From positions 1,569,990 through 1,633,989 of the forward strand of contig NZ_CP017298.1 of the NCBI RefSeq assembly GCF_001746855.1: a DNA stretch of 64,000 nt, read 5' to 3'. Position numbers and translations under genes: made by a program. The DNA comes from Pauljensenia hongkongensis (GTDB taxonomy: Bacteria; Actinomycetota; Actinomycetes; Actinomycetales; Actinomycetaceae). The notes below the pieces were generated by a model. It had not been told where the DNA came from, ran no database searches, and was given only the letters and a program-made list of their open reading frames with translations. Below are positions 1-64,000 of this stretch, in pieces. Every line of letters begins with the position of its first letter. The stretch's first letter is position 1.

Positions 1-1225
1 GACGAAGAGGGCGGCGCAGCCGGTGCGGGCGAGGACGCGCGCCCACCCGGCCCCCGAGGAGTGGCCGTCGGGCGCCCCCGGATGAGGCGCCTTCCGCCGC
101 GTCGAGGACCTCCACCTGGCCGAGGGGGGCGGTGGCGATCAGTTCGTCGCGGTGGCGGTCCATCCACGCGGCCATGCCCTCCAGGCACTGGACCTGCTGG
201 TCCGGCAGGGAGCCGTCGGCGCGGGGCCCGACGTTGAGCAGCAGGCGCCCGCCCCGGGAGACCACGTCGATGAGGTGGCGCAGTGCGGCGGCGGCGCTGA
301 GGTACTGGTCGGGGCCCTCGGCGCGGTTGTACCCGAAGGACAGGCCCACGCCCCGGCAGTTCTCCCACACGGCGCCCCCCTCCGCCTCGCCCATGTGCTG
401 GTACTCGGAGGTGAGGAAGTCGGCGTAGACCCCGCCGTAGCGGTCGTTGGTGACACCCTCGGGGCGCGTGGCGTAGAAGTGCTCCAGCAGGCGGCCCAGC
501 CCGTGCTCGCCGAAATCCTTGCCCTCGTCGGGCCAGTCGATGTCGTTCCACAGGACGTCGGGGCGGTAGCGGTCGATGAGGTCGCGGGCGTGCTCGTAGC
601 AGTAGCGCGCGTAGTCGGCGTCCTTGGGGCGGCACACGTCCTTGCAGTCCTCCTCGGAGAGGATGGGCGGGTGGGGCCGGTAGTGCCAGTCGAGGCCCCC
701 GGAGTAGTACAGGCCCACTCGCAGGCCCGCGCCGCGCACGGCGTCGGCGAATCCGGCGACGAGGTCGCGCCTCGGGCCCCGCCGGACGGTGTTGCGGCTG
801 CCGGTCCCGGGGGCGTCCCACAGGGTGACGCCGTCGTGGTGCTTGGTGGTGAGCACCGCGTAGTGCCCCCCTGCGCGTTTGAACAGGTCCGCCCACGAGG
901 CGGGGTCGAAGGCGCTGGGGTCCCACATGTCGAGGAACGCCTCGTAGTCGAGGGACCCGTAGAGGCTGCGGTGGCGCTCGGCGGCGGGCGAGCCGGGGAT
1001 GCGGATGGTGTTGTAGTACCACTCGGCGTAGGAGTTGTGGGTGAACCAGGCCCTCCAGTCGTCCTCGGCGCCGAGCTCCCCGTGGTCCTCGGCCCACGCG
1101 GGCACCGAGTAGGGGCCCCAGTGGACGAAGAACCCCAGGGGGGCGTCGCGGTACCACTGCGGGGTGGGGCGGCGCAGGTCCTCCCAGGTCCGGGCGCGCG
1201 CGGCGGGGGCGGGTCGCGGGTCCAT
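1..1225 (-). CDS. alpha-L-fucosidase (GH29), 3-prime end off window, probable frameshift
   Basis: Retaining glycoside hydrolase family 29 enzyme removing alpha-linked L-fucose. Visible in the translation: WYRDAPLGFFVHWGPYSVPAW near the N-terminus, TTKHHDGVTLWD (substrate-binding His pair), and VLWNDIDWP, where the Asp after Asn is the expected nucleophile, then LLLNVGPRADG. The ATG at 1225 lies one base after the stop of the upstream permease, so it is translationally coupled as the last visible gene of a sugar-uptake operon. No signal peptide is seen, so the enzyme is probably cytoplasmic and acts on imported fucosides. Near the left edge the G/C-rich third-position pattern changes frame around a C5 run at 75-79. 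Removing one base gives a reading ending WARVLARTGCAALFV with near-perfect G/C third positions, so there is a one-base frameshift or a sequence error. The annotated frame stays open to base 1. Confidence 0.85.
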   Translation of the reverse strand, partial: MDPRPAPAARARTWEDLRRPTPQWYRDAPLGFFVHWGPYSVPAWAEDHGELGAEDDWRAWFTHNSYAEWYYNTIRIPGSPAAERHRSLYGSLDYEAFLDMWDPSAFDPASWADLFKRAGGHYAVLTTKHHDGVTLWDAPGTGSRNTVRRGPRRDLVAGFADAVRGAGLRVGLYYSGGLDWHYRPHPPILSEEDCKDVCRPKDADYARYCYEHARDLIDRYRPDVLWNDIDWPDEGKDFGEHGLGRLLEHFYATRPEGVTNDRYGGVYADFLTSEYQHMGEAEGGAVWENCRGVGLSFGYNRAEGPDQYLSAAAALRHLIDVVSRGGRLLLNVGPRADGSLPDQQVQCLEGMAAWMDRHRDELIATAPLGQVEVLDAAEGASSGGARRPLLGGRVGARPRPHRLRRPLR

Positions 1226-1226
1226 G

Positions 1227-2084
1227 TCAGCGGCCCCCGAACGCGCCCAGTGCGACGCCTTTTTCCAGCTGTTTCTGCAAGAAGACGACGATGATGATCG
1301 AGGGGATCGTCGTCATGGCGACGGCGGCCATCATGGGCCCCCAGTCGGTCCCCCGCTCGCCGGAGAACATCTGCAGGCCCAGGGGGATGGTCGCCATATT
1401 GCGGTCGTTGATGGCGATGAGCGGCCACAGGAAGGTCGACCAGTAGTCGATGAAGGCGAAGACGCCGACCACCAGGATCGGGGCTTTGAGCAGCGGCAGC
1501 AGGATGCGGGTGAGGATCTGGAAGTCCCCGCACCCGTCGATGCGCGCGGCCTCCTCGAACTCGTGGGGCAGGCTCATGAGGAACTGGCGGATCAGGAAGG
1601 CGCCGAACGCCCCGAAGGCGAAGGGCACGATGAGCGCGAAGTAGGAGTTGATCAGGCCCATGCGCTGCATCCCGATGTACAGGGGGATGACAAGGACCTC
1701 CTGGGGCAGCACGAGCGTGCCCAGGAAGAGCAGGAAGAGATGGTCCCGGAACTTGAACTTCAGGCGCGCGAAGGCGTAGGCGGACAGGACGGACACGGTC
1801 ATGACCAGCAGTGATCCCACCAGGGACACGATGAAGGAGTTGAGGATGACGCGCCCGAAGGGGATGGTGGTGAGGGCCGAGGAGTAGTTCGACCAGGCGA
1901 CTTCGCTGCCCACGGGCGAGATGCCCGAGGTGAAGACCTCGGTGGTGGGTTTGAGCGAGGTCGCGATCATCCACCCAAAGGGGAAGAGGAAGGCGACAGC
2001 GATGACGGTCATGGCCACCGCGGACGCGGCCCGGCCGATCCTGCGGGACAGCGGCTTGCGGTTGGCGGAGGGAGTCTCAGGCAT
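1227..2084 (-). CDS. carbohydrate ABC transporter permease (MalG type)
   Basis: Inner-membrane permease of a CUT1-type sugar importer, 285 aa. It has an N-terminal membrane helix after a basic stretch, about six hydrophobic segments, and the permease EAA loop EEAARIDGCGDFQILTRILLP, the contact site for the transport ATPase. It overlaps the upstream permease gene by 8 bp and is followed after one base by the fucosidase. No ATPase gene is present in the operon, so a shared multi-sugar ATPase (MsmK/MsiK type) encoded elsewhere is inferred. The substrate is unknown; the linked fucosidase suggests a fucosylated oligosaccharide or glycan fragment. Confidence 0.9.
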   Translation of the reverse strand: MPETPSANRKPLSRRIGRAASAVAMTVIAVAFLFPFGWMIATSLKPTTEVFTSGISPVGSEVAWSNYSSALTTIPFGRVILNSFIVSLVGSLLVMTVSVLSAYAFARLKFKFRDHLFLLFLGTLVLPQEVLVIPLYIGMQRMGLINSYFALIVPFAFGAFGAFLIRQFLMSLPHEFEEAARIDGCGDFQILTRILLPLLKAPILVVGVFAFIDYWSTFLWPLIAINDRNMATIPLGLQMFSGERGTDWGPMMAAVAMTTIPSIIIVVFLQKQLEKGVALGAFGGR

Positions 2085-2997
2085 CGTAGTTCACCCATTT
2101 CTTCTGCTGGCTGAATTGGAGGGCGGTGAGGACCATGACGATGACGAAGAGGATCCACGCCATCGCCGAGGCGTACCCGAGCTTGTCGAAGGAGAAGCCG
2201 TTGCGGTACAGGGCGAGCACGATGGTGTTGGTGGCCTCGCCGGGGCCGCCCTTGGTGAGCATGTAGGGCTGGGCGAAGACTTTGAAGGCGCCGATGACGG
2301 TCATGATGGTGCAGAAGAACACGGTCGGGGAGATCATCGGGAAGACGACTTTGAAGAAGCGCTGCCACCCGGTGGTGCCGTCGATCTTGGCGGCCTCGAG
2401 CACGGAGGTGTTGAGGCCGTTGAGCCCGGCGGTGAGGACGACGATGTTGTAGCCCAGGCCCTGCCACAGGCTCATCATGAGCAGGGAGCCCATGGCGAGC
2501 ACCGGGTGGTTGAGCCACGGGACCGGGCCGAGGCCGGCTTTGCCGAGGGCGGAGTTGACGACCCCCTGGTCGTCGAGCAGCAGCCTCCAGATGAGGGCGT
2601 TGCCCGCCATGGGCGTGACGACGGGGATGAAGAAGATGACGCGCAGCAGGCGCGACCAGAAGTCGGACAGGTGCTGGAGCCAGTAGGACAGCCCGAGCGA
2701 GATCACCAGGTTGAGGATGGTGTAGCTGATGGCGAAGACGACGGTGTTGCGCAGGATCGTCCAGAAGGCGGGGTCCTCGCCGCTGAGCATGCGTTGGTAG
2801 TTGCCGGCTCCCACGAATTTCGCCTGGCCGAACAGGGACCAGTCGAAGAGGGAGATGACCAGGGAGGCGACCAGGGGGATGAGGATGAACAGCAGGAAGC
2901 CGCTCATCCCCGGGGCGAGGTAGGCGAGCGCGCGGAGCCCGTCGCCCCGTTTGCGCGCGCGCTTGGGGGGTGCCTGAGTAGCGGCAGCGGTACTCAT
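2077..2997 (-). CDS. carbohydrate ABC transporter permease (MalF type)
   Basis: Partner permease of the same CUT1 importer, 306 aa. A basic N-terminus (PPKRARKRGD) precedes the first helix YLAPGMSGFLLFILIPLVASL. The EAA loop reads EAAKIDGTTGWQRFFKVVFP. The C-terminus ends in SQQKKWVNYDA, typical of UgpA/MalF-like subunits. It lies 73 bp after the solute-binding protein gene and overlaps the MalG-type gene by 8 bp, so the two subunits are probably coupled and heterodimerise. Confidence 0.9.
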   Translation of the reverse strand: MSTAAATQAPPKRARKRGDGLRALAYLAPGMSGFLLFILIPLVASLVISLFDWSLFGQAKFVGAGNYQRMLSGEDPAFWTILRNTVVFAISYTILNLVISLGLSYWLQHLSDFWSRLLRVIFFIPVVTPMAGNALIWRLLLDDQGVVNSALGKAGLGPVPWLNHPVLAMGSLLMMSLWQGLGYNIVVLTAGLNGLNTSVLEAAKIDGTTGWQRFFKVVFPMISPTVFFCTIMTVIGAFKVFAQPYMLTKGGPGEATNTIVLALYRNGFSFDKLGYASAMAWILFVIVMVLTALQFSQQKKWVNYDA

Positions 2998-3070
2998 TGT
3001 TGTCCTTACGGGTGGGGTACGAGGCGGGGGCCGTGGGGATCAGGGCCCCCGCCTCGTCGGTCGTGTGGTG

Positions 3071-4327
3071 TCAGCCGGCGGTCTTGGCGAGGTCGCCCAG
3101 GATGTCGGCCGCTGTGCGCGTTCCGCGGAATCCTTCGGGCGAGTACTGCTCGAAGGAGGTGTTGATCTGGTTCCACGTGTTGGTGGTCACCAGGGGCGTG
3201 CCGTTGTCCAGGAGGGTCTTGACGGCGGCGACGTTGCCCTCGGGCTTGTTGGCCGCCCACTTGTCCAGGGCGGACTCGACGGAGGGGACGGTCCCCTGCT
3301 TCTCGGCGACCGCGCCGATGACCTCGGGGGTGACCAGCTGCTTGAGGACGTTGAAGGCGGCCTTCTTGTCGGGGCAGCTCTTGGAGATGCCGAAGCCGGA
3401 GCCCTGGATGACGGCGCGGGGCTGGCCGGTGGGCGTGGGCAGGACCGCGACGCCGAGGTCCTCGCCGAGGGCCTTCTCGAAGGTGCCGTACATCCAGGGG
3501 CCGTCGACGATCATGGCGGCGGTGCCGTTCTGGAAGGCGCCCTGTGAGGGCCCGTCGGCGTCGGCGGCGTTGGGGGCGGCGGCGACGCCCTCCTTGGCGA
3601 CCAGGTCGAAGGCGAATTGCATGCCGTCGACGAACTTCTGCTCGGTGATGGTGACCTGTCCGTCGCGCGAGACGTCGCCGCCGAAGGCGATGGCGAAGTC
3701 GCCGGCCGCGTTGGCCATCAGGGAGGCCTTGACGGCCAGGCCGTACTTGCCGTCACCGGTGAGGGCCTTGGCGTCGCTGAGGAACTGCTCGGTGGTGTAG
3801 GCGGTGGTGGGCTCGTCCAGGCCGGCCGCTTTGAAGGACGCCTTGTTGTAGAAGAGGACGTCGGGTTCGGCGTCGTAGGGCAGGGCCAGGACGTGGCCGT
3901 CGACGGTCATGCCCTGCATCATGGCGGCGTTGTAGTCGCCGGCCTGGATGCCGGCCTCCTTCATGTACTCGTCGAGGGGCTCGAGGATGCCGGAGAGCTC
4001 CTGGGCGCGGGCGGCCTGGGTGGTGAGGATGCAGGGCGCGTCGGAGGCGACCATGCGGGTCTTCACCTTGGTCCAGTAGTCGTTGAAGGAGGGGCCGTCG
4101 AAGGTGAGGGTGAAGTTGGGGTCCTTCTCCTTGGCGGCATCGACGAACGCCTGCCACTGGGCGCGGTCGTTCTCGGTGGAGACCCACGTGTACATCTGGG
4201 TGGTTTGGGCGCCGCCCGAGCCGGACTGGGCGGTTCCCGAGGAGCAGGCGGTGATGGCGAGGGGCGCCAGCAGCGCGACAGCGGCCAGTGCGGCCACTCG
4301 GGCGGGGCGGGGGGTGTGGGGACGCAT
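3071..4327 (-). CDS. extracellular sugar-binding lipoprotein of ABC importer
   Basis: Family 1 extracellular solute-binding protein, 418 aa. It has a basic N-terminus, a hydrophobic signal segment and a lipobox ending at Cys28 (APLAITAC), so it should be lipid-anchored on the outer face of the membrane. The mature part carries the expected features of this class, e.g. DGPWMYGTFEKA and a C-terminal helical region. It is the first gene of the operon (binding protein, two permeases, fucosidase), all on the minus strand. A candidate operator and promoter lie 100-130 bp upstream. The ligand cannot be read from the sequence. Confidence 0.9.
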   Translation of the reverse strand: MRPHTPRPARVAALAAVALLAPLAITACSSGTAQSGSGGAQTTQMYTWVSTENDRAQWQAFVDAAKEKDPNFTLTFDGPSFNDYWTKVKTRMVASDAPCILTTQAARAQELSGILEPLDEYMKEAGIQAGDYNAAMMQGMTVDGHVLALPYDAEPDVLFYNKASFKAAGLDEPTTAYTTEQFLSDAKALTGDGKYGLAVKASLMANAAGDFAIAFGGDVSRDGQVTITEQKFVDGMQFAFDLVAKEGVAAAPNAADADGPSQGAFQNGTAAMIVDGPWMYGTFEKALGEDLGVAVLPTPTGQPRAVIQGSGFGISKSCPDKKAAFNVLKQLVTPEVIGAVAEKQGTVPSVESALDKWAANKPEGNVAAVKTLLDNGTPLVTTNTWNQINTSFEQYSPEGFRGTRTAADILGDLAKTAG

Positions 4328-4718
4328 TGTGGTTCCTCTCGGTGGGGGAACGCAGCGGGTTCGGCACCGGTGGCATCGTGGTGCTCCGGCGCCTGGTCGG
4401 CCGCGATTCGTCGTTGAACGTGACTGTTGGAAGGTAGCACGTGTTACCAGGTCATGACAATAGAATATTCAGACTTTGGCGGTGGACGTCCTCCCATCCG
4501 TCGTGGACGCATTCTCCGTTGGGATTCCAACGGTTCGCGCCTTCGCCGATCGGCGCCGGAACGATAGTTCCCGAACATACCGACTCGAACAGCATCGTTA
4601 ACGCTACCAAAGTATGGCGCAGATCATACCGCAAGTCCAGCGGGGCCGGTCGGCAACGGGACTCGACGGCAGTGGGACCCAGCGGCAGCGGGACTCTACG
4701 GCAGCGGGGCCGGGGCGG
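4328..4718. other. intergenic: promoter region of the fucoside operon
   Basis: No gene seen in these 391 bp. The right part holds short imperfect GC-rich repeats of a GGCAGCGGGACTC type (about 4650-4720). The middle (4460-4620) is relatively AT-rich. The left part holds the operator and promoter described separately. Confidence 0.6.
4433..4460 (-). promoter_or_regulatory. candidate promoter with LacI-type operator
   Basis: Imperfect palindrome GGTAGCACGTGTTACC at 4433-4448 (one mismatched pair, central CG), the form LacI-family operators take. Reading the minus strand, TTGTCA (4460-4455) can act as -35, followed after about 18 bases by TACCTT as a weak -10, which puts the palindrome between and over them. 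The LacI-family gene at 5737-6789 is the obvious candidate binder. That link is inference. Confidence 0.45.
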
Positions 4719-5756
4719 TCATGGCGGCGGCGCGGCGGCGCCCGCATCGAACACCGTGCGCTCCCAAAGGGAGATCATCGCCTCATTGTCGACAGCCTCG
4801 ACGATGTCGACCGGGACTCCATCGGGGCACTCGACGAGCTTCCCGTCATCGCGCACATCGACCCGGTGCTGGCTGGAGTCCACCAACTCCGGATGCGCGA
4901 GGGCGACCAGGGCGACCAGGTCATGCACCCACATCCCATCGACTGGGCGCGTCGCCTCCGAGTAGGACAACCAGGGACTGACCCACGCGTCGAAGGCGGA
5001 GGCCGTGGCGACAGCCATCGGCCCCTTCTCCGCCGCGCGCCGGATGATCGCCCGCCAGCGGTCACGAGTCAGGCACGTCGTGCGGGTCGTGTCCAGGGGA
5101 ACGATCGTGACGGGGATTCCGAAGCGGACGACGACCCGGGCGGCGCGCGGGTCGACCGCGAAATTCGTGTCCACCATCGTGCCGAAAGCCAGCGCCCCTC
5201 CCATGACGACGATGCGGTCGACGCGCCCCGGCGCCGCGCCCCACCCAGTCAGCACACGTGCGATATTGGTCAGGGGGCCGATCCCCACGAGCGTGGTCTG
5301 CTCCGGACAGCGCAAGTCGTCGACGAGGTCGCCCAGACGGGCAGGCGGGACCTCCCCGGCCGCGTCCCCGTCCGCCTCCTCCCGGACGGAGGCCCGCTCC
5401 GGTCGCCGCCCCCACGCGGCGAGCCCGGCTGGGGACGAGGCGGACTCGCGCCTTTGCCGGAGCCAGCGCTGGGGATCGCCCGATGCCGGCTGGAACGGGC
5501 CGCAGCGCAGCACCGGCGACGAGGATGGGCCCCCGCCCGCCCCACTGCCCCCAGCCCCGACGACACGGATCACCTCGGACGCGCAGCGGTAACCCAGATC
5601 GGGCGGCGTGTTACCGAATACCGTCCACACGGCCCCCACGTCGACCAGGGGCGATCGGAGGGCGTAGGCCAGTGCGAGGGCGTCATCGACGTTCGCCCCC
5701 GGGACGCCGTTACCGGGATCGCAGTCGAGGATGATTCTACGGGGCGCCATCTTCAA
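4719..5756 (-). CDS. nucleoside hydrolase-like protein (IUNH family)
   Basis: Inosine-uridine-preferring nucleoside hydrolase family, 345 aa, expected to cleave N-glycosidic bonds of nucleosides with a bound calcium. Seen: an N-terminal Asp cluster (ILDCDPGNGVPGANVDD), VGIGPLTNIARVL, VMGGALAFG, a TNFAVDPRAA segment and a C-terminal HD pair (MWVHDLVAL). The Asp cluster has a longer spacing than the classic DxDxGxDD. Residues about 70-140 form a Gly/Ser/Arg-rich low-complexity stretch where the family normally has an HGxxGLG-like region that I cannot find. It overlaps the LacI gene by 20 bp and is probably co-transcribed with it. Activity is uncertain because of the unusual middle segment. Confidence 0.75.
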   Translation of the reverse strand: MKMAPRRIILDCDPGNGVPGANVDDALALAYALRSPLVDVGAVWTVFGNTPPDLGYRCASEVIRVVGAGGSGAGGGPSSSPVLRCGPFQPASGDPQRWLRQRRESASSPAGLAAWGRRPERASVREEADGDAAGEVPPARLGDLVDDLRCPEQTTLVGIGPLTNIARVLTGWGAAPGRVDRIVVMGGALAFGTMVDTNFAVDPRAARVVVRFGIPVTIVPLDTTRTTCLTRDRWRAIIRRAAEKGPMAVATASAFDAWVSPWLSYSEATRPVDGMWVHDLVALVALAHPELVDSSQHRVDVRDDGKLVECPDGVPVDIVEAVDNEAMISLWERTVFDAGAAAPPP

Positions 5757-6789
5757 TCCGTTCCGATACGTCTCCGCATCCGCAACTGGCCCGGGCGACC
5801 ACGTACGGGGCGATGGCGGCGCCCCCGGCGTCCCCCTCGCCGTTCAAAGCGCGTGCGATGCGGTCGGCAACGGCGGGGGCGGGCATTTCCACCATCGACA
5901 GCGACGGGGAGGCGTACTCAGCGAGGGGCGTGCCGTTGATGCCGATGACGGCGACGTCTTCCGGGACTCTCACGCCGCGCAGGTGAAGGCCGTTGAGCAA
6001 CCCGATCGCCTGCATCTCGTTGGAGGCGACGACTGCGTCCGCCCCCAGTTCCAGCACGTGATCGACGCTGGCCCGGCCGCCTTCACGGGTGAAGGGGACG
6101 TGGATGGGCGCGGAGGAGGGCAAGTCGGCGCGGCGGAGCGCCTTCTCCCACCCACGGACCCGTTCGCGCGCATTACGGCGACCGTTCGGACCCGCGACGA
6201 TGGCGATCGTCCTGCGCCCGTGGTCGACGAGGTGCTCGGTGGCGAGGCGCCCCTCGAGGCGCTCGTCGGCGCTCACCGACCATATCCCCGGTCGACCGGA
6301 GAGGCCGACGGCGCGGGAACCGTTCTGCGGTGGACCGGTCGGCTGATTGAGCAGGACCGCAGGAACGTGCGACTCCTCCAGCAGGTCGAGGGGGAGCGGC
6401 TGGTTCACCCCGTACCAAACCAGGCCCGCGATCTGCTGGCGCAGGAACGCCTCGAGGATCAGAGTCTCCCTGTCGGGGTCGTCGTGGGAGTCGCCGACCA
6501 GGAGCACTTTCCCGCGCGCGAAGAACTCGTGCTCGAGGGCTTGGGCGAGTGCCGCGAGGTAAGGGTTCGCCAAGTCGGGGACTAGAAGCGCGTAAAGGTC
6601 CGTGCGCCCATGGGAAAGGGATTTGGCGAGGGCGTTGGGCCGGTACCCGAGTTCCCCGATCGCCCGGAGAACGCGCTGCCGCGTCTCCTCGCGCACGCGC
6701 CTGGGGCCGCCGTTGACAACGTAGCTGACCACGGCCGTGGAAGTCCCAGCCAGCCGGGCGACGTCGTCACGGGTGGGTTTTCTGCTCAT
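5737..6789 (-). CDS. LacI-family transcriptional regulator
   Basis: 350 aa repressor-type regulator. The N-terminal helix-turn-helix covers residues about 6-26 (DDVARLAGTSTAVVSYVVNG), followed by the hinge helix RPNALAKSLSHGRT and a periplasmic-binding-protein-like effector domain (LVPDLANPYLAAL, DAVVASNEMQAIGLL, DVAVIGINGTPLAEY). It sits between an MFS transporter gene (50 bp upstream) and the nucleoside hydrolase gene (20 bp overlap), so the three probably form one unit. It may regulate that unit, the fucoside operon further down, or both. The ligand is unknown. Confidence 0.93.
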   Translation of the reverse strand: MSRKPTRDDVARLAGTSTAVVSYVVNGGPRRVREETRQRVLRAIGELGYRPNALAKSLSHGRTDLYALLVPDLANPYLAALAQALEHEFFARGKVLLVGDSHDDPDRETLILEAFLRQQIAGLVWYGVNQPLPLDLLEESHVPAVLLNQPTGPPQNGSRAVGLSGRPGIWSVSADERLEGRLATEHLVDHGRRTIAIVAGPNGRRNARERVRGWEKALRRADLPSSAPIHVPFTREGGRASVDHVLELGADAVVASNEMQAIGLLNGLHLRGVRVPEDVAVIGINGTPLAEYASPSLSMVEMPAPAVADRIARALNGEGDAGGAAIAPYVVARASCGCGDVSERIEDGAP

Positions 6790-6839
6790 CGTGGTCCCAG
6801 TCTAGGTCCGTCGCGTCCAAGGGCGCAGGCGCTCGGCGG

Positions 6840-8195
6840 TCAAATCGCGTCCTCCATCAGGGCGAGGTCGCGCCCCCTCGTCTCCGGGGCGACGAAGGTC
6901 GTGGCGAAGCCGATGAGAGCCGTGGCGGCGAAATACGCCGCCAGGGGGATCCACGAGTCGAAGGCCGCGAGCAGAGCGGATGCGACCATGGGCGCTGTTC
7001 CACCGGAGAGAATCGATCCGAGTTCTTTCGCGACGGCCATGCGCGAGTAGCGGTGCTGCACTCCGAACAGTTCCACTCCGTACGCGGCTTGGACGCCGAA
7101 AATGCCGAGGGATCCCAATCCCATGCCGACGACGATGACCGTTCCCACCACCCAAGGATCACGAGTCTGGAGCAAGGCGAACGCGGGGAACGCGTACGCG
7201 ACCAGAAGGGCGCAGAACACCCGGTAGGTGATACGGCGCCCGAACCTGTCGGAGAGCCAGCCCGACAAGGGGATGATCGCGAACCCCAGCACCGACGCGA
7301 CCATCACCGCAGTGGTGGGGACCGACTTCGACATCTGAAGGGCTTTGACGACGTACCCGACAAGGAACGACTGCGCGATGTACGAGGGGCCGTTCTCCCC
7401 GATCCTCAGGCCGAGCATGACGAAGAACGCCTTCCAGCCGCCCTTCTTCGCGTCGAGACCGCTCCGGCCGACCGCCTCCTGCTCTTCGGCCTTCTTCTGC
7501 TGGAACGCGCGGAACACGGGGCTCTCCTGCATAGAGCGCCGCAGGAAGATGGCGAAGAGCGCGATGAGCACCGAGACCAGGAAGGGGATCCGCCAGCCCC
7601 ACACCACGAGGTCGTCCTTGGGGATCATCAGCACCAGGAGCCACACACTCGATGCCAGCAGCGTTCCAGTGTTCGAACCGACGCCGATGAGAGAGGACAC
7701 CACTCCGCGGTGCTTGACCGGCGAGAACTCCGCGAGCATGACGGCTCCGCCCGACAGTTCCGCGCCCGCTCCGAATCCTTGGCAGAGGCGGAGGAACACT
7801 AGCAACGCGGGCGCCACCCAGCCGACTTGGTGGTACGTGGGAAGCAAACCGAGGGCGGTGGTCGAAACGCCCATGAGCCCTACCGTGATCACCATGATGG
7901 TCTTGCGTCCGTGCCGGTCGCCGACATGGCCGAGGACGATGGCGCCGAGCGGTCGGGCCAGGAAGCCCACTGCGTAGGTCGCGAAGGACGACAGCAGGGA
8001 GATGATCGGGGTTTGCTCGGGGAAGAACACGTCTCCGAAGACCAGGCCGGCCGCCAGCCCGTAGAGCGCGAAATCGACGTACTCCATCGTGGTGCCGAGC
8101 CAGACCGAGACGATGTTGATCCAGAAGCTCCGCCGCCCCTCCGGTGTGCGAAAGCTCAGGTCCGAGGCCTGCAGGTCCTCGTTCTGCGTTGTCAT
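6840..8195 (-). CDS. MFS transporter, metabolite:H+ symporter (MHS) type
   Basis: Twelve-helix major facilitator, 451 aa. The loop-2/3 signature GHVGDRHGRKTIMV and the N-terminal YVDFALYGLAAGLVFGDVFFP are typical of the MHS/ProP-like branch, which imports small metabolites with protons. The start at 8195 is chosen because GAGG stands just upstream on the minus strand and homologous sequence begins at SFWINIVSVWLGTTMEYVDF; a longer in-frame extension would run into the next gene. It is upstream of the LacI and nucleoside hydrolase genes, so the cargo may be a nucleoside or sugar (inference). Confidence 0.88.
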   Translation of the reverse strand: MTTQNEDLQASDLSFRTPEGRRSFWINIVSVWLGTTMEYVDFALYGLAAGLVFGDVFFPEQTPIISLLSSFATYAVGFLARPLGAIVLGHVGDRHGRKTIMVITVGLMGVSTTALGLLPTYHQVGWVAPALLVFLRLCQGFGAGAELSGGAVMLAEFSPVKHRGVVSSLIGVGSNTGTLLASSVWLLVLMIPKDDLVVWGWRIPFLVSVLIALFAIFLRRSMQESPVFRAFQQKKAEEQEAVGRSGLDAKKGGWKAFFVMLGLRIGENGPSYIAQSFLVGYVVKALQMSKSVPTTAVMVASVLGFAIIPLSGWLSDRFGRRITYRVFCALLVAYAFPAFALLQTRDPWVVGTVIVVGMGLGSLGIFGVQAAYGVELFGVQHRYSRMAVAKELGSILSGGTAPMVASALLAAFDSWIPLAAYFAATALIGFATTFVAPETRGRDLALMEDAI

Positions 8196-8321
8196 GTGCT
8201 GCCTCCTCGCAGTGCTCCGATGACGGACAGCGATAATTCTACGCGGGTAGATTCTTGTGCCGCAAGGATTCGGCGCATCATCTTCAGCCGTGTTCAACGA
8301 AACGGCACCGCCATGGACAGC

Positions 8322-8364
8322 ATCCAGGAACTTCTCGTTCGGGCAGAATTCGAAGTTCCTGGAT
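8322..8364. terminator. hairpin with perfect 13-bp arms, terminator or operator
   Basis: Arms ATCCAGGAACTTC (8322-8334) and GAAGTTCCTGGAT (8352-8364) are exact inverted repeats with a 17-base loop. They lie about 30 bases beyond the stop of the minus-strand DHA2 transporter, the position expected for its terminator. There is no T-run, as is common in high-GC Actinobacteria. Confidence 0.5.
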
Positions 8365-8395
8365 ATCCGGCGGCCCCCGCCCCGCAGGAACCGCG

Positions 8396-9784
8396 TCACG
8401 CACCCCTCGCGCTCGCGCCCGCAGACCCCACGGACCACGAGGCCAACGCCCCTATGAAGAAGAGCAACGCCGCGATGGCGACCGAGACTACAACGCCCAT
8501 CGTGGCCCCGGCAATGGCGTAGACCGCTCCCATGGCCGCAGTGCCGCACACTGTTCCCAGTTGCCGGGCTGTGTTGATGACTCCACTGGCCATCCCTTTT
8601 CGGCGTTCTGCGACGCTGCCGATGGCCTCCGCCGAGACCGGGGGCATGGCGAACGCCATTCCGAAACTCGCCAGGAAGCTCAGCGGGGCGAGGGCGGCCT
8701 GCGACCCGGTGAGGGGGAACAGGGCGATCCCGAGGAACCCGATCCCGCCCGCGGTCAAACCGACGGCGGTCGCCCGCCGCCCGCCCCAGGCGGCGGCCGC
8801 CCTGCCGCCGAGTGGCGCGGCTATCAGCGCCGAGCAGGTCTGTGGGAATATCACCAGTCCGGCATGGGCGCTGGAGTACCCGAGGCCCTGCTGCAGGTAC
8901 ATCGACAGCACGAACAGCTCTCCGAACAATGCGAAGTTCAGGATCCATCCGATCGCGCAATTCGTTGCGAAAGCTGGAACACGGAACAGAGCCGTCTCCA
9001 GGAACGCCTTCGCGCTCCGGCTCTCGTACCGAAGGAAAGCCCACCAGCTAGCGGCGGCCGCCGCGCACCCCGCGCTCCCCAGGATCCGTGTGGAGCTGCT
9101 GCCGAGTTCGATCACGGAGAACGAAGTCAAACCAATAGCGAGAATGGACAGCACTTGACCCGCCCCATCGGATGGTGCTGCTCTCCTCCGACTGCGGCCA
9201 GCACGGCGCGAACCGCTGCCAGTGAGGACCAAGCGGATCAGGACGCAGATGGGGACATTGACCCAGAAGACGCACCGCCATCCCAACGTTGAAACCAGGC
9301 AACCGCCGAGGACGGGCCCCATTGCCGCAGCGAGACCACCGGCAGAACCCCACCAACCCAGCGCAACGGAACGCTCCTCAGGAGTCCGGCAACCGTCGGC
9401 CGCCAGGACCATGCTGGTCGGGATCAGGGACGCTCCGGCCACCCCCTGCGCGAATCGAGACGCCAGAAGAACCCATAGCTCTGGACTGAGCGCGCATCCC
9501 AAGGACGCGATGGCGAACAGCAGGAGGCTGGCCTCGTACACTCGCCGTGTCCCGAACCTGTCGGCCATGCCGCCTGCACCGAGCAGTAGGGCGGCCAGGG
9601 CGATGGCGTACGCGTTAACGACCCATTGCAGTCCTTGGAAGGACACGTGGAGCCCAGCACCGATAGAGGGCAGGGCGACATTGACGATCGTGGTGTCCAG
9701 CATGACCACGAAGAATCCCGCTGAAGCCCCTACCAGGGACCTGCGCGCTCGGCGCTCATCGGGGCCCGTTCGCGGATCCATCAT
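8396..9784 (-). CDS. MFS drug-efflux transporter (DHA2, EmrB/QacA type)
   Basis: 462 aa, about 14 hydrophobic segments. The N-terminal helix motif FFVVMLDTTIVNVALPSIG and QWVVNAYAIALAALLLGAGGMADRFGTRRVY are diagnostic of the DHA2 family, which exports drugs or other small molecules using the proton gradient. It is transcribed divergently from an ArsR-like regulator gene with 204 bp between them, a common pairing of an efflux pump and its repressor. ATG codons at 9784 and 9781 are both possible starts; a GCGAGG ribosome-binding site lies upstream. The substrate is unknown. Confidence 0.9.
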   Translation of the reverse strand: MMDPRTGPDERRARRSLVGASAGFFVVMLDTTIVNVALPSIGAGLHVSFQGLQWVVNAYAIALAALLLGAGGMADRFGTRRVYEASLLLFAIASLGCALSPELWVLLASRFAQGVAGASLIPTSMVLAADGCRTPEERSVALGWWGSAGGLAAAMGPVLGGCLVSTLGWRCVFWVNVPICVLIRLVLTGSGSRRAGRSRRRAAPSDGAGQVLSILAIGLTSFSVIELGSSSTRILGSAGCAAAAASWWAFLRYESRSAKAFLETALFRVPAFATNCAIGWILNFALFGELFVLSMYLQQGLGYSSAHAGLVIFPQTCSALIAAPLGGRAAAAWGGRRATAVGLTAGGIGFLGIALFPLTGSQAALAPLSFLASFGMAFAMPPVSAEAIGSVAERRKGMASGVINTARQLGTVCGTAAMGAVYAIAGATMGVVVSVAIAALLFFIGALASWSVGSAGASARGA

Positions 9785-9954
9785 GGTGCGACCTCGCCGA
9801 GCGGGGCAGGACCGCGGTTCGCGTTCATCCAGTGGAGTCGGCTCGCACAGCCGATGGGCAGCGTTCCAGCCACGGTGTTCACTCCTTGTCCGTGAAGAGC
9901 TTGCGGATGGTGGAAGGGTAGGACCGCGACGGTTCGACGGGCGCCGAACTGTGG

Positions 9955-9970
9955 AACGATTAGAACCGTT
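9955..9970. promoter_or_regulatory. candidate operator of the ArsR-like regulator
   Basis: Inverted repeat AACGATT-AG-AACCGTT (6 of 7 base pairs match) ending just before the ribosome-binding site AGGAGAGGA of the regulator gene. Its place in the divergent intergenic region fits autoregulation and control of the efflux gene. Confidence 0.45.
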
Positions 9971-9988
9971 CAGGAGAGGAGCGGGAGT

Positions 9989-10675
9989 GTGACGTTCAGA
10001 ACCCTTCCAGTGGCGATGCCTGATATTTCAAAGATCAGCAGCGCTTTCGCAGATCGCACCAGAGCAGCGGTGTGCGGCGCCCTAATGGACGGAACCGCCT
10101 GGACCCCCACCGAGCTGGCGGGGTTCTGCTCGGTGTCCAAATCGACGATGAGCGAGCATCTGGCTGTGCTCAAGGCCGTGGGCGTCGTCGGGGAAGTCAG
10201 GCAAGGGCGCCACCGCTACGTCCGCCTCGCAGGACCGGAGGTGGCGTCCGTCATCGAGAGCCTTGCCTCTATCGCCGGCGCCAACTTCCCAAGTCCGAAG
10301 AACTACAACGCCCATCGGGCGAACACGGAGTTCGCAGCGGGCAGAACGTGCTACAACCATCTTGCCGGCGAGCTCGGTGTCCGGCTCCTCCAGGAACTCA
10401 GTGCGCACGGTTACATCTCAGCGCACCTCCAGGTGACTGAGGACGGCGACGAGCTGCTCCGCTCATGGGGGATCCCACATCCAGAACGCCTTGAGGGCAA
10501 ACCCTGCCTGGACACGACCCACCGCGTGTTCCACCTGGCGGGCGGGCTGGGGTCCACGATCTGCACTCGACTGCTCGCGCTGTCGTGGATTGAGCGAACC
10601 CACTCCAACCGGTGTGCGCGCCTCGTCCCAGAAGGACGGGCAGCCCTCGGGGCCGCAGGACTCTCCCTGCCCTGA
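9989..10675 (+). CDS. ArsR-like winged-helix transcriptional regulator
   Basis: 228 aa. Residues about 15-90 form a winged helix: AFADRTRAAVCGALMDG, then the recognition part ELAGFCSVSKSTMSEHLAVLKAVGVV and wing RQGRHRYVRLAGPEVASVIESLA, as in ArsR/SmtB proteins. The remaining ~130 residues are longer than in metal-sensing ArsR proteins and carry several Cys and His residues; their role is unknown. GTG at 9989 is chosen because AGGAGAGGA stands 8 bases upstream; an internal ATG at 10016 has no such site. It is divergent from the DHA2 efflux gene and is its likely repressor. Confidence 0.8.
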   Translation: MTFRTLPVAMPDISKISSAFADRTRAAVCGALMDGTAWTPTELAGFCSVSKSTMSEHLAVLKAVGVVGEVRQGRHRYVRLAGPEVASVIESLASIAGANFPSPKNYNAHRANTEFAAGRTCYNHLAGELGVRLLQELSAHGYISAHLQVTEDGDELLRSWGIPHPERLEGKPCLDTTHRVFHLAGGLGSTICTRLLALSWIERTHSNRCARLVPEGRAALGAAGLSLP

Positions 10676-10769
10676 CCGTGTCGGCCCCGTCCCGCACGTC
10701 CGTCACCCCATCCACCCACCCCCGCCTTTCCGCGCCACACCAATCAGCGGTCGCGTCCCGACTTCCATT

Positions 10770-10798
10770 AACTTCTAATTTTGTCTAAATTAGAAGTT
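10770..10798. promoter_or_regulatory. AT-rich operator before the Fic gene
   Basis: Perfect inverted repeat with 12-bp arms: AACTTCTAATTT at 10770-10781 and AAATTAGAAGTT at 10787-10798, spacer TGTCT. It is strikingly AT-rich against the local background and ends 13 bases before the ribosome-binding site of the Fic gene. The Fic protein carries a C-terminal DNA-binding domain, so autorepression is likely (inference). Confidence 0.65.
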
Positions 10799-10820
10799 GC
10801 AAGATGTTCAGGAGGCCCCG

Positions 10821-12185
10821 ATGAAGACACCCGCACCACCGCCGATGCGCCTCGCTGAACTGCGCGACGCGGTTCTCAAGGCCCTGCTGTCCGGCGGCGC
10901 GCCACCGGACGCACGGACGTTGAACGTCTTACTGGGCGGAGTCGAAGACCGCGAATACCACCCATGGGAATGGTTCACCCACCACGAACCACCCGAGCCC
11001 CTCACGCGGGAACAGTGGTGGTGCGCCGTCCGCCAGGACCGGGCCCGCACCGCCCGCCCCACCCCCTTCACCATGGTCGACGGCACGCGATTCTCCTTCA
11101 ACCTGCCCGATCCCCTGCTGCGGCTCATCGACGACATCTCCTCCCAGGCGACGGGCCAGCTCGAGCTGCCCGATCCGGTCGTGAACCCGGCGACGCGGGA
11201 CCGGTACCTGGTGAACTCCCTGTACGAGGAGGCGATCACTTCCTGCCAGCTGGAGGGGGCCTCAACCACCCGGCGGGACGCCAAGCGCATGCTCCGGGAG
11301 AAACGGCGCCCACGGGACCGCTCCGAGCAGATGATCCTGAACAACTGCATGGCCCTTGAACGGGTGCGCGAGCTCAAGGACCAGGCGCTGACTCCCCAGA
11401 TGGTCCTCGACATCCACGCCGTCGTCACCGAGGGGACCCTGGACGACCCCGCCGACGCGGGCAGGATCCAGCAGCCGGGCGAGGAGCGCATCCGGATCTA
11501 CGGCGACGAGACGGACGACCACGTGCTCCACGTCCCCCCGCCCGCCGAGCAACTGCCGGAACGCCTGCGGCGCCTCTGCGATTTCGCCAATGGAGCGGGC
11601 GACTTCGCCGACCAGTACGTCCCCCCGCTGGTCCGGTCGATCATCGTGCACTTCATGATGGGGTACGACCACTACTTCGTGGACGGCAACGGCCGGACCG
11701 CGCGCGCCGTCTTCCAGTGGTCGATACTCCGCCAGGGCTTCTTCCTGGCCGAGTTCTTGTCGATCTCGCGCCTGCTGCGCCAGGCCCCCGCCCGTTACGC
11801 CCGCAGTTTCCTGCGCGTCGAACAGGACGAGGGGGACCTCACCCACTTCCTGCTGGCACAGTCGCGGGTGATCTCGCGCGCCATCACCGACCTGCACGAG
11901 TACCTCGCCAGGAAGTCGTCGGAGTTGGGGCGCGCGGCGGCCCTGTTGCGCGGGACGCACCTGAACAACCGGCAGATCGCCGTCGTCGAGTCGTTCCTGC
12001 GCGACCCCAGTGGTTCTGTTTCCGCAGTCGACCACCAGAGCACCCACCGCGTGTCAGCCCAGACCGCCCACAACGACCTGCGCGGCCTGGAGGAGGCGGG
12101 GTTCCTCGCCCGCACCAAGCGGGGCCGCCGCATCGTGTGGTTCCCGGCCCCCGACATGGCGGAACGGGTGCGCGACGCGCACTGA
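10821..12185 (+). CDS. Fic-domain AMP-transferase with C-terminal HTH
   Basis: 454 aa. The Fic active-site motif HYFVDGNGRTAR is at residues about 284-295 (catalytic His284, anion-hole and metal residues intact), so it should AMPylate or otherwise modify target proteins. An inhibitory motif of the S/T-xxx-E-G type, SCQLEG, is at 141-146, N-terminal to the Fic core (class II Fic), where its Glu is expected to block ATP orientation. The last ~70 residues (NRQIAVVESFLRD, SAQTAHNDLRGLEEAGFL) form a winged helix. ATG 10821 follows AGGAGG by 4-5 bases; an upstream TTG in frame would overlap the operator and is rejected. It stands alone, with no antitoxin gene, and lies between the efflux locus and the BREX island. 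Confidence 0.88.
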   Translation: MKTPAPPPMRLAELRDAVLKALLSGGAPPDARTLNVLLGGVEDREYHPWEWFTHHEPPEPLTREQWWCAVRQDRARTARPTPFTMVDGTRFSFNLPDPLLRLIDDISSQATGQLELPDPVVNPATRDRYLVNSLYEEAITSCQLEGASTTRRDAKRMLREKRRPRDRSEQMILNNCMALERVRELKDQALTPQMVLDIHAVVTEGTLDDPADAGRIQQPGEERIRIYGDETDDHVLHVPPPAEQLPERLRRLCDFANGAGDFADQYVPPLVRSIIVHFMMGYDHYFVDGNGRTARAVFQWSILRQGFFLAEFLSISRLLRQAPARYARSFLRVEQDEGDLTHFLLAQSRVISRAITDLHEYLARKSSELGRAAALLRGTHLNNRQIAVVESFLRDPSGSVSAVDHQSTHRVSAQTAHNDLRGLEEAGFLARTKRGRRIVWFPAPDMAERVRDAH

Positions 12186-12266
12186 CCCGCGGGGCCTTCG
12201 TCCGGTCCGCTTCCGACGCCTCCACCGCGCGCGCTGGCCCCGGTGGCCTCCTGCCACACACCGACC

Positions 12267-12303
12267 TAACATTTTACGCCCATCTCATTTAACATTTTAC
12301 GCC
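12267..12303. repeat. two direct copies of TAACATTTTACGCC
   Basis: Exact 14-bp copies at 12267-12280 and 12290-12303, 23 bp start to start (about two helical turns). They are AT-rich in a GC-rich setting. The spacing suggests a protein-binding site. The function is unknown. Confidence 0.6.
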
Positions 12304-12418
12304 GATGTTGATGGCGCTCGACGTGCCCTCCGCGTTCAAGGGCGCAGGGGCGCGCCGCACGGAGCGCGCCACCGCCTGACCCCGTGGTGATCGCTGTCCG
12401 CGGCTCGGCGGTCCGTTC

Positions 12419-12604
12419 AGTGGTCCAAAATGCGTCTGAGTCGCGGGCGGAAATCGGGCCTGTCGGGCGTGTGGTCCAAAAAGCGTCTGAGTCTGCCCGA
12501 ATCCGCCCAGATCCGGTCAAAACCGTCTAACTCAGACGGATTTTGGATCATCCCGATGCGGAGCCGCCCAGACGCGGCGAAACCCAGACGCATTTTGGAC
12601 CACT
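12419..12604. repeat. 186-bp segment bounded by perfect 20-bp inverted repeats, with internal copies
   Basis: AGTGGTCCAAAATGCGTCTG at 12419-12438 and its exact complement at 12585-12604. Further copies inside: direct TGGTCCAAAAAGCGTCTGAGT at 12472-12492, inverted with two changes at 12530-12550, and a degraded direct copy at 12515-12532. It could be a miniature inverted-repeat element or an array of binding sites. No target-site duplication is seen at the ends. Confidence 0.7.
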
Positions 12605-12896
12605 CTGCCCACTGCCACCATGCCCACGCGCGCGACCCCCGTATGCGCCACCCTCATCGCTCCACAAAGCGCGCCCAGCGCGTCCCCCGCGGAGCACACC
12701 CTTCGCAGGGCGAACCACCGCCCGGCGCCCACGCGCGTCGTCATCGTCACCCCACCCCCACCGGGCACAACGGCAACACCGAGTGGATGGGCGGCCTCCC
12801 GCCCGCGCCCCTCCCAGCAGGCGTGGCGGGAGATGCAGGTTCCCGAGTAAAGACACGCCCCAGTTGGCCCCCGGCGGCACCGGGAGCCCCGTACTA

Positions 12897-12914
12897 TAGA
12901 TAGGTACCTATCTA
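12897..12914. promoter_or_regulatory. palindromic operator on the BREX promoter
   Basis: Perfect 18-bp palindrome TAGATAGGTACCTATCTA. It overlaps a plausible -10 element (TATAGAT at 12894-12900) and ends 5 bases before the ribosome-binding site of brxA. No WYL/BrxR-type regulator gene is adjacent, so the binding protein must be encoded elsewhere. Confidence 0.65.
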
Positions 12915-12925
12915 CAGCCGAGGAG

Positions 12926-13594
12926 ATGACGCCGACGATGCTGCCCGCCTACTCCTCCGCGCAAACCGTGGGCGGCCTGGTCAATCCGGGGACCGTTGAG
13001 GCGGCGGGGCTCCTGGCGGGCGGGATGTCTGTGCGCGCGGTCAACGACCGCCTGGTGGCCGACAACCTCACGCGCACTCAGTCCTCCCAGAACCGCAGGC
13101 GCCTGGCCACCACGACGACGCGCCACCTCTCGCACCTCGGTCCGGACGCGCTCGCGCATGTCGCCCAGGCGCGGCCCGGTTTCGAGTTGCTGCTGTGGTT
13201 GGCCATCGTCAGCGAGGCGCGCCTGTTCGCCGACTGCGCGCGCGACGCGGTGTGGGAGGCGCTGGTGCTGGCGGAGCGGCCGTTCCGCGTAGCGGATTTC
13301 GACGAGTTCTGGCGGCTCAAGGCCCTCACAGAGCCGAGCCTGGCGGCCCTGTCGGCAGCGAACCGTAAAAGGCAGCGCAGCGTGTTCCTGCGTTGTTTGC
13401 GGGAGGCGGGTTTCATCGACGGGGCGGGCGCCCCCCTGCCCCTGCTTGTCCCCCCGTCGGTGGCGAGGCTGGTGAACGGGGCGCCGGAGCCCTGGGGGTG
13501 GCCGCTGCGGGAGGCCTTCCCGGTTCCACAGGCGCAATTCGACGTGTTGGACGGCGAGGCATTGGAGCAGTACAGGATGAGGCGATCAGGATGA
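12926..13594 (+). CDS. brxA: BREX inner-membrane-type protein BrxA (DUF1819)
   Basis: First gene of a BREX type 1 phage-defence operon, 222 aa. The family is a small, all-helical DNA-binding protein; its exact role in defence is unresolved. Recognised by the start of the homologous part (GTVEAAGLLAGGMSVRAVNDRLVADNLT), the DUF1819-like middle (GFELLLWLAIVSEARLFADCARDAVWE) and, above all, by its place before brxB and brxC. The purine-rich GAGGAG abuts the ATG at 12926; ATG at 12938 (12-base spacing) is an alternative start. It overlaps brxB by 4 bp (ATGA). Confidence 0.8.
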   Translation: MTPTMLPAYSSAQTVGGLVNPGTVEAAGLLAGGMSVRAVNDRLVADNLTRTQSSQNRRRLATTTTRHLSHLGPDALAHVAQARPGFELLLWLAIVSEARLFADCARDAVWEALVLAERPFRVADFDEFWRLKALTEPSLAALSAANRKRQRSVFLRCLREAGFIDGAGAPLPLLVPPSVARLVNGAPEPWGWPLREAFPVPQAQFDVLDGEALEQYRMRRSG

Positions 13595-14241
13595 GGCGGA
13601 CCTACGCGCGGTCATTGGACGACACCTTCGACATCGCCTACCAGGTGATGACCTCCGAGCGCTTCATCGAGATGGAGGGCCTGGGCAACGAGGTCCCGTA
13701 TTTCGTGCTGCGCTACCGGCCCGAGTGGGAGCCGGGCGTGGACAAGGCGGTCCGCCGCCTCACGTCCCGGGTGCGCCAGCACTACCCGCTGACTGTGGTG
13801 GACGTGTTCGACCTGGCCCACCGCCTATGGAGGGAGTCGGGCTACTTGGAGACGATCATCGAGGCCGAGGGGAGCATGCCCGAACAGGATTTCCGCGACG
13901 GCCTGAAGGGTTTGATCGACCCGGAGGACCTCCTGGCACCGGCCATCGACCGCGAGATCGCGCGCGACGCGGATGCGCGCGCCGTTCTGGTGACGGGGGT
14001 CCACCACCTGTTCCCGCTCGTGAGGGCGCACAGGCTGCTCAACTGCCTGCAGCCCTTGGCCTCGCGCAGGCCGTTGGTGCTGGCTTTCCCCGGCAGTTAC
14101 AACCAGTCGCCGGAGCGGGCGTCGTCGCTGGTGCTCTTCGACCGGGTGGGCGAGGACAACTATTACCGCGCTTTCGACCTTCTGGATCAGCGTTATGCTC
14201 TTGATGGCGCTGGCGGCGCGACCGAGAGGACCGGGGAGTAG
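13591..14241 (+). CDS. brxB: BREX protein BrxB (DUF1788)
   Basis: 216 aa, DUF1788 family. Seen: MEGLGNEVPYFVLRYRPEWE near the N-terminus and the conserved C-terminal segment RPLVLAFPGSYNQSPERASSLVLFDRVGEDNYYRAF. BrxB is required for BREX defence and methylation in characterised systems; its biochemistry is not settled. ATG at 13591 overlaps the brxA stop (ATGA); longer upstream frames lie inside brxA and are rejected. brxC starts 3 bases after its stop. Confidence 0.88.
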   Translation: MRRTYARSLDDTFDIAYQVMTSERFIEMEGLGNEVPYFVLRYRPEWEPGVDKAVRRLTSRVRQHYPLTVVDVFDLAHRLWRESGYLETIIEAEGSMPEQDFRDGLKGLIDPEDLLAPAIDREIARDADARAVLVTGVHHLFPLVRAHRLLNCLQPLASRRPLVLAFPGSYNQSPERASSLVLFDRVGEDNYYRAFDLLDQRYALDGAGGATERTGE

Positions 14242-14244
14242 CCA

Positions 14245-17200
14245 ATGGACATGACGGGCATTTACGCCAAGGACATCAACCGCACGATCGACGGGGTGAT
14301 CAAGGCGGACGAGTCCGCCCACATCCGCTCCGAGGTCGACGAGTACGTGATGACCTCGGAGATCCGCGCGGGCCTGGACCGGATCCTGGACGAGTGGAAC
14401 GCCCCCCGGCCCCAGTCGAACGGCGTGTGGATCTCGGGGTTCTTCGGCTCGGGCAAGTCCCATATGCTGAAAATGATGTCGTACCTGCTGGGCGATGTCC
14501 GCGGCTCGGGGGAGATGACGCGCCAGCAGGTCGCGGAGGTTTTCACGCAGAAGGCCCGCGGCCATGAGATGCTGATCGCCGGGATCGGGCGCAGCCAGCA
14601 GATCCCGGCGCTGTCGATGCTGTTCAACATCGACGCGAAGGACGACAAGGCGACGTCGCGCCCCGAGGCGATGATCGAGGTCTTCTACCGCGCGTTCTTC
14701 GAGGCACGGGGCCTTTACACGGCGGATCTGGGCGTGGGGGCCCTCGAGCGGGACTTGGTGGACCGGGGCCTGTTCAACCAGTTCAAGGAGTGCTTCCGCG
14801 CGGTCGCGGGCGGGGAGTGGGAGGATCGCCGCGCGGGAACCGTGTTCGCCGAGGCGCCGACGGCGAGGGCGCTGGCCGGGGTCGGCATCGAGGTGGACAA
14901 GCCCATCGCGTCCTACCGGGCGTCGTTGAACCGTTCGGCGGAGGCCTTCGCCGACGAGGTCGCCCACTGGCTGGATTCCCGGGAGCCGGGCGCGCGGATC
15001 GGTTTCTTCATCGACGAGGTCGGCCAGTTCATCGGTCGCAACACCCACCTGATGCTGAACCTGCAGACCATCACCGAGCAGTTGTTCACGAAGTGCTCGG
15101 GACGGGCGTGGGTGTTCGTCACCTCGCAGGAGAAGCTCGATGACGTCATCGGCGGCCTCGGGGAGCAGCAGGGGAACGATTTCTCGAAGATCCAGGGGCG
15201 TTTCACCACGCAGATCAACTTGTCGACTCAGGAGGTCGAGCAGGTGATCGCGCGGCGCCTTCTGGCCAAGAGCGATGCGGGGCGCGCCGTGCTGGAGGGG
15301 CAGTGGTCGCGCTCCGGCGCGGGTTTCGCCTCGATGTTCACGTTCCCGGCGTGGCAGAAGGCGTATTCGAACTACGCGGACGAGGAGGCGTTCATCGCGA
15401 AGTACCCGTTCGTGGACTACCAGTTCGACATGTTCTCGCAGACGATGATCGGCATGTCCGAGTCGGGGCTGTTCACGGGTCGGCACTCGTCGGTGGGGGC
15501 GCGCTCACTGCTGGGGGTGTGCCAGCAGATCGCGCAGGACCTGCAGGAGCGCCCGATCGGGACCATCACGTCCTTCGACCAGTTCTACGACGGCATCGCC
15601 GCGATGCTGAAGTCGGATGTGAAGGAGAACCTGCACCGCGCGCAGGCGAACTCGCTGACCTCCGACCCCTTCACCATTTCCGTTCTGAAGGCCCTGCTGC
15701 TGGCTCGCTACGTGAAGGACTTCCCGTGCGCGCCGTCGAACCTGGTGGTGCTGCTGCGCCGCGACCTGGGGCAGGACGCGACCGCCCTGGAGGCCCGCGT
15801 CAAGCGGTCGTTGGACGCCCTGGTCGGCCAGTACTTCGTGCAGAAGCTCCCTGAGGGCACGTACACGTACATGACTGACGAGGAGAAGGAGGTCAAGCAG
15901 CAGATCGGCCGGATGTCCGTGTCGGAGGGCGAGGTGACGGGCCACCTGATGCGGTCGGTGCGCGCGGTCCTGGGCAATGCGGCCGCCTCGTACCGGCACC
16001 CGGACACGGACCTGGACCTGCGGATCACAACGATCATGGACTGCATGAGGCCCGCTTCCACGGAGTCCCTCGTCCTCAATTGCGTGACCCCGTTGTCGCA
16101 AGTCGACGCGGAGGCGGCGCGCATCCGCTCGACGGGCGGGCAGGACACGCTGACGGTGGTGCTGGCGTTGAGCGATGAGACCGTTGAAGAGGTCTACATG
16201 TACCTGCGGACCGAGAGGTATGTGCGCGGGGCCACTGGCTCCTCGGCGCCGAGCGGGCGCAAGCGGTTGATCCAGACCTACGGCGAGCAGAACAACGAGC
16301 GCGACGAGCGGATCAAGGCCGCGGTGAGGATGTCTTTCAAGGGCGCGCGGTTCTTCACCGACGGCTCCGAGGTGGAGGTCCCGGCCTCGATGCCGCCCGC
16401 CGAAGCGGTGAACAGGGGAATGGGCGTGGTGGTGGGGCGGGTCTACCACCGGATGGGGGACGCCCTGCCTTTGGCGAAGTTGAAGGAGGGCGATGTCGAC
16501 CGGTTCTTGCGCGACGAGGACGAGGGACTGCTGCCCGAGGGGGGCCTGCAGGCGGCGAACCCTTTGGCGGACCAGTTCGCGCAGTGGGTGAAGCAGTCGC
16601 GCGACCTGGAGGGGCGCAGCGTTTTCGTGCAGGACGCCGTGGACCACTTCCGCGCCGCCCCCTTCGGGTGGGGGCAGAACGCGGTGCTCGCGATCGTGGC
16701 GACAGCGATCCGCCGCGGGCTTGTGGACGCCAAACTCAACGAGCGCCCATTGACGCGCACGGAGTTGTCGTCGGGGTTGCGCGTCTCCCAGGAGCGCTCC
16801 CGCATCCTCCTGGAGCCGAAGAGGCAGGTGGACCAGCGGGCGTTGGCGCGTTTCCGCGCTTTCGCGAAGGAGTTCGTCCTGTCCGACGGGCGCTTGGAAG
16901 ACGACAACGCGCGGGCCGTCGCCGTTGACAACGCTGTGCAGGGGTGGCGCGCGGTCCTGGACCGGGCGCGTCGTACGCCGTTCGACTTCGGTGGAGAGAT
17001 CGACGAGGCGGAGGCCACGTTGGAGGCGGTCGGCGCCGGGCCGCTGGGCGCGGAGGCGTACTTGGCGCCCGGTGTTCAGGCGGTCTTCGACGACGTGGTG
17101 GAGATCCGCTCCGATTTCCTGGAGCCGCTCCAGGAGTTCCTCACGCGCCACATGCCCGCCGTCGAGGACGCCGTGCGCGCGGCCGACTCCTTGGCCGCCT

Positions 17201-17775
17201 ACGGGGACGGCGTGGGCGAGGACGGGCGGCGCGCCATTGAGGAACTGCGGGCCCTGGTCAGCGACGAGCACCTGTACAACCGCACGGACGAGGTGGCTCC
17301 TTTGCGGGAGCGGGTGGACCGGGCGCGCCGTGTTTTCGTCGAGGAGCGGCGCTCGGAGGCGCTGCGCGCGTTCGAGGGGGTGCGCGCTGAGGTCACCGCG
17401 TCCGACGAGTTCGGGCAGGCGGACCCGACTGCCCGCGAGGCGGCGCTGAGCCGGATCGACGCCGAGTGTGCCTCGATCAGGGGAATGACCGACCCGGGGG
17501 CGATCGTGATCGCCGCGCAGAAGGTGGATGCGCTGTCCGCGGAGTTGTTCGCCCGGCTGATCGCGTCGCACGAGCGGGTCGACGAGGCACCCGGCCACTC
17601 CGATGAGGCGCCCGGCGGGCGCGCGGCACCACCCCAGGTCGTCCAGCTCTCCGCACTCACCCGCGACCTGTGCCGCACGACGATACGCACTCCCGACGAC
17701 GTGGACGCCTACGTCGAGGAACTGCGCTCCGCTTTGCACAGGGCTGTTTCGAACGGCAACATCATCCGACGCTGA
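14245..17775 (+). CDS. brxC: BREX ATPase BrxC
   Basis: Large P-loop ATPase of the BREX complex, 1176 aa, close to the usual ~1200. Walker A GFFGSGKS at residues 65-72 in the context GVWISGFFGSGKSHMLKMM; Walker B-like IGFFIDEVGQFIG near residue 252; long helical C-terminal half. BrxC is thought to power the DNA-bound BREX assembly. It directly follows brxB and is followed by pglX after 8 bases. Codon usage is uniformly GC-rich, like the chromosomal background. Confidence 0.92.
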   Translation: MDMTGIYAKDINRTIDGVIKADESAHIRSEVDEYVMTSEIRAGLDRILDEWNAPRPQSNGVWISGFFGSGKSHMLKMMSYLLGDVRGSGEMTRQQVAEVFTQKARGHEMLIAGIGRSQQIPALSMLFNIDAKDDKATSRPEAMIEVFYRAFFEARGLYTADLGVGALERDLVDRGLFNQFKECFRAVAGGEWEDRRAGTVFAEAPTARALAGVGIEVDKPIASYRASLNRSAEAFADEVAHWLDSREPGARIGFFIDEVGQFIGRNTHLMLNLQTITEQLFTKCSGRAWVFVTSQEKLDDVIGGLGEQQGNDFSKIQGRFTTQINLSTQEVEQVIARRLLAKSDAGRAVLEGQWSRSGAGFASMFTFPAWQKAYSNYADEEAFIAKYPFVDYQFDMFSQTMIGMSESGLFTGRHSSVGARSLLGVCQQIAQDLQERPIGTITSFDQFYDGIAAMLKSDVKENLHRAQANSLTSDPFTISVLKALLLARYVKDFPCAPSNLVVLLRRDLGQDATALEARVKRSLDALVGQYFVQKLPEGTYTYMTDEEKEVKQQIGRMSVSEGEVTGHLMRSVRAVLGNAAASYRHPDTDLDLRITTIMDCMRPASTESLVLNCVTPLSQVDAEAARIRSTGGQDTLTVVLALSDETVEEVYMYLRTERYVRGATGSSAPSGRKRLIQTYGEQNNERDERIKAAVRMSFKGARFFTDGSEVEVPASMPPAEAVNRGMGVVVGRVYHRMGDALPLAKLKEGDVDRFLRDEDEGLLPEGGLQAANPLADQFAQWVKQSRDLEGRSVFVQDAVDHFRAAPFGWGQNAVLAIVATAIRRGLVDAKLNERPLTRTELSSGLRVSQERSRILLEPKRQVDQRALARFRAFAKEFVLSDGRLEDDNARAVAVDNAVQGWRAVLDRARRTPFDFGGEIDEAEATLEAVGAGPLGAEAYLAPGVQAVFDDVVEIRSDFLEPLQEFLTRHMPAVEDAVRAADSLAAYGDGVGEDGRRAIEELRALVSDEHLYNRTDEVAPLRERVDRARRVFVEERRSEALRAFEGVRAEVTASDEFGQADPTAREAALSRIDAECASIRGMTDPGAIVIAAQKVDALSAELFARLIASHERVDEAPGHSDEAPGGRAAPPQVVQLSALTRDLCRTTIRTPDDVDAYVEELRSALHRAVSNGNIIRR

Positions 17776-17783
17776 GGAACGAG

Positions 17784-20700
17784 ATGGACATCAATATCAA
17801 CGCGCTCGAGTCGTTGGCGACGAAGTCGCGCGCGCGCCTGATCGGCCAGGCTACGGGGGCGATCCAGCGGCTGCTGGACGATCCTTTGACCGAGGCAGAG
17901 GACCGCAGGCGGATCGAGCGGGCGGTGGCCCACCACGGCGGCGTTGAGGGCGCGGCGCGGGAGGCGGCGTACTCGTGGTTCAACCGTTTGACGGCGCTGC
18001 GGTACATGGACGCCGTCGGCGTGTCGGGGACGCACATGGTGGTGACGCCCACCGGTGCCTCATCCGAGCCCGAGTGCCTGTCGCAGGCGCGGGTCGGCGC
18101 TTTCGATCCCCGCGTCGACCGCGCTCCCGCCAGTCCGGACGCGGACGGCCGCCCGGGCGTGGCGCAGCGGGTCGGGCGCCTGCTCTTCGAGAACCGGGAC
18201 GTGGAGGCGTACGTGGTGCTGCTGAGCGCCTACTTCGACCTGTGGCACCCGCTGATACCGGATATGTTCCCCGCCGGGGACCATTGGACGAACCTGGTGC
18301 CGCCCAGCGACCTGCTGTCGGCATCGAGTGTGCGGGCGGACATCGTGGAGGGCATCGCCGTGGGCGAGTCGGGCGGCCCCGGCGTGGAGGTGATCGGCTG
18401 GCTCTACCAGTTCTACATCGCGGAGCGCAAGCAGCAGATCAACGACGCGAAGGTGAAGATCACCAGCAAGGAGCTGGCCCCGGTCACCCAGTTGTTCACG
18501 CCGCACTGGATCGTGCGGTACTTGGTGGAGAACACGGTGGGGGCGCAGTGGCTGCGCGCCCACCCGGGCTCGCCCCTGCGCGACCGCTTCGACTACCTGG
18601 TGGCCCCAGTGCCGGGCCAGGAGGACCAGGGAATGGGGATCGGGGACCCGAAGGACTTCCGCGTCATCGATCCAGCGTGCGGATCCGGGCACATGCTCAC
18701 CTACGCTTTCGACGTCCTGTGGCAGATGTACGTGGAGGCGGGGTACCCGAAGCGGCGGATCGCAGCGGCCATTCTGGACAACAACCTGTTCGGCGCGGAG
18801 ATCGACGCCCGGGCTGTCCAGTTGGCGTCCTTCGCCCTCATGATGAAGGCCGTGGAGCACGATCCGGGTTTCCTGGAGCGCAAACTGCGCGAGCAGGACC
18901 GCAAGGCCGCGGGACCGGGTGCTGGGCGGCCGCGCATCACCCACGTCCACTCGGTCGTCTTGGAGGACCTCTCCCCCACCGAGATCGCACAGGCAGTGCG
19001 CGGTGCCTTCGGGAGCGAGGATAGCGAGCGCGCGTCGGTGGGGCTGGAGGTCAACCGCGTCATCGAGGACCTGCGCAATGCCGACACCTTCGGCTCCCTC
19101 ATCCGTGTGCCCGCTGGGACCGCCGAGATCTTCGAGGCCATCGCCCGCAGTATCGAGGAGGGTCGGCGCGACGTGCAACTCGGTTCCGCCGATACGCAGC
19201 AGTGGCGCGAGGCAGCGGGGATCTGCCGGGTCCTGGAGGACTCCCGCTACACGACGATGGTGGCGAACCCGCCGTACCTTGTCTCAAAGAAATTCGGCGA
19301 CGGACTAAAGGAGTATGCCCGGCAGTCCTACCCCGATTCACGGCAAGACCTTGCGACGATGTTCATGCAACATGCCCTCACCTTCACAAGAAAACGTGCC
19401 TCGATCGGCACCCTCACACTCAATTCCTGGATGCTGACCAGCTCATTCGAACGATTCCGCATTCGTTTGCTCAAGAACGCTTCCATTCAGAGTATCGCAA
19501 TGCTTGGGCGCGGCCTTGCTGGAATCCAATTAGACTTCTGCGCGACAGTGTTCTGGAATGCCTGCCCACGTTCAGATCGTACTATCAGGTTTATTACTGC
19601 TAGCGAACCAGCCACATCACCAAGCAATCCAATTCGCATTCAGCGCCTACAGGAAGCGGCACAGAATCCAAAGTCGTCTGACAATATTGAAGTCACATAT
19701 TCTCGCATCACCAGAATGCCTCGATCCGCTTTTCTGCATTCGATCTCAGATCAGATTCTCGAGGGATTTAAAACTCCACTGGCGGAGGTTGCGCGGCCCA
19801 GGCAGGGACTCGCTACCGCCGATAACGAGCGTTTCCTCCGCCTGTGGTTCGAGGTCAGCTCGTCCCGCTCGTACCTGACGGCGACCAGCAGGGAGGACGC
19901 CGACGCCTCCGGCGCGCGGTGGTTCCCCCACAACAAGGGAGGATCCTTCCGTAAGTGGTGGGGCAACCAGGATTACCTCGTCAATTGGGAAGATGACGGA
20001 CGAGAAATTCAAGAATATCGCGATCCATATACCGGAAAACAACGCTCACGTCCCCAAAACATAGACTTCTACTTCAAACCATGCGTCTCGTGGTCTAACG
20101 TTTCAAGTGGCACCCCATCCTTCCGTCTCTACAACGAGAATTTTATATTCAGTCATGTGGGACAGGCATTATTTTCTGATACAGAACACCACCCGGCCAT
20201 AATGTCCTTTGCGAACTCCACCGTTGTGACCAAAATTCTAGAAGCTATTGCTCCCGGCACCCACTTCGAAGTCGGACAGATCAAGACTCTCCCGTGGATC
20301 GAACCTGAGAGTTTCGACCCGACACCCATTGAACGCTTGATTGAGATCTTCCGGGACGACTGGGACGCCCGCGAGACCTCGTGGGACTTCCAGCGCCCGC
20401 CCTATCTGGTGGGCGATTCATCCCTGCTGGAGGAGCTTTTCGCCGCCTGGTACGAGCGCAGCGTAAGCACCGCCCGGGAGGCCCAGCGCCTGGAGAGCGA
20501 GAACAACCGCTTCTGGGCCGGTGTGTACGGCCTGGAGGACGAGGTCGAGATCGACGTGCCCCTGTCCCGCGTGTCACTGACCTACAATCCACGATTCCCG
20601 CCCGCCCCCTCGAAAGGCGCGGAGCGCAGCGAGGAGGAGTACCGGTGGCTGCACTACCAGCGCAGCGCGACGGAACTGGTCTCCTGGTTGATCGGCGTCA

Positions 20701-21521
20701 TCATGGGCCGCTACAGCCTCGACGCTCCCGGCTTAATCCTGGCGGACCAGGGGTCGACGCTCGACGATTTCCAGGCGCGGGTGCCCACCGCCTCGTTCAT
20801 GCCCGACGCCGATGGGATCGTCCCGATCACCGACTCGCTCTTCCACGACAATGCGGACTTGCGCCTCACCGATGCGCTGAGCGCGCTACTGGGTGCGGAC
20901 AGCCTCGGGCAGAACCTCGACTTCCTGGCGCGCTGCCTGGCCGTGAAGAAACCAACATCGAATGGCGCGGACTTCCAACCCCCCAGACCGGTGGTGGACT
21001 CCCGGGCAGCACTGCTCAAGTACATGAAGAGCGGTTTCCTCAAGGACCACGAGCAGGCCTACTCCAACCGCCCGGTCTATTGGATGTTCTCGTCGCCTAA
21101 AGGCAGTTTCAAGGCCCTCATGTACCTGCACCGCTACACTCCCGACACCGTGGGGCACGTGCTCACCGAGTACGCCTCCGAAGTCGTCGCGAAGCTGGCC
21201 GACCAGATCGAAGTCATCAACCGGCGCCTGCCGGACATGGGCGGCAGCGACCGGACCCGCGCACAGGGGAAACGGGAGAAGCTGAGGGCCCAGTTGCACG
21301 ACGTGCAGGGGTACATCGACTCCACCCTTTACCCGCTCTCGCAGCGCCGCATCGTCCTGGACCTGGACGACGGCGTGCGCGTGAACCGCCTCAAACTGGC
21401 CTATGGGATGCGCGAGGACCTGGACGAGCTGGCCTCCCCAGCACTCCAGATGCCTGACGATTTGAAATGGATGACCGACCAGAAGCGCAAGGGCAACATC
21501 TGGTGGTCCACGCAGAATTAG
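17784..21521 (+). CDS. pglX: BREX adenine-specific DNA methyltransferase PglX
   Basis: Type 1 BREX N6-adenine methyltransferase, 1245 aa. It marks host DNA and is the specificity subunit. SAM-binding motif DPACGSGHML near residue 294 and catalytic NPPY near residue 496 (MVANPPYLVSKKFG). The start at 17784 follows GAGGAACG; the open frame upstream lies in brxC. Bases about 19270-19780 and 19985-20285 are clearly AT-richer and use other codons than the rest, matching the region after NPPY where the target-recognition part is expected. No stop or frameshift is seen, so the methylase appears intact. Confidence 0.93.
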   Translation: MDININALESLATKSRARLIGQATGAIQRLLDDPLTEAEDRRRIERAVAHHGGVEGAAREAAYSWFNRLTALRYMDAVGVSGTHMVVTPTGASSEPECLSQARVGAFDPRVDRAPASPDADGRPGVAQRVGRLLFENRDVEAYVVLLSAYFDLWHPLIPDMFPAGDHWTNLVPPSDLLSASSVRADIVEGIAVGESGGPGVEVIGWLYQFYIAERKQQINDAKVKITSKELAPVTQLFTPHWIVRYLVENTVGAQWLRAHPGSPLRDRFDYLVAPVPGQEDQGMGIGDPKDFRVIDPACGSGHMLTYAFDVLWQMYVEAGYPKRRIAAAILDNNLFGAEIDARAVQLASFALMMKAVEHDPGFLERKLREQDRKAAGPGAGRPRITHVHSVVLEDLSPTEIAQAVRGAFGSEDSERASVGLEVNRVIEDLRNADTFGSLIRVPAGTAEIFEAIARSIEEGRRDVQLGSADTQQWREAAGICRVLEDSRYTTMVANPPYLVSKKFGDGLKEYARQSYPDSRQDLATMFMQHALTFTRKRASIGTLTLNSWMLTSSFERFRIRLLKNASIQSIAMLGRGLAGIQLDFCATVFWNACPRSDRTIRFITASEPATSPSNPIRIQRLQEAAQNPKSSDNIEVTYSRITRMPRSAFLHSISDQILEGFKTPLAEVARPRQGLATADNERFLRLWFEVSSSRSYLTATSREDADASGARWFPHNKGGSFRKWWGNQDYLVNWEDDGREIQEYRDPYTGKQRSRPQNIDFYFKPCVSWSNVSSGTPSFRLYNENFIFSHVGQALFSDTEHHPAIMSFANSTVVTKILEAIAPGTHFEVGQIKTLPWIEPESFDPTPIERLIEIFRDDWDARETSWDFQRPPYLVGDSSLLEELFAAWYERSVSTAREAQRLESENNRFWAGVYGLEDEVEIDVPLSRVSLTYNPRFPPAPSKGAERSEEEYRWLHYQRSATELVSWLIGVIMGRYSLDAPGLILADQGSTLDDFQARVPTASFMPDADGIVPITDSLFHDNADLRLTDALSALLGADSLGQNLDFLARCLAVKKPTSNGADFQPPRPVVDSRAALLKYMKSGFLKDHEQAYSNRPVYWMFSSPKGSFKALMYLHRYTPDTVGHVLTEYASEVVAKLADQIEVINRRLPDMGGSDRTRAQGKREKLRAQLHDVQGYIDSTLYPLSQRRIVLDLDDGVRVNRLKLAYGMREDLDELASPALQMPDDLKWMTDQKRKGNIWWSTQN

Positions 21522-21600
21522 CCTGATCATGGGAGACTAGAGGAAACGCGCTTGCGGGTACCGGGCCGCACACGCTTGGACGAAGACGAGGGAAAGGACG

Positions 21601-22761
21601 ATGCCCATGAAACTCACGCACGTGGAGCTGCAGAACTGGCGCAACTTCGCCCACATCGAGTTCGACTTGAACACACGCCTCTTCGTCGTCGGCCCCAACG
21701 CCTCCGGCAAGTCCAACCTGCTCGACGCCCTGCGCTTCATCTCCGACGTGGCCAACGCCGGACTGTACGAGGCATCAATAAAGAAGCGAGATAGCTTCCG
21801 ATCGATCGTTCACGCTAATGCCGAAGAATGCACCCTCGCATTCAAGTTCGATAGCAGCGCTCTGCAAGGCTATGAGCTTTCACTGGAACAAGTTCACGAA
21901 CCTGTAATTTACGACGGCGAGGAAGTCGGAGAAGAATTAGCCGACATGCCCTACGTCAAAGCAGAAAACATCTTTACCGCTGATGGAAACGTTCATCCTT
22001 CCCCATACGTGTCCCACATATTGGGTCACGAGGTGGTGTTCGCACATGAAACTACCCTACAAAGCGCAACTCTGAGCAACAGCTTCAAGGGCATCCGCGA
22101 CTACTTCGTCGGCATCCACTACATCCACCCGAATCCGAAGAAAATGCTCGAGCGCGGGCGCTACGACGAGCACGCCACCGGTTTCACCCAGCGCGTCGCC
22201 TCGCGCCCCGACGTTGTTCTGCAACCCGCAATCGCGCGCATCCGGCCGATCCTGGCTTCGATAGTTCCCGAAATACCCCGTTTGAGCTATGTGCGCATCG
22301 GCGCGAACGACGACATCATCTTCTACAGCGACGACCCCCAGAAACCGGGCGCCTTCACCCACATGCGATTCTCCGAAGGAACTCTGCGTATCCTCGGAAT
22401 CCTCTTCGAACTGGCAACGCTTCCAAAAGACACGTCGCTGGTCCTCATCGAGGAGCCCGAGCTGTTCATGCAGCCCTCCGTCGTCCGTTCGCTTCCAGAC
22501 TTCTTCGCTGCGGTCGCAGCGGACAGGAACGTGCAGATGATCATCACCACCCACTCCCCCGACCTTATCGACAACGAACTCATCCGTCCCGACCAGGTTC
22601 TCATGCTTGAGCCCACCGACACGGGAACCAAAGGGACGCTTCTCTCAGAGTCGCAAGACCCCCGGGTACGCAGCTTCGTCGAAACGGCTTTTCCCCTATC
22701 CGAGGCTGTGGACTCCGTGAACCGGCGACGAATCCCACTTGGAATATGGGACCACCGATGA
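21601..22761 (+). CDS. AAA ATPase, AriA/RecF-like, embedded in BREX
   Basis: 386 aa ABC/SMC-type ATPase (AAA_15/AAA_21 class). Walker A GPNASGKS at residues 31-38, signature-like RFSEGTLRILGILFELA, Walker B TSLVLIEEPELFMQP near 280-292, and the H-loop ITTHSPDLID. The segment at 21770-22075 between Walker A and the signature is AT-richer than the rest. It overlaps the next gene by 4 bp, so the two should act together. An ATPase plus TOPRIM pair between pglX and pglZ is the arrangement reported for PARIS (AriA/AriB) within enterobacterial BREX loci, so a PARIS-like abortive-infection or anti-restriction-sensing module is inferred, not proven. Confidence 0.82.
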   Translation: MPMKLTHVELQNWRNFAHIEFDLNTRLFVVGPNASGKSNLLDALRFISDVANAGLYEASIKKRDSFRSIVHANAEECTLAFKFDSSALQGYELSLEQVHEPVIYDGEEVGEELADMPYVKAENIFTADGNVHPSPYVSHILGHEVVFAHETTLQSATLSNSFKGIRDYFVGIHYIHPNPKKMLERGRYDEHATGFTQRVASRPDVVLQPAIARIRPILASIVPEIPRLSYVRIGANDDIIFYSDDPQKPGAFTHMRFSEGTLRILGILFELATLPKDTSLVLIEEPELFMQPSVVRSLPDFFAAVAADRNVQMIITTHSPDLIDNELIRPDQVLMLEPTDTGTKGTLLSESQDPRVRSFVETAFPLSEAVDSVNRRRIPLGIWDHR

Positions 22762-23402
22762 CTGTCAGCAAGCACCCGCAGGTTTTCGTCGAGGGCAACA
22801 CTGACGAACCCATTGTGAGAGCCCTGATGACGGCAACGGGATGGGTCTCCGAGGAGTACAGGATCTTCTGCGCGAAGGGGAGCGGAAACATAATCCGCTC
22901 AATCACCAAGCACGCAGAAGCGGCCAGGCAGATCCCTCGCATCCTGTTCCTCGACAGCGATAACAAATGCCCAGTCGATATGCGGAAAGACCTGGAAAAG
23001 GAACTCACGCATATCCCTGCCGATTTCGTCCTCCGTATCGTCTGCACGTGCATCGAATCCTGGGTACTCGCGGACTGCGAAGGATTGGCCAGCTTTTGCG
23101 GCGTGGGCATTGCAGCGATCCCCGCATCGCAGAAGCTCGCACCGATACACAACCACAAGAACGAGCTTCTCAAGGTTCTTAGAAAATCAAAGTCTCCAAA
23201 AGGCCGGGAGATGACCCAGGGCAGCGGGAACGACTTGCAGTTCTCTGACGATTACACACGTCACCTCGCCGACCTCATGACCGACTACTGGGACGCCGAG
23301 CGCGCCGCTCAGAACAACGACAGCCTCCGGCGGGCCATCGCACGGCTCAAGGACCTGCGCGCCCGCCTCTGCACCGATGCCGTGCCGGAGGTGCGACAAT
23401 AA
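22758..23402 (+). CDS. TOPRIM-domain protein (DUF4276/AriB-like) paired with the ATPase
   Basis: 214 aa. Read as a TOPRIM nuclease-like fold: Glu12 in QVFVEGNTDEPIV and the acidic DxD pair Asp66/Asp68 in RILFLDSDNK, followed by CIESWVLADCEGL, a segment typical of DUF4276-type proteins. The start is the ATG at 22758 overlapping the ATPase stop (ATGA); an ATG at 22746 is possible. In ATPase/TOPRIM pairs (OLD, Gabija, PARIS) this subunit is the nuclease or effector. Substrate unknown. It is shorter than the ~300-residue AriB proteins, so homology to AriB itself is uncertain. Confidence 0.72.
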   Translation: MTVSKHPQVFVEGNTDEPIVRALMTATGWVSEEYRIFCAKGSGNIIRSITKHAEAARQIPRILFLDSDNKCPVDMRKDLEKELTHIPADFVLRIVCTCIESWVLADCEGLASFCGVGIAAIPASQKLAPIHNHKNELLKVLRKSKSPKGREMTQGSGNDLQFSDDYTRHLADLMTDYWDAERAAQNNDSLRRAIARLKDLRARLCTDAVPEVRQ

Positions 23403-23406
23403 GGCC

Positions 23407-25941
23407 ATGAGTGGAATCGACGCCTCCGCATTGGCCGACGGCCTGCGCGAGCTGCTGACGCGCGCGCGCTTGGTCACCTGGCTTGACCAGGGCCGCGAGT
23501 ACACCGACCAGGTCGACGAGGTCGCCGCCCTGGTGCCGGACGCACAGCTCATCACCGTCGACCACAACGAGTTCGCCACCAAACTCCGCGTCCTCCGCGA
23601 CCAACCGAAAGACGCGTTCATCCTCTACCGTCCCGGCGACCTTCCGCCCCTGGACACGGACCTGTTGGCCGACATCCGCTGCGGGTACCCCGCGTTTTCC
23701 GCCGACGCCTCGTCGATGCTGGCCCGCGAACTGGACCTGGACGACGACCTGACGCCCATTCTTCGCGAATACGACGGTTTCTTCACCCGTGAGCGCATCC
23801 GCCGCATCAAAGACCGCAAAATCCAGATCAACGACAAGAACAAGCTGCTGGCCGTCATGAGTGCCGTCCTGCTGGGCATCCACGACCACTCCTTCTCCTC
23901 GATCTTCGTCGAACTGGCCAACTCCGACGCGTGCGAACAGGCTAAGATCGGCAAACTCAAATGGGGGCTCGCCGACTTCTTCTGGGAAGGGGCGCGCTCC
24001 ATCTGGAAGTACCAGGGGGACCCAGAGCTCAACAACCTCATGACATGGCTCTTCATCGAGCAGCGCCGGGGCTGGGACCCCGCCCTCGCCTCGGCCCAAC
24101 GCGACTTCGCCACCTGGATGGGCGGCGTCAAGAACCAGGACGCCGTCAAAGTCTGGGCGACGCGCATCAGCGAGGACCTTGGCCTGGCCGAAGAACTCCC
24201 CAGCCTCGACACCGCCGACCTGGAGCGGGACCTGGTCACCCCGGGCGTCGACGACCAGCTGATCCGCCGCGCGGTCACCTCCCTGATCGACGGGCGCTCC
24301 AATGCGGCCGACGTGCGCACGCAGAGGAGCAGGCGCGCCTCCTCGCTCTGGAAGGAGGAATCCGCCAGCGCCTGGGAGGCCGCCGAGGCCGGCGGCCGGT
24401 TCCTCCACCTGGTCCACACCCACCGGGACGCCGCGTTCCGCACCGCGGGTGAGGGATTCGCCCTCTACACCGACGCTGCGAACGGCCTGTGGCAGGTGGA
24501 CCAGGCGTACCGCCACTATGTCCGCGCCTCGCGCGCCGCCGGGGACCCCGACGTGTTCGGAGAGCTCGACGCGGCCGTCGAGACCATCTACCTCCACGAC
24601 TTCCTGCGGCCCCTGTCCGCCTGGTGGGACGCGGCGGTCCGCGCGCTCCCCACATGGCGCATTCCCGCCCACGCCTCGTCGAACCCGGGCCGACAATCCG
24701 ACTTCTACGACCTCATGGTCCGCAACGCGAAGAAAACCGCAGTCATCGTCTCCGACGCGCTCAGGTACGAGGCGGGGGCCGAACTGGCCGAAAGACTCAT
24801 CGCCCGCGGGGGCGCCACCGTCGAGATCACCCCGTGGTACACGCTGCTGCCGTCCGTGACCGCGCTGGGCATGGCCGCACTGCTGCCCAACCGCAGTCTC
24901 AGCACCGGTGTGCGGGCCGACGCGTTGGAGGTACGGGCCGACGGCGAGCCCACGGGTGGCCTGGCCGCGCGCGACGCGGTGCTGCGGGCAGCCAGCGGCG
25001 ACCGGATCACCGCGCACTCGTACCAGACGATCGCGGGAATGCTCAGGGACGACTTGCGCGCCCTGGGCAAGGGCATGGCAGCGATCTACGTCTACCACGA
25101 CCACATCGACGCCGTCGGCGACCACGCGGCCTCCGAGAGCGGAACGCCCGAGGCGGTTGAGAGGGCACTCACGGATCTCGCTGCGCTGGTCACGCGCCTG
25201 CGCTCCGCGGACTTCCACCGGATCCTCATCACCGCCGACCATGGCTTCCTCTACCAGGCCCGGCCCCTGCCCGACGACACGACCGCCAAGCAGGGGACCG
25301 CGCCCCGCGCCGAGAAGATCCTCCTCAAGAAACGCCGCTACCAGTTGGGCGACGCCATGGAGAGCAGCGACGACTTCGCCGTGTTCCCCGCCGCCGATGT
25401 CGGGCTCGCCTCCGGGCCGGATGTCGCACTGCCCTTCGGGATGCGCAGGAGCCGCATTCAGGGCCGGGGCGACCAGTTCGTCCACGGCGGCGCCAGCCTG
25501 CAGGAGATCAGTGTTCCCGTCATCGAGGTCAACACAACCGCCGGGCTCAAAGCCCACGATGTCGAGGTCGAGCTCTCCTACTCCACATCGCGGATCAGCA
25601 TGACCCGCATCACCCCGAAAGTCATCCAGAAGGACCCCATCGCCGAGCGCATCCGCCCCATTGAGATCACGGTCGGCATCATCGACGCCGACACCGGAAA
25701 GCCCCTGTCGAACGTGGAGCGCCTCACCCTGGACTCGGTCGAGGCCACGCGCCTTGACCGCGCCAGAACCGTTGAACTCATCCTGTTGGACGGGATCCTG
25801 CAGGAGTACGCGGGAAAGACGGTACTGCTGGCCGCACACAAGGTCGTCAACGGAATGCGCGCATCGGACGCCCCCGTCGCGTCACTGGAGTTGGAAGTCC
25901 GGGACACCGGTTTCGGCGGACTAGGAGGATTCACCCTATGA
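23407..25941 (+). CDS. pglZ: BREX phosphatase-superfamily protein PglZ
   Basis: 844 aa, alkaline-phosphatase-superfamily BREX protein. Metal-site segments visible: AVIVSDALRYEAGAEL near residue 446 and ILITADHGFLYQA near residue 605; IYVYHDHIDAVGDHA lies between them. PglZ is needed for BREX methylation and defence; nuclease activity is reported for some homologues. The start ATG at 23407 lies 4 bases past the TOPRIM gene stop. It overlaps brxL by 4 bp (ATGA). Confidence 0.93.
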   Translation: MSGIDASALADGLRELLTRARLVTWLDQGREYTDQVDEVAALVPDAQLITVDHNEFATKLRVLRDQPKDAFILYRPGDLPPLDTDLLADIRCGYPAFSADASSMLARELDLDDDLTPILREYDGFFTRERIRRIKDRKIQINDKNKLLAVMSAVLLGIHDHSFSSIFVELANSDACEQAKIGKLKWGLADFFWEGARSIWKYQGDPELNNLMTWLFIEQRRGWDPALASAQRDFATWMGGVKNQDAVKVWATRISEDLGLAEELPSLDTADLERDLVTPGVDDQLIRRAVTSLIDGRSNAADVRTQRSRRASSLWKEESASAWEAAEAGGRFLHLVHTHRDAAFRTAGEGFALYTDAANGLWQVDQAYRHYVRASRAAGDPDVFGELDAAVETIYLHDFLRPLSAWWDAAVRALPTWRIPAHASSNPGRQSDFYDLMVRNAKKTAVIVSDALRYEAGAELAERLIARGGATVEITPWYTLLPSVTALGMAALLPNRSLSTGVRADALEVRADGEPTGGLAARDAVLRAASGDRITAHSYQTIAGMLRDDLRALGKGMAAIYVYHDHIDAVGDHAASESGTPEAVERALTDLAALVTRLRSADFHRILITADHGFLYQARPLPDDTTAKQGTAPRAEKILLKKRRYQLGDAMESSDDFAVFPAADVGLASGPDVALPFGMRRSRIQGRGDQFVHGGASLQEISVPVIEVNTTAGLKAHDVEVELSYSTSRISMTRITPKVIQKDPIAERIRPIEITVGIIDADTGKPLSNVERLTLDSVEATRLDRARTVELILLDGILQEYAGKTVLLAAHKVVNGMRASDAPVASLELEVRDTGFGGLGGFTL

Positions 25942-28034
25942 CACGCGAACTCACGCCCGTCGAGGCGAAGGCCTCCAACGCCTTCGCCGGGTACATCGTC
26001 CGCAAGGACCTGGTGCACCAGGTCAAGGGCAACGCCGTCGTCCCCTCGTACGTCCTGGAGTTCCTGCTCGCGCAGTACTGCGCGACGACGAACGAGGAGG
26101 AGATCCGCTCCGGCGTCGAATCCGTGCGTAAGATCCTGGCCGCCCACTACGTGAACCGCGGCGAATCAGAACTCATCAAATCCCGGATACGCGAGCAGGG
26201 CGGCTACCGGATCATCGACAAGGTCTCCGTTTCCCTGGACGAGGCGAACGACCGCTACGTGGCGTCCTTCGAGAACCTCGGGGTGGCCAACGCCCTGGTC
26301 TCGGACCAGACTGTCCGCGACAACGACCGCCTGCTCACCGGTGGTGTGTGGTGCATGGCCGACATGTCGTACTTCCCCGCCCTAGAGGGCGCCAAGACCG
26401 CCCCGTGGAACGTCTCGCGCCTGCAGGCGATCCAGCTGCCCCGGTTCTCCTTCGAGGAGTACGCCGACGCCCGGGGCCAGTTCACGACGCAGGAGTGGAT
26501 CGACCTGCTGGTCGCATCCGTGGGCCTGGACCCCTCGAAGCTCTCCGAGCGCGCCAAAATGCTCCAAGTCCTGCGCCTGGTCCCCTACGTGGAGCGCAAC
26601 TACAACCTGGTGGAGCTCGGCCCCAAGGGCACCGGGAAGTCGCACATCTACTCCGAGTTCTCACCCCACGGGATCCTGGTGTCCGGCGGCGAGGTCACCC
26701 TGGCGAAACTCTTCGTCAACAACGCGACCCACCGCATCGGCCTCGTCGGATTCTGGGACGTCGTCGCCTTCGACGAGTTCGCCGGACGCAAGCGCGTCGA
26801 GCAGAACCTGGTCGACACGATGAAGAACTACCTGGCGAACAAGTCCTTCTCGAGGGGCGACAGCCCCACGACAGCGCAGGCGTCCATGGTTTTCGTCGGC
26901 AACACCATGCGCACTGTGCCCGCCATGCTGGCCACCTCCGACTTGTTCGAGGCGCTGCCCGACGCCTACCACGACACGGCGTACATGGACCGCATCCACT
27001 ACTACCTGCCCGGATGGGAGGTCGACGTGATCCGGCCCGAGCTGTTCACCTCCGGCTACGGCTTCATCGTCGACTACCTGGCCGAGGCGCTCCGTCACCT
27101 GCGCACCCTCGACTTCTCGGGGGACCTCTCGGGCCACTTCGAGTTGGACTCCCACATGTCGACCCGCGACCGCGACGCCGTCCGCAAGACCTTCTCCGGC
27201 CTCGTCAAACTCATCCACCCCGACCGGGACGGCACGCCCGCAGAGTTGGAGTCGCTGCTGCGCCTGGCCATGGAGGGGCGCAAACGCGTGAAGGACCAGA
27301 TCATCCGCCTCGATGAGACCATGCGGGAGTCCGGCTCGCACTTCCTCTACACGGTGTCGGCATCCGGTGGCGAGCGCGCTATCCGCACGCAGGAGGAGAT
27401 CGACTACCCCGAGTACTTCACCGCGGACGACGACCGCCCCGCAGGCGAGCCGCCCACCACAGGAGGGACTCATCCCCAACCCCCGGTGGGCGGGGCGGCG
27501 CAGGAGACTGCTCCCAGACCAGCCGACCGCCTCGACACCCTGCGTTCTCGCGCAATCCCCAAACGCGAGGAGGTCGAAGCACGGATAGGGGTGTCCCTGC
27601 CCAAGATGCTGCTCCCCTACCTGGTGGACGCCCAGAAGATCACCATCGTCGACCCGTACTTGCGGAAGCGCCACCAGATCGCGAACATCCACGACATCCT
27701 GATCCACATGGTCCAGGCCGTCGGCCTGGCGGCACCCCCTCGCGTCCACCTCGCCACCGGTCGGGCAGAGCCCGACAGAGCCACTGAGCAGATGCAACTG
27801 CTCAACGACCTCTGCCAGACGTGGGGCCATTTCGGCGTCGAGATCGACTACGAGTTCGTTGCCGACATCCACGACCGCGTCATCAAAACGGACACAGGCT
27901 GGGTCATCGACCTGGGTCGCGGCCTGGACGTGTACGAGCGGTTCCAAGCGCTGTCGAGGTTCGATCCGCGCTTCGACCTCATGGAGCTGCGCAGGACCAA
28001 GGGCTTCACCTTCAACGCGCAACGAACGGAGTAG
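25938..28034 (+). CDS. brxL: BREX protein BrxL with MIT_C-like C-terminal domain
   Basis: 698 aa, last BREX core gene. N-terminal BrxL part with an AAA+ core: Walker A GPKGTGKS at 228-235 and Walker B-like GFWDVVAFDEFAG near 270. A Pro-rich linker (about 500-545) leads to a C-terminal domain (about 555-698). There I do not see a Lon Ser/Lys protease site. Instead IVDPYLRKRHQIANIHDIL, IHDRVIKTDTGWVIDLGRGLDVYERF and the spacing between them match the C-terminal domain of eukaryotic MITD1 (MIT_C, phospholipase-D-like fold). BrxL is a DNA-binding AAA+ motor in characterised systems; this C-terminus could bring an additional targeting or nucleic-acid activity. Confidence 0.88.
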   Translation: MTRELTPVEAKASNAFAGYIVRKDLVHQVKGNAVVPSYVLEFLLAQYCATTNEEEIRSGVESVRKILAAHYVNRGESELIKSRIREQGGYRIIDKVSVSLDEANDRYVASFENLGVANALVSDQTVRDNDRLLTGGVWCMADMSYFPALEGAKTAPWNVSRLQAIQLPRFSFEEYADARGQFTTQEWIDLLVASVGLDPSKLSERAKMLQVLRLVPYVERNYNLVELGPKGTGKSHIYSEFSPHGILVSGGEVTLAKLFVNNATHRIGLVGFWDVVAFDEFAGRKRVEQNLVDTMKNYLANKSFSRGDSPTTAQASMVFVGNTMRTVPAMLATSDLFEALPDAYHDTAYMDRIHYYLPGWEVDVIRPELFTSGYGFIVDYLAEALRHLRTLDFSGDLSGHFELDSHMSTRDRDAVRKTFSGLVKLIHPDRDGTPAELESLLRLAMEGRKRVKDQIIRLDETMRESGSHFLYTVSASGGERAIRTQEEIDYPEYFTADDDRPAGEPPTTGGTHPQPPVGGAAQETAPRPADRLDTLRSRAIPKREEVEARIGVSLPKMLLPYLVDAQKITIVDPYLRKRHQIANIHDILIHMVQAVGLAAPPRVHLATGRAEPDRATEQMQLLNDLCQTWGHFGVEIDYEFVADIHDRVIKTDTGWVIDLGRGLDVYERFQALSRFDPRFDLMELRRTKGFTFNAQRTE

Positions 28035-28116
28035 GACTCCTAGGCGCGTGTGAGCGCTGTTATCATCGAGTTAGGCACATCGTGTAGGGCGGTGGGCCAA
28101 CCAGTGGAGGCGCCCC

Positions 28117-28599
28117 ATGAACCAGCAGAATATCAGCGGTATTGGCGACGGAAACACCATTAGTCAACACCAGCACATTGGCGATCAAACACTGTACTCA
28201 CTCAGTCTTGACGGTCTTGCTGAGGAGGACGCCCTCGCCCGAAGGGTGACGGTAACTGAGCGCTACAGCCGCATGAGATCAGCATTGGTTGCGTTCGTTT
28301 TCGCCCTTCTTGGATTCGGATGCCTTGCGTACTTCTACTGGAATGACGGATGTCCGGGACTCAGCAAACTCGTTGAGCTTGCACAAGAGAGCCTACTCAC
28401 AGTCATCTTTGAGTACACATTGCCACTAATAGTGGGAGCCACGGCTAGCGCGTTCTTCGGGAAGAAGATAACAAAGCCCACGGACATTGAGATCAGGAGC
28501 AAAGGCAGGCGAAAGCACATCTACAGCATCGCGCGCGAAAAAGGGTACTCAAAGAGAGAGTGGCGCCGTGCGCAACGACGCACAAGGGATCGGGCTTGA
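28117..28599 (+). CDS. small two-helix membrane protein at the 3-prime end of the BREX island
   Basis: 160 aa, not recognised. The first ~25 residues are Gly/Asn/Gln/His-rich with no charge pattern of a signal peptide (NISGIGDGNTISQHQHIGDQ). Then come an amphipathic stretch, a membrane segment at about 55-75 (ALVAFVFALLGFGCLAYFYW), a second at about 92-112 (LLTVIFEYTLPLIVGATASAFF), and a strongly basic tail. GGAGG stands 9 bases before the ATG. Its base composition is lower in GC than the BREX genes. It begins 82 bases after brxL on the same strand. A defence-linked membrane effector is possible but speculative. Confidence 0.7.
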   Translation: MNQQNISGIGDGNTISQHQHIGDQTLYSLSLDGLAEEDALARRVTVTERYSRMRSALVAFVFALLGFGCLAYFYWNDGCPGLSKLVELAQESLLTVIFEYTLPLIVGATASAFFGKKITKPTDIEIRSKGRRKHIYSIAREKGYSKREWRRAQRRTRDRA

Positions 28600-28612
28600 C
28601 ATCAACGCCGAC

Positions 28613-28628
28613 TGTTTCACGTGAAACA
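28613..28628. promoter_or_regulatory. parS site 1
   Basis: Perfect TGTTTCACGTGAAACA, the chromosomal ParB-binding sequence. 39 bp from parS site 2. Confidence 0.95.
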
Positions 28629-28642
28629 TCCCGTCCCCGCAG

Positions 28643-28676
28643 AACGCCCGTTGTTTCACGTGAAACAACGGGCGTT
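28643..28676. promoter_or_regulatory. parS site 2 within a 34-bp perfect palindrome
   Basis: Core TGTTTCACGTGAAACA at 28652-28667. Symmetry extends outward through AACGCCCGT on the left and its complement on the right. TTTTC follows, so the element could also form a terminator hairpin for the membrane-protein gene upstream. Confidence 0.93.
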
Positions 28677-29036
28677 TTCACAGCTCACCGAGTCGGCGCC
28701 ACGAGATTCCGTTGGGCGATGAGTTCGCACGATCGCTCGTCAGTAGCAACAACACCACCACAACGCCAACAGCGCACTCAGCAACCAGCAACCCCCGCCT
28801 CGCGACCTGCGCACGAGACGGTGTTCACCCTCAAGGAGCGCCCATCAGCGAGGGCACTCGCCAGCGAGGCACCACCCACCAACAGCACTCAACAACCGGT
28901 CTGCCCCGCCTCGTGACCTGGGCACGGAGAAGCGTCCACCTATGGAGAGCGCCCCCATCAACGAGGGACAACCCTCCGCCGAAGACACTCACCAGCAAGG
29001 ACACTCACCAACAAGCGCACCCCGCCACCGCCCCCG

Positions 29037-29963
29037 TCAACTGCGGGCAGCGGACACCCCCCGGGGCACTCCCCGCCTCGCGGCCCGGGCCCGGGCGAGC
29101 GCGCCGTGGCGGGGGGCGAATACCCAGGCGAGGGCGAAGAATCCGATGAGCACCAGGACGATCGTCGCACCGGTGGGAACGTCGATGGACCATGAGAGGT
29201 AGAGGCCGACGATCCCGGCCAGCGCCCCCAGGGCGGGCGACAGCCACATCATGGTGAAGAGGCGGTCGGTGAGCAGGCGCGCGATCGAGGCGGGCGCGAC
29301 CAGCAGGGCGAGCACGAGCACGTTCCCAATGGTCTGCACGGAGATCACCACCGCCAGGGCGACAGCCGTGTACAGCACCAGGTCCGTAGCGAGGATCCTC
29401 ACCCCCGCCACGCGCGCGGTCTCGCGGTCCAGGGTGACGGCCACGATCCACCTGTGGAAGACGCACAGCAGGGTGAGCACCACCGCTCCCCCGCCGATGG
29501 CGACCGGCACGTCCGACGCGGGGACGCCGGTGATCGACCCGAAGAGGAAGTCCTGCAGGCTGCCCGCGTAACCCGGGGCGCGCGCGATGATGACGACCCC
29601 CAGGGCGAAGGCGCCGACGAAGAGCACTCCGATGATCGAGTCCTCCTTGAGGCGCCGGCTGTGTGAGAGCAGGGCGACCAGGACGGCCGTGGCCACGCCC
29701 GCTATCGCGCCGCCGAGCACCAGGGATCCCGACGTGAGGAAGGCGATGGCAAGCCCTGGGAACACGGAGTGCGCCACCGCGTCGCCGATGAACGCCATTC
29801 CGCGCAGCACCACGTGCACGCCGACAGCACCGCACACCACGGCGGCCAGGACCGCCATGAGGAGCGCGCGCGGCAGGAACGCCAGAACCGGATTCGTCAG
29901 GTCCCGTAGGAAATCGACGGGGCTGAGGAACTCGGCGGCGCGCACGATCACCACCCCGTTCAC
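29037..29963 (-). CDS. anchored-repeat-type metal ABC transporter, permease
   Basis: 308 aa ZnuB/MntB-like (ABC-3) permease with about eight membrane segments, e.g. ALLMAVLAAVVCGAVGVHVVLRGMAFIGDAVAHSVFPGLAIAF (the characteristic N-terminal part of the family) and TIGNVLVLALLVAPASIARLLTDR. The GTG start at 29963 overlaps the ATPase stop by 4 bases (GTGA); upstream frame extensions lie in the ATPase gene. Last gene of the operon. It corresponds to the permease type found with surface-anchored repeat proteins in Actinobacteria. Confidence 0.9.
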   Translation of the reverse strand: MNGVVIVRAAEFLSPVDFLRDLTNPVLAFLPRALLMAVLAAVVCGAVGVHVVLRGMAFIGDAVAHSVFPGLAIAFLTSGSLVLGGAIAGVATAVLVALLSHSRRLKEDSIIGVLFVGAFALGVVIIARAPGYAGSLQDFLFGSITGVPASDVPVAIGGGAVVLTLLCVFHRWIVAVTLDRETARVAGVRILATDLVLYTAVALAVVISVQTIGNVLVLALLVAPASIARLLTDRLFTMMWLSPALGALAGIVGLYLSWSIDVPTGATIVLVLIGFFALAWVFAPRHGALARARAARRGVPRGVSAARS

Positions 29964-30745
29964 GCGACCACCCCCAGGGCGCTCAGCAGGGGGTTGTCCT
30001 CGCGCACCTCGAAGGTCCGCACCCACACGTCGGCGTCGCGCAGTTGATTGGGCGTGCCCGATCCGATGACGGTGCCGTTGATGAGGTAGAGGCGGTCGCA
30101 CTGGGCGCGCGCCCCCACCAGGTCGTGCGTGGTCATGAGGACCGCGCTGCCCGATGCCGCCAAGGAGGCGAAGAGGTCCATGAGCAGTTCCTGCGTGGGC
30201 ATGTCCAATCCGGTGAAGGGCTCGTCGAGCAGCAGGACGGAGGGCTCCAACGCGAGGGCGCGTGCGACGAGCACCCTTTGCCGCTGTCCGCCGGAAAGCT
30301 CCGCGACCGGCCGGTCGGCCAGTTCCCTCATTCCGACTTTCGCCAGCGCGCGCTCAACTGCCCTGTGGTGTGCGAGGCGGGGGCGCGCGAGGAGCCCGAG
30401 CCTGACGCTCACGGCGCCCAGGACCGCGTCGCGGACACTGATGGGGAAGTCCCACGCGAACTCGTGCCGCTGCGGCACGTACCCGACGGCGGCTGCGCAT
30501 TCGATGCTGCCCGCGGCGGCGGGGACCAGCCCGAGGATGGCGCGGATGAGGGTCGTCTTGCCAGCGCCGTTGGGGCCGATGAGCCCGACCAGCTCCCCCG
30601 CCGACACCGTCAGGTCGACGTCACGCAGCACGGGCCGCCCGCCCAGGTTCACGCTGAGGCCGCGCACGACCAGCGGGCTGTCCGCCTCCCCCGTCGGGCC
30701 CTCGCCCCCTGTCGGGCGAGCGCCTCCCCTGTGCGACTGTTTCAC
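29960..30745 (-). CDS. anchored-repeat-type metal ABC transporter, ATP-binding protein
   Basis: 261 aa. Walker A GPNGAGKTT, Q-loop region VGYVPQRHEF, signature LSGGQRQRVLVARALA, Walker B VLLLDEPFTGLD and H-loop TTHDL are all intact. It energises zinc/manganese-type uptake with the adjacent permease and binding protein. It overlaps the gene on each side by 4 bp. Confidence 0.92.
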   Translation of the reverse strand: MKQSHRGGARPTGGEGPTGEADSPLVVRGLSVNLGGRPVLRDVDLTVSAGELVGLIGPNGAGKTTLIRAILGLVPAAAGSIECAAAVGYVPQRHEFAWDFPISVRDAVLGAVSVRLGLLARPRLAHHRAVERALAKVGMRELADRPVAELSGGQRQRVLVARALALEPSVLLLDEPFTGLDMPTQELLMDLFASLAASGSAVLMTTHDLVGARAQCDRLYLINGTVIGSGTPNQLRDADVWVRTFEVREDNPLLSALGVVA

Positions 30746-31941
30746 CGCGTTCCCTCCTTCGACGAGGCGGGGGCCGACGTCCGCTCGCCCGTTGACGAGG
30801 CGGGGGCCGGGTCCGCTCCCCCAGGTCCGGCTGCCCGGTCATTCCCCCCGGTTGTGTCCGATTCTTCGGCTCCTTCCATCCCCTCGGCCCCGTCGGCCTC
30901 CGCGATGGCTTTGCGGCGCTCGGCGGCGATGCTCCTCGACCGCATGATGAGGACGGCTCCGAGGGCCACGGTGATGGATGCGGCGACGACGAGGGCGATG
31001 ATGAGCATCACCTGGTCGGAGAGCCCGGTCCCGTCCGCGGATGATCCGGTGGGCACCCGCGCCTCGTTCGCCGAGGCGCCGTCATCGGCCAAGCCGCTGT
31101 CCCCTGCGGGGCCGGCGTCGGCCGCCGAGCCCCCTCCACCCGCAGAATCCGCAGAACCCGCAGAACCCGCAGAACCCGCGGCGCCCGCCTCAGCGGCCGC
31201 AGCCGGAGCAGCGGCGAAGGCCTCGTCGGCGGAGGTCTGCGACCCGACTGCGAAACGCAGGGTCGTCGAGGCGCTGAGCTGCTGCCCGTCGGTGGTCCGG
31301 GCGGAGAAGGTGAGGGCGGCCGTGTAGACGCCGGGCGCGGTGAACACCCAGTTGGCGTGGACGTGGGTGGAGGCGTCGACCCACACGTCCTGGGCCTGCC
31401 CGCTCTGCCCGTCGACCAGGAGCCGGGGCTTGCCGAAGGTGCCGTCCTGGAGGAACATCCACGTCCGCCCGGGGCCGCTGACGGATCCGATGCGCATGGT
31501 GGCCCCGCGGTCGATGGCGGAGACGACCCCGGGGTCCTGCGTGTTCCAGCCGAGCCACACGACGTCCGGGTTCTGCGTCTGCGGCACGACGTAGTACTGC
31601 TCGCTCGCTTGGGCGCCCATGAAGGCGTAGTCGGAGCCTGTGGGGGCCGCCATGAGGGCGGCGTTGCTGACGCGCAGCACCGTCCGGTCGGGGTCCCGCC
31701 ACACGGGGTGGGCGCCGGAGTCGTCGCGCAGGGCGACGCTCCACTGCCCGTCCACCATGCGGGGGCCGATGTCCACGTGCCCGGTGCCGATGATCGCGGA
31801 CTCGGTTGACGCCTCCTCGTCGGCGCCGACCGTCTGGTCCAGGGCAGGGTCGTCCGCGGCCCGGGCGGGGGCGGTCCCCAGTGCCAGTGCGATGATCCCC
31901 ACCGCCAGGGAGGCGACCGCGCCTCGTGTGCGGAGTCTCAT
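30742..31941 (-). CDS. surface protein with choice-of-anchor M / anchored repeat, membrane-tethered
   Basis: 399 aa. Signal peptide (VASLAVGIIALALGTAPARA), then one actinobacterial surface-anchored repeat: GHVDIGPRMVDGQWSVALRDDSG, VWLGWNTQD, and HVHANWVFTAPGVYTAALTFSA, the typical HxHxNWxFTxPGxY core. A Gly/Ala/Ser-rich spacer, a C-terminal membrane helix and a charged tail follow. ATG 31941 overlaps the binding-protein stop by 4 bp. Proteins of this type always sit with this class of metal transporter. Metal capture through the conserved His residues is a plausible role. Confidence 0.88.
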   Translation of the reverse strand: MRLRTRGAVASLAVGIIALALGTAPARAADDPALDQTVGADEEASTESAIIGTGHVDIGPRMVDGQWSVALRDDSGAHPVWRDPDRTVLRVSNAALMAAPTGSDYAFMGAQASEQYYVVPQTQNPDVVWLGWNTQDPGVVSAIDRGATMRIGSVSGPGRTWMFLQDGTFGKPRLLVDGQSGQAQDVWVDASTHVHANWVFTAPGVYTAALTFSARTTDGQQLSASTTLRFAVGSQTSADEAFAAAPAAAAEAGAAGSAGSAGSADSAGGGGSAADAGPAGDSGLADDGASANEARVPTGSSADGTGLSDQVMLIIALVVAASITVALGAVLIMRSRSIAAERRKAIAEADGAEGMEGAEESDTTGGNDRAAGPGGADPAPASSTGERTSAPASSKEGTR

Positions 31942-33602
31942 GGTGTCTCCTGTTCTGTGTCCCCCAGGCACGTCGCCAGGGAGTGCGCGTTGAAGCGCAT
32001 CATGTCGATGTAGGTCGGGGCGCTCGCGTCCAGGGTGTCCCCGTAGAGCGGGCACACGCGGACCCCCGCGTCCTCGGCGGCCGTGCGCAGGGTCGACCGG
32101 GTCCGCGCCAGGTTGGGCTCCAGGAACACGGCGGGGATGCGCAGGTCGGTGAGCGTCGCCTGGAGCCTCACCCTGTCGGCCACGGAGGGCTCCACCCCCG
32201 GGTTGGGGGCCACGAAACCGGAGACCTCGAGGCCGTAGGCCCGTGCGAGGTACCCGAAGGCGTCGTTGGTGGTGACGAGGCGCCGGCGCTCGGGCGGTAT
32301 CCGTGCGATCTCGGCCTGCACCTCGGCGTCGAGGCCGTCGAGCCGCGCGAGGTAGGCCGCCGCGTTGCGCTGGTACTCGTCTGCGGAGGCCGGATCCGCC
32401 TCCGCAAGGGCGTCGCGGATGACGCGCACATAGGCGGCGGCGTTGTGGGCGTCGTGCCACAGGTGCGGGTCGATCTCGCCGTGAACGTGTTTGCCGAGAA
32501 CGGCTTGCGGCAGCATGTACACGTCGGAGCCGGGTTCGCCGACGAATCGGTACCCTGTGCCCGGCACTTGGGTGAGGGTCCGCGTGGGCACGTCGATGAC
32601 GACGTCGTCGAGGCTGTAGGACTCCATGGCGGACAGGCCTGTTCCCCCGGTCGAGCCTGCTCCCCCGCCTTCCCCAGTGGTCGGCGGGGCCGCCGCGGGG
32701 AGCGGTGTGGCGCCCTCCCCCACTGCGCCCTTGTCGGCGGCGAGGGTCAGCATCCCACGGTCGAGGTCCGCGGTGATGTCGGCGTGCCCGGCGGCCAGTA
32801 CGGCGCGGCCCTGCTGGGCGGCGACCTCGTCCGCCCCGACGCCCACCGCGAACACAGCGGTCCCGGAGCCGAGCGGGGTGGGCGCGGCGCCGGGGCTCGT
32901 GCGCAGGCGGGCCTCGAAGTGGATGCGGTACACGCCGGGCTGTGTGAACGCCCAGCTCATGTGCTGGTGGGCGTCGGCGGGCAGCACGGAGGTGTCCGCC
33001 TGGTAGCCCGACGCCGCGTCGAAACCGTCGGAGGAGGCGAATCCGACCTGCGGCTCACCGAAGGAGGTCGTCAGGTAGGCCGACGCCGCGCCCGGCCCCT
33101 CGACCCCCGTGGCGACCAGGTCGACCTCGGATGAGCGGTCCGCCCCCAGGGAGCGGCCGCTGCCGATCACGCGCATACCGAGCCAGACGGTGTCCAGGCT
33201 CCGGTCCTCCACGAGGGGCAGCACCGTCGCCCCCTGTTTGGCGGCCTCCTCAGCGACGGACACGGACTTCGCGTTCGCCGGCAGGTTGGCGTCCATGGCC
33301 CGGATGATCGCGTGCTCCTCCAGCAGCAGGTAGTTCGACAGGGCCACGTCCGCGTAGGCGACATCGCGGATGGTGCGCAGAGAGGGCTCCCACGAGTGGG
33401 GGTCGGCGCCATCGGGCACCATCTGCGTGACGCTCGCGCGGTCGCCGGCGACGTTGCGCGCCAGGTCCGCCAGAATCCCCGTTGTGGCCACGACGCGGAT
33501 GCGGTCCTGCTGGGCGTCGGCCCCCGCGGCGGTGCTGGAGCACGCGGAGGCGGACAGGGCGGCTGCGAGCAGCAGGCCGGCCGCGCGACGCCTAGTGGGC
33601 AC
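31938..33602 (-). CDS. ZnuA-like metal-binding protein carrying an inserted anchored repeat
   Basis: 554 aa, about twice the size of ZnuA. Lipoprotein signal ending LSASAC. First ZnuA lobe: TTGILADLARNVAGDRASVTQMVPDGADPHSWEPS with its metal-ligand His. About residues 125-300 are replaced by a surface-anchored repeat (TVWLGMRVIGSG, HQHMSWAFTQPGVYRIHFEARL). The second lobe then resumes with GEIDPHLWHDAHNAAAYVRVIRDAL, a further His cluster, and ends in TYIDMMRFNAHSLATCL. GTG 33602 overlaps the upstream surface-protein gene by 11 bp. It delivers the metal to the permease encoded in the same operon. Confidence 0.9.
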   Translation of the reverse strand: MPTRRRAAGLLLAAALSASACSSTAAGADAQQDRIRVVATTGILADLARNVAGDRASVTQMVPDGADPHSWEPSLRTIRDVAYADVALSNYLLLEEHAIIRAMDANLPANAKSVSVAEEAAKQGATVLPLVEDRSLDTVWLGMRVIGSGRSLGADRSSEVDLVATGVEGPGAASAYLTTSFGEPQVGFASSDGFDAASGYQADTSVLPADAHQHMSWAFTQPGVYRIHFEARLRTSPGAAPTPLGSGTAVFAVGVGADEVAAQQGRAVLAAGHADITADLDRGMLTLAADKGAVGEGATPLPAAAPPTTGEGGGAGSTGGTGLSAMESYSLDDVVIDVPTRTLTQVPGTGYRFVGEPGSDVYMLPQAVLGKHVHGEIDPHLWHDAHNAAAYVRVIRDALAEADPASADEYQRNAAAYLARLDGLDAEVQAEIARIPPERRRLVTTNDAFGYLARAYGLEVSGFVAPNPGVEPSVADRVRLQATLTDLRIPAVFLEPNLARTRSTLRTAAEDAGVRVCPLYGDTLDASAPTYIDMMRFNAHSLATCLGDTEQETP

Positions 33603-35490
33603 TGCGGTTCCCCACTCTGTCCTGCGCGCCCCTGCGCCGGGACGCTCCCACGGCCACGCAGCCGCTGAACACCAGTGCTGTGGCGAGCAGGAGGATCCGT
33701 TGCGCGTCGGCACCGGTCGTCGCCAGCGTGAGGTCGCATTCATCGCCCGAGGCGGTGCGGCCCACGACTTCCGAGACGACGGGGCGCCCATTCGCCCCCG
33801 TCGCGCCCGTGGGCGTCAGGCGAGTCGTGGTGCCGCCGCCGGTGCCCGCCAGGTCGGCGCCCGTCGGCGTGACCCGCATGGAGAGGGTGAGGGTGTAGGT
33901 CCCGGGCTCGGTGAAGAGCCAGTTCTGGTGCGCGTGGGTGTTGGGCGGCAGGGTGTAGGTGCTGCCGGCTCCGTCGAACACGTGCTCGCCGACCCCTCCC
34001 CCGAGGCTTCCGGAGTTGAAGACCGCGACGCGCCCGGGACCGTCGACGGAGTCAAGGGTGAAGTTCACCCCGCCTGTGGTGCCGTTGACGATCTCGTCCC
34101 TCTGGGAGTTCATGCCCAACCAGGGGACGCCCGGCACCTGGGTGGAGGAGATCAGCCACACCTGCGACCCGGGGGTGGCGACGAAGGAAGTCTCGTCGGG
34201 CGCCGTGATGCGGGCGGCGTCACCGAGGGCGAAGGTGAGGGAGGCGGGGTCCACCCATTGCGCGGGCGCACTGCGATCGTCCTTCACACGCGCGACCAGT
34301 TGCCCGTTCTCTATCGCGGGCCCCAGGTCGAAGTGCCCTTCCGTCGCATTCCCCGAGGCCCCCGGACCAACGCTGAAGGTGAGGGTCGTGCGCGCCGTGT
34401 TCGGCGAGGCCTGGTTGGAGGTGAGCGACGCCTGTTCCTCAGCGGTCGCCTCGCGGGTGATCGTGGTGGCCACGCACTTCTCGCCGCTCGACGAGGCGCG
34501 GGCCGCATTGCGCGCGTCCGACTGTCCGCTCGCCCTCCCGTCGCCCTGTGCGCTCGGCGAGGCGGTCGTATTACTGGCCGGGGCGGTCTGCTGTTGCGCG
34601 GTAGCGGGCTGCGATGGCGCATTCGATGCGGGAACGCCAGCGGGGGCGAGGGCATTCGCGATCGCCTCGGATCCCACGGCGACGCGCAGCGCGAGTGTGG
34701 CCGGTGACTGGACGACTGCGTCGGTCGTACTGCTCCACGCGGTGATCGTCATATTCAGTGAGTACTCACCCGGAGCTGTGAACATCCACGACAGCGTCCC
34801 CTCGGTCTGCTCCCCCAATGGGAGGATCGAGTAGGCCTCCGTGTCCGCGTCGGCGATATTGAAGGACCCGCCGTGGAGGACTGCGGTCGCCTTCCCGTTC
34901 GGATCCCTCCTGTACACGAGGACTTGGGAGCCCTCGGGACCCGAGGCCGTGACATTGATCTGCGCACGGTCGTATCCGGCCTCCCTGAGCGCACCCAGGG
35001 ACCAGCCGAGCGCGTCCGCCCCATCGCCGGGCGCCTGGCCCATCTCGTAGCCCTCTGCGGACATGGGCGCATTCGCGCCTTTCAGTAGAGCGGAGTCATC
35101 CACTCCTAGCACCGCGTGTTGCGCATCCACTGCCAGCCCGTCCAGCGCGAGGCCGAGGCTCAATGTTTCACGTGAAACAGTCGCGACGACACGGAAGTCC
35201 CGACCGGCGGTTGCAGGAGCCTGGGAGCCGCCGCTCATGGGAGCGGCCTCATCGGAGGGCGCCACATACCCAGGAGAGGATTGCGGACCGAAAGAGTCGA
35301 CGACCGCAGAGTCGACCGCCGCCACTGGGGAGGGAGCCGCCCCACCATCCCCTTCGGACGCCCGCGCCCCTCCTTGCACGAGGGGAATGAGGAGCGCCGC
35401 ACCCGCCAGCGAGGCGACGATCGTTCGTCGGAGCCGCTGGGTCCCGCTGACCGGGGCCAACGGACGGGAGCGGCGATTAGTGACGGCCAT
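33592..35490 (-). CDS. cell-wall-anchored surface protein with two anchored repeats and LAxTG signal
   Basis: 632 aa, first gene of the operon. After a signal peptide (IVASLAGAALLIPLVQGGARA) there are two surface-anchored repeats (WMFTAPGEYSLNMTI in the first, HAHQNWLFTEPGTYTLTLSM in the second) joined by a low-complexity Ala/Ser/Thr linker. The C-terminus has LATTG at 589-593, a membrane helix and an Arg-rich tail. LAxTG is the signal class used by sortase E of Actinobacteria. ATG 35490 (AAGG upstream) is preferred to the in-frame TTG at 35499. A perfect parS site lies inside the coding sequence at 35164. It is likely induced with the transporter under metal limitation. Confidence 0.88.
   Translation of the reverse strand: MAVTNRRSRPLAPVSGTQRLRRTIVASLAGAALLIPLVQGGARASEGDGGAAPSPVAAVDSAVVDSFGPQSSPGYVAPSDEAAPMSGGSQAPATAGRDFRVVATVSRETLSLGLALDGLAVDAQHAVLGVDDSALLKGANAPMSAEGYEMGQAPGDGADALGWSLGALREAGYDRAQINVTASGPEGSQVLVYRRDPNGKATAVLHGGSFNIADADTEAYSILPLGEQTEGTLSWMFTAPGEYSLNMTITAWSSTTDAVVQSPATLALRVAVGSEAIANALAPAGVPASNAPSQPATAQQQTAPASNTTASPSAQGDGRASGQSDARNAARASSSGEKCVATTITREATAEEQASLTSNQASPNTARTTLTFSVGPGASGNATEGHFDLGPAIENGQLVARVKDDRSAPAQWVDPASLTFALGDAARITAPDETSFVATPGSQVWLISSTQVPGVPWLGMNSQRDEIVNGTTGGVNFTLDSVDGPGRVAVFNSGSLGGGVGEHVFDGAGSTYTLPPNTHAHQNWLFTEPGTYTLTLSMRVTPTGADLAGTGGGTTTRLTPTGATGANGRPVVSEVVGRTASGDECDLTLATTGADAQRILLLATALVFSGCVAVGASRRRGAQDRVGNRSAH
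35164..35179. promoter_or_regulatory. parS site 3 (inside a coding sequence)
   Basis: Perfect TGTTTCACGTGAAACA within the N-terminal half of the surface-protein gene. Confidence 0.95.
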
Positions 35491-35965
35491 GGAATCCAAC
35501 CTTTGACTGCAATTTACATTGAATGAGAATCGTTATCATTATAGGCTCTGGGTTCCCGGAACGCCCAATCGATGCGACAACGCTCTGAAACCCGGGGCTC
35601 CGGGCACACTGCCCGCGGCTCGGCCCGGCCGTTCCCCGCATCCTGGACACCCCGCGCGCCCCTCGCGCAGCCACGTACCCGTCACCCCACCTGCGTCCTT
35701 CGGCCCCAGGGAACTTCATAGCCACGACACCGCCACCCCAGCGCCCTGCGCGCCCACCCCAATGTGCCTGGCGCACCTCGACGACCAACAGTCCGACAAC
35801 GCCAGGCAGGGCCGCCACTCCCCCGCCTTGCGCGCCTCGGGACGGTGGGCCTTTCCCCCATGCGCCTGGTGCGCCTTCCGGCCACCGGAGCCATCCGATC
35901 CGGGCAAAACGGATCGCGGACGCGCGCAGCGGAGATACCATGAAGTAGCTGACTGAGGAGGCGGA
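35491..35965. other. divergent intergenic region
   Basis: Contains the Zur-like box next to the surface-protein operon. The remainder (35545-35950) shows no coding pattern, repeat or clear promoter; a few frames are open but have poor third-position bias. GAGGAGGCGGA near its right end is the ribosome-binding site of the next gene. Confidence 0.55.
35524..35538. promoter_or_regulatory. Zur-box-like operator of the metal transport operon
   Basis: TGAGAATCGTTATCA fits the actinobacterial Zur pattern TGAnAATnATTnTCA with one mismatch; symmetry extends to AATGAGAA/TTATCATT. It lies 34 bases before the start of the first operon gene, in an AT-rich patch that would hold the promoter. It supports zinc-responsive repression. 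Confidence 0.65.
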
Positions 35966-36544
35966 GTGGACGAGATACTCATTCGGCAGCGCGAGAAGAC
36001 GCTGCGCCAGTTCAAGGCCAAGGGCCAACCGGTCCATGAGTCCGAGGAGTTCATGGACAACGCGTTGCAGTACATGGACGCCCACATGCAACAGGCGTCC
36101 TCCAAAGTGGAACTCGCATTCCTCGCGGCCGAGTACTCCCAGAACCAAGCGGGCCGCACCTGCATCCCCTCCGTCGGGGGCACCAAGTTCCGCCCATGGA
36201 ACTTCAACCTCCTCTCAGTCGACGAGAGCGTCGAGAACCTGCACTTCGTCGCGGTGCGGGCGAAGGACTGGGCGTTCGCGCAGGTTTCCACCTCGGATGG
36301 GAGGAACCTCGCCCAAGGCACACCCGAGTACCTCAACCACATCGCGACTGTGGATCCTGATTTCATCCAACTGCTGCGCGAGAACCCCGACCTCTTCGAC
36401 GGCATCGCCTCCGGGCGGATCCGCCTGCACAACGATATGTGCTGGGTCGATGACACGGGCCTCGACTCCATCCAGTACCGCTCGCAGCCTTTCGTCTTCA
36501 CGCCCGAAACCTTGGCGGTCCTGAGAGAGAGGATCCACTCATGA
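35966..36544 (+). CDS. hypothetical protein
   Basis: 192 aa, not recognised. No signal peptide or membrane segment. The N-terminus is charged and helical (QREKTLRQFKAKGQPVHESEEFMD); a mixed alpha/beta part contains FRPWNFNLLSVDESVENLHFVAVRAKDWAFAQVSTSDGRN. GTG start after GAGGAGG. It overlaps the next gene by 4 bp (ATGA), so the two are probably one functional unit. Confidence 0.75.
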   Translation: MDEILIRQREKTLRQFKAKGQPVHESEEFMDNALQYMDAHMQQASSKVELAFLAAEYSQNQAGRTCIPSVGGTKFRPWNFNLLSVDESVENLHFVAVRAKDWAFAQVSTSDGRNLAQGTPEYLNHIATVDPDFIQLLRENPDLFDGIASGRIRLHNDMCWVDDTGLDSIQYRSQPFVFTPETLAVLRERIHS

Positions 36545-37044
36545 CCGAGTTCATCGCGCTGCGCCCCGAGCGCGTCGACCAGATCATCACCGCGTGGGCT
36601 GCGGTGCGATGGCCCCTCAAGGAACGCCACGCCGCCCACCTGTTCGCCCAGACCGGCTTCATGCCCGACAGGCACGGCACCCACGCCTTCCGCTCGGAGC
36701 TGTGCCCTGTGGCGGACTCCTTCTTCATCTCGAATGGGAAACACGTCCAGAGCGCGCACGTCGCCCTATCGACTATCGCCACTCCTGACCAGTACGGACG
36801 CTCCGCTCCGCTCACCCAATCCGTGTACCTCACCTACGCCCAGATCATCGACGCCCGTACCGGCGCCAAGCGCGAGGCCGAGGACGACGGGACAGGACCG
36901 CAGGCGCGGTGGCGCCTGGCCAATGGATCGAACATCGTTCTTGGAGCCAATCAAGCGCTGGTGGATCTGACAGTCAACTCCCCCGAGCAGACGGCGATCC
37001 TCGATTGGCAGATCCTCTGGGAACTCCAAGGGCGGCCCGAGTAA
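36541..37044 (+). CDS. hypothetical protein
   Basis: 167 aa, not recognised. Soluble. An opening segment RPERVDQIITAWAAVRWPLKERHAAHLFAQTGF recalls small DUF6301-like proteins of Actinomyces, an impression I cannot verify. Several Trp residues. Coupled to the upstream gene. Third positions are as GC-rich as the neighbours, so it is a real gene without sign of recent transfer. Confidence 0.72.
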   Translation: MTEFIALRPERVDQIITAWAAVRWPLKERHAAHLFAQTGFMPDRHGTHAFRSELCPVADSFFISNGKHVQSAHVALSTIATPDQYGRSAPLTQSVYLTYAQIIDARTGAKREAEDDGTGPQARWRLANGSNIVLGANQALVDLTVNSPEQTAILDWQILWELQGRPE

Positions 37045-37304
37045 CGACCCGACGAGGGGAACGGAAGCAAGATCCCTCCCCGCCCCCGCCAACAACGCCA
37101 CACCCTCCTGCACCAGCGCAGCCCCGGCGCACGATGCCCGCCAAGGGCGACGGAAGCGACGCGCCAGCGGATGTTCAGAAGGCTGACGGCATGAGCGCGG
37201 GCGCAAGCGCAGTCTCCCCGCGCAGAGCGCCGACGAACCCACTCCCCCCGGGAACAGAGCCCGATTCGCGGAGCGCCCGCCCCGCACCATCAGTTGGTAG
37301 CCCC

Positions 37305-37410
37305 AGGGCCGGGAGTCGGGACCCACCCCGTTAGCGAACGCCTCCGGGGCTAGGAGTCGGGACCCACCTCGTTAGCGAATGCCTCCGGGGCTAGGAGTCG
37401 GGGCCCATCC
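37305..37410. repeat. 41-bp tandem repeat, about 2.5 copies
   Basis: Units share CTAGGAGTCGGGACCCACC and CGTTAGCGAA; GAGTCGGG recurs at 37313, 37354 and 37395, exactly 41 bp apart. The first copy is diverged at its left end and the last is truncated. No spacers, so not CRISPR. Confidence 0.8.
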
Positions 37411-37550
37411 CTTCATCCCCGGATGGGATGCCGGGAACGGATCCCGCCTCGTGAACCGATCGCGATCACAGCGCCATGATCACCGCACGCCGCGCGGCGC
37501 GGGACACCCGCCCCACAGCGCGGCAAGACCCACAGCCCCACTCCGGAAGC

Positions 37551-37580
37551 ATTCGATTGTTTCACGTGAAACAATCGAAT
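37551..37580. promoter_or_regulatory. parS site 4 within a 30-bp perfect palindrome
   Basis: Core TGTTTCACGTGAAACA at 37558-37573, extended symmetrically by ATTCGAT and its complement. Confidence 0.94.
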
Positions 37581-37702
37581 CGCGCCCACTGGGACACCCT
37601 TTTCCGGCCTGCGGTACCCGCCCGCACCGGAGCCGAAAAAGTGGCACACTTGACCTATCCGCGCCCCGAACGAAGGGCGCGTCAGAACAAAGGAAGACAC
37701 GC

Positions 37703-39001
37703 GTGAGCACGCCCACCCCCTCCCCGCAGGGAAAGACACCCCACCACGGCACCCGCCTCGACCCTTGGTTCGACGCCTACGCCGAGCGAGCTCACAACCT
37801 GCGCGCATCCGAGATCCGCGCTCTGTTCTCCGTCGTGTCCCGGCCCGAAGTCGTTTCCCTGGCCGGCGGAATGCCCAATCTCAAGGATCTGCCGCTCGAC
37901 CGGCTCGCCGCCTCCGCCGAGCGCCTCATCACCAGGCACGGAGCGCAGGCCATGCAGTACGGGAGCGGGCAGGGTTGGGAGGTCCTGCGCGAACGGATCA
38001 CCGAGGTCATGACCTACGACGGCATCATCGGCGCCGATCCCGACAACGTCGTCGTCACCACGGGGAGCCAGCAGGCGCTCGACCTCGTCACCGAGCTCTT
38101 CGTCGACCCAGGCGACGTCGTCCTCGCCGAGGCCCCCTCTTACGTAGGCGCCCTCGGCGTCTTCCGCGCGCGCCAAGCCGACGTCATCCACGTCCCCATG
38201 GACGAGCACGGCCTGATTCCCGAGGCCCTCGTCGAAACGATCCGCAATGCGCGCGCCGCGGGGAAGACCATCAAGTTCATCTACATCGTCCCGAACTACC
38301 ACAACCCCGCTGGGGTCACCCTCTCCCTGGAACGGCGCCCGGTCATCGCCGAGATCTGCATGCGCGAGCGCATCCTCATCGTGGAGGACAATCCCTACGG
38401 CCTGCTGGGCTTCCACTCCGACCCCCTGCCCGCTCTCAAGTCCTTCTCCCCCGAAGGCGTCGTCTACCTGGGCTCCTTCTCCAAGATGTTCGCACCCGGG
38501 TTCCGCATCGGATGGGCGTACGCCCCCCACGCGATCCGGGCAAAGCTGGTGCTCGCCTCGGAATCCGCCATCCTGTGCCCCTCCATGGTCGGCCAAATGG
38601 CCATCGCGGACTACCTCGGCGATTACGACTGGTACGGGCAGGTGAAGTCCTTCCGCGCGATGTACGCCGAGAGGTGCAAGGCGATGCTGGACTCCCTGGC
38701 CGAGTACATACCCGATTGCCGGTGGACCGTTCCCGAGGGCGGCTTCTACACGTGGGTGACCCTGCCCGACGGCCTCGACGCGAAGGCCATGCTCCCCCGT
38801 GCTGTGCGCGCGCGGGTCGCCTATGTCGCCGGAACGGCCTTCTACTACGACGGCCAAGGGAACGACCACATGCGCCTGTCCTTCTGCTACCCCACACCCG
38901 AGCGGATCCGCGAGGGAGTCCGCCGCCTTTCCACCGTCGTCAACGCGGAGAAGGACATCGTCGACATGTTCGGAACAGGTGACAACCCGTCGTCCCGCTG
39001 A
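37703..39001 (+). CDS. PLP-dependent aminotransferase (class I/II)
   Basis: 432 aa fold-type I aminotransferase of the 2-aminoadipate/MocR-domain branch, without an N-terminal HTH. Seen: VSLAGGMPNLKDLP, YGSGQGWEVLRERI, VTTGSQQALDLV, YIVPNYHNPAGVTLS, the PLP Lys in GSFSKMFAPGFRIGW, and DHMRLSFCYPTPE. GTG 37703 follows AAAGGAAGA; upstream frame is non-coding. It is 27 bases before a Ddl-like ligase on the same strand, so probably an operon. The amino-acid substrate is not evident. Confidence 0.9.
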   Translation: MSTPTPSPQGKTPHHGTRLDPWFDAYAERAHNLRASEIRALFSVVSRPEVVSLAGGMPNLKDLPLDRLAASAERLITRHGAQAMQYGSGQGWEVLRERITEVMTYDGIIGADPDNVVVTTGSQQALDLVTELFVDPGDVVLAEAPSYVGALGVFRARQADVIHVPMDEHGLIPEALVETIRNARAAGKTIKFIYIVPNYHNPAGVTLSLERRPVIAEICMRERILIVEDNPYGLLGFHSDPLPALKSFSPEGVVYLGSFSKMFAPGFRIGWAYAPHAIRAKLVLASESAILCPSMVGQMAIADYLGDYDWYGQVKSFRAMYAERCKAMLDSLAEYIPDCRWTVPEGGFYTWVTLPDGLDAKAMLPRAVRARVAYVAGTAFYYDGQGNDHMRLSFCYPTPERIREGVRRLSTVVNAEKDIVDMFGTGDNPSSR

Positions 39002-39028
39002 CCGCCGACCCACATCTAGGAGCACCCC

Positions 39029-40000
39029 ATGGCAACCCCCACCAAAGTCCTCATCATCGCCGGCGGGCTCACCCACGAGCGCGACGTCTCCGTCCGCTCG
39101 GGGCGCCGGGTGGCGAATATCCTCACCCGCGCAGGATTCGTGGTCCGCATCACTGATGTCAATGACACGCTCGTGTCCACTATTGCCTCATTCCAGCCCA
39201 ATGTCGTATGGCCCCTGGTCCACGGCTCCATCGGCGAGGACGGCTCCCTGCAGACGCTACTGGAATCCCTCGGCATCCCCTTCGTCGGATCCGCGAGCGT
39301 CCAATCCATGCTCGCCTCGAACAAGCCGACGGCGAAGGCGCTCCTGGCCTCGGCGGGAATGCCGACACCTGGATGGTTCTCACTCCCCCAGGCCCTTTTC
39401 CGCCAGGTCGGCGCCACCAACGTCCTCAGCGCCATCGAGCACGGCGTGAGCTTCCCCGTCGTCATCAAACCCACCGACGGCGGCAGCGCCCTGGGGCTGT
39501 CCACGGCCCACAACGCGGAAGAACTACGCACCGCCATGGTCGACGCCTTCGCCTACGGGCAGAAACTCATGGTCGAGCAGCGCATCGACGGCCGCGATGT
39601 CGCGGTCTCCGTCGTCGACCTGGGCGACGGCCCCATCGCCCTGCCGCCTGTGGAGATCTCCACCGACGGGGGCCGCTACGACTACGACGCCAGGTACACG
39701 ACTGACGAGACCGAGTACTTCGTGCCCGCCCGCCTCGAATCGAATGCGCTCGCCGATCTGCGCGCGGCAGCCATCGAAGCCCACACCGCGTTGGGACTCC
39801 GCCACTTGTCCCGCATCGACTTCGTCATCGACGAGGACGGGACGTGCTGGTTCATCGATGCCAATGTCGCACCCGGAATGACGGACACGTCGTTGCTCCC
39901 CCAGGCGGCGGAGGCGGCCGACGACTATTCCTTCGCCGCGTTCTGCAAGGAGGTCGTCGACTTCGTCGCCTCAACCGGCGGGAACTCCACAAGCGAGTAG
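39029..40000 (+). CDS. D-alanine--D-alanine ligase-like ATP-grasp protein
   Basis: 323 aa ATP-grasp ligase. N-terminal GGLTHERDVSVRSG (the Ddl GGxSxEhxVS region), PLVHGSIGEDGSLQTLLESLGIPFVGS, FPVVIKPTDGGSALGLS, and the metal-binding end FVIDEDGTCWFIDANVAPGMTDTSLLPQAA. It probably joins D-alanine or another small amino acid for the cell wall; whether it is the main Ddl is unclear, since that gene usually sits with murF. Cotranscribed with the aminotransferase. Ends 28 bases before a strong terminator. Confidence 0.82.
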   Translation: MATPTKVLIIAGGLTHERDVSVRSGRRVANILTRAGFVVRITDVNDTLVSTIASFQPNVVWPLVHGSIGEDGSLQTLLESLGIPFVGSASVQSMLASNKPTAKALLASAGMPTPGWFSLPQALFRQVGATNVLSAIEHGVSFPVVIKPTDGGSALGLSTAHNAEELRTAMVDAFAYGQKLMVEQRIDGRDVAVSVVDLGDGPIALPPVEISTDGGRYDYDARYTTDETEYFVPARLESNALADLRAAAIEAHTALGLRHLSRIDFVIDEDGTCWFIDANVAPGMTDTSLLPQAAEAADDYSFAAFCKEVVDFVASTGGNSTSE

Positions 40001-40028
40001 CCCCGCGGCCCCGATGCCAAAGGCGGCC

Positions 40029-40066
40029 AGAGCCCCGGATCCTGGAGGATCCGGGGCTCTTTCCCC
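40029..40066. terminator. bidirectional terminator between Ddl-like and HAD genes
   Basis: Perfect 14-bp stem AGAGCCCCGGATCC / GGATCCGGGGCTCT (40029-40042, 40047-40060) with TGGA loop, followed by TTCCCC. It lies between convergent genes. Confidence 0.9.
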
Positions 40067-40068
40067 GC

Positions 40069-40698
40069 TCAGAGCAGGTAACCGAACTCTCTGAGGCGCT
40101 GACGCGCGTCCAACGGATTCGTCCACAGGATCCCGCCCATGCCCATGAGTTCGGCCGCCCGCACGTTGACCTTGCGGTCATCGACGAAGACAACGTCGTG
40201 GACGTTCGATCCCGACTGGACGAGGGCGTCCCTGTAGATCCCGCGTTGCGGTTTGCACACCCCGTAGTCGCAGGAGAACACGAAGAAGTCGAAACAGCTC
40301 CCCCATTCGGACTCTTTGATCGACCGGGAGACCGAGTAGGGGGCGTTGGAGACAATGCCGAGCCTCGCTCCTCCGCGCCTCAGATCGCGGGCCAGTTCGA
40401 TGACATCGGGATTGGCGTCGAGCATGCGCGCCGTATCCAGGCCGACGAGTTCCTTGAGGGTCGCGGGGCTGGGTTCGGGGAGCCCACAGTCGCCGGCGAC
40501 ACGGTCCCAGAACTGCCTATCCGAGCAACCTGCATCGTACTCGCCGCGATGCGCCCAGATCGCCTGGTCGACGAGGCGGGCGAAAGCCGCCGTCTCCTCG
40601 CCGAGCAATGCGGCAACAGCCAGCGGATCGGGATGGGAGTCCACCAGCACGCCGCCGACATCGAAAAGCACGCTGCGCGTACTGCTTGAAGCAATCAT
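40069..40698 (-). CDS. HAD-superfamily hydrolase
   Basis: 209 aa HAD phosphatase-like protein. Motif I VLFDVGGVLVDSH (nucleophile Asp; the usual second Asp of DxD is Gly here, as written FDVGG), motif II GIVSNAPYS, motif III Lys in YGVCKPQRGIY, motif IV VVFVDDRKVNVRAAELMGM. The substitution in motif I is the FDxGGVL form common in haloacid-dehalogenase-like members. Substrate unknown. It is downstream of parB on the same strand but separated by 144 bp, so not clearly in one operon. Confidence 0.85.
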   Translation of the reverse strand: MIASSSTRSVLFDVGGVLVDSHPDPLAVAALLGEETAAFARLVDQAIWAHRGEYDAGCSDRQFWDRVAGDCGLPEPSPATLKELVGLDTARMLDANPDVIELARDLRRGGARLGIVSNAPYSVSRSIKESEWGSCFDFFVFSCDYGVCKPQRGIYRDALVQSGSNVHDVVFVDDRKVNVRAAELMGMGGILWTNPLDARQRLREFGYLL

Positions 40699-40842
40699 GC
40701 CTTTCGCTCCTTCATCAGATCGGGGTTCCCGGCACTGGAAACCCTTAGTGTATTTACCGGTATCCGGACGCGCACGCGCTAAGAATGTCAGCTTTCGAAC
40801 ATACCGACTCTGAGCAGCAGCGTTCTACGGATCTGGATGCCC

Positions 40843-42126
40843 TCAGTGTCGGAGAATGAGATCGGCAATGCGCTGCAGGTCATCGGAACCCGCGAACTCG
40901 ATGACGATCTTCCCCTTCTTGCGCCCTTCTGTGATCGTCACGCGCGTTTCGTAGACATCCTGGAGTGCGGTGACAACACTCTCCCCGAGCGCCGAAACCT
41001 GTGGCTTCTTGCGGGCGCGCGGCTTGGGGCCCGCTTTGACCTTGCCGAGTCGCACCAGCTCCTCCGTGGTCCGCACGGAAAGGCCCTCACTGATGATCCG
41101 ATCAGCCAAGCGCTCCATCTCATCGGCTGAGGGAAGCGCCAGGAGGGCGCGGGCATGGCCTGCGGAGATCACCTGGGCGGCGACCTTCTTCTGAACGGCG
41201 GGGGGCAGCTTCAACAGACGGAGGGTGTTGGCGATTTGCGGACGAGAACGCGCGATGCGCTTGGCCAGTTCTTCCTGCGTCGCACCGAAATCGGCCATGA
41301 GCTGCTGATACGCGGAAGCCTCTTCCAGCGGATTGAGCTGAGCGCGGTGCAGGTTCTCCAGAAGGGCGTCCCGCAGCAGATCACTGTCATCGGTTTGCCG
41401 GATGATCGCGGGAATCGTCGTCTCGCCCGCCAGCTGGGAGGCGCGGAGCCGGCGCTCGCCCATAATGAGCTCGTACTTCGCATCGGGCTTCTCGGCGAGG
41501 TACTCCTTGAGTCGGCCTTCAGGTTCACCGTCAGGAATCGGGCGCACGACGACCGGCTGCAGGACGCCGACCTCTTTGATGGAGGCGGCCAGTTCGGCGA
41601 GATCCTCCTCGTCGAAGATCTCACGGGGTTGCTTCGCATTGGGAACGATCTGATCAACAGGAACCTCCGCGAAGGAGGCGCCCGGAACAGGAAGCAGTTC
41701 AACCTCTTCCGATGTTTCACGTGAAACATCGGAAGGGGCATCCGGCACCAGCCGTTCCACGGGGAGGACGCTGTCAGCCCCGGCAGAGGGCGCACGATCC
41801 GTTCCCCTGGAAGGCGCGGCTCCGTCTTCCGCCACGTCTTTCACTGGAGTGGCCTGTCGCAGCATTTCCGCTCGCTTAGCAGGGCCCCGTTTCTTCCCCT
41901 GCGCGGAAGAGCGCTGCTTCGGCTGGAGCAGTTCCTTCGCTGAACCACCGCGTTGGCGGGTGTTCCCCTCGGGGAAGAAGACATCAAGGGGACTGCCGCC
42001 GGCCCTGGGCGCCGGAGCCTGCGACGGAGCATCCTGCACCGGGGGGATGAGCGCCCCGAGCCCCCTGCCAAGACCCGTGTGCTTGCGCCCGCGCTTCACG
42101 CCATCAGCCTTCTGAACATCCGCCAT
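40843..42126 (-). CDS. parB: chromosome-partitioning protein ParB
   Basis: 427 aa CTP-dependent clamp protein binding parS. N-terminal basic linker region (GLGRGLGALIPP); conserved NAKQPREIFDEEDLAELAASIKEVGVLQP; CTP/arginine box GERRLRASQLAG; ENLHRAQLNPLEEA; HTH TQEELAKRIARSRPQIANTLRLLKLP; C-terminal dimerisation part. A perfect parS site lies within the gene at 41713, centred in a 30-bp palindrome. Downstream of parA with 223 bp between them, which hold another parS. Confidence 0.95.
   Translation of the reverse strand: MADVQKADGVKRGRKHTGLGRGLGALIPPVQDAPSQAPAPRAGGSPLDVFFPEGNTRQRGGSAKELLQPKQRSSAQGKKRGPAKRAEMLRQATPVKDVAEDGAAPSRGTDRAPSAGADSVLPVERLVPDAPSDVSRETSEEVELLPVPGASFAEVPVDQIVPNAKQPREIFDEEDLAELAASIKEVGVLQPVVVRPIPDGEPEGRLKEYLAEKPDAKYELIMGERRLRASQLAGETTIPAIIRQTDDSDLLRDALLENLHRAQLNPLEEASAYQQLMADFGATQEELAKRIARSRPQIANTLRLLKLPPAVQKKVAAQVISAGHARALLALPSADEMERLADRIISEGLSVRTTEELVRLGKVKAGPKPRARKKPQVSALGESVVTALQDVYETRVTITEGRKKGKIVIEFAGSDDLQRIADLILRH
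41706..41735. promoter_or_regulatory. parS site 5 within a 30-bp palindrome, inside parB
   Basis: Core TGTTTCACGTGAAACA at 41713-41728, flanked by CTTCCGA and its exact complement. Confidence 0.94.
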
Positions 42127-42155
42127 TGCGATACTCCTTCAATTGCGTCAGCTCA

Positions 42156-42173
42156 TTGTTTCACGTGAAACAA
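42156..42173. promoter_or_regulatory. parS site 6, between parA and parB
   Basis: Core TGTTTCACGTGAAACA at 42157-42172, 31 bp upstream of the parB start; symmetry of 18 bp. A degraded half site (GTGAAACA) occurs near 42289. Confidence 0.95.
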
Positions 42174-42349
42174 CCCCGCGGGCACCGTCAGGGCGCGTCA
42201 TTGGTCACTTTCGGGAGCACTCGTTCAAAGCGGTCGGCAAAACGTTCATGACCTGCGGAAACGTAGCATATTGATGCGCGGGCTCCGCGTGAAACATACA
42301 GCTTAGGCGTGCCCGCGACTGCGGCGCCAGCGGCACACGGTGCACGGCA

Positions 42350-43231
42350 TCACTCGGACTGCGGGAAACGGAGACTGACCTCCAGGGCGGCCATGCGGTA
42401 CGCGACGGCGCCCACCGAACGCGCGTCGTAGGTGACCACGGTCTGCCCGTACGAGGGCGCCTCGGAAACGCGGACGTTGCGCGGGATGACTGTCCGCAGC
42501 GTCTGTTCCGGGAAGTGCGCGCGCACCTCGGCCTCGACCTCTTCGGAAAGGCGCGTGCGCCTATCAGCCATCGTCAACAGCATCGTCGACACGCGCAGGC
42601 CGGGATTGAGATCCGCCCCTATGCGCTCAACAGTCGCCCAGAGCTGGCTCAGCCCCTCGAGCGCGTAGTACTCGGCCTGGATCGGGATCAGCACCTCATC
42701 CGCAGCGACCATGACATTGAGAGTCACCAGCCCCAACGACGGGGGGCAGTCGATCAGGATGACATCGATGTCGTCGCGCGAGTCGAGGAACTCACGGAGC
42801 GCATTGCGCAGGAGGAACTCCCTCCCCTCGACATCGACCAGCTCGATCTCGGCCCCCGACAGGTCGATCGTGGCCGGGCAGACGCTGACCCCCTCGATAT
42901 CCGGGCACGGCCTGAGGACCTCCTCGATGGAGGCGCCACCGATAATGACATCGTAAGTGGACAGGACGCCCGTGTCGTGCTCGACACCGAGCGCGCTGGA
43001 CGCGTTCCCCTGCGCATCGGCGTCGATGACGACGACATTGAGGCCACCGAGTGCGAATCCAGCGGCCATATTGACCGTCGACGTCGTTTTGCCGACGCCG
43101 CCCTTCTGATTGGCGATGGCGATAGTGCGGGTGCGCTCAGGACGGCCGAAGGTCGCGTCATCCAGCATCTTCAAATCGCGCAGCGCGCGCTCGACTTGGC
43201 CGGATAGAGGCGCGTTGTTCTCAGTGGTCAC
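42350..43231 (-). CDS. parA: chromosome-partitioning ATPase ParA
   Basis: 293 aa Walker-type (deviant) ParA/Soj. Deviant Walker A IANQKGGVGKTTSTVN, VVVIDADAQGNAS, IDCPPSLGLVTLNVMVAADEVLIPIQAEYYALEGL, and the C-terminal IPRNVRVSEAPSYGQ that marks chromosomal ParA. GTG start after AAGGAAGG. It moves ParB-parS complexes of the newly replicated origin. Located downstream of rsmG, with a hairpin between. Confidence 0.95.
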   Translation of the reverse strand: MTTENNAPLSGQVERALRDLKMLDDATFGRPERTRTIAIANQKGGVGKTTSTVNMAAGFALGGLNVVVIDADAQGNASSALGVEHDTGVLSTYDVIIGGASIEEVLRPCPDIEGVSVCPATIDLSGAEIELVDVEGREFLLRNALREFLDSRDDIDVILIDCPPSLGLVTLNVMVAADEVLIPIQAEYYALEGLSQLWATVERIGADLNPGLRVSTMLLTMADRRTRLSEEVEAEVRAHFPEQTLRTVIPRNVRVSEAPSYGQTVVTYDARSVGAVAYRMAALEVSLRFPQSE

Positions 43232-43290
43232 GGCTCACCTTCCTTCGGGCTCACCACTAGTCTACGTGCGAATACCCGCGGCGGGCAGCC

Positions 43291-43307
43291 GCCCTGCGGA
43301 GCAGGGC
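43291..43307. terminator. hairpin downstream of rsmG
   Basis: GCCCTGC-GGA-GCAGGGC, a compact GC-rich stem 24 bases past the rsmG stop on the minus strand. No T-run. Confidence 0.45.
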
Positions 43308-43330
43308 GCAGGGAGCTGCGCCACGGGGCG

Positions 43331-44041
43331 CTACTTCGTGCGCGTGCATTTCACGATGTAAGTCGACTCGTCCTCCATGACCGAGGGGACCTCGTGGATC
43401 TGCGCCATCAAATGATGGCGCTTCAATTCAGAAGCTGCTTCTTCTATCTCAATCGGAGCTCTCCGTCCCTTGAGTGCGACGAGCGCGCCCCCCGGTGCGA
43501 TGAGCTTCGAGGTCATGCGGACCAGCTTCGCCATATTCGCAACAGCGCGGGCGGTGACGACATCCGCTTTCCCCTTGCCCCGCAGCTCCTCCGCGCGCGC
43601 CTGGTGGATAGTGGTGTTGTCCAGGCCCAGGGCGTCGACCACATCCGCCAGCCACTCGCAGCGCCTCGCCATCGGTTCGGCCAGGTGGACGTCCAAGTCC
43701 GGTCGGCACACGGCGATGACGATGCCCGGCAGCCCCGCGCCCGAGCCGATGTCCAGCACCTGGCCCCGGCGGGGCAGGAAGTCCAGGACCGCGGCCGAGT
43801 TGACGAGGTGGCGCGACCAGATGCGCTCCATGTCGCGCGGTCCGAGGAGGCCCCGCAACTCCCCCTCCTCCTCGAGCATGCGCGCGAATTCCGCGATGTC
43901 TGCGAAGGCGGGACCGAAGAAACGGCGCACCTCGTCTGTGGGAGCCTCCGGGGTGAAGGGATCGCCCGCCCGGCGCGGCGCGCGTCCACCGTCGCGCCGG
44001 GCGGGCACCCCGTCGGAGGGGCTCAGGGGCGCCTCACTCAC
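43331..44041 (-). CDS. rsmG: 16S rRNA (guanine-N7) methyltransferase RsmG
   Basis: 236 aa SAM-dependent methyltransferase modifying a guanine of the 16S rRNA 530 loop. SAM motif VLDIGSGAGLPGIVIA, LAEPMARRCEWLADV, VTARAVANMAKLVRMTSKLIAPGGALVALKG. GTG 44041 overlaps the jag stop by 8 bp; the N-terminal ~45 residues before FTPEAPTDEVRRFFG are Arg/Pro-rich and longer than in most homologues. Last gene of the rpmH-rnpA-yidD-yidC-jag-rsmG set. Confidence 0.94.
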   Translation of the reverse strand: MSEAPLSPSDGVPARRDGGRAPRRAGDPFTPEAPTDEVRRFFGPAFADIAEFARMLEEEGELRGLLGPRDMERIWSRHLVNSAAVLDFLPRRGQVLDIGSGAGLPGIVIAVCRPDLDVHLAEPMARRCEWLADVVDALGLDNTTIHQARAEELRGKGKADVVTARAVANMAKLVRMTSKLIAPGGALVALKGRRAPIEIEEAASELKRHHLMAQIHEVPSVMEDESTYIVKCTRTK

Positions 44042-44537
44042 CGTCCTCGTCCTCTGGCAGGATGACGACACGGCGGTGGGGCTCGACGCCCTCGGACTCG
44101 GACACCAGGCCCGCGTCGGCGACGACATCGTGGCAGACCTTGCGCTCGAAGGGGTTCATCGCCTCGAGCTTGACCTCTGCGCCAGTGGAGCGCACGCGCG
44201 CGATGGCCTCCTGCGTGATCTCCTGCAGCTCGGCCTTGCGGTCGGCCCGGAAGGAGGCGATGTCGAGCATGAGGCGCGACCTCTCCCCCGTCTCGGTCTG
44301 CACGGCCAGGCGGGTCAGTTCCTGAAGGGCGTCGAGCACCTCGCCGTCCTCGCCGACCAAGCGCTCCAGGTCGTCGTTGGAGTCGGCGATGATCTCGATC
44401 GAGGCGCGGCCGTTCTCGACGCCGATCTCGATGTCGCCATCCAGATCCGCGATGTCGAGCAGCTCCTCCAGGTAGTCGGCCGCCAGCTCGCCCTCTTCTT
44501 CCAGGCGCGTGAGCGCCTCGGACTTCTCGTCACTCAT
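44034..44537 (-). CDS. jag: Jag/KhpB RNA-binding protein (KH and R3H domains)
   Basis: 167 aa. An acidic N-terminus leads to a KH-like domain (IEIGVENGRASIEIIADSNDDLERLVGEDGEVLDALQELTRLAV) and a C-terminal R3H domain (EAIARVRSTGAEVKLEAMNPFERKVCHDVVAD). It lies 41 bp after yidC as in most Gram-positive bacteria. KhpB-type proteins bind RNA and influence cell division and envelope synthesis. Confidence 0.93.
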   Translation of the reverse strand: MSDEKSEALTRLEEEGELAADYLEELLDIADLDGDIEIGVENGRASIEIIADSNDDLERLVGEDGEVLDALQELTRLAVQTETGERSRLMLDIASFRADRKAELQEITQEAIARVRSTGAEVKLEAMNPFERKVCHDVVADAGLVSESEGVEPHRRVVILPEDEDGE

Positions 44538-44578
44538 TGTGTTCCTCCCTCGGTGGTTTCGGACGTTGTGAGAACAAG

Positions 44579-45922
44579 TCAGCGCTTGTTCTTGGACTTC
44601 TTCCGGCGCGCCCTGCGGCGCTCCTGCCGGCGGCGCTCGAGCTCAGCGGCGCTGATCGCGGCCCCCTGGGCGGCCTTCGCCGAGGACCCCTTGTCCGGGA
44701 CGGAGGCCTCGCGCTGCGCCGCGGCCTCGCGCAGGCGCTGCTCGCGGGACTTCTTCTTGCCGGTGGGGCGCGCGACGGCCTCCTTGCGGCTCCTCGCCTT
44801 CTCGAGGGCCTGGCGCAGGCCGTGCATCCACTGCTCGTCAGGCAGCGTCGTCCACTCCTGCGAGGCGAGGTTGCGGTAGACCGTGACGATGTCGCCCGCG
44901 CTCATGAAATCGGGGAAGTCCGAGGCGATCTTCTGCTTCTTCGCCCGCTGGCGGATCTCCGCCAGGGATTTCTCGTTGAACGCGACGACATCGGGGTCAG
45001 TGGCCGAGGTGGGCAGCTCCGCGCGGCGGCGGTCGTACTCCACGAAGTAGGGCTTCGCCCACTCCTGGTAGTCCTTCTCGCGCTTGGCGCGCAGATCCGC
45101 GTAGGCGGGCGATCCGGGCGTGGGCATGACCTTGATGGTCCAGTACGCCTGTCCGAGCGCCCAGAAGGAGGAGGTCACCGTGTAGACGACGACGCCCATC
45201 TGGAAGAAGACGCCCGAGAACACGAACATCACGGGCATCACGTACATCATCGAGCGCTGCGAGCGCGCCATCGGGTTCGATCCCATGTCGGGCATGTTGC
45301 GCGAGAAGGACAGGCGCATCGACACGAACTGCAGGGCGACCATCAGGATGATCGCGACGACGAAGACGATGGCGGCGGAGCTGTTGGAGGTCTCCGTCCT
45401 GAGCGTGTGGGAGAGCGGCACGCCGAAGACGGTCGACCCATTGATCTCCGAGGCGGTGGTCTGGGTGATCGGGCCCAGGCTGGACGCGGCCTGCCCGGAG
45501 TACGTGTAGGTGCCCTCCGCCAAGTCCTTGACGGCGTAGATCGCCCGGTACATGGCGAAGAGGACGGGCATCTGGACCAGGAGCGGCAGGCACGAGGCGA
45601 AGGGCGACACCTTGTGCTTGCGGTAGAGCGCCTGGGTCTCCTCCGTCATCTTCTGGCGCGAGACCATGTCCTTCTTGCCCTTGTACTTCTCCTGGATCTT
45701 CCTGATCTCGGGCTGGACGGCCTGCATCGCCCGCGAGGAGCGGATCTGCTTGAGCAGGAGGGGCACGATCGCGACGCGCACCAGGATCGTGAGGAGGACG
45801 ATCGACAGGACCCACGCGATGCCGGACCCCGACGGCATGCCGATGAGGACCAGGAAGTCGTGGATCCACACCCAGACCCATGCGACTGCCACCGCGAAGG
45901 GGTGGATGATTGCGTCAAACAT
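44579..45922 (-). CDS. yidC: membrane protein insertase YidC
   Basis: 447 aa Oxa1/YidC-family insertase. The five-helix core is visible: [31 protein letters not shown] with the helical hairpin [56 protein letters not shown], then later helices. The conserved Arg of the membrane groove is in [15 protein letters not shown]. Long basic C-terminal tail ([18 protein letters not shown]) for ribosome contact. No N-terminal signal peptide beyond the first helix. Confidence 0.95.
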
Positions 45923-45978
45923 GCGCTCTCTCTTTCAATTGGCGGCGCAGCGCGCCGAGGACAAGTATGCGGGGCGGG

Positions 45979-46326
45979 TCAGCGTTCCCGCCCGCCCCCC
46001 GGACTCAGTCCCATGGGGAGCGGATGCTCGATGGTGGGGTCGTTGCCCGCCCAGTCGTCGGGCGGGACCCACGGGTCCGGCCTCCAGCGCCCCCGGGGCG
46101 GGACGCAGTCCACGCCCCCCAGGCTCCACGGGTTGCACCGGACGAGCCTCCACAGGGCCAGCGCCGTCCCCTTGGCGATGCCGTGGACGGTCACTGCCTC
46201 GACGGCGTACGCCGAGCACGTGGGCGCGTAGCGGCAGCGCGGCCCCAGCAGCGGTGAGACGAAGCGCTGGTAGAGGCGGATGGGCCACACGGCCGCCGCC
46301 CGCAGTGCCCCGGTCGCGCGGTTCAC
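45979..46326 (-). CDS. yidD: membrane protein insertion factor YidD
   Basis: 115 aa. Family core [62 protein letters not shown] with its conserved Cys residues. GTG 46326 overlaps the rnpA stop (GTGA) and is preceded by GGGGAGG; an ATG at 46347 is an alternative. Helps YidC-dependent insertion. Confidence 0.94.
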
Positions 46327-46685
46327 CGCTCCCCTCCCCCGCTCCACTTGCGCCAGGCGCGCGCCAGGGCCCCGTCGAGGCGCCGGGCGAGCTCCTGCGA
46401 GGACGCGCCGAGGGCGCGGCCGCTGGCGCGCACGACCACCCGGGCGCCCGGTGGCAGGGATCCGACGCGCTCGCGCATGATGTGCCGCAACTGCCGCTTC
46501 ACCCTGTTGCGCCCGTTCGCGCGTTTGATTTCCCGCTTGGGTACGACGAAACCGACGAGGCGGTTCTCCTCCCCCTCGTCGGTTCGAGCGTGGACGACGA
46601 CCAGCGGATCCCCGCCTCGCGACCCTGTCCGGATCGTGGATCTGAAATCAGCCGGATCGACCATGCGGTGCGCGCGGGGCAGCAC
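46323..46685 (-). CDS. rnpA: ribonuclease P protein component
   Basis: 120 aa basic protein subunit of RNase P for tRNA 5-prime processing. N-terminal [20 protein letters not shown], the RNR motif region [26 protein letters not shown] start; 9 bp after rpmH stop. Confidence 0.95.
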
Positions 46686-46694
46686 CGAAGCGGC

Positions 46695-46835
46695 TCAGGC
46701 GGACAGCTTGGCGCGGCCCTTGCGGCGACGGTTCGCCAGGATCGCGCGGCCGGCACGGGTCGACATGCGCAGGCGGAAGCCGTGCGTCTTGGAGCGGCGG
46801 CGGTTGTTGGGCTGGAAGGTCCGCTTGGTGGTCAC
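46695..46835 (-). CDS. rpmH: 50S ribosomal protein L34
   Basis: 46 aa, complete L34: [22 protein letters not shown] through [17 protein letters not shown]. The GTG start at 46835 gives the standard family length. First gene of the minus-strand set; divergent from dnaA. Confidence 0.96.
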
Positions 46836-47282
46836 TGCAGTTCTCCTCGGGCGGGAACGGGGATGACTCCCCCGTTCGCGGTGGGCGCGCCCCTCGCTGG
46901 CGCGGAGGCGATTATGCGCACCCGGAAATGGGCGCAAACAAATGACAAGACTAGGGGCCCGCCTGGACGGAGTCAATGCGATTATCCACTGTGTGACGAA
47001 CCGAATCCATCCACAGGTGTGGATTCCGCTGTGGACAGCCGCCGTCCACAGCGCCCACAGGGCGGAGTTATCCACAGAAGGGGCCGGCCGGCACCTTTCC
47101 CAGACGCGGCGCGATCCCCCTGGTGTAGTTACATAGGTGTGATTCCACCGAAGTTGTCCACAGATCTTTCCCCAACCTGTGGAACCAGGTGTGGACGGGA
47201 TAGACTCGACTATCATCAGGTCATCCACAGGATCCCATCCCTTAATGACCCAACTCACAACCGTGAAGCCCTGGAGGAAAGC
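46836..47282. other. rpmH-dnaA intergenic region with DnaA boxes
   Basis: 447 bp, no gene. DnaA-box-like sites on the + strand: TTATCCACT 46982, TTATCCACA 47068 (perfect), TTGTCCACA 47154 (high-GC consensus), TCATCCACA 47221; several TGTGGAT/TGTGGAC sequences face the other way (e.g. 47018). It probably carries the dnaA and rpmH promoters and DnaA autoregulation, and may form part of the origin. Confidence 0.7.
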
Positions 47283-48734
47283 GTGGCGACCGACACCATC
47301 ACCAGCGCGTGGGCGCTGGCACTCGAGACAGTCCCCACCAAAGAGCTCGGACCCGCCGCCACGTCCATGCTCCGATCCGCCCGGCCCCTGGGGGACATCG
47401 AGGGGACGATCCTGCTGGCCGTCCCCAACGCCTTCACGAAGTCGTGGATCGAGGACCGCGCCTCCAACCAGCTGACCGCCGCCCTCACCGCGTCCCTGGG
47501 GCGCACCGTGCGCATCGCCATCACAGTCGACCCTTCGATCAGCGCCGTCACCGAGGAGCCCAAACCCGAGCCCCCCGCCGCCTCCCCCCTGGCCCCGGCC
47601 GCCCCTGCCTCCTCCCCACTCGCGCGGCCCGCGCCCGCGCCCCAGACCGGTCCCGCCCTGGTCTCCTCGGCCCAGAACGGGGGGCTCACCCACCTCAACC
47701 CCAAGTACACCTTCGAGACCTTCGTCATCGGCCCCTCGAACCGCTTCGCCCACGCCGCCGCGCTCGCCGTGTCCGAGACGCCCGGCACCTCGTTCAACCC
47801 CCTGTTCATCTACGGCGACTCCGGCCTGGGCAAGACCCACCTCCTCCACGCCATCGGGCACTACGCGCTGTCGCTGCTCCCCCACCTCAAGGTCCGCTAC
47901 GTCAACTCCGAGGAGTTCACGAACGAGTTCATCAACGCGATCCGCCTCAACAAGACGGACAACTCGCAGGTGGAGGCCTTCCACAGGCGCTACCGCGAGC
48001 TCGACATCCTGCTCATCGACGACATCCAGTTCATCGGGGACAAGGAGCAGACCGTCGAGGGCTTCTTCCACACCTTCAACGCCCTCTACGAGAACAACAA
48101 GCAGATCGTCCTCACCTCCGACGTCCCCCCCGCCCAGCTCAACGGCTTCGAGGACCGCATGCGCTCGCGCTTCGCCTCGGGCCTGCTGGTCGACGTCCAG
48201 CCCCCCGACCTGGAGACCCGCATCGCGATCCTGCAGAAGAAGGCCACGACCGACTCCCTGGAGGTCACCCCCGACGTCCTGGAGTACATCGCCTCGCGGA
48301 TCTCGTCCAACATCCGCGAACTCGAGGGGGCCCTGCTGCGCGTCATCGCCTTCGCGAACCTGTCCAAGGAGCGCATCGACCTGCCGCTGGCGGAGATGCT
48401 ACTCAAGGACTTCGTCTCCGACCCCACCGACAACGAGGTCACCGTCCCCCTCATCATGGGCCAGTGCGCCCACTACTTCGGGATCACCATCGAGCAGATG
48501 TCCTCCTCGGACCGCTCCCACACGGTGGTCGAGGCGCGCCAGATCGCCATGTACCTGTGCCGCGAGCTCACCGACCTGTCGCTGCCGAAGATCGGCCAGG
48601 CCTTCGGCCGCGACCACACGACGGTCATGCACGCCAACAAGAAGATCACCGCCCTCATGAAGGAGAAGAGGGAGACCTTCAACCACGTGTCGGAGCTGAC
48701 CAACCGCATCAAGCAGAAGGCCAAGGAGTCCTAG
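47283..48734 (+). CDS. dnaA: chromosomal replication initiator DnaA
   Basis: 483 aa. N-terminal domain I ([17 protein letters not shown]), a Pro/Ala-rich linker, and domain III ATPase with Walker [24 protein letters not shown], sensor regions and arginine finger. Domain IV HTH with the DnaA signature [40 protein letters not shown] 47283 is preceded by GGAGGAAA; the open frame continuing upstream for 1.6 kb is antisense to yidC/rpmH and is rejected. Confidence 0.97.
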
Positions 48735-49123
48735 CCCGGTTTCCACAAGCCCTGTGGGCCGGCGGTGGACACACCCCGTCCCGCCTGTGCACGGCGGCGC
48801 TCCTCCTGTGGAGGGCCGCAGGGGGCCGGATCCTCCGTCCACAGCCCGAACGGGCGCGTCCCCAACCCCATCCCAAAATTACAACACTGTGATTACCCGC
48901 GCCCCATCAAGCAAAAGTCCGGTTATCCACAGTTTCAACACCCCTTATTGTGATGAAGTGAGAATATAGAGGAATCAATCCACTCCCCCGCACATGGGCG
49001 CCCGCTCCCACCGGCGCGACGCGGCCCGGGGGCGAATCGTCGAACGGCCGTAGCCGATGCGCCGAAACCAGTCACTTGTAGGTAAAGTAGGGACGCGATC
49101 GTATTCCCTGTTTGGAGGCTGGC
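48735..49123. other. dnaA-dnaN intergenic region, probable oriC
   Basis: 389 bp, no gene. Perfect DnaA box TTATCCACA at 48923-48931 plus weaker sites (TTTCCACAA 48740, CCGTCCACA 48835). Next to the perfect box is the most AT-rich tract of the area, about 48932-48985, a candidate unwinding element. The dnaA-dnaN spacer is the known oriC position in Streptomyces and Mycobacterium. Confidence 0.7.
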
Positions 49124-50260
49124 ATGAAGTTCACCGTCGCACGAGACGTCCTCGCCGAGGCAGTCTCCTGGACCGCCCGCGCGCTACCGGTCCGACCCGC
49201 CAGTCCGATCCTGGCCGGCGTGCGGATCCGCGCGGCCGACGATGAGCTCACCCTCTCCTCCTTCGACTACGAGGTCTCCGCGAACTCGAAGATCCCGGCC
49301 ACCGTCGACGAGGCGGGCGAAGTGCTCGTCTCCGGACGCCTGCTGGCCGACATCTCCAAGTCCCTGCCCTCCAAACCCGTCACCGTCGAACTCGAGGGGC
49401 AGAAGGTCAACCTGGTCTGCGGCTCCTCCCACTTCACACTGGCGGTCATGCCGCTCGACGAGTACCCCCTGCTGCCCGCACAGCCCGCCGCCATCGGCTA
49501 CATCGACCCGCAGACCCTCGCCCAGGCGGTCGCCCAGGTCAGCATCGCCGCCTCCCGCGACGACACCCTGCCCCTGCTCGCGGGCGTGTGCACCGAACTG
49601 ACGGGCTCGACGATCACGTTCCTGGCGACGGACCGCTACAGGCTGGCGATGCGCGAGCTCGACTGGCAGCCCACCGACACCTCCATCGAGGAGGTCACCG
49701 TCATCAAGGCCCGCATCCTCCAGGACGTCGCCAAATCCATGACCTCCGGGACGAAGGTCGAGGTCGGCCTGTCGGGCCAGTCCCAGCCGGGCGCCTCCTC
49801 CCTCATCGGCTTCTCCGCCTCGGGCCGCCACACCACTTCGACGCTCATGGACGGCGACTACCCCGCAGTGCGCCGGCTCTTCCCCGAGACGACGCCCATC
49901 CAGGCAGTGTGCGACCGGCACGCCCTGCTCGAGGCCGTCAAGCGCATGTCCCTGGTCGCCGAGCGCAACACCTCCGTCCGCCTGGCCTTCAGCGAGGGGC
50001 AAGTGGTGCTCGAGGCCGGCCAGGGCGAGAACGCCCAGGCCTCGGAGGCCATCGAGGCGACCCTGCACGGGGACGACATCTCCACCGCCTTCAACCCGCA
50101 GTTCCTCATCGAGGGGCTGTCCGTGCTCGACACCGACTACGTGCGCTTCGGTTTCACCCACGCCACCAAGCCCGCCGTCATCACTGGGCAGAAGAAGCCC
50201 GACGAGGGCGAGGTCACGCAGTTCCGCTACCTCCTGATGCCGATCCGCTTCGGCATCTGA
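49124..50260 (+). CDS. dnaN: DNA polymerase III beta sliding clamp
   Basis: 378 aa clamp: three repeated domains, N-terminal MKFTVARDVLAEAVSWTARALP, PASPILAGVRIRA, LATDRYRLAMRELDW and the C-terminal LLMPIRF. ATG 49124 follows TTGGAGG by 6 bases. recF starts 7 bases downstream. Confidence 0.97.
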   Translation: MKFTVARDVLAEAVSWTARALPVRPASPILAGVRIRAADDELTLSSFDYEVSANSKIPATVDEAGEVLVSGRLLADISKSLPSKPVTVELEGQKVNLVCGSSHFTLAVMPLDEYPLLPAQPAAIGYIDPQTLAQAVAQVSIAASRDDTLPLLAGVCTELTGSTITFLATDRYRLAMRELDWQPTDTSIEEVTVIKARILQDVAKSMTSGTKVEVGLSGQSQPGASSLIGFSASGRHTTSTLMDGDYPAVRRLFPETTPIQAVCDRHALLEAVKRMSLVAERNTSVRLAFSEGQVVLEAGQGENAQASEAIEATLHGDDISTAFNPQFLIEGLSVLDTDYVRFGFTHATKPAVITGQKKPDEGEVTQFRYLLMPIRFGI

Positions 50261-50267
50261 CTCCGCC

Positions 50268-51455
50268 GTGCGCGTCTCCCACCTGGCGCTCGACGACTTC
50301 CGCTCGTGGAAGCGCGGGCTCGTCGAGTTCCCGCCCGGAGCGACGGTCCTGGTGGGGGCCAACGGCCAGGGGAAGACGAACCTGGTCGAGGCGATCGCCT
50401 ACCTGTCCACTTTCTCCTCACACCGCGTCGGGGCCGAGTCGGCCCTGGTGCGGATCCCCGCGGATCCGGCCTCGACCGCACCGGGAGGAGCCGTGATCCG
50501 CGTGCGGCTGGTGCAGGCGGAAGGGCGCGAGCAGGTCGTCGAGCTCGAGATCGTGCGCGGCAAGGCCAACCGCGCCCGCATCAACCGCACGCAGGTGCGG
50601 CCCCGTGCGATACTCGGCCTGGTCAGGACCGTGGTCTTCGCGCCGGAGGACCTCGCGCTCGTGCGCGGGGAGCCCGCCGCGCGCCGCGCGTTCATGGACG
50701 ACCTGGTCATCCAGCGCAGCCCAGTCATGGCGGGCGTCAAAGCGGATTTCGAGCGGGTGGCCCGCCAGAGGGCCGCGCTCATGAAGTCCGCGCAGGCGTC
50801 CGCCCGGCGGGGCGCGTCGCCCGACCTGTCCACTCTGGACGTGTGGGACCAGCAGTTCGCCCATCTGTCGGCCCGCCTCAGCGCCGCCAGGGCCCAGGCG
50901 GTCACCTCCCTGGCCGGTCCCGCCTCACGGGCCTACGACGAGGTCTCGGACTCTCCCCGCCGTCTCGTCCTGTCCTTCGAGGCATCAGTGGACCGCGCGA
51001 TCGGCACCGACCCGGACGACCCCGCCAGCGCGGACCCGTGCGACGCGCCGGCGCAGGAGAGGCGCACCCTGGCGGCGCTGGCCGCGCACCGCGACAAGGA
51101 GGTCACCCGCGGCGTCAACCTGGTCGGCGCGCACCGCGACGAGCTCTCCCTGGTCCTGGGCGGGATGCCGGTCAAGGGCTACGCCTCGCACGGCGAGAGC
51201 TGGTCGGTGGCCCTCGCCCTGCGCCTGGGCGCCTTCGAGCTGCTCAGCGAGGACGGGGACACGCCGGTGCTCATCCTCGACGACGTCTTCGCCGAGCTCG
51301 ATACTGCGCGCCGCGAGGGACTGGCCGCCATGGCCTCGCGCGCCGAACAGGCCATCATCACGTGCGCCGTCGAGGAGGACATCCCCGCTGGACTGGACCA
51401 CCGGACCATCCGCATCCGCATGGACGCCGCGGAGGGGAGCGCCGCCGATGCCTGA
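50268..51455 (+). CDS. recF: DNA replication and repair protein RecF
   Basis: 395 aa SMC-like ATPase loading RecA at gaps. Walker A GANGQGKT in the N-terminal context LALDDFRSWKRGLVEFPPGATVLVGANGQGKTNLVEAIAYLST; signature SHGESWSVALALRLG; Walker B PVLILDDVFAELD. GTG start. It overlaps the following DUF721 gene by 8 bp. Confidence 0.96.
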   Translation: MRVSHLALDDFRSWKRGLVEFPPGATVLVGANGQGKTNLVEAIAYLSTFSSHRVGAESALVRIPADPASTAPGGAVIRVRLVQAEGREQVVELEIVRGKANRARINRTQVRPRAILGLVRTVVFAPEDLALVRGEPAARRAFMDDLVIQRSPVMAGVKADFERVARQRAALMKSAQASARRGASPDLSTLDVWDQQFAHLSARLSAARAQAVTSLAGPASRAYDEVSDSPRRLVLSFEASVDRAIGTDPDDPASADPCDAPAQERRTLAALAAHRDKEVTRGVNLVGAHRDELSLVLGGMPVKGYASHGESWSVALALRLGAFELLSEDGDTPVLILDDVFAELDTARREGLAAMASRAEQAIITCAVEEDIPAGLDHRTIRIRMDAAEGSAADA

Positions 51456-52158
51456 GGGCGCCGATGAGGAGTTCGCCGCCCGCGCCCTGGAGCGGGCGCA
51501 GAAAGTGGCGCGCGCGAGGGGCTACATCCGCTCGACCATGCCCACGTGGGGCATCGACGAGGAGCGCCCCGCGCGCACGGCCGACGGCAGTTCCGAGTAC
51601 GCGGCCATCGAAGTCGACGGCGCGGGCACGGCCGGAGGGGCGGACTCGAGCGCGCGCCGCGCGCGGATGAGGGCCGAGGCCTACGGGCGCGCGGGCGCCG
51701 CCCCAGACGCTGAGGGGGAGCTGGGCGCCCTGCGCGCGGCGCTGGCCAGCCACCCCGATCAATGGCGCAAGAACCCGGGGATGGCCCCGATGCGCACCCA
51801 GTACCGGCGTGCCTCCAGCCTGGGGAGCGTGTTGAGCCGCATGATCCGGCGCAACCAGTGGGACACGCCGACCCGTATGGGGTCGATCATGGCGATGTGG
51901 CCCGCCATCGTCGGAGAGGACATAGCCGCGCACGCCACGATCGAGACCTTCGAGGGGCACAAACTCATCGTGCGGTGCTCGTCGACCGCGTGGGCCAAGA
52001 ACCTCCACCTGTACCTGCCCATGATCGAGCGGCGCATCGCCGAGGAGGTGGGCCCGGGAGTGGTCCAGCAGGTCGTCATCCGCGGACCGGTGGCCCCCTC
52101 GTGGCGCAAGGGCCCCCTGTCGGTCAAAGGGAGGGGGCCGCGCGACACCTACGGGTGA
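51448..52158 (+). CDS. DUF721 (DciA-like) protein
   Basis: 236 aa. The C-terminal ~100 residues form the DUF721 domain: LGSVLSRMIRRNQWDTPTRMGSIMAMWPAIVGEDIAAHATIETFEGHKLIVRCSSTAWAKNLHLYLPMIERRIAEEVGPGVVQQVVIRGP. The N-terminal half is charged and Ala-rich. DUF721 proteins include DciA, the ancestral DnaB helicase operator, and the recF-DUF721-gyrB order is standard in Actinobacteria. A loader role is inferred. Confidence 0.9.
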   Translation: MPEGADEEFAARALERAQKVARARGYIRSTMPTWGIDEERPARTADGSSEYAAIEVDGAGTAGGADSSARRARMRAEAYGRAGAAPDAEGELGALRAALASHPDQWRKNPGMAPMRTQYRRASSLGSVLSRMIRRNQWDTPTRMGSIMAMWPAIVGEDIAAHATIETFEGHKLIVRCSSTAWAKNLHLYLPMIERRIAEEVGPGVVQQVVIRGPVAPSWRKGPLSVKGRGPRDTYG

Positions 52159-52289
52159 GGGGGCGCACCGTGTCCGCAGAACGAACAGTTTGTTAATAAG
52201 TATTATTCCACTGTGGATCGTTGCGGTAGTATCGCACCCAACGGGCGCGGCCACCACACGGCGCGCCAGTCGAACATGAGGAGAGCTCC

Positions 52290-53294
52290 ATGTCCACAGT
52301 CCCACCCTCAGCCGGGGGCCCCACACCGTTGGGCCCGTCGCAGGATCCCCGGTCCGCGAACCAGGACCCGGGCGCTTCTCAGCAGGGCGCTCCTGGCGCC
52401 TCTCCCCTGCCCTACTCCGATCAGCCCACCTCGGTGCTCCCACCGGCCTCTGCCCCGTACCAGGGCGCGCCCCAGGGCGGCGGCGCCCCGGGCTCCCCGT
52501 ACCAGGGCGGGTACCCGCCCCAGTCGAACCCGGGTGCTCAGCAGAACGGCTACGCCCCCACCGTCCAGCAGGGCGGGTACGGGGCGCCGGATTACGGCCA
52601 GGGCGCCCCCTACGGGCAGCCCGGACCGGGGAACGGTGGCCCCTCTGCGCCCCAGAAGAACAAGACAGCGATCATCATCGGCGCGATCGTCGCCGTACTG
52701 GTCGTCGCGGGTGCGGGATTCGCCGTCTACTGGTTCGGATTCCGCGGTTCCTCCGATCCGTCGGCCGGATCCGCGCCGGCCAGCCCCGGCGCTCCCAGTG
52801 ACGGCGGTGCTCCGAGTGCCGGCGGTTCGCCCAGCGCCGCGCCGACCTCGTCGGGCGGCGGGAGCCCGAACGGGGGTTCCGCCTCCCAGGGGCAACCGGG
52901 CAGTATGACCCTGGATGTGTCCGGTGCGGAAGTCTCGATCGACAGCGTTGAGCGCGGACCGAAGGACATCAACGGATATGACACTGTGATCGTGACCCTG
53001 ACAACGACGAACAACGCCAGTTCGACCCAGCCCGTGGTCGCCGCCGCCCCGATAGCGTTCTCAGGCCGGGAGGCGAACCAAGGGAACGTCTTCGGGCTAG
53101 CGGTCTATCCCGCGGGCAAAGAGCCAGATGGGTTGGGTTTGAGAGAAGACGTTCCGAAAGATCTCGGACCTGGGGAGAGCGCCACGTGGAAGATGGCGTA
53201 CGCGATGCCGCAGACGGTTGATGAGGTCAGTATCCAGTTGATCGGCATAGATGCGAGTACGGGAGGCCCCTGGACAGTGAAACTCCCTAAGTAA
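52290..53294 (+). CDS. proline/glycine-rich single-pass membrane protein, paralogue 1
   Basis: 334 aa. The N-terminal ~125 residues are low-complexity Pro/Gly/Gln/Ser/Ala (cytoplasmic), then a basic stop and one membrane helix (AIIIGAIVAVLVVAGAGFAVYWFGF), a Ser/Gly-rich spacer, and a C-terminal beta-rich domain (SVERGPKDINGYDTVIVTLTTTNNAS, FGLAVYPAGKEPDGLG, DLGPGESATWKMAYAMPQTVDEVSIQLIG). The last part resembles DUF5067/DUF4352-type extracytoplasmic domains. The upstream 130 bp contain an AT-rich promoter-like tract (52180-52210). First of three paralogues between DUF721 and gyrB. Function unknown. Confidence 0.82.
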   Translation: MSTVPPSAGGPTPLGPSQDPRSANQDPGASQQGAPGASPLPYSDQPTSVLPPASAPYQGAPQGGGAPGSPYQGGYPPQSNPGAQQNGYAPTVQQGGYGAPDYGQGAPYGQPGPGNGGPSAPQKNKTAIIIGAIVAVLVVAGAGFAVYWFGFRGSSDPSAGSAPASPGAPSDGGAPSAGGSPSAAPTSSGGGSPNGGSASQGQPGSMTLDVSGAEVSIDSVERGPKDINGYDTVIVTLTTTNNASSTQPVVAAAPIAFSGREANQGNVFGLAVYPAGKEPDGLGLREDVPKDLGPGESATWKMAYAMPQTVDEVSIQLIGIDASTGGPWTVKLPK

Positions 53295-53394
53295 CCGCGG
53301 ATTCCGTACGGGCGGCACCGGGACGAGCGCGCGAGCGCCGATGGTGCGGCCCGCGCGGACAGCACCAGTCCGGCAACGGGCGCAAGGAGGGACC

Positions 53395-54241
53395 ATGTCC
53401 TACGCACCACCCCCAGGAGGGCCAACCGGCTCTTTGGGGGCCCACCGATCCCTACGGGACAATGGGCGCCAGCCCGCAAGGGGAGACGGCGCTGGGTGCG
53501 CCCAAACCGGGTAGCGCCCAGGCCCAGCCCCCGTCGCAGGCCCCCGCGCCCCAGGGCCTCCCCGGGCAGTCCGCAGGCGGCGGAGCGCCCTGGGCCGGTG
53601 CGCCCTCCGGCTCCGCAGGCCCGCAAGTGCCGCCCCCGCCGGGGGGCTTCGCCCCCACGGGGTACGGCGCGGCGGGCCCCGTGCAGGGCGGCTACCAGAT
53701 GCGGCCGCCCGCTCCATTGGCTTCCGGCAGCGGCAGCAACAAAGGCATGTGGATCGCCATCGCCGCAGTGGTGGGCGTACTGGTCATCGCCCTCGGCGGT
53801 CTGGGGATCTACAAGCTGGCCACGAGCGGGGCGGCACCGTCGGCGAACGCTGGGACAACGGTCCTGGGGACCGCCTCAATGGCCGGGGGCAGTGTCAAGT
53901 CCGAGTTCAGCATCCTTCCTGGGCCCAATGACGCGAATGGGAAGAGAACCATTATCGTCATGCAGAAAGTGACGAACGACTCGTCCCAGACGATCAAGGT
54001 CGATGAGTACTCCATGTTCGTCATGCAGAAAGGGGAATTGCTTGAATTCTCCGACTACCCGTCCGGCAAAGAGCCCGACCAGGTCGACCCGGGGAAGTGG
54101 TGGGAGGCCCTTCGGCCCGGTCAGGAGACCACAGTCGCCTTCGCGTACACGCTGGTCGATTCCTCACAGGTTGAAATCGAGCCCTATGAGCAGAACGATC
54201 TGAGCATCGATTACGCGAAGTACTACTGGCAGCCCAATTAA
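53395..54241 (+). pseudogene. paralogue 2, frameshifted near its start
   Basis: A strong ribosome-binding site (AAGGAGGG) precedes ATG 53395, which opens MSYAPPPGGPTGS like paralogue 3 (MSYTPPTGGGPNPG), but that frame stops about 39 codons in. The rest of the protein, with the same layout (Pro/Gly-rich part, helix GMWIAIAAVVGVLVIALGGLGIYKLA, C-terminal domain with EFSDYPSGKEPDQVDPGKWWEALRPGQETTVAFAYTLVD), is in the next frame. Dropping one G from the G5 run at 53436-53440 restores SLGPTDPYGTMGASP, which aligns with paralogue 3. So there is a one-base insertion, a sequence error or a slippage switch. ATG 53462 begins the open 259-residue part but lacks a ribosome-binding site. Confidence 0.8.
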
Positions 54242-54401
54242 TGGGGCTCAGCCGCAGAGGGGGCCAGGAGGGCCATCGCCACGCGGGCCCTGCAGCTGGC
54301 TGGGGCCTCGCTCCGACCGCCGTTTCCCAAGGAGCGCTGTGCGATAGGATCCGCTCATAGGAGCCCCTGAGCCGGGGGCGGGATGAATCGAGGAGCACGC
54401 A

Positions 54402-55298
54402 GTGTCGTACACACCACCCACAGGGGGCGGCCCCAACCCGGGTCCGGTGCCCTCAGGGCAGACGAACCCACAGGATCCCTACGGCGCTCTGAACGGGGCC
54501 CCCTCCCAGGGGTCCCCGGCCCCCGGCGGCGCCCAAGCCGGGTCGGCGCAAGCGGCCCCCGCCTCGTCGGCTGACGGCGGTGGGACCAGCGGCGGCGGCC
54601 ACTTCCCGCAGACCGGCGCCCCCGTCCCCTCCGGCTACCAGGCAGCGCCCTACCCGGGCGCACCGGCCCAGGGCGGAACGGGGTACGGGGCGATGCCCGC
54701 GGTGAACGCTCCGACCCTCCCAGCCGCCCGAACGGCAGCAGCCCCGCAGAACGCGTCGCCGACGACGAAGGCGGCGGGCACGATCGCGGGGATCGCCATC
54801 GCTGTCGTCCTGATCGGTCTGGTCGTCTTCGCGATCTACCGGGTCGCCCTGGTCGCCTCGCCCCCCGACGATCCGGCGCCCGGGTACTCCTCCACCAGCG
54901 CGTCCCAGGACGAGGACCCCATGGAGGCGGACCTGCCCGTCGCGAAGGCGCACATCGCAGTCGACGACGTGCGCGAAGGGCCCGAGGACATCAACGGCCG
55001 CAGCACCGTGGTCTTCACCCTCACGGCCACGAACAACTCCGACGCGCCCCTGCTCAAAGTGGATCTGCACCCGGAGGTCACCCAGAACGGCGCCGACCGC
55101 TCGCTGACGGACTACCCCAAGGGCGGGGAGCCCGAGGGCTTCGACCCCAACGGGATCTTCGGCGAGATCCGGCCCGGCGCGACGGAGACGTGGACGGTCG
55201 CCTACGAGGTCTCCAACCGCACGGACTTGACCGTCCAGGTGCGCGACTCCAACGGCTCCACCTCCGGCCTGCCCGAGTGGATCCTCAGTTTCCCGTGA
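54402..55298 (+). CDS. proline/glycine-rich single-pass membrane protein, paralogue 3
   Basis: 298 aa, same architecture as the two preceding genes: low-complexity N-terminus (SYTPPTGGGPNPGPVPSG, NPQDPYGALNGAPSQ), one helix (AGTIAGIAIAVVLIGLVVFAIYRVALV), short acidic spacer, and C-terminal domain VDDVREGPEDINGRSTVVFTLTATNNSDAPLLKVDLHPEVTQNG, with YPKGGEPEGFDPNGIFGEIRPGATETWTVAYEV. GTG start after GAGGAG. Probably displays its C-terminal domain outside the membrane. Function unknown. Confidence 0.83.
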   Translation: MSYTPPTGGGPNPGPVPSGQTNPQDPYGALNGAPSQGSPAPGGAQAGSAQAAPASSADGGGTSGGGHFPQTGAPVPSGYQAAPYPGAPAQGGTGYGAMPAVNAPTLPAARTAAAPQNASPTTKAAGTIAGIAIAVVLIGLVVFAIYRVALVASPPDDPAPGYSSTSASQDEDPMEADLPVAKAHIAVDDVREGPEDINGRSTVVFTLTATNNSDAPLLKVDLHPEVTQNGADRSLTDYPKGGEPEGFDPNGIFGEIRPGATETWTVAYEVSNRTDLTVQVRDSNGSTSGLPEWILSFP

Positions 55299-55527
55299 CC
55301 GCGCCCTCCGGCCCGCTGCGCGCAACGGCAGCGGGCCGGGAGCCGGCCGCCTCGCGATCCGGTGCTGCCGCATATGATTCGTCACAGGGTCGAAAACGTT
55401 GAAATATCAATATTTTATTGAGTAACCCCTGAGGGTGTCGTTTCCCGGGCGCACAGGCACTTTTGATAGAATCTGCAAGGTTAAACATCGGATCTCAGTG
55501 ATCCGGTCCATGCGCGAGGGGAGCCAC

Positions 55528-57552
55528 GTGGCTGACATCGACAACAAGACCGACGGCGCCGCGACCTACGGCGCCTCGGACATCACCGTTCTCGAAGGAC
55601 TCGAAGCCGTCCGCAAGCGCCCGGGCATGTACATCGGATCCACCGGGGAGCGGGGCCTGCACCACCTGGTGTACGAGGTCGTCGACAACTCCGTCGACGA
55701 GGCTCTGGCCGGGTACGCCGACCACATCGAGGTCACCATCCAGTCCGACGGCGGTATCAAAGTGGTCGACAACGGCCGCGGCATCCCCGTCGACGAGCAC
55801 CCCACCGAGCACAGGCCCACAGTCGAAGTCGTCATGACGATCCTCCACGCCGGCGGGAAGTTCGGAGGCGGCGGCTACGCGGTCTCCGGCGGCCTCCACG
55901 GCGTCGGCATCTCCGTCGTCAACGCCCTGTCCACCCGGGTCGACACGGAGATCCGCCGCCAGGGCCACGTGTGGCGGATGTCCTTCGCCAACGGCGGCAC
56001 GCCCGTCACCCCGCTGGAACGCGGCGAGGAGACCACCGAGACGGGGACGACCCAGGTGTTCTACCCCGACCCCTCCATCTTCGAGACCGTCGAGTTCGAC
56101 TTCGAGACCCTGCGCCAGCGCTTCCAGCAGATGGCCTTCCTCAACAAGGGCCTGCGCATCACGCTCACGGACGAGCGGGAGAACGCCATCGAGGAGGGCG
56201 ACGAGATCGCGGGCGCCCCCGACGAGGACCCGCAGGAGGCCGGGGGGCGCCGGAGCGTCACCTACTGCTACGAGCACGGCCTGCGCGACTACGTGGAGTA
56301 CCTGGATTCGGCGAAGAAGACCGACACGATCAACAACGAGATCATCGACTTCGAGGCCGAGAACGACGAGGGCACCATGAGCGTCGAGATCGCCATGCAG
56401 TGGACCGGCGCCTACTCCTCCTCCGTGCACACCTTCGCCAACACGATCAACACGACCGAGGGCGGCATGCACGAGGAGGGCTTCCGCACGGCCCTGACCT
56501 CGCTGGTCAACCGCTACGGCCGCGACAAGGGGCTCATCCGCGACAAGGACGACAACCTCACCGGCGACGACGTGCGCGAGGGCCTGACCGCCGTCATCTC
56601 CATCAAGCTCACCGAACCCCAGTTCGAGGGCCAGACGAAGACGAAACTGGGCAACACCGAGGCGCGCACCTTCGTGGCCCAACAGGTCTACTCCAAGCTC
56701 ACCGACTGGTTCGACGCCCACCCCGCCGACGCCAAGGCCATCATCGCCAAGGGACAGGCCGCGCAGGCGGCCCGCGTCGCCGCCCGCAAGGCCCGCGAGG
56801 CCACCAGGCGCAAGGGGGTCCTCGAATCCGCCTCCATGCCCGGCAAGCTGCGCGACTGCTCGTCACGCACCCCCTCCGAGTGCGAGATCTTCATCGTCGA
56901 GGGCGACTCCGCGGGCGGCTCGGCCGTGGGCGGGCGCGACCCCGAGCGCCAGGCCATCCTGCCGATCCGCGGCAAGATCCTCAACGTGGAGAAGGCGCGC
57001 CTGGACCGCGCCCTGTCCTCGGACACGATCCGCTCCCTCATCACCGCCTTCGGGACCGGCATCGGCGAGGAGTTCGACATCGAGAAACTGCGCTACGGCA
57101 AGATCGTCATCATGGCCGACGCCGACGTCGACGGCCAGCACATCGCGACCCTGCTGCTCACCCTGCTCTTCCGCTACATGCGCCCCCTCATCGAGGGCGG
57201 GCACACGTTCATCGCCATGCCGCCGCTCTACCGCCTCAAATGGACGAACTCGGACCACGAGTTCGCGTACTCCGACAAGGAGCGCGACGAGCTGCTGGCG
57301 GTCGGGGCGGCCGCGAACAAGCGCCTCCCGAAGGAGGGCGGCATCCAGCGCTACAAGGGCCTCGGCGAGATGAACGACCACGAGCTGTGGGAGACGACGA
57401 TGGACCCCGAGCACCGGATCCTCAAGCAGGTCACCCTGGACGAGGCCGCGGACGCCGACGAGACCTTCACCATCCTCATGGGTGACGATGTCGACAGGCG
57501 CCGCACCTTCATCCAGCGCAACGCCACAGACGTGCGCTTCCTCGACATCTGA
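55528..57552 (+). CDS. gyrB: DNA gyrase subunit B
   Basis: 674 aa. GHKL ATPase part: [88 protein letters not shown] part: [39 protein letters not shown] and [13 protein letters not shown]-terminal [25 protein letters not shown] 55528 follows GAGGGGAG and gives the usual N-terminus; an upstream ATG (55510) has the ribosome-binding site inside it. The 229-bp leader holds an AT-rich tract (55398-55420) and a TTGATAGAAT promoter-like element near 55463. Confidence 0.97.
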
Positions 57553-57617
57553 CCCATCACCAGCGGCTCCGCGACCGGGCGCTGCCCGCGCGGCCGCAGA
57601 ACGAACGAAGGAACAAC

Positions 57618-60170
<2,553 letters not shown>

Positions 60171-60283
60171 ACGCGCCCCTGGGACTGGGGCCGCGCCCCG
60201 TCCCAGGGGAGGAGCGACCGGGCCCCGCGCGACGGAGGGACCGGTACGATAGCCATTAGGTACCCGCACCTGGAAGGAAACCC

Positions 60284-60682
60284 ATGAGCGAGCAGCACGC
60301 ACCCACATCGAACCAGAGCGACGCGCCCCGCCGCGTCGACCTGGCGATCGCACGCATCGATGCGTGGACCGTCATGAAGGTTTCATTCCTGCTGTCGGTC
60401 GCCTTCGGCATCGCCATCGTCATCGCCACCATCGTCCTGTGGTTCATGCTCGACGCCATGCACGTGTTCTCCACGCTGGAGTCCTTCCTGCAGGAGATCG
60501 GCGCCGGCAAGTTCACAGAACTGCTCGAGTACGTGCGCCTGCCCCGCACCATCGCCTACGCCACCATCGTCGGAGTCATCAACGTGGTCCTCATGACCGC
60601 GATATCGACGCTGGGGGCCATGCTCTACAACGTGGTCGCGTCCCTGGTCGGCGGCATCAAAGTGTCCCTCATGGACGAGTGA
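60284..60682 (+). CDS. DUF3566 membrane protein
   Basis: 132 aa. VDLAIARIDAWTVMKVSFLLSVAFGIAIVIATIVLWFML is the DUF3566 hallmark; a second helix is at TIVGVINVVLMTAISTLGAMLYNVVASLVGGIKVSLMDE. Always found after gyrA in Actinobacteria; the mycobacterial homologue has been linked to cell shape and septum functions. Its 3-prime end overlaps the convergent gene by 14 bp. GGAAGGAAA precedes the ATG. Confidence 0.92.
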   Translation: MSEQHAPTSNQSDAPRRVDLAIARIDAWTVMKVSFLLSVAFGIAIVIATIVLWFMLDAMHVFSTLESFLQEIGAGKFTELLEYVRLPRTIAYATIVGVINVVLMTAISTLGAMLYNVVASLVGGIKVSLMDE

Positions 60683-61568
60683 TCCGGATGGGGCGCAGTC
60701 CCAGCGCGCGGTCGACAGCGGCGCCGACGGCGCGCGGGACGGGCCCCGGAGCGGGCGCGGGAACGAAATCGCCGCCCTCCACCACCCACGTGTAGGGGTC
60801 GTGGCCCATCGGACCGGGCAGGCCCGAGCGGACGAAGCGCGCGGGGCCGGGCTGGTCGAGCAGCACCGACACCCACGATCCCGGGATCCGCACGCGCGAG
60901 GCGGGCGCCGCGTTCGCCTCGAAGAACCCCGACCGGACGAGGGGGGCGGGGAAGCCCGGGGCGTCCAAGGAGAACAGGTGGACCCGTTCCGCGTCGCGGG
61001 GGCGGGCGCGCAGCAGGCTCGCCAGCGCGTACTCCGCCAGGTTCCCGCCCTTCGAATGCCCCATGACGAACAGCGGCCCCGGGTGGCGCTCCGCCGCGAA
61101 CGCCAGGTACCGCGCCGCCGCCCTGTGGCCCGGCAACGGGAACGACAAGCCCATGGCGGCGTCCTCGGCCCAGCCCTGCCACGACCTGTCCGTGCCGCGG
61201 AACACCACCATCACGGGCGATCCCGGGCCCCCGGGGGTCCGCAGTGTGAGCGCTGAGAACTGGATCAGCGGGCGTGCGCTCCACCGGTCCACGGCGTGGG
61301 CGCAGATGAGGGGCGCGAAACGGGGCGACGACGCCGCGGCGACCAGCATGCGCCGGTCGAGGCGCGGGTGCAGGGAATGGCGGTAGAGGAAACGGGACAG
61401 TGCCAGTGCGCCCAGGTCGGCCACCCGCATCCCGTCGGCCCCGCGCACGGCCCCGAGCGCGCCGAAATCGCATTGCGCGAGGCAGCACAAGGCCAGGGCG
61501 TCGGCCGGGCCCGGCGGGGCTGAGGGGTCCGCGTCCGCCCCCCGCGCGTGATCGATGACGTCGCCCAT
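60669..61568 (-). CDS. DUF2974 (Mbeg1-like) alpha/beta-hydrolase-like protein
   Basis: 299 aa. Nucleophile-elbow motif VMGHSKGGNLAEYALASLL (G-H-S-K-G), VVFRGTDRSWQGWAEDAAMGL before it, and FSLDAPGFPAPLVRSGFF and HDPYTWVVEGGDFVP after it, as in DUF2974 lipase-like proteins. Follows the second copy of the family by 5 bases. Soluble. Substrate unknown. Confidence 0.85.
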   Translation of the reverse strand: MGDVIDHARGADADPSAPPGPADALALCCLAQCDFGALGAVRGADGMRVADLGALALSRFLYRHSLHPRLDRRMLVAAASSPRFAPLICAHAVDRWSARPLIQFSALTLRTPGGPGSPVMVVFRGTDRSWQGWAEDAAMGLSFPLPGHRAAARYLAFAAERHPGPLFVMGHSKGGNLAEYALASLLRARPRDAERVHLFSLDAPGFPAPLVRSGFFEANAAPASRVRIPGSWVSVLLDQPGPARFVRSGLPGPMGHDPYTWVVEGGDFVPAPAPGPVPRAVGAAVDRALGLRPIRITRP

Positions 61569-61573
61569 CGCGC

Positions 61574-62632
61574 CTACCTGCCTGGGAAGGGGAGCAGGTC
61601 GAGGATCGCGCCGCGCAGCACGGCGTGCGCCTCGCGGCCCATGGACGTGAAGGAGCGCGCGAAGAACGGCAGATCGGCGGCGAAGGCCGCGACCATCTCG
61701 GACACGGTCTCCGTCGACGAGCTGGTGGCGACCCCGTAGAGGGCCTCGATGAGCAGCTCCGCCTCGTCGCGCGGGTGGGCGGCCAACCAGCGCGTGAGCC
61801 GCCTGTCGAATCCGCGGGCGTCCTTGTTGAGCGGGGAGTCCACGAAGTCGCCGTCCTCGACCCGCCACGTGTACGGGTAGTGCGCCAGGATCCCGTTCGT
61901 GGTCGCGCGGACGACGCGCGCCCGGCGGGGCGAGGACATGAGGAGCCCCACCAGGGCCGATTGCGGGACGGTCTTGCGGAAGATGTGGCGGACGGGGGAG
62001 AACTGGTCCAGGGCGTCGTCGGGGAAACCCGGGCCGTCGTGGTTGTACACGGCGCCGAGGCGGGCGCGGACCGGTGCCCGGGCGTGCGCGGCTGCGTACT
62101 CCGCCAGGTTCCCGCCCTTCGAATGGCCGCCCACGATGATCTGCCCGCGCCTGTGGGCGGCGACGTGGTCGAGGTAGGCGGCGGCGCGCCTCTGGGCGGG
62201 CACGGGGTACTGGAAGGACATGTTGAAGTCCTCCTTCCACCCGACCAGGCTCGCGTCCGTGCCCCGGAAGGCCACGTAGGTGAGGTGGGGGCCCAGCGCG
62301 AACGACATGGCGCAGAACTGCTTCTGCTCGTCGATACTGGTCTCCGTCGTGTAGGAGAAGACCCGCACGTCGCGGAACCGGGGGTTCGCCGCCATCGCCG
62401 TGAGCAGCCGGTGCCCGTCCTGGGGCTTGAGGACGTGGGCGAAGTAGCGGTCGTAGTTCTCCGCGCGCGCCAGGTCGCCGATGCGCACGCCCGGGCGCCG
62501 GGCGCGGACTCCCGCCATGGGGGACAGGTCGAAGTAGGCGGCGGCGGACAGGATCAGGGAGTCGACCTCGCGCAATGGCTCTGCGTCCAGGCGCGCCAAG
62601 TGCGTGCGCGCGTCGTCGATGATGGTGCCCAT
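61574..62632 (-). CDS. DUF2974 (Mbeg1-like) alpha/beta-hydrolase-like protein
   Basis: 352 aa, paralogue of the next gene on the same strand. Motifs YVAFRGTDASLVGWKEDFNMSF, VGGHSKGGNLAEYAAAHA, YNHDGPGFPDDAL, AHYPYTWRVEDGDFVD. ATG 62632 with GGGGGAG upstream is preferred to the longer open frame beginning at 62752, whose first 40 residues look non-coding. The C-terminus continues with a helical part ending in AILDLLPFPGR. This position (62.6 kb) is close to a tRNA gene but on the other strand. Confidence 0.86.
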   Translation of the reverse strand: MGTIIDDARTHLARLDAEPLREVDSLILSAAAYFDLSPMAGVRARRPGVRIGDLARAENYDRYFAHVLKPQDGHRLLTAMAANPRFRDVRVFSYTTETSIDEQKQFCAMSFALGPHLTYVAFRGTDASLVGWKEDFNMSFQYPVPAQRRAAAYLDHVAAHRRGQIIVGGHSKGGNLAEYAAAHARAPVRARLGAVYNHDGPGFPDDALDQFSPVRHIFRKTVPQSALVGLLMSSPRRARVVRATTNGILAHYPYTWRVEDGDFVDSPLNKDARGFDRRLTRWLAAHPRDEAELLIEALYGVATSSSTETVSEMVAAFAADLPFFARSFTSMGREAHAVLRGAILDLLPFPGR

Positions 62633-62818
62633 GCTCCCCCTTCCGCGTCCTGTGTCAATCGTAGGGGCCCCAGGGCGGCTGCGGGAGGTGGGGGCCTCCG
62701 GTGGCCCACGGACGGCCCGCTTGAAGAGGCGCGCCCTAGTGTTGGACGTCACCTAAGTGGATTTGTTGGCGGGGGCGGCGGATGTGTACCATATCCGAGT
62801 GCCCTCAAGGGCGCGGAT

Positions 62819-62895
62819 GGGCCTATAGCTCAGTAGGTTAGAGCGCAGTCCTGATAAGACTGAGGTCGGTGGTTCGAGCCCACCTAGGCCCACCA
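62819..62895 (+). tRNA. tRNA-Ile (GAT)
   Basis: Cloverleaf: acceptor GGGCCTA/TAGGCCC, D-arm GCTCAGTAGGTTAGAGC, anticodon stem-loop with GAT (CTGATAAG), T-arm GGTGGTTCGAGCCCACC. CCA at 62893-62895 is encoded. Usual position after gyrA and DUF3566 in Actinobacteria. Confidence 0.96.
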
Positions 62896-62928
62896 TCCAC
62901 AGGTGAGCACGAGCCGGGGGAGGTCGCC

Positions 62929-63063
62929 ATGAAGAAGTGGGCCACATGCCTAGTCGCCGTCGGATCCGCAGTCGCCGTTGGCCTGGTTGTGCGCCAGATC
63001 GTCCACGACCTCTCCGACAACGCGGAGCTGTGGACGTCCGTGACGGACGCCGTGGAGGCCTGA
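62929..63063 (+). CDS. DLW-39880-like small membrane protein
   Basis: 44 aa: basic KK start, one membrane helix (CLVAVGSAVAVGLVVRQIV), then a short acidic tail with NAELWTSVTDAVEA, resembling the DLW motif of the small protein found between tRNA-Ile and tRNA-Ala in many Actinobacteria. GGGGGAGG stands 6 bases before the ATG. Function unknown. Confidence 0.78.
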   Translation: MKKWATCLVAVGSAVAVGLVVRQIVHDLSDNAELWTSVTDAVEA

Positions 63064-63072
63064 GCCTTCCGA

Positions 63073-63145
63073 GGGGCTATGGCGCAATTGGTAGCGCACC
63101 TGCTTTGCAAGCAGGGGGTTACGGGTTCGAGTCCCGTTAGCTCCA
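63073..63145 (+). tRNA. tRNA-Ala (TGC)
   Basis: Acceptor GGGGCTA/TAGCTCC (one G-U pair), D-arm, anticodon TGC in CTTTGCAAG, T-arm ACGGGTTCGAGTCCCGT. CCA not encoded. A terminator follows within 15 bases. Confidence 0.96.
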
Positions 63146-63155
63146 CTTGATATTC

Positions 63156-63192
63156 CCCCGGAACCGCAACGGAAAGTGGTTCCGGGGTTTTT
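63156..63192 (+). terminator. rho-independent terminator after the tRNAs
   Basis: Stem CCCCGGAACC (63156-63165) / GGTTCCGGGG (63178-63187), 12-base loop, then TTTTT. Confidence 0.92.
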
Positions 63193-63331
63193 CCATGTCA
63201 ACACCTCCCATCAGCATCCGACGCCTGTCCGCTGTTGACAGGACGATTCTCAACGTCCACAGCACCGCCTCCAGGATGATGGCCGGACGTGGGAGCCCCT
63301 GTGGATCCCGAATCCCTGAGTCCTGCCGGTG

Positions 63332-63392
63332 TTGACGCCCGACCCCTATTTCGATAATCTTCGAACTGCAAAGTAGTTCGAAAAGTATCGAA
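63332..63392 (+). promoter_or_regulatory. promoter with nested palindrome before the MFS gene
   Basis: TTGACG at 63332 and GATAAT at 63353 form a promoter-like pair. From 63350 to 63392 runs a 43-bp nearly perfect palindrome centred on 63371: outer TTCGATA/TATCGAA and inner TTCGAACT/AGTTCGAA, two mismatched pairs between. Its left half covers the -10 and its right half reaches the ribosome-binding site, the layout of a TetR/MarR-type operator pair. Confidence 0.65.
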
Positions 63393-63405
63393 GGAGTAAG
63401 TGGGG

Positions 63406-64000
63406 ATGCACGGTGGTTCGACGGCTTCCTGGGGGAAGATCGGTGTCTTGGCGCTCTGCGCGTTCCTCATAGGGGCGGACGGCTTCATCCTGGCCGCCAT
63501 CCTGCCCCAGATCGCCGACCGGCTCAATGTCCCACTGGCCCAGGCGGGCCTGCTGATCACTGCGTTCGCCTGGGTCTACGCCGTCTCAGCGCCCCTGTTC
63601 GGCATGGTGCTGGGGCGGTGGAACCGGCGTTCGACGCTGGGAGCGGCCATGCTGGTCTTCGCCCTGGGCAACGTGCTGGTCGCAACCGCCCCCACATACG
63701 GGTGGATGCTGGCGGCCAGGGTGGTGTCGGCGCTGGGCTCGTCCATGGCCACGCCCACCGCCATGGCCCTGGCGACCAGCCTCGCGCCCGCCAGGCACCG
63801 CGGCAAGGCGATCTCAGTGGTCTCCACGGGCATGACGCTGGCAACCGTCGTCGCCGTGCCGCTCGGAGCCCTCATGGGCGGGCGCTACGGGTACAGGGCG
63901 GTGTTCTGGGCCATGGGCGGAGGCGCCATCGCCGTCCTCCTCGCGATCCTCGCGAGCATCCGGGCGCGTGAGGCCACCGCCTCGAAGAGCGTTCCCTCGA
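63406..64000 (+). CDS. MFS transporter (DHA1 type), 3-prime end off window
   Basis: First 198 residues of a major facilitator: VLALCAFLIGADGFILAAILPQIADRLNVPLAQAGLLITAFAWVYAVSAPLFGMVLGRWNRRSTL, then ARVVSALGSSMATPTAMALATSLAPARHRGKAISVVSTGMTLATVVAVPLGALMGGRYGYRAVFW, as in arabinose-efflux/drug-efflux permeases. AAGGAG is 9 bases before the ATG. The cognate regulator is not in the window and may lie downstream. The substrate is unknown. Confidence 0.88.
   Translation, partial: MHGGSTASWGKIGVLALCAFLIGADGFILAAILPQIADRLNVPLAQAGLLITAFAWVYAVSAPLFGMVLGRWNRRSTLGAAMLVFALGNVLVATAPTYGWMLAARVVSALGSSMATPTAMALATSLAPARHRGKAISVVSTGMTLATVVAVPLGALMGGRYGYRAVFWAMGGGAIAVLLAILASIRAREATASKSVPS

What the first reader, a model, noticed from the sequence alone, without database searches (positions are those of the whole stretch)
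27600..28034. BrxL ends in a MITD1-type (MIT_C) domain in place of a Lon protease
Residues ~555-698 carry IVDPYLRKRHQ, IHDR-V-I and GWVIDLGRGLDVY in the order and spacing of the MIT_C domain of human MITD1, a phospholipase-D-like fold that binds membranes. I see no Ser/Lys protease dyad. A BREX motor with a PLD-like or membrane-binding tail would act differently from the studied Lon-like BrxL.
Basis: partly seen in the sequence, partly recalled or inferred. Interest (0 to 1): 0.7.

Follow-up and report, generated by a model that had tools for sequence, protein, structure and literature searches.

The report
Defence motor with human-like PLD tail
A bacterial anti-phage motor protein (BrxL of a BREX system) ends in the same phospholipase-D-like domain that a human cell-division protein, MITD1, carries; the swap of this tail is already known in bacteria, but the closeness of some tails to the human domain seems not to have been noted.

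Summary
BrxL (25938-28034, +, 698 aa) of a type 1 BREX operon ends in a MIT_C domain (PF16565, residues 551-686, E=6e-27). An AlphaFold2 model of the tail (pLDDT 93) matches MITD1 over 152 of 159 residues at 1.7 A (Z 21.9); restriction and lipid-acting PLD-fold enzymes follow at Z 8-10. No Lon domain is found; a Lon-type BrxL control scores 3e-25.

The swap itself is in print: a January 2026 paper counts 1030 of 2913 type 1 BrxL with a C-terminal "HKD-endoDNase". Its main text names neither MIT_C nor MITD1.

What I add: (1) that tail and MITD1's are one family; all 18 columns conserved in at least 96% of 157 bacterial rows (132 distinct) are identical in MITD1. (2) One BrxL lineage carries tails 43-51% identical to MITD1 and groups with it at 100/99 support. 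The root is unsettled. (3) The BrxL tail is a swap site: Lon-like, MIT_C, Schlafen AlbA_2 and protein kinase tails occur.

Nuclease or membrane binder is undecided; I favour a phosphodiester-acting effector (0.5).

The parts
12926..13594 (+). BrxA
   Evidence: Pfam BrxA 1.4e-19; PADLOC BrxA
13393..14241 (+). BrxB (true start probably downstream of 13393, as the ORF overlaps brxA)
   Evidence: Pfam BrxB 2.8e-26 at residues 136-263
14245..17775 (+). BrxC ATPase
   Evidence: NF033441 1.2e-243
17670..21521 (+). PglX methyltransferase, BREX-1 type
   Evidence: NF033452 1107.8 bits
21601..22761 (+). AAA ATPase (PADLOC HEC-01A), set between pglX and pglZ
   Evidence: PDLC04180 4.7e-111
22746..23402 (+). 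HEC-01B partner, weakly DUF4276
   Evidence: PDLC04194 7.7e-68; DUF4276 below its cut-off
23377..25941 (+). PglZ type A
   Evidence: TIGR02687 1.3e-126
25938..28034 (+). BrxL, 698 aa, with MIT_C tail
   Evidence: PADLOC BrxL model PDLC02508 (698 positions) matches residues 9-696, 2.3e-265
26619..26777 (+). Walker A (228-235) and Walker B (D279-E280) of the AAA+ domain
   Evidence: P229, G231-S235 and D279-E280 invariant in 26 aligned BrxL; positions
27423..27557 (+). probable flexible linker, residues 496-540
   Evidence: pLDDT under 50 in the full-length model
27558..28031 (+). folded PLD-like tail, residues 541-698
   Evidence: domain model of residues 540-698, pLDDT 93.2, pTM 0.85; MITD1 match Z 21.9
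27588..27995 (+). MIT_C domain (PF16565), residues 551-686
   Evidence: 6.1e-27
27870..27893 (+). H645-x-R647-x4-D652 motif (HKD-like, K replaced by R)
   Evidence: H 155 of 157, R 157 of 157 bacterial tail rows, 132 of them distinct

Best explanation
This is a BREX type 1 BrxL in which the Lon-like, ring-joining tail is replaced by a PLD-fold MIT_C domain behind a linker of about 45 residues. Shown here: the domain's identity and predicted fold, an ATPase core with Walker motifs kept, the BREX operon, and a strictly conserved pocket-type set of residues (one His, four Arg, Asp, Asn, Gln, Thr, Trp). Inferred: the AAA+ ring loads on unmodified phage DNA as in the studied BrxL, and the tail domains, brought together by the ring or by two rings meeting tail to tail, form a composite PLD-type site that binds a phosphodiester or phosphate group, most likely cutting or processing the phage DNA.
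For: Domain and fold. Operon. PglZ found in 61 of 62 genome loci with at least 5.5 kb upstream of such a tail, 71 of all 80. Residue conservation: 18 columns at 96% or more over 157 bacterial rows (132 distinct; 36-38 of 38 representatives under 70% identity); 7 of them (G551, N583, T607, H645, R647, G654, R685) lie outside the search patterns that fetched the loci (patterns). The best structural neighbours after MITD1 include the restriction enzymes SauUSI and NgoAVII and the nuclease NucT (Z 9.8, 9.6, 9.1). Ring loading on DNA and tail-to-tail joining in a relative: PMC10164562, passages. The authors of PMC12839542 also propose a DNase.
Against: The HKD lysine is Arg in all 157 rows, and the Ser/Asn of the usual GSxN stretch (motif recalled) are replaced by RGL(D). 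The same residues are all kept in MITD1, which is described as a membrane binder. Lipid-acting PLD enzymes score as high as the nucleases (phosphatidylserine synthase 9.6, phospholipase D 9.2), so the fold does not choose between DNA and lipid. In the Lon-type BrxL the tails sit far from the DNA. No residue-level superposition with a PLD nuclease could be made with these tools. One MIT_C relative is fused to a dynamin GTPase, which fits membranes.
Confidence: 0.5

Rival explanations
1. Membrane anchor: like MITD1, the tail binds acidic lipids and holds the BrxL ring at the inner membrane, where phage DNA enters or a partner sits.
For: One family with MITD1; all 18 conserved columns shared with MITD1; MITD1's PLD-like domain binds membranes and this is needed for abscission (PMC6015221, passage), lipid listed as PI(4,5)P2 (PMC9776629 table); one bacterial MIT_C is fused to Dynamin_N (L144).
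Against: Bacteria generally lack PI(4,5)P2 (general knowledge). The MIT domain that targets MITD1 to ESCRT-III is absent: no MIT hit in BrxL. The dynamin fusion is a single case with a divergent tail. Residues that bind the membrane in MITD1 could not be checked; the 2012 paper is not held.
Confidence: 0.25
2. Non-catalytic assembly or docking module: the tail only joins two BrxL rings, or docks PglZ, as the Lon-like tail does, with the conserved pocket binding a structural ligand.
For: The Lon-like tail it replaces is not a protease and joins rings tail to tail; very different folds occupy the same place (Lon-like, MIT_C, AlbA_2, kinase).
Against: Such strict conservation of His and four Arg across 157 tail rows and a human protein is more than a mere dimer contact needs. 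The low-confidence linker argues against rigid packing on the ring, though the full-length model is only moderate (pLDDT 76.5).
Confidence: 0.2
3. Divergent Lon-like domain mistaken for MIT_C.
For: Only the family's habitual name.
Against: No Lon_C at E<=1 against 3.4e-25 for the Lon-type control L012; fold match to MITD1 at Z 21.9.
Confidence: 0.01

Closest known systems
BrxL with C-terminal HKD-endoDNase, BREX type 1 (Rakesh and Krishnan 2026, PMC12839542; they cite Li et al. 2025, Menshen, for an earlier report)
   Same: BrxL core with a C-terminal PLD-fold domain in which the HKD lysine is arginine, in place of the Lon-like domain; 1030 of 2913 (section 19).
   Different: That paper's main text does not name MIT_C or MITD1 (0 occurrences); activity is proposed there, not shown. 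Its supplements were not seen, and whether this exact protein is among the 1030 was not checked.
Human MITD1 (4a5z, 2ymb), MIT_C domain PF16565
   Same: Fold, Z 21.9; 18 of 18 conserved columns identical.
   Different: MITD1 has an N-terminal MIT domain (PMC9477494, passages); BrxL has BrxL_N plus AAA+ instead. The window's tail is 26% identical in the structure alignment.
BrxL of Acinetobacter (8emc, 8emh; PMC10164562)
   Same: N domain and AAA+ core, aligned 13-472, E 1e-132.
   Different: Lon-like tail there, PLD-like tail here.

Membership tests
BREX type 1 BrxL | BrxL_N plus BrxL AAA+ domain | tested here: met
   1.1e-47 and 4.2e-122; TIGR02688 556 bits, cut-off 329
BREX type 1 BrxL | Walker A and B intact | tested here: met
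   G231-S235 and D279-E280 present and invariant in 26 rows
BREX type 1 BrxL | operon with brxA, brxB, brxC, pglX, pglZ | tested here: met
Lon-like-tailed BrxL | Lon_C (S16) type tail | tested here: not met
   no Lon_C at E<=1; control L012 3.4e-25, and Lon_C listed at E<=0.1 in all 15 other Lon-type BrxL scanned, over its cut-off in 12 of them; TIGR02653 matched only to residue 473 and under its cut-off
MIT_C (PF16565) | score over the curated cut-off | tested here: met
   94.7 against 25 bits
MIT_C (PF16565) | PLD fold of the MITD1 type | tested here: met
   predicted model: Z 21.9, rmsd 1.7, 152 aligned of 159
MITD1 protein | N-terminal MIT domain | tested here: not met
   no MIT family in the Pfam table at E<=1
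MITD1 protein | membrane binding | not testable with these tools
   needs liposome assay
HKD PLD-superfamily nuclease | HxKx4D motif (recalled) | tested here: not met
   H 155 of 157 rows, but R instead of K in 157 of 157; +7 D in 104 of 113
HKD PLD-superfamily nuclease | nuclease activity, two motifs in one site | not testable with these tools
   one motif per chain; a dimer could not be modelled

The most novel reading that the evidence does not exclude
The PLD-like domain of the human cytokinesis protein MITD1 comes from the tail of a bacterial anti-phage BrxL lineage (or both from one common source close to it), and the pocket they share is a working ligand or phosphodiester site, so MITD1 has an unrecognised activity, and BREX tails and this ESCRT partner can be studied by the same mutants.
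Probability: 0.3. Interest if true: 0.8.

Novelty: new member of a known kind. Interest (0 to 1): 0.5.

Why it matters
What BrxL acts on is still listed as an open question in a 2025 review (PMC12707154, passages). A tail that swaps between unrelated folds suggests that the AAA+ core is a common loader and the tail the exchangeable part. If the MIT_C tail is a nuclease, MITD1 deserves a test for enzyme activity; if it is a membrane binder, BREX restriction may happen at the membrane. The same two residues (H645, R647 here) test both. A defence-gene origin for an ESCRT-linked human protein would add to the human genes traced to bacterial immunity.

Tried and rejected
Lon-like tail: rejected. 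Foldseek and VIA lists showed no Lon chain among the rows printed, which is no proof by itself.

Window tail in phage records: no match at E<=0.01; the full BrxL hits 6 phage records, all over the core only.

Matches to PF16565 under the cut-off: the two printed in full (L157, L158) read, by eye, as ABC-transporter ATPases, and ABC-transporter chains at E 0.1-0.5 are of the same kind; not counted as MIT_C.

Single origin of MIT_C tails on the BrxL core tree: the free tree has three places and 0% of 200 bootstrap trees have one, but the AU test does not reject one origin (p 0.22; p 0.14 without the two divergent rows). So I do not claim several origins for MIT_C. For AlbA_2 tails one clade is rejected (p 2e-68, 4 rows).

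Root of the tail tree: with L177 as outgroup (end branch 7.15) a root on MITD1 is not rejected (p 0.165). L144 and the window row were left out of that run as long branches; with them in, the MITD1 group still had 100/99.

A conservation count used a shifted alignment and crashed; discarded and redone by MAFFT. The phylum and PglZ counts printed before the crash are used. The 157 rows hold some proteins fetched twice; 132 are distinct.

ORF 28117-28599 after BrxL: no relative in the fetched loci other than the window's own two or in plasmids at E<=0.01, so no link to the tail could be shown.

Papers: Hadders 2012 and the Menshen paper are not held. The paper found for BrxL plus AlbA has 'Alba' only in 'Albany'; the second listed there was not opened.

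Full report
What is there. The window holds a BREX type 1 operon on the + strand: BrxA, BrxB, BrxC, PglX, an inserted HEC-01A/HEC-01B pair, PglZ and BrxL. BrxL is 698 aa at 25938-28034. Pfam gives BrxL_N, BrxL_ATPase and then MIT_C at residues 551-686 with E=6.1e-27, and no Lon domain. It is the one PF16565 match in the window's genome as held, 70.5% complete.

Is it more than chance? Yes, by four tests. Pfam scores 94.7 bits against a cut-off of 25. The tail alone finds MITD1 in the PDB at 1.6e-12, with unrelated ABC ATPases next at 0.1. A profile of 39 tails finds MITD1 at 8.5e-40, with the next unrelated chain at 0.08. An AlphaFold2 model (39 rows, pLDDT 93.2, pTM 0.85) matches MITD1 with Z 21.9, rmsd 1.7 A, 152 residues; then come SauUSI 9.8, NgoAVII and phosphatidylserine synthase 9.6, phospholipase D 9.2, NucT 9.1. 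As a control, a Lon-type BrxL (L012) gives Lon_C at 3.4e-25. In the full-length model (pLDDT 76.5, 26 rows) residues 496-540 are of very low confidence, which I read as a flexible linker; part of the ATPase core, 239-287, is low too, so this model says little about the core.

Is it known? The domain name is in Pfam. The PADLOC BrxL model PDLC02508 spans core and tail, and some plasmid annotations already read 'MIT C-terminal domain-containing protein'. One 2025 paper lists PF16565 among BREX domains (PMC12715929, passages; the only paper of the held library with that accession). The main prior report is PMC12839542 (outline, passages and section 19 seen): in 1030 of 2913 type 1 BrxL the Lon-like domain is replaced by an 'HKD-endoDNase' with Lys changed to Arg. 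The motif in this window fits that description (H645-D-R647-x4-D652). The paper's main text has no mention of MIT_C or MITD1. In the held library MITD1 and BREX co-occur in one paper, a cancer review that I did not open; MITD1 and 'horizontal gene transfer' in none. Subscription papers, preprints and supplements are not covered.

How common? In 396 genomes of the window's phylum 23 have the BrxL ATPase, with 24 matches. Their tails, by script, are 10 Lon-like, 6 AlbA_2, 5 MIT_C (the window's own included) and 3 unclassified. Pfam agrees: AlbA_2 over its cut-off in 6 of 6; Lon_C over its cut-off in 7 of 10 and listed below it in the other 3; of the unclassified, L026 is a protein kinase, L019 shows nothing after the core, L029 is a fragment and was not scanned. 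MIT_C in the phylum exceeds the cut-off in 5 of 396 genomes, all in a BrxL ORF. In 299 genomes of the phylum of Acidithiobacillus, seed included, 11 exceed the ATPase cut-off: 6 Lon-like (Lon_C over its cut-off in 6 of 6) and 5 MIT_C, one of them the seed. In 296 genomes of the phylum of a Chlorobiaceae genome, seed included, 18 have MIT_C over the cut-off, 19 matches, 16 of them in a BrxL. Of 113 ORFs with the tail in the 80 genome and 33 viral-contig loci, 110 carry the BrxL core in the same frame; the other three are an operon remnant (L051), a piece cut by the contig edge (L128) and a PglZ-tail join (L129).

Conservation. Over 157 bacterial tail rows (132 distinct; a few of them outside BrxL) 18 columns are at least 96% conserved: G551, D572, P573, Y574, R576, Q580, N583, T607, H645, R647, G654, W655, I657, R661, G662, L663, D664, R685. 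MITD1 has the same letter in all 18. Eleven of these lie under the peptide patterns used to fetch loci, so their count is flattered; seven do not. With the strands of the model several of these residues fall at the ends of the central strands, where the PLD-superfamily active site lies (placement recalled; inference). The Lys of HKD is Arg in every row. I therefore call it a conserved, enzyme-like pocket of unproved activity.

The link to MITD1. Tails of one BrxL lineage (IMG/VR loci such as L130, L137, L140; the Thioflavicoccus mobilis plasmid L194; Hymenobacter plasmids L145 and L195; genomes L148 and L161) are 43-51% identical to human MITD1 over about 142 residues. L137 finds MITD1 at 1e-38 over residues 2-143 of 145. 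In the tail tree they form a group with MITD1 at 100/99 that excludes the other BrxL tails (39 rows; 28 rows), 98/99 with an outgroup row added. The four ATPase cores of this lineage in the core tree also form one group (100/100), so core and tail travelled together there. MITD1 then sits inside or beside one BrxL lineage, unless the root lies on its own branch, which one distant outgroup could not exclude (p 0.165). The exact place of MITD1 within the group is weakly supported (80-84 / 31-60). Only one eukaryotic sequence was used. The direction of transfer is therefore not shown. The window's own tail is a long branch near L126 and L124, not part of the MITD1-like group.

The tail as a swap site. 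On the BrxL core tree (36 rows) the tail types are interleaved: 7 changes for 4 labels, the least possible being 3, against 15.5 in shuffles. AlbA_2 tails arose at least twice (AU p 2e-68). The kinase-tailed L026 and the AlbA_2-tailed L027 lie among Lon-tailed BrxL on starred branches. PMC12839542 mentions Schlafen RNases as linked genes beside BREX, in the passages seen, not as BrxL tails, and no other held paper joins the words BrxL and Schlafen. MIT_C also occurs outside BrxL: with Dynamin_N (L144), IF2_N (L146) and Sel1 repeats (L174).

How it probably works. The Acinetobacter BrxL assembles on double-stranded DNA with ATP, and its Lon-like tails join two rings far from the DNA (PMC10164562, passages). 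The window's core keeps Walker A and B. I infer the same loading. A PLD-fold domain with one motif per chain usually needs a partner to complete its site (general knowledge of Nuc and BfiI), and a ring or double ring would supply it. The step from conserved pocket to DNA cutting is inference; the membrane reading and the pure-assembly reading stay open at 0.25 and 0.2. A review passage says that one Salmonella BREX moved into E. coli does not need brxL for restriction (PMC12707154), so the weight of any BrxL tail may depend on the system.

Verdict. Observation confirmed; interpretation partly supported; the swap itself is known. The part worth following is that the BREX 'HKD' tail and the human MITD1 domain are one family with one conserved pocket, very close in one BrxL lineage.

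Noticed in passing
L007, L009, L011, L021, L023, L027: BrxL with a Schlafen AlbA_2 tail in place of the Lon-like domain (Pfam in 6 of 6), at least two origins.
   Followed up: partly
L026:1012-3480 (+): BrxL core fused to a protein kinase domain (Pkinase 1.3e-33), lying among Lon-tailed BrxL in the core tree.
   Followed up: partly
L144:3622-6465 (+), plasmid pTs485 of Candidatus Thiodictyon syntrophicum: Dynamin_N GTPase with a C-terminal MIT_C domain, 947 aa.
   Followed up: partly
L146:5413-6462 (+) and L174:790-3414 (+): MIT_C fused to IF2_N, and MIT_C followed by Sel1 repeats.
   Followed up: no
L051:7131-8474 (+), Stutzerimonas stutzeri KOS6: A BrxA gene is followed directly by an ORF with a MIT_C tail and no BrxL core or PglZ in the 16 kb: apparently a BREX operon that lost its middle.
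   Followed up: partly
L129:2294-4231 (+): A PglZ-like front part (by eye) runs in frame into a BrxL tail; a natural deletion or an assembly join.
   Followed up: no
L145 (Hymenobacter sp. BRD67 plasmid), 4391-6432: BrxL is annotated as several short pieces, so probably broken in this record.
   Followed up: no
window 28117-28599 (+): 160 aa ORF right after BrxL with two hydrophobic stretches (by eye), no Pfam match over a cut-off, and no relative in the other fetched loci or in plasmids.
   Followed up: partly
window 21601-23402 (+): HEC-01A/HEC-01B pair set inside the BREX operon between pglX and pglZ.
   Followed up: no
window 10797-12185 (+): Fic-domain protein (SoFic-like) upstream of the BREX operon.
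   Followed up: no
L111-L143: BrxL with MIT_C tails on contigs that IMG/VR classes as viral; 23 of 33 loci carry at least one other BREX gene nearby. Prophage, phage or misclassed host DNA was not told apart.
   Followed up: no
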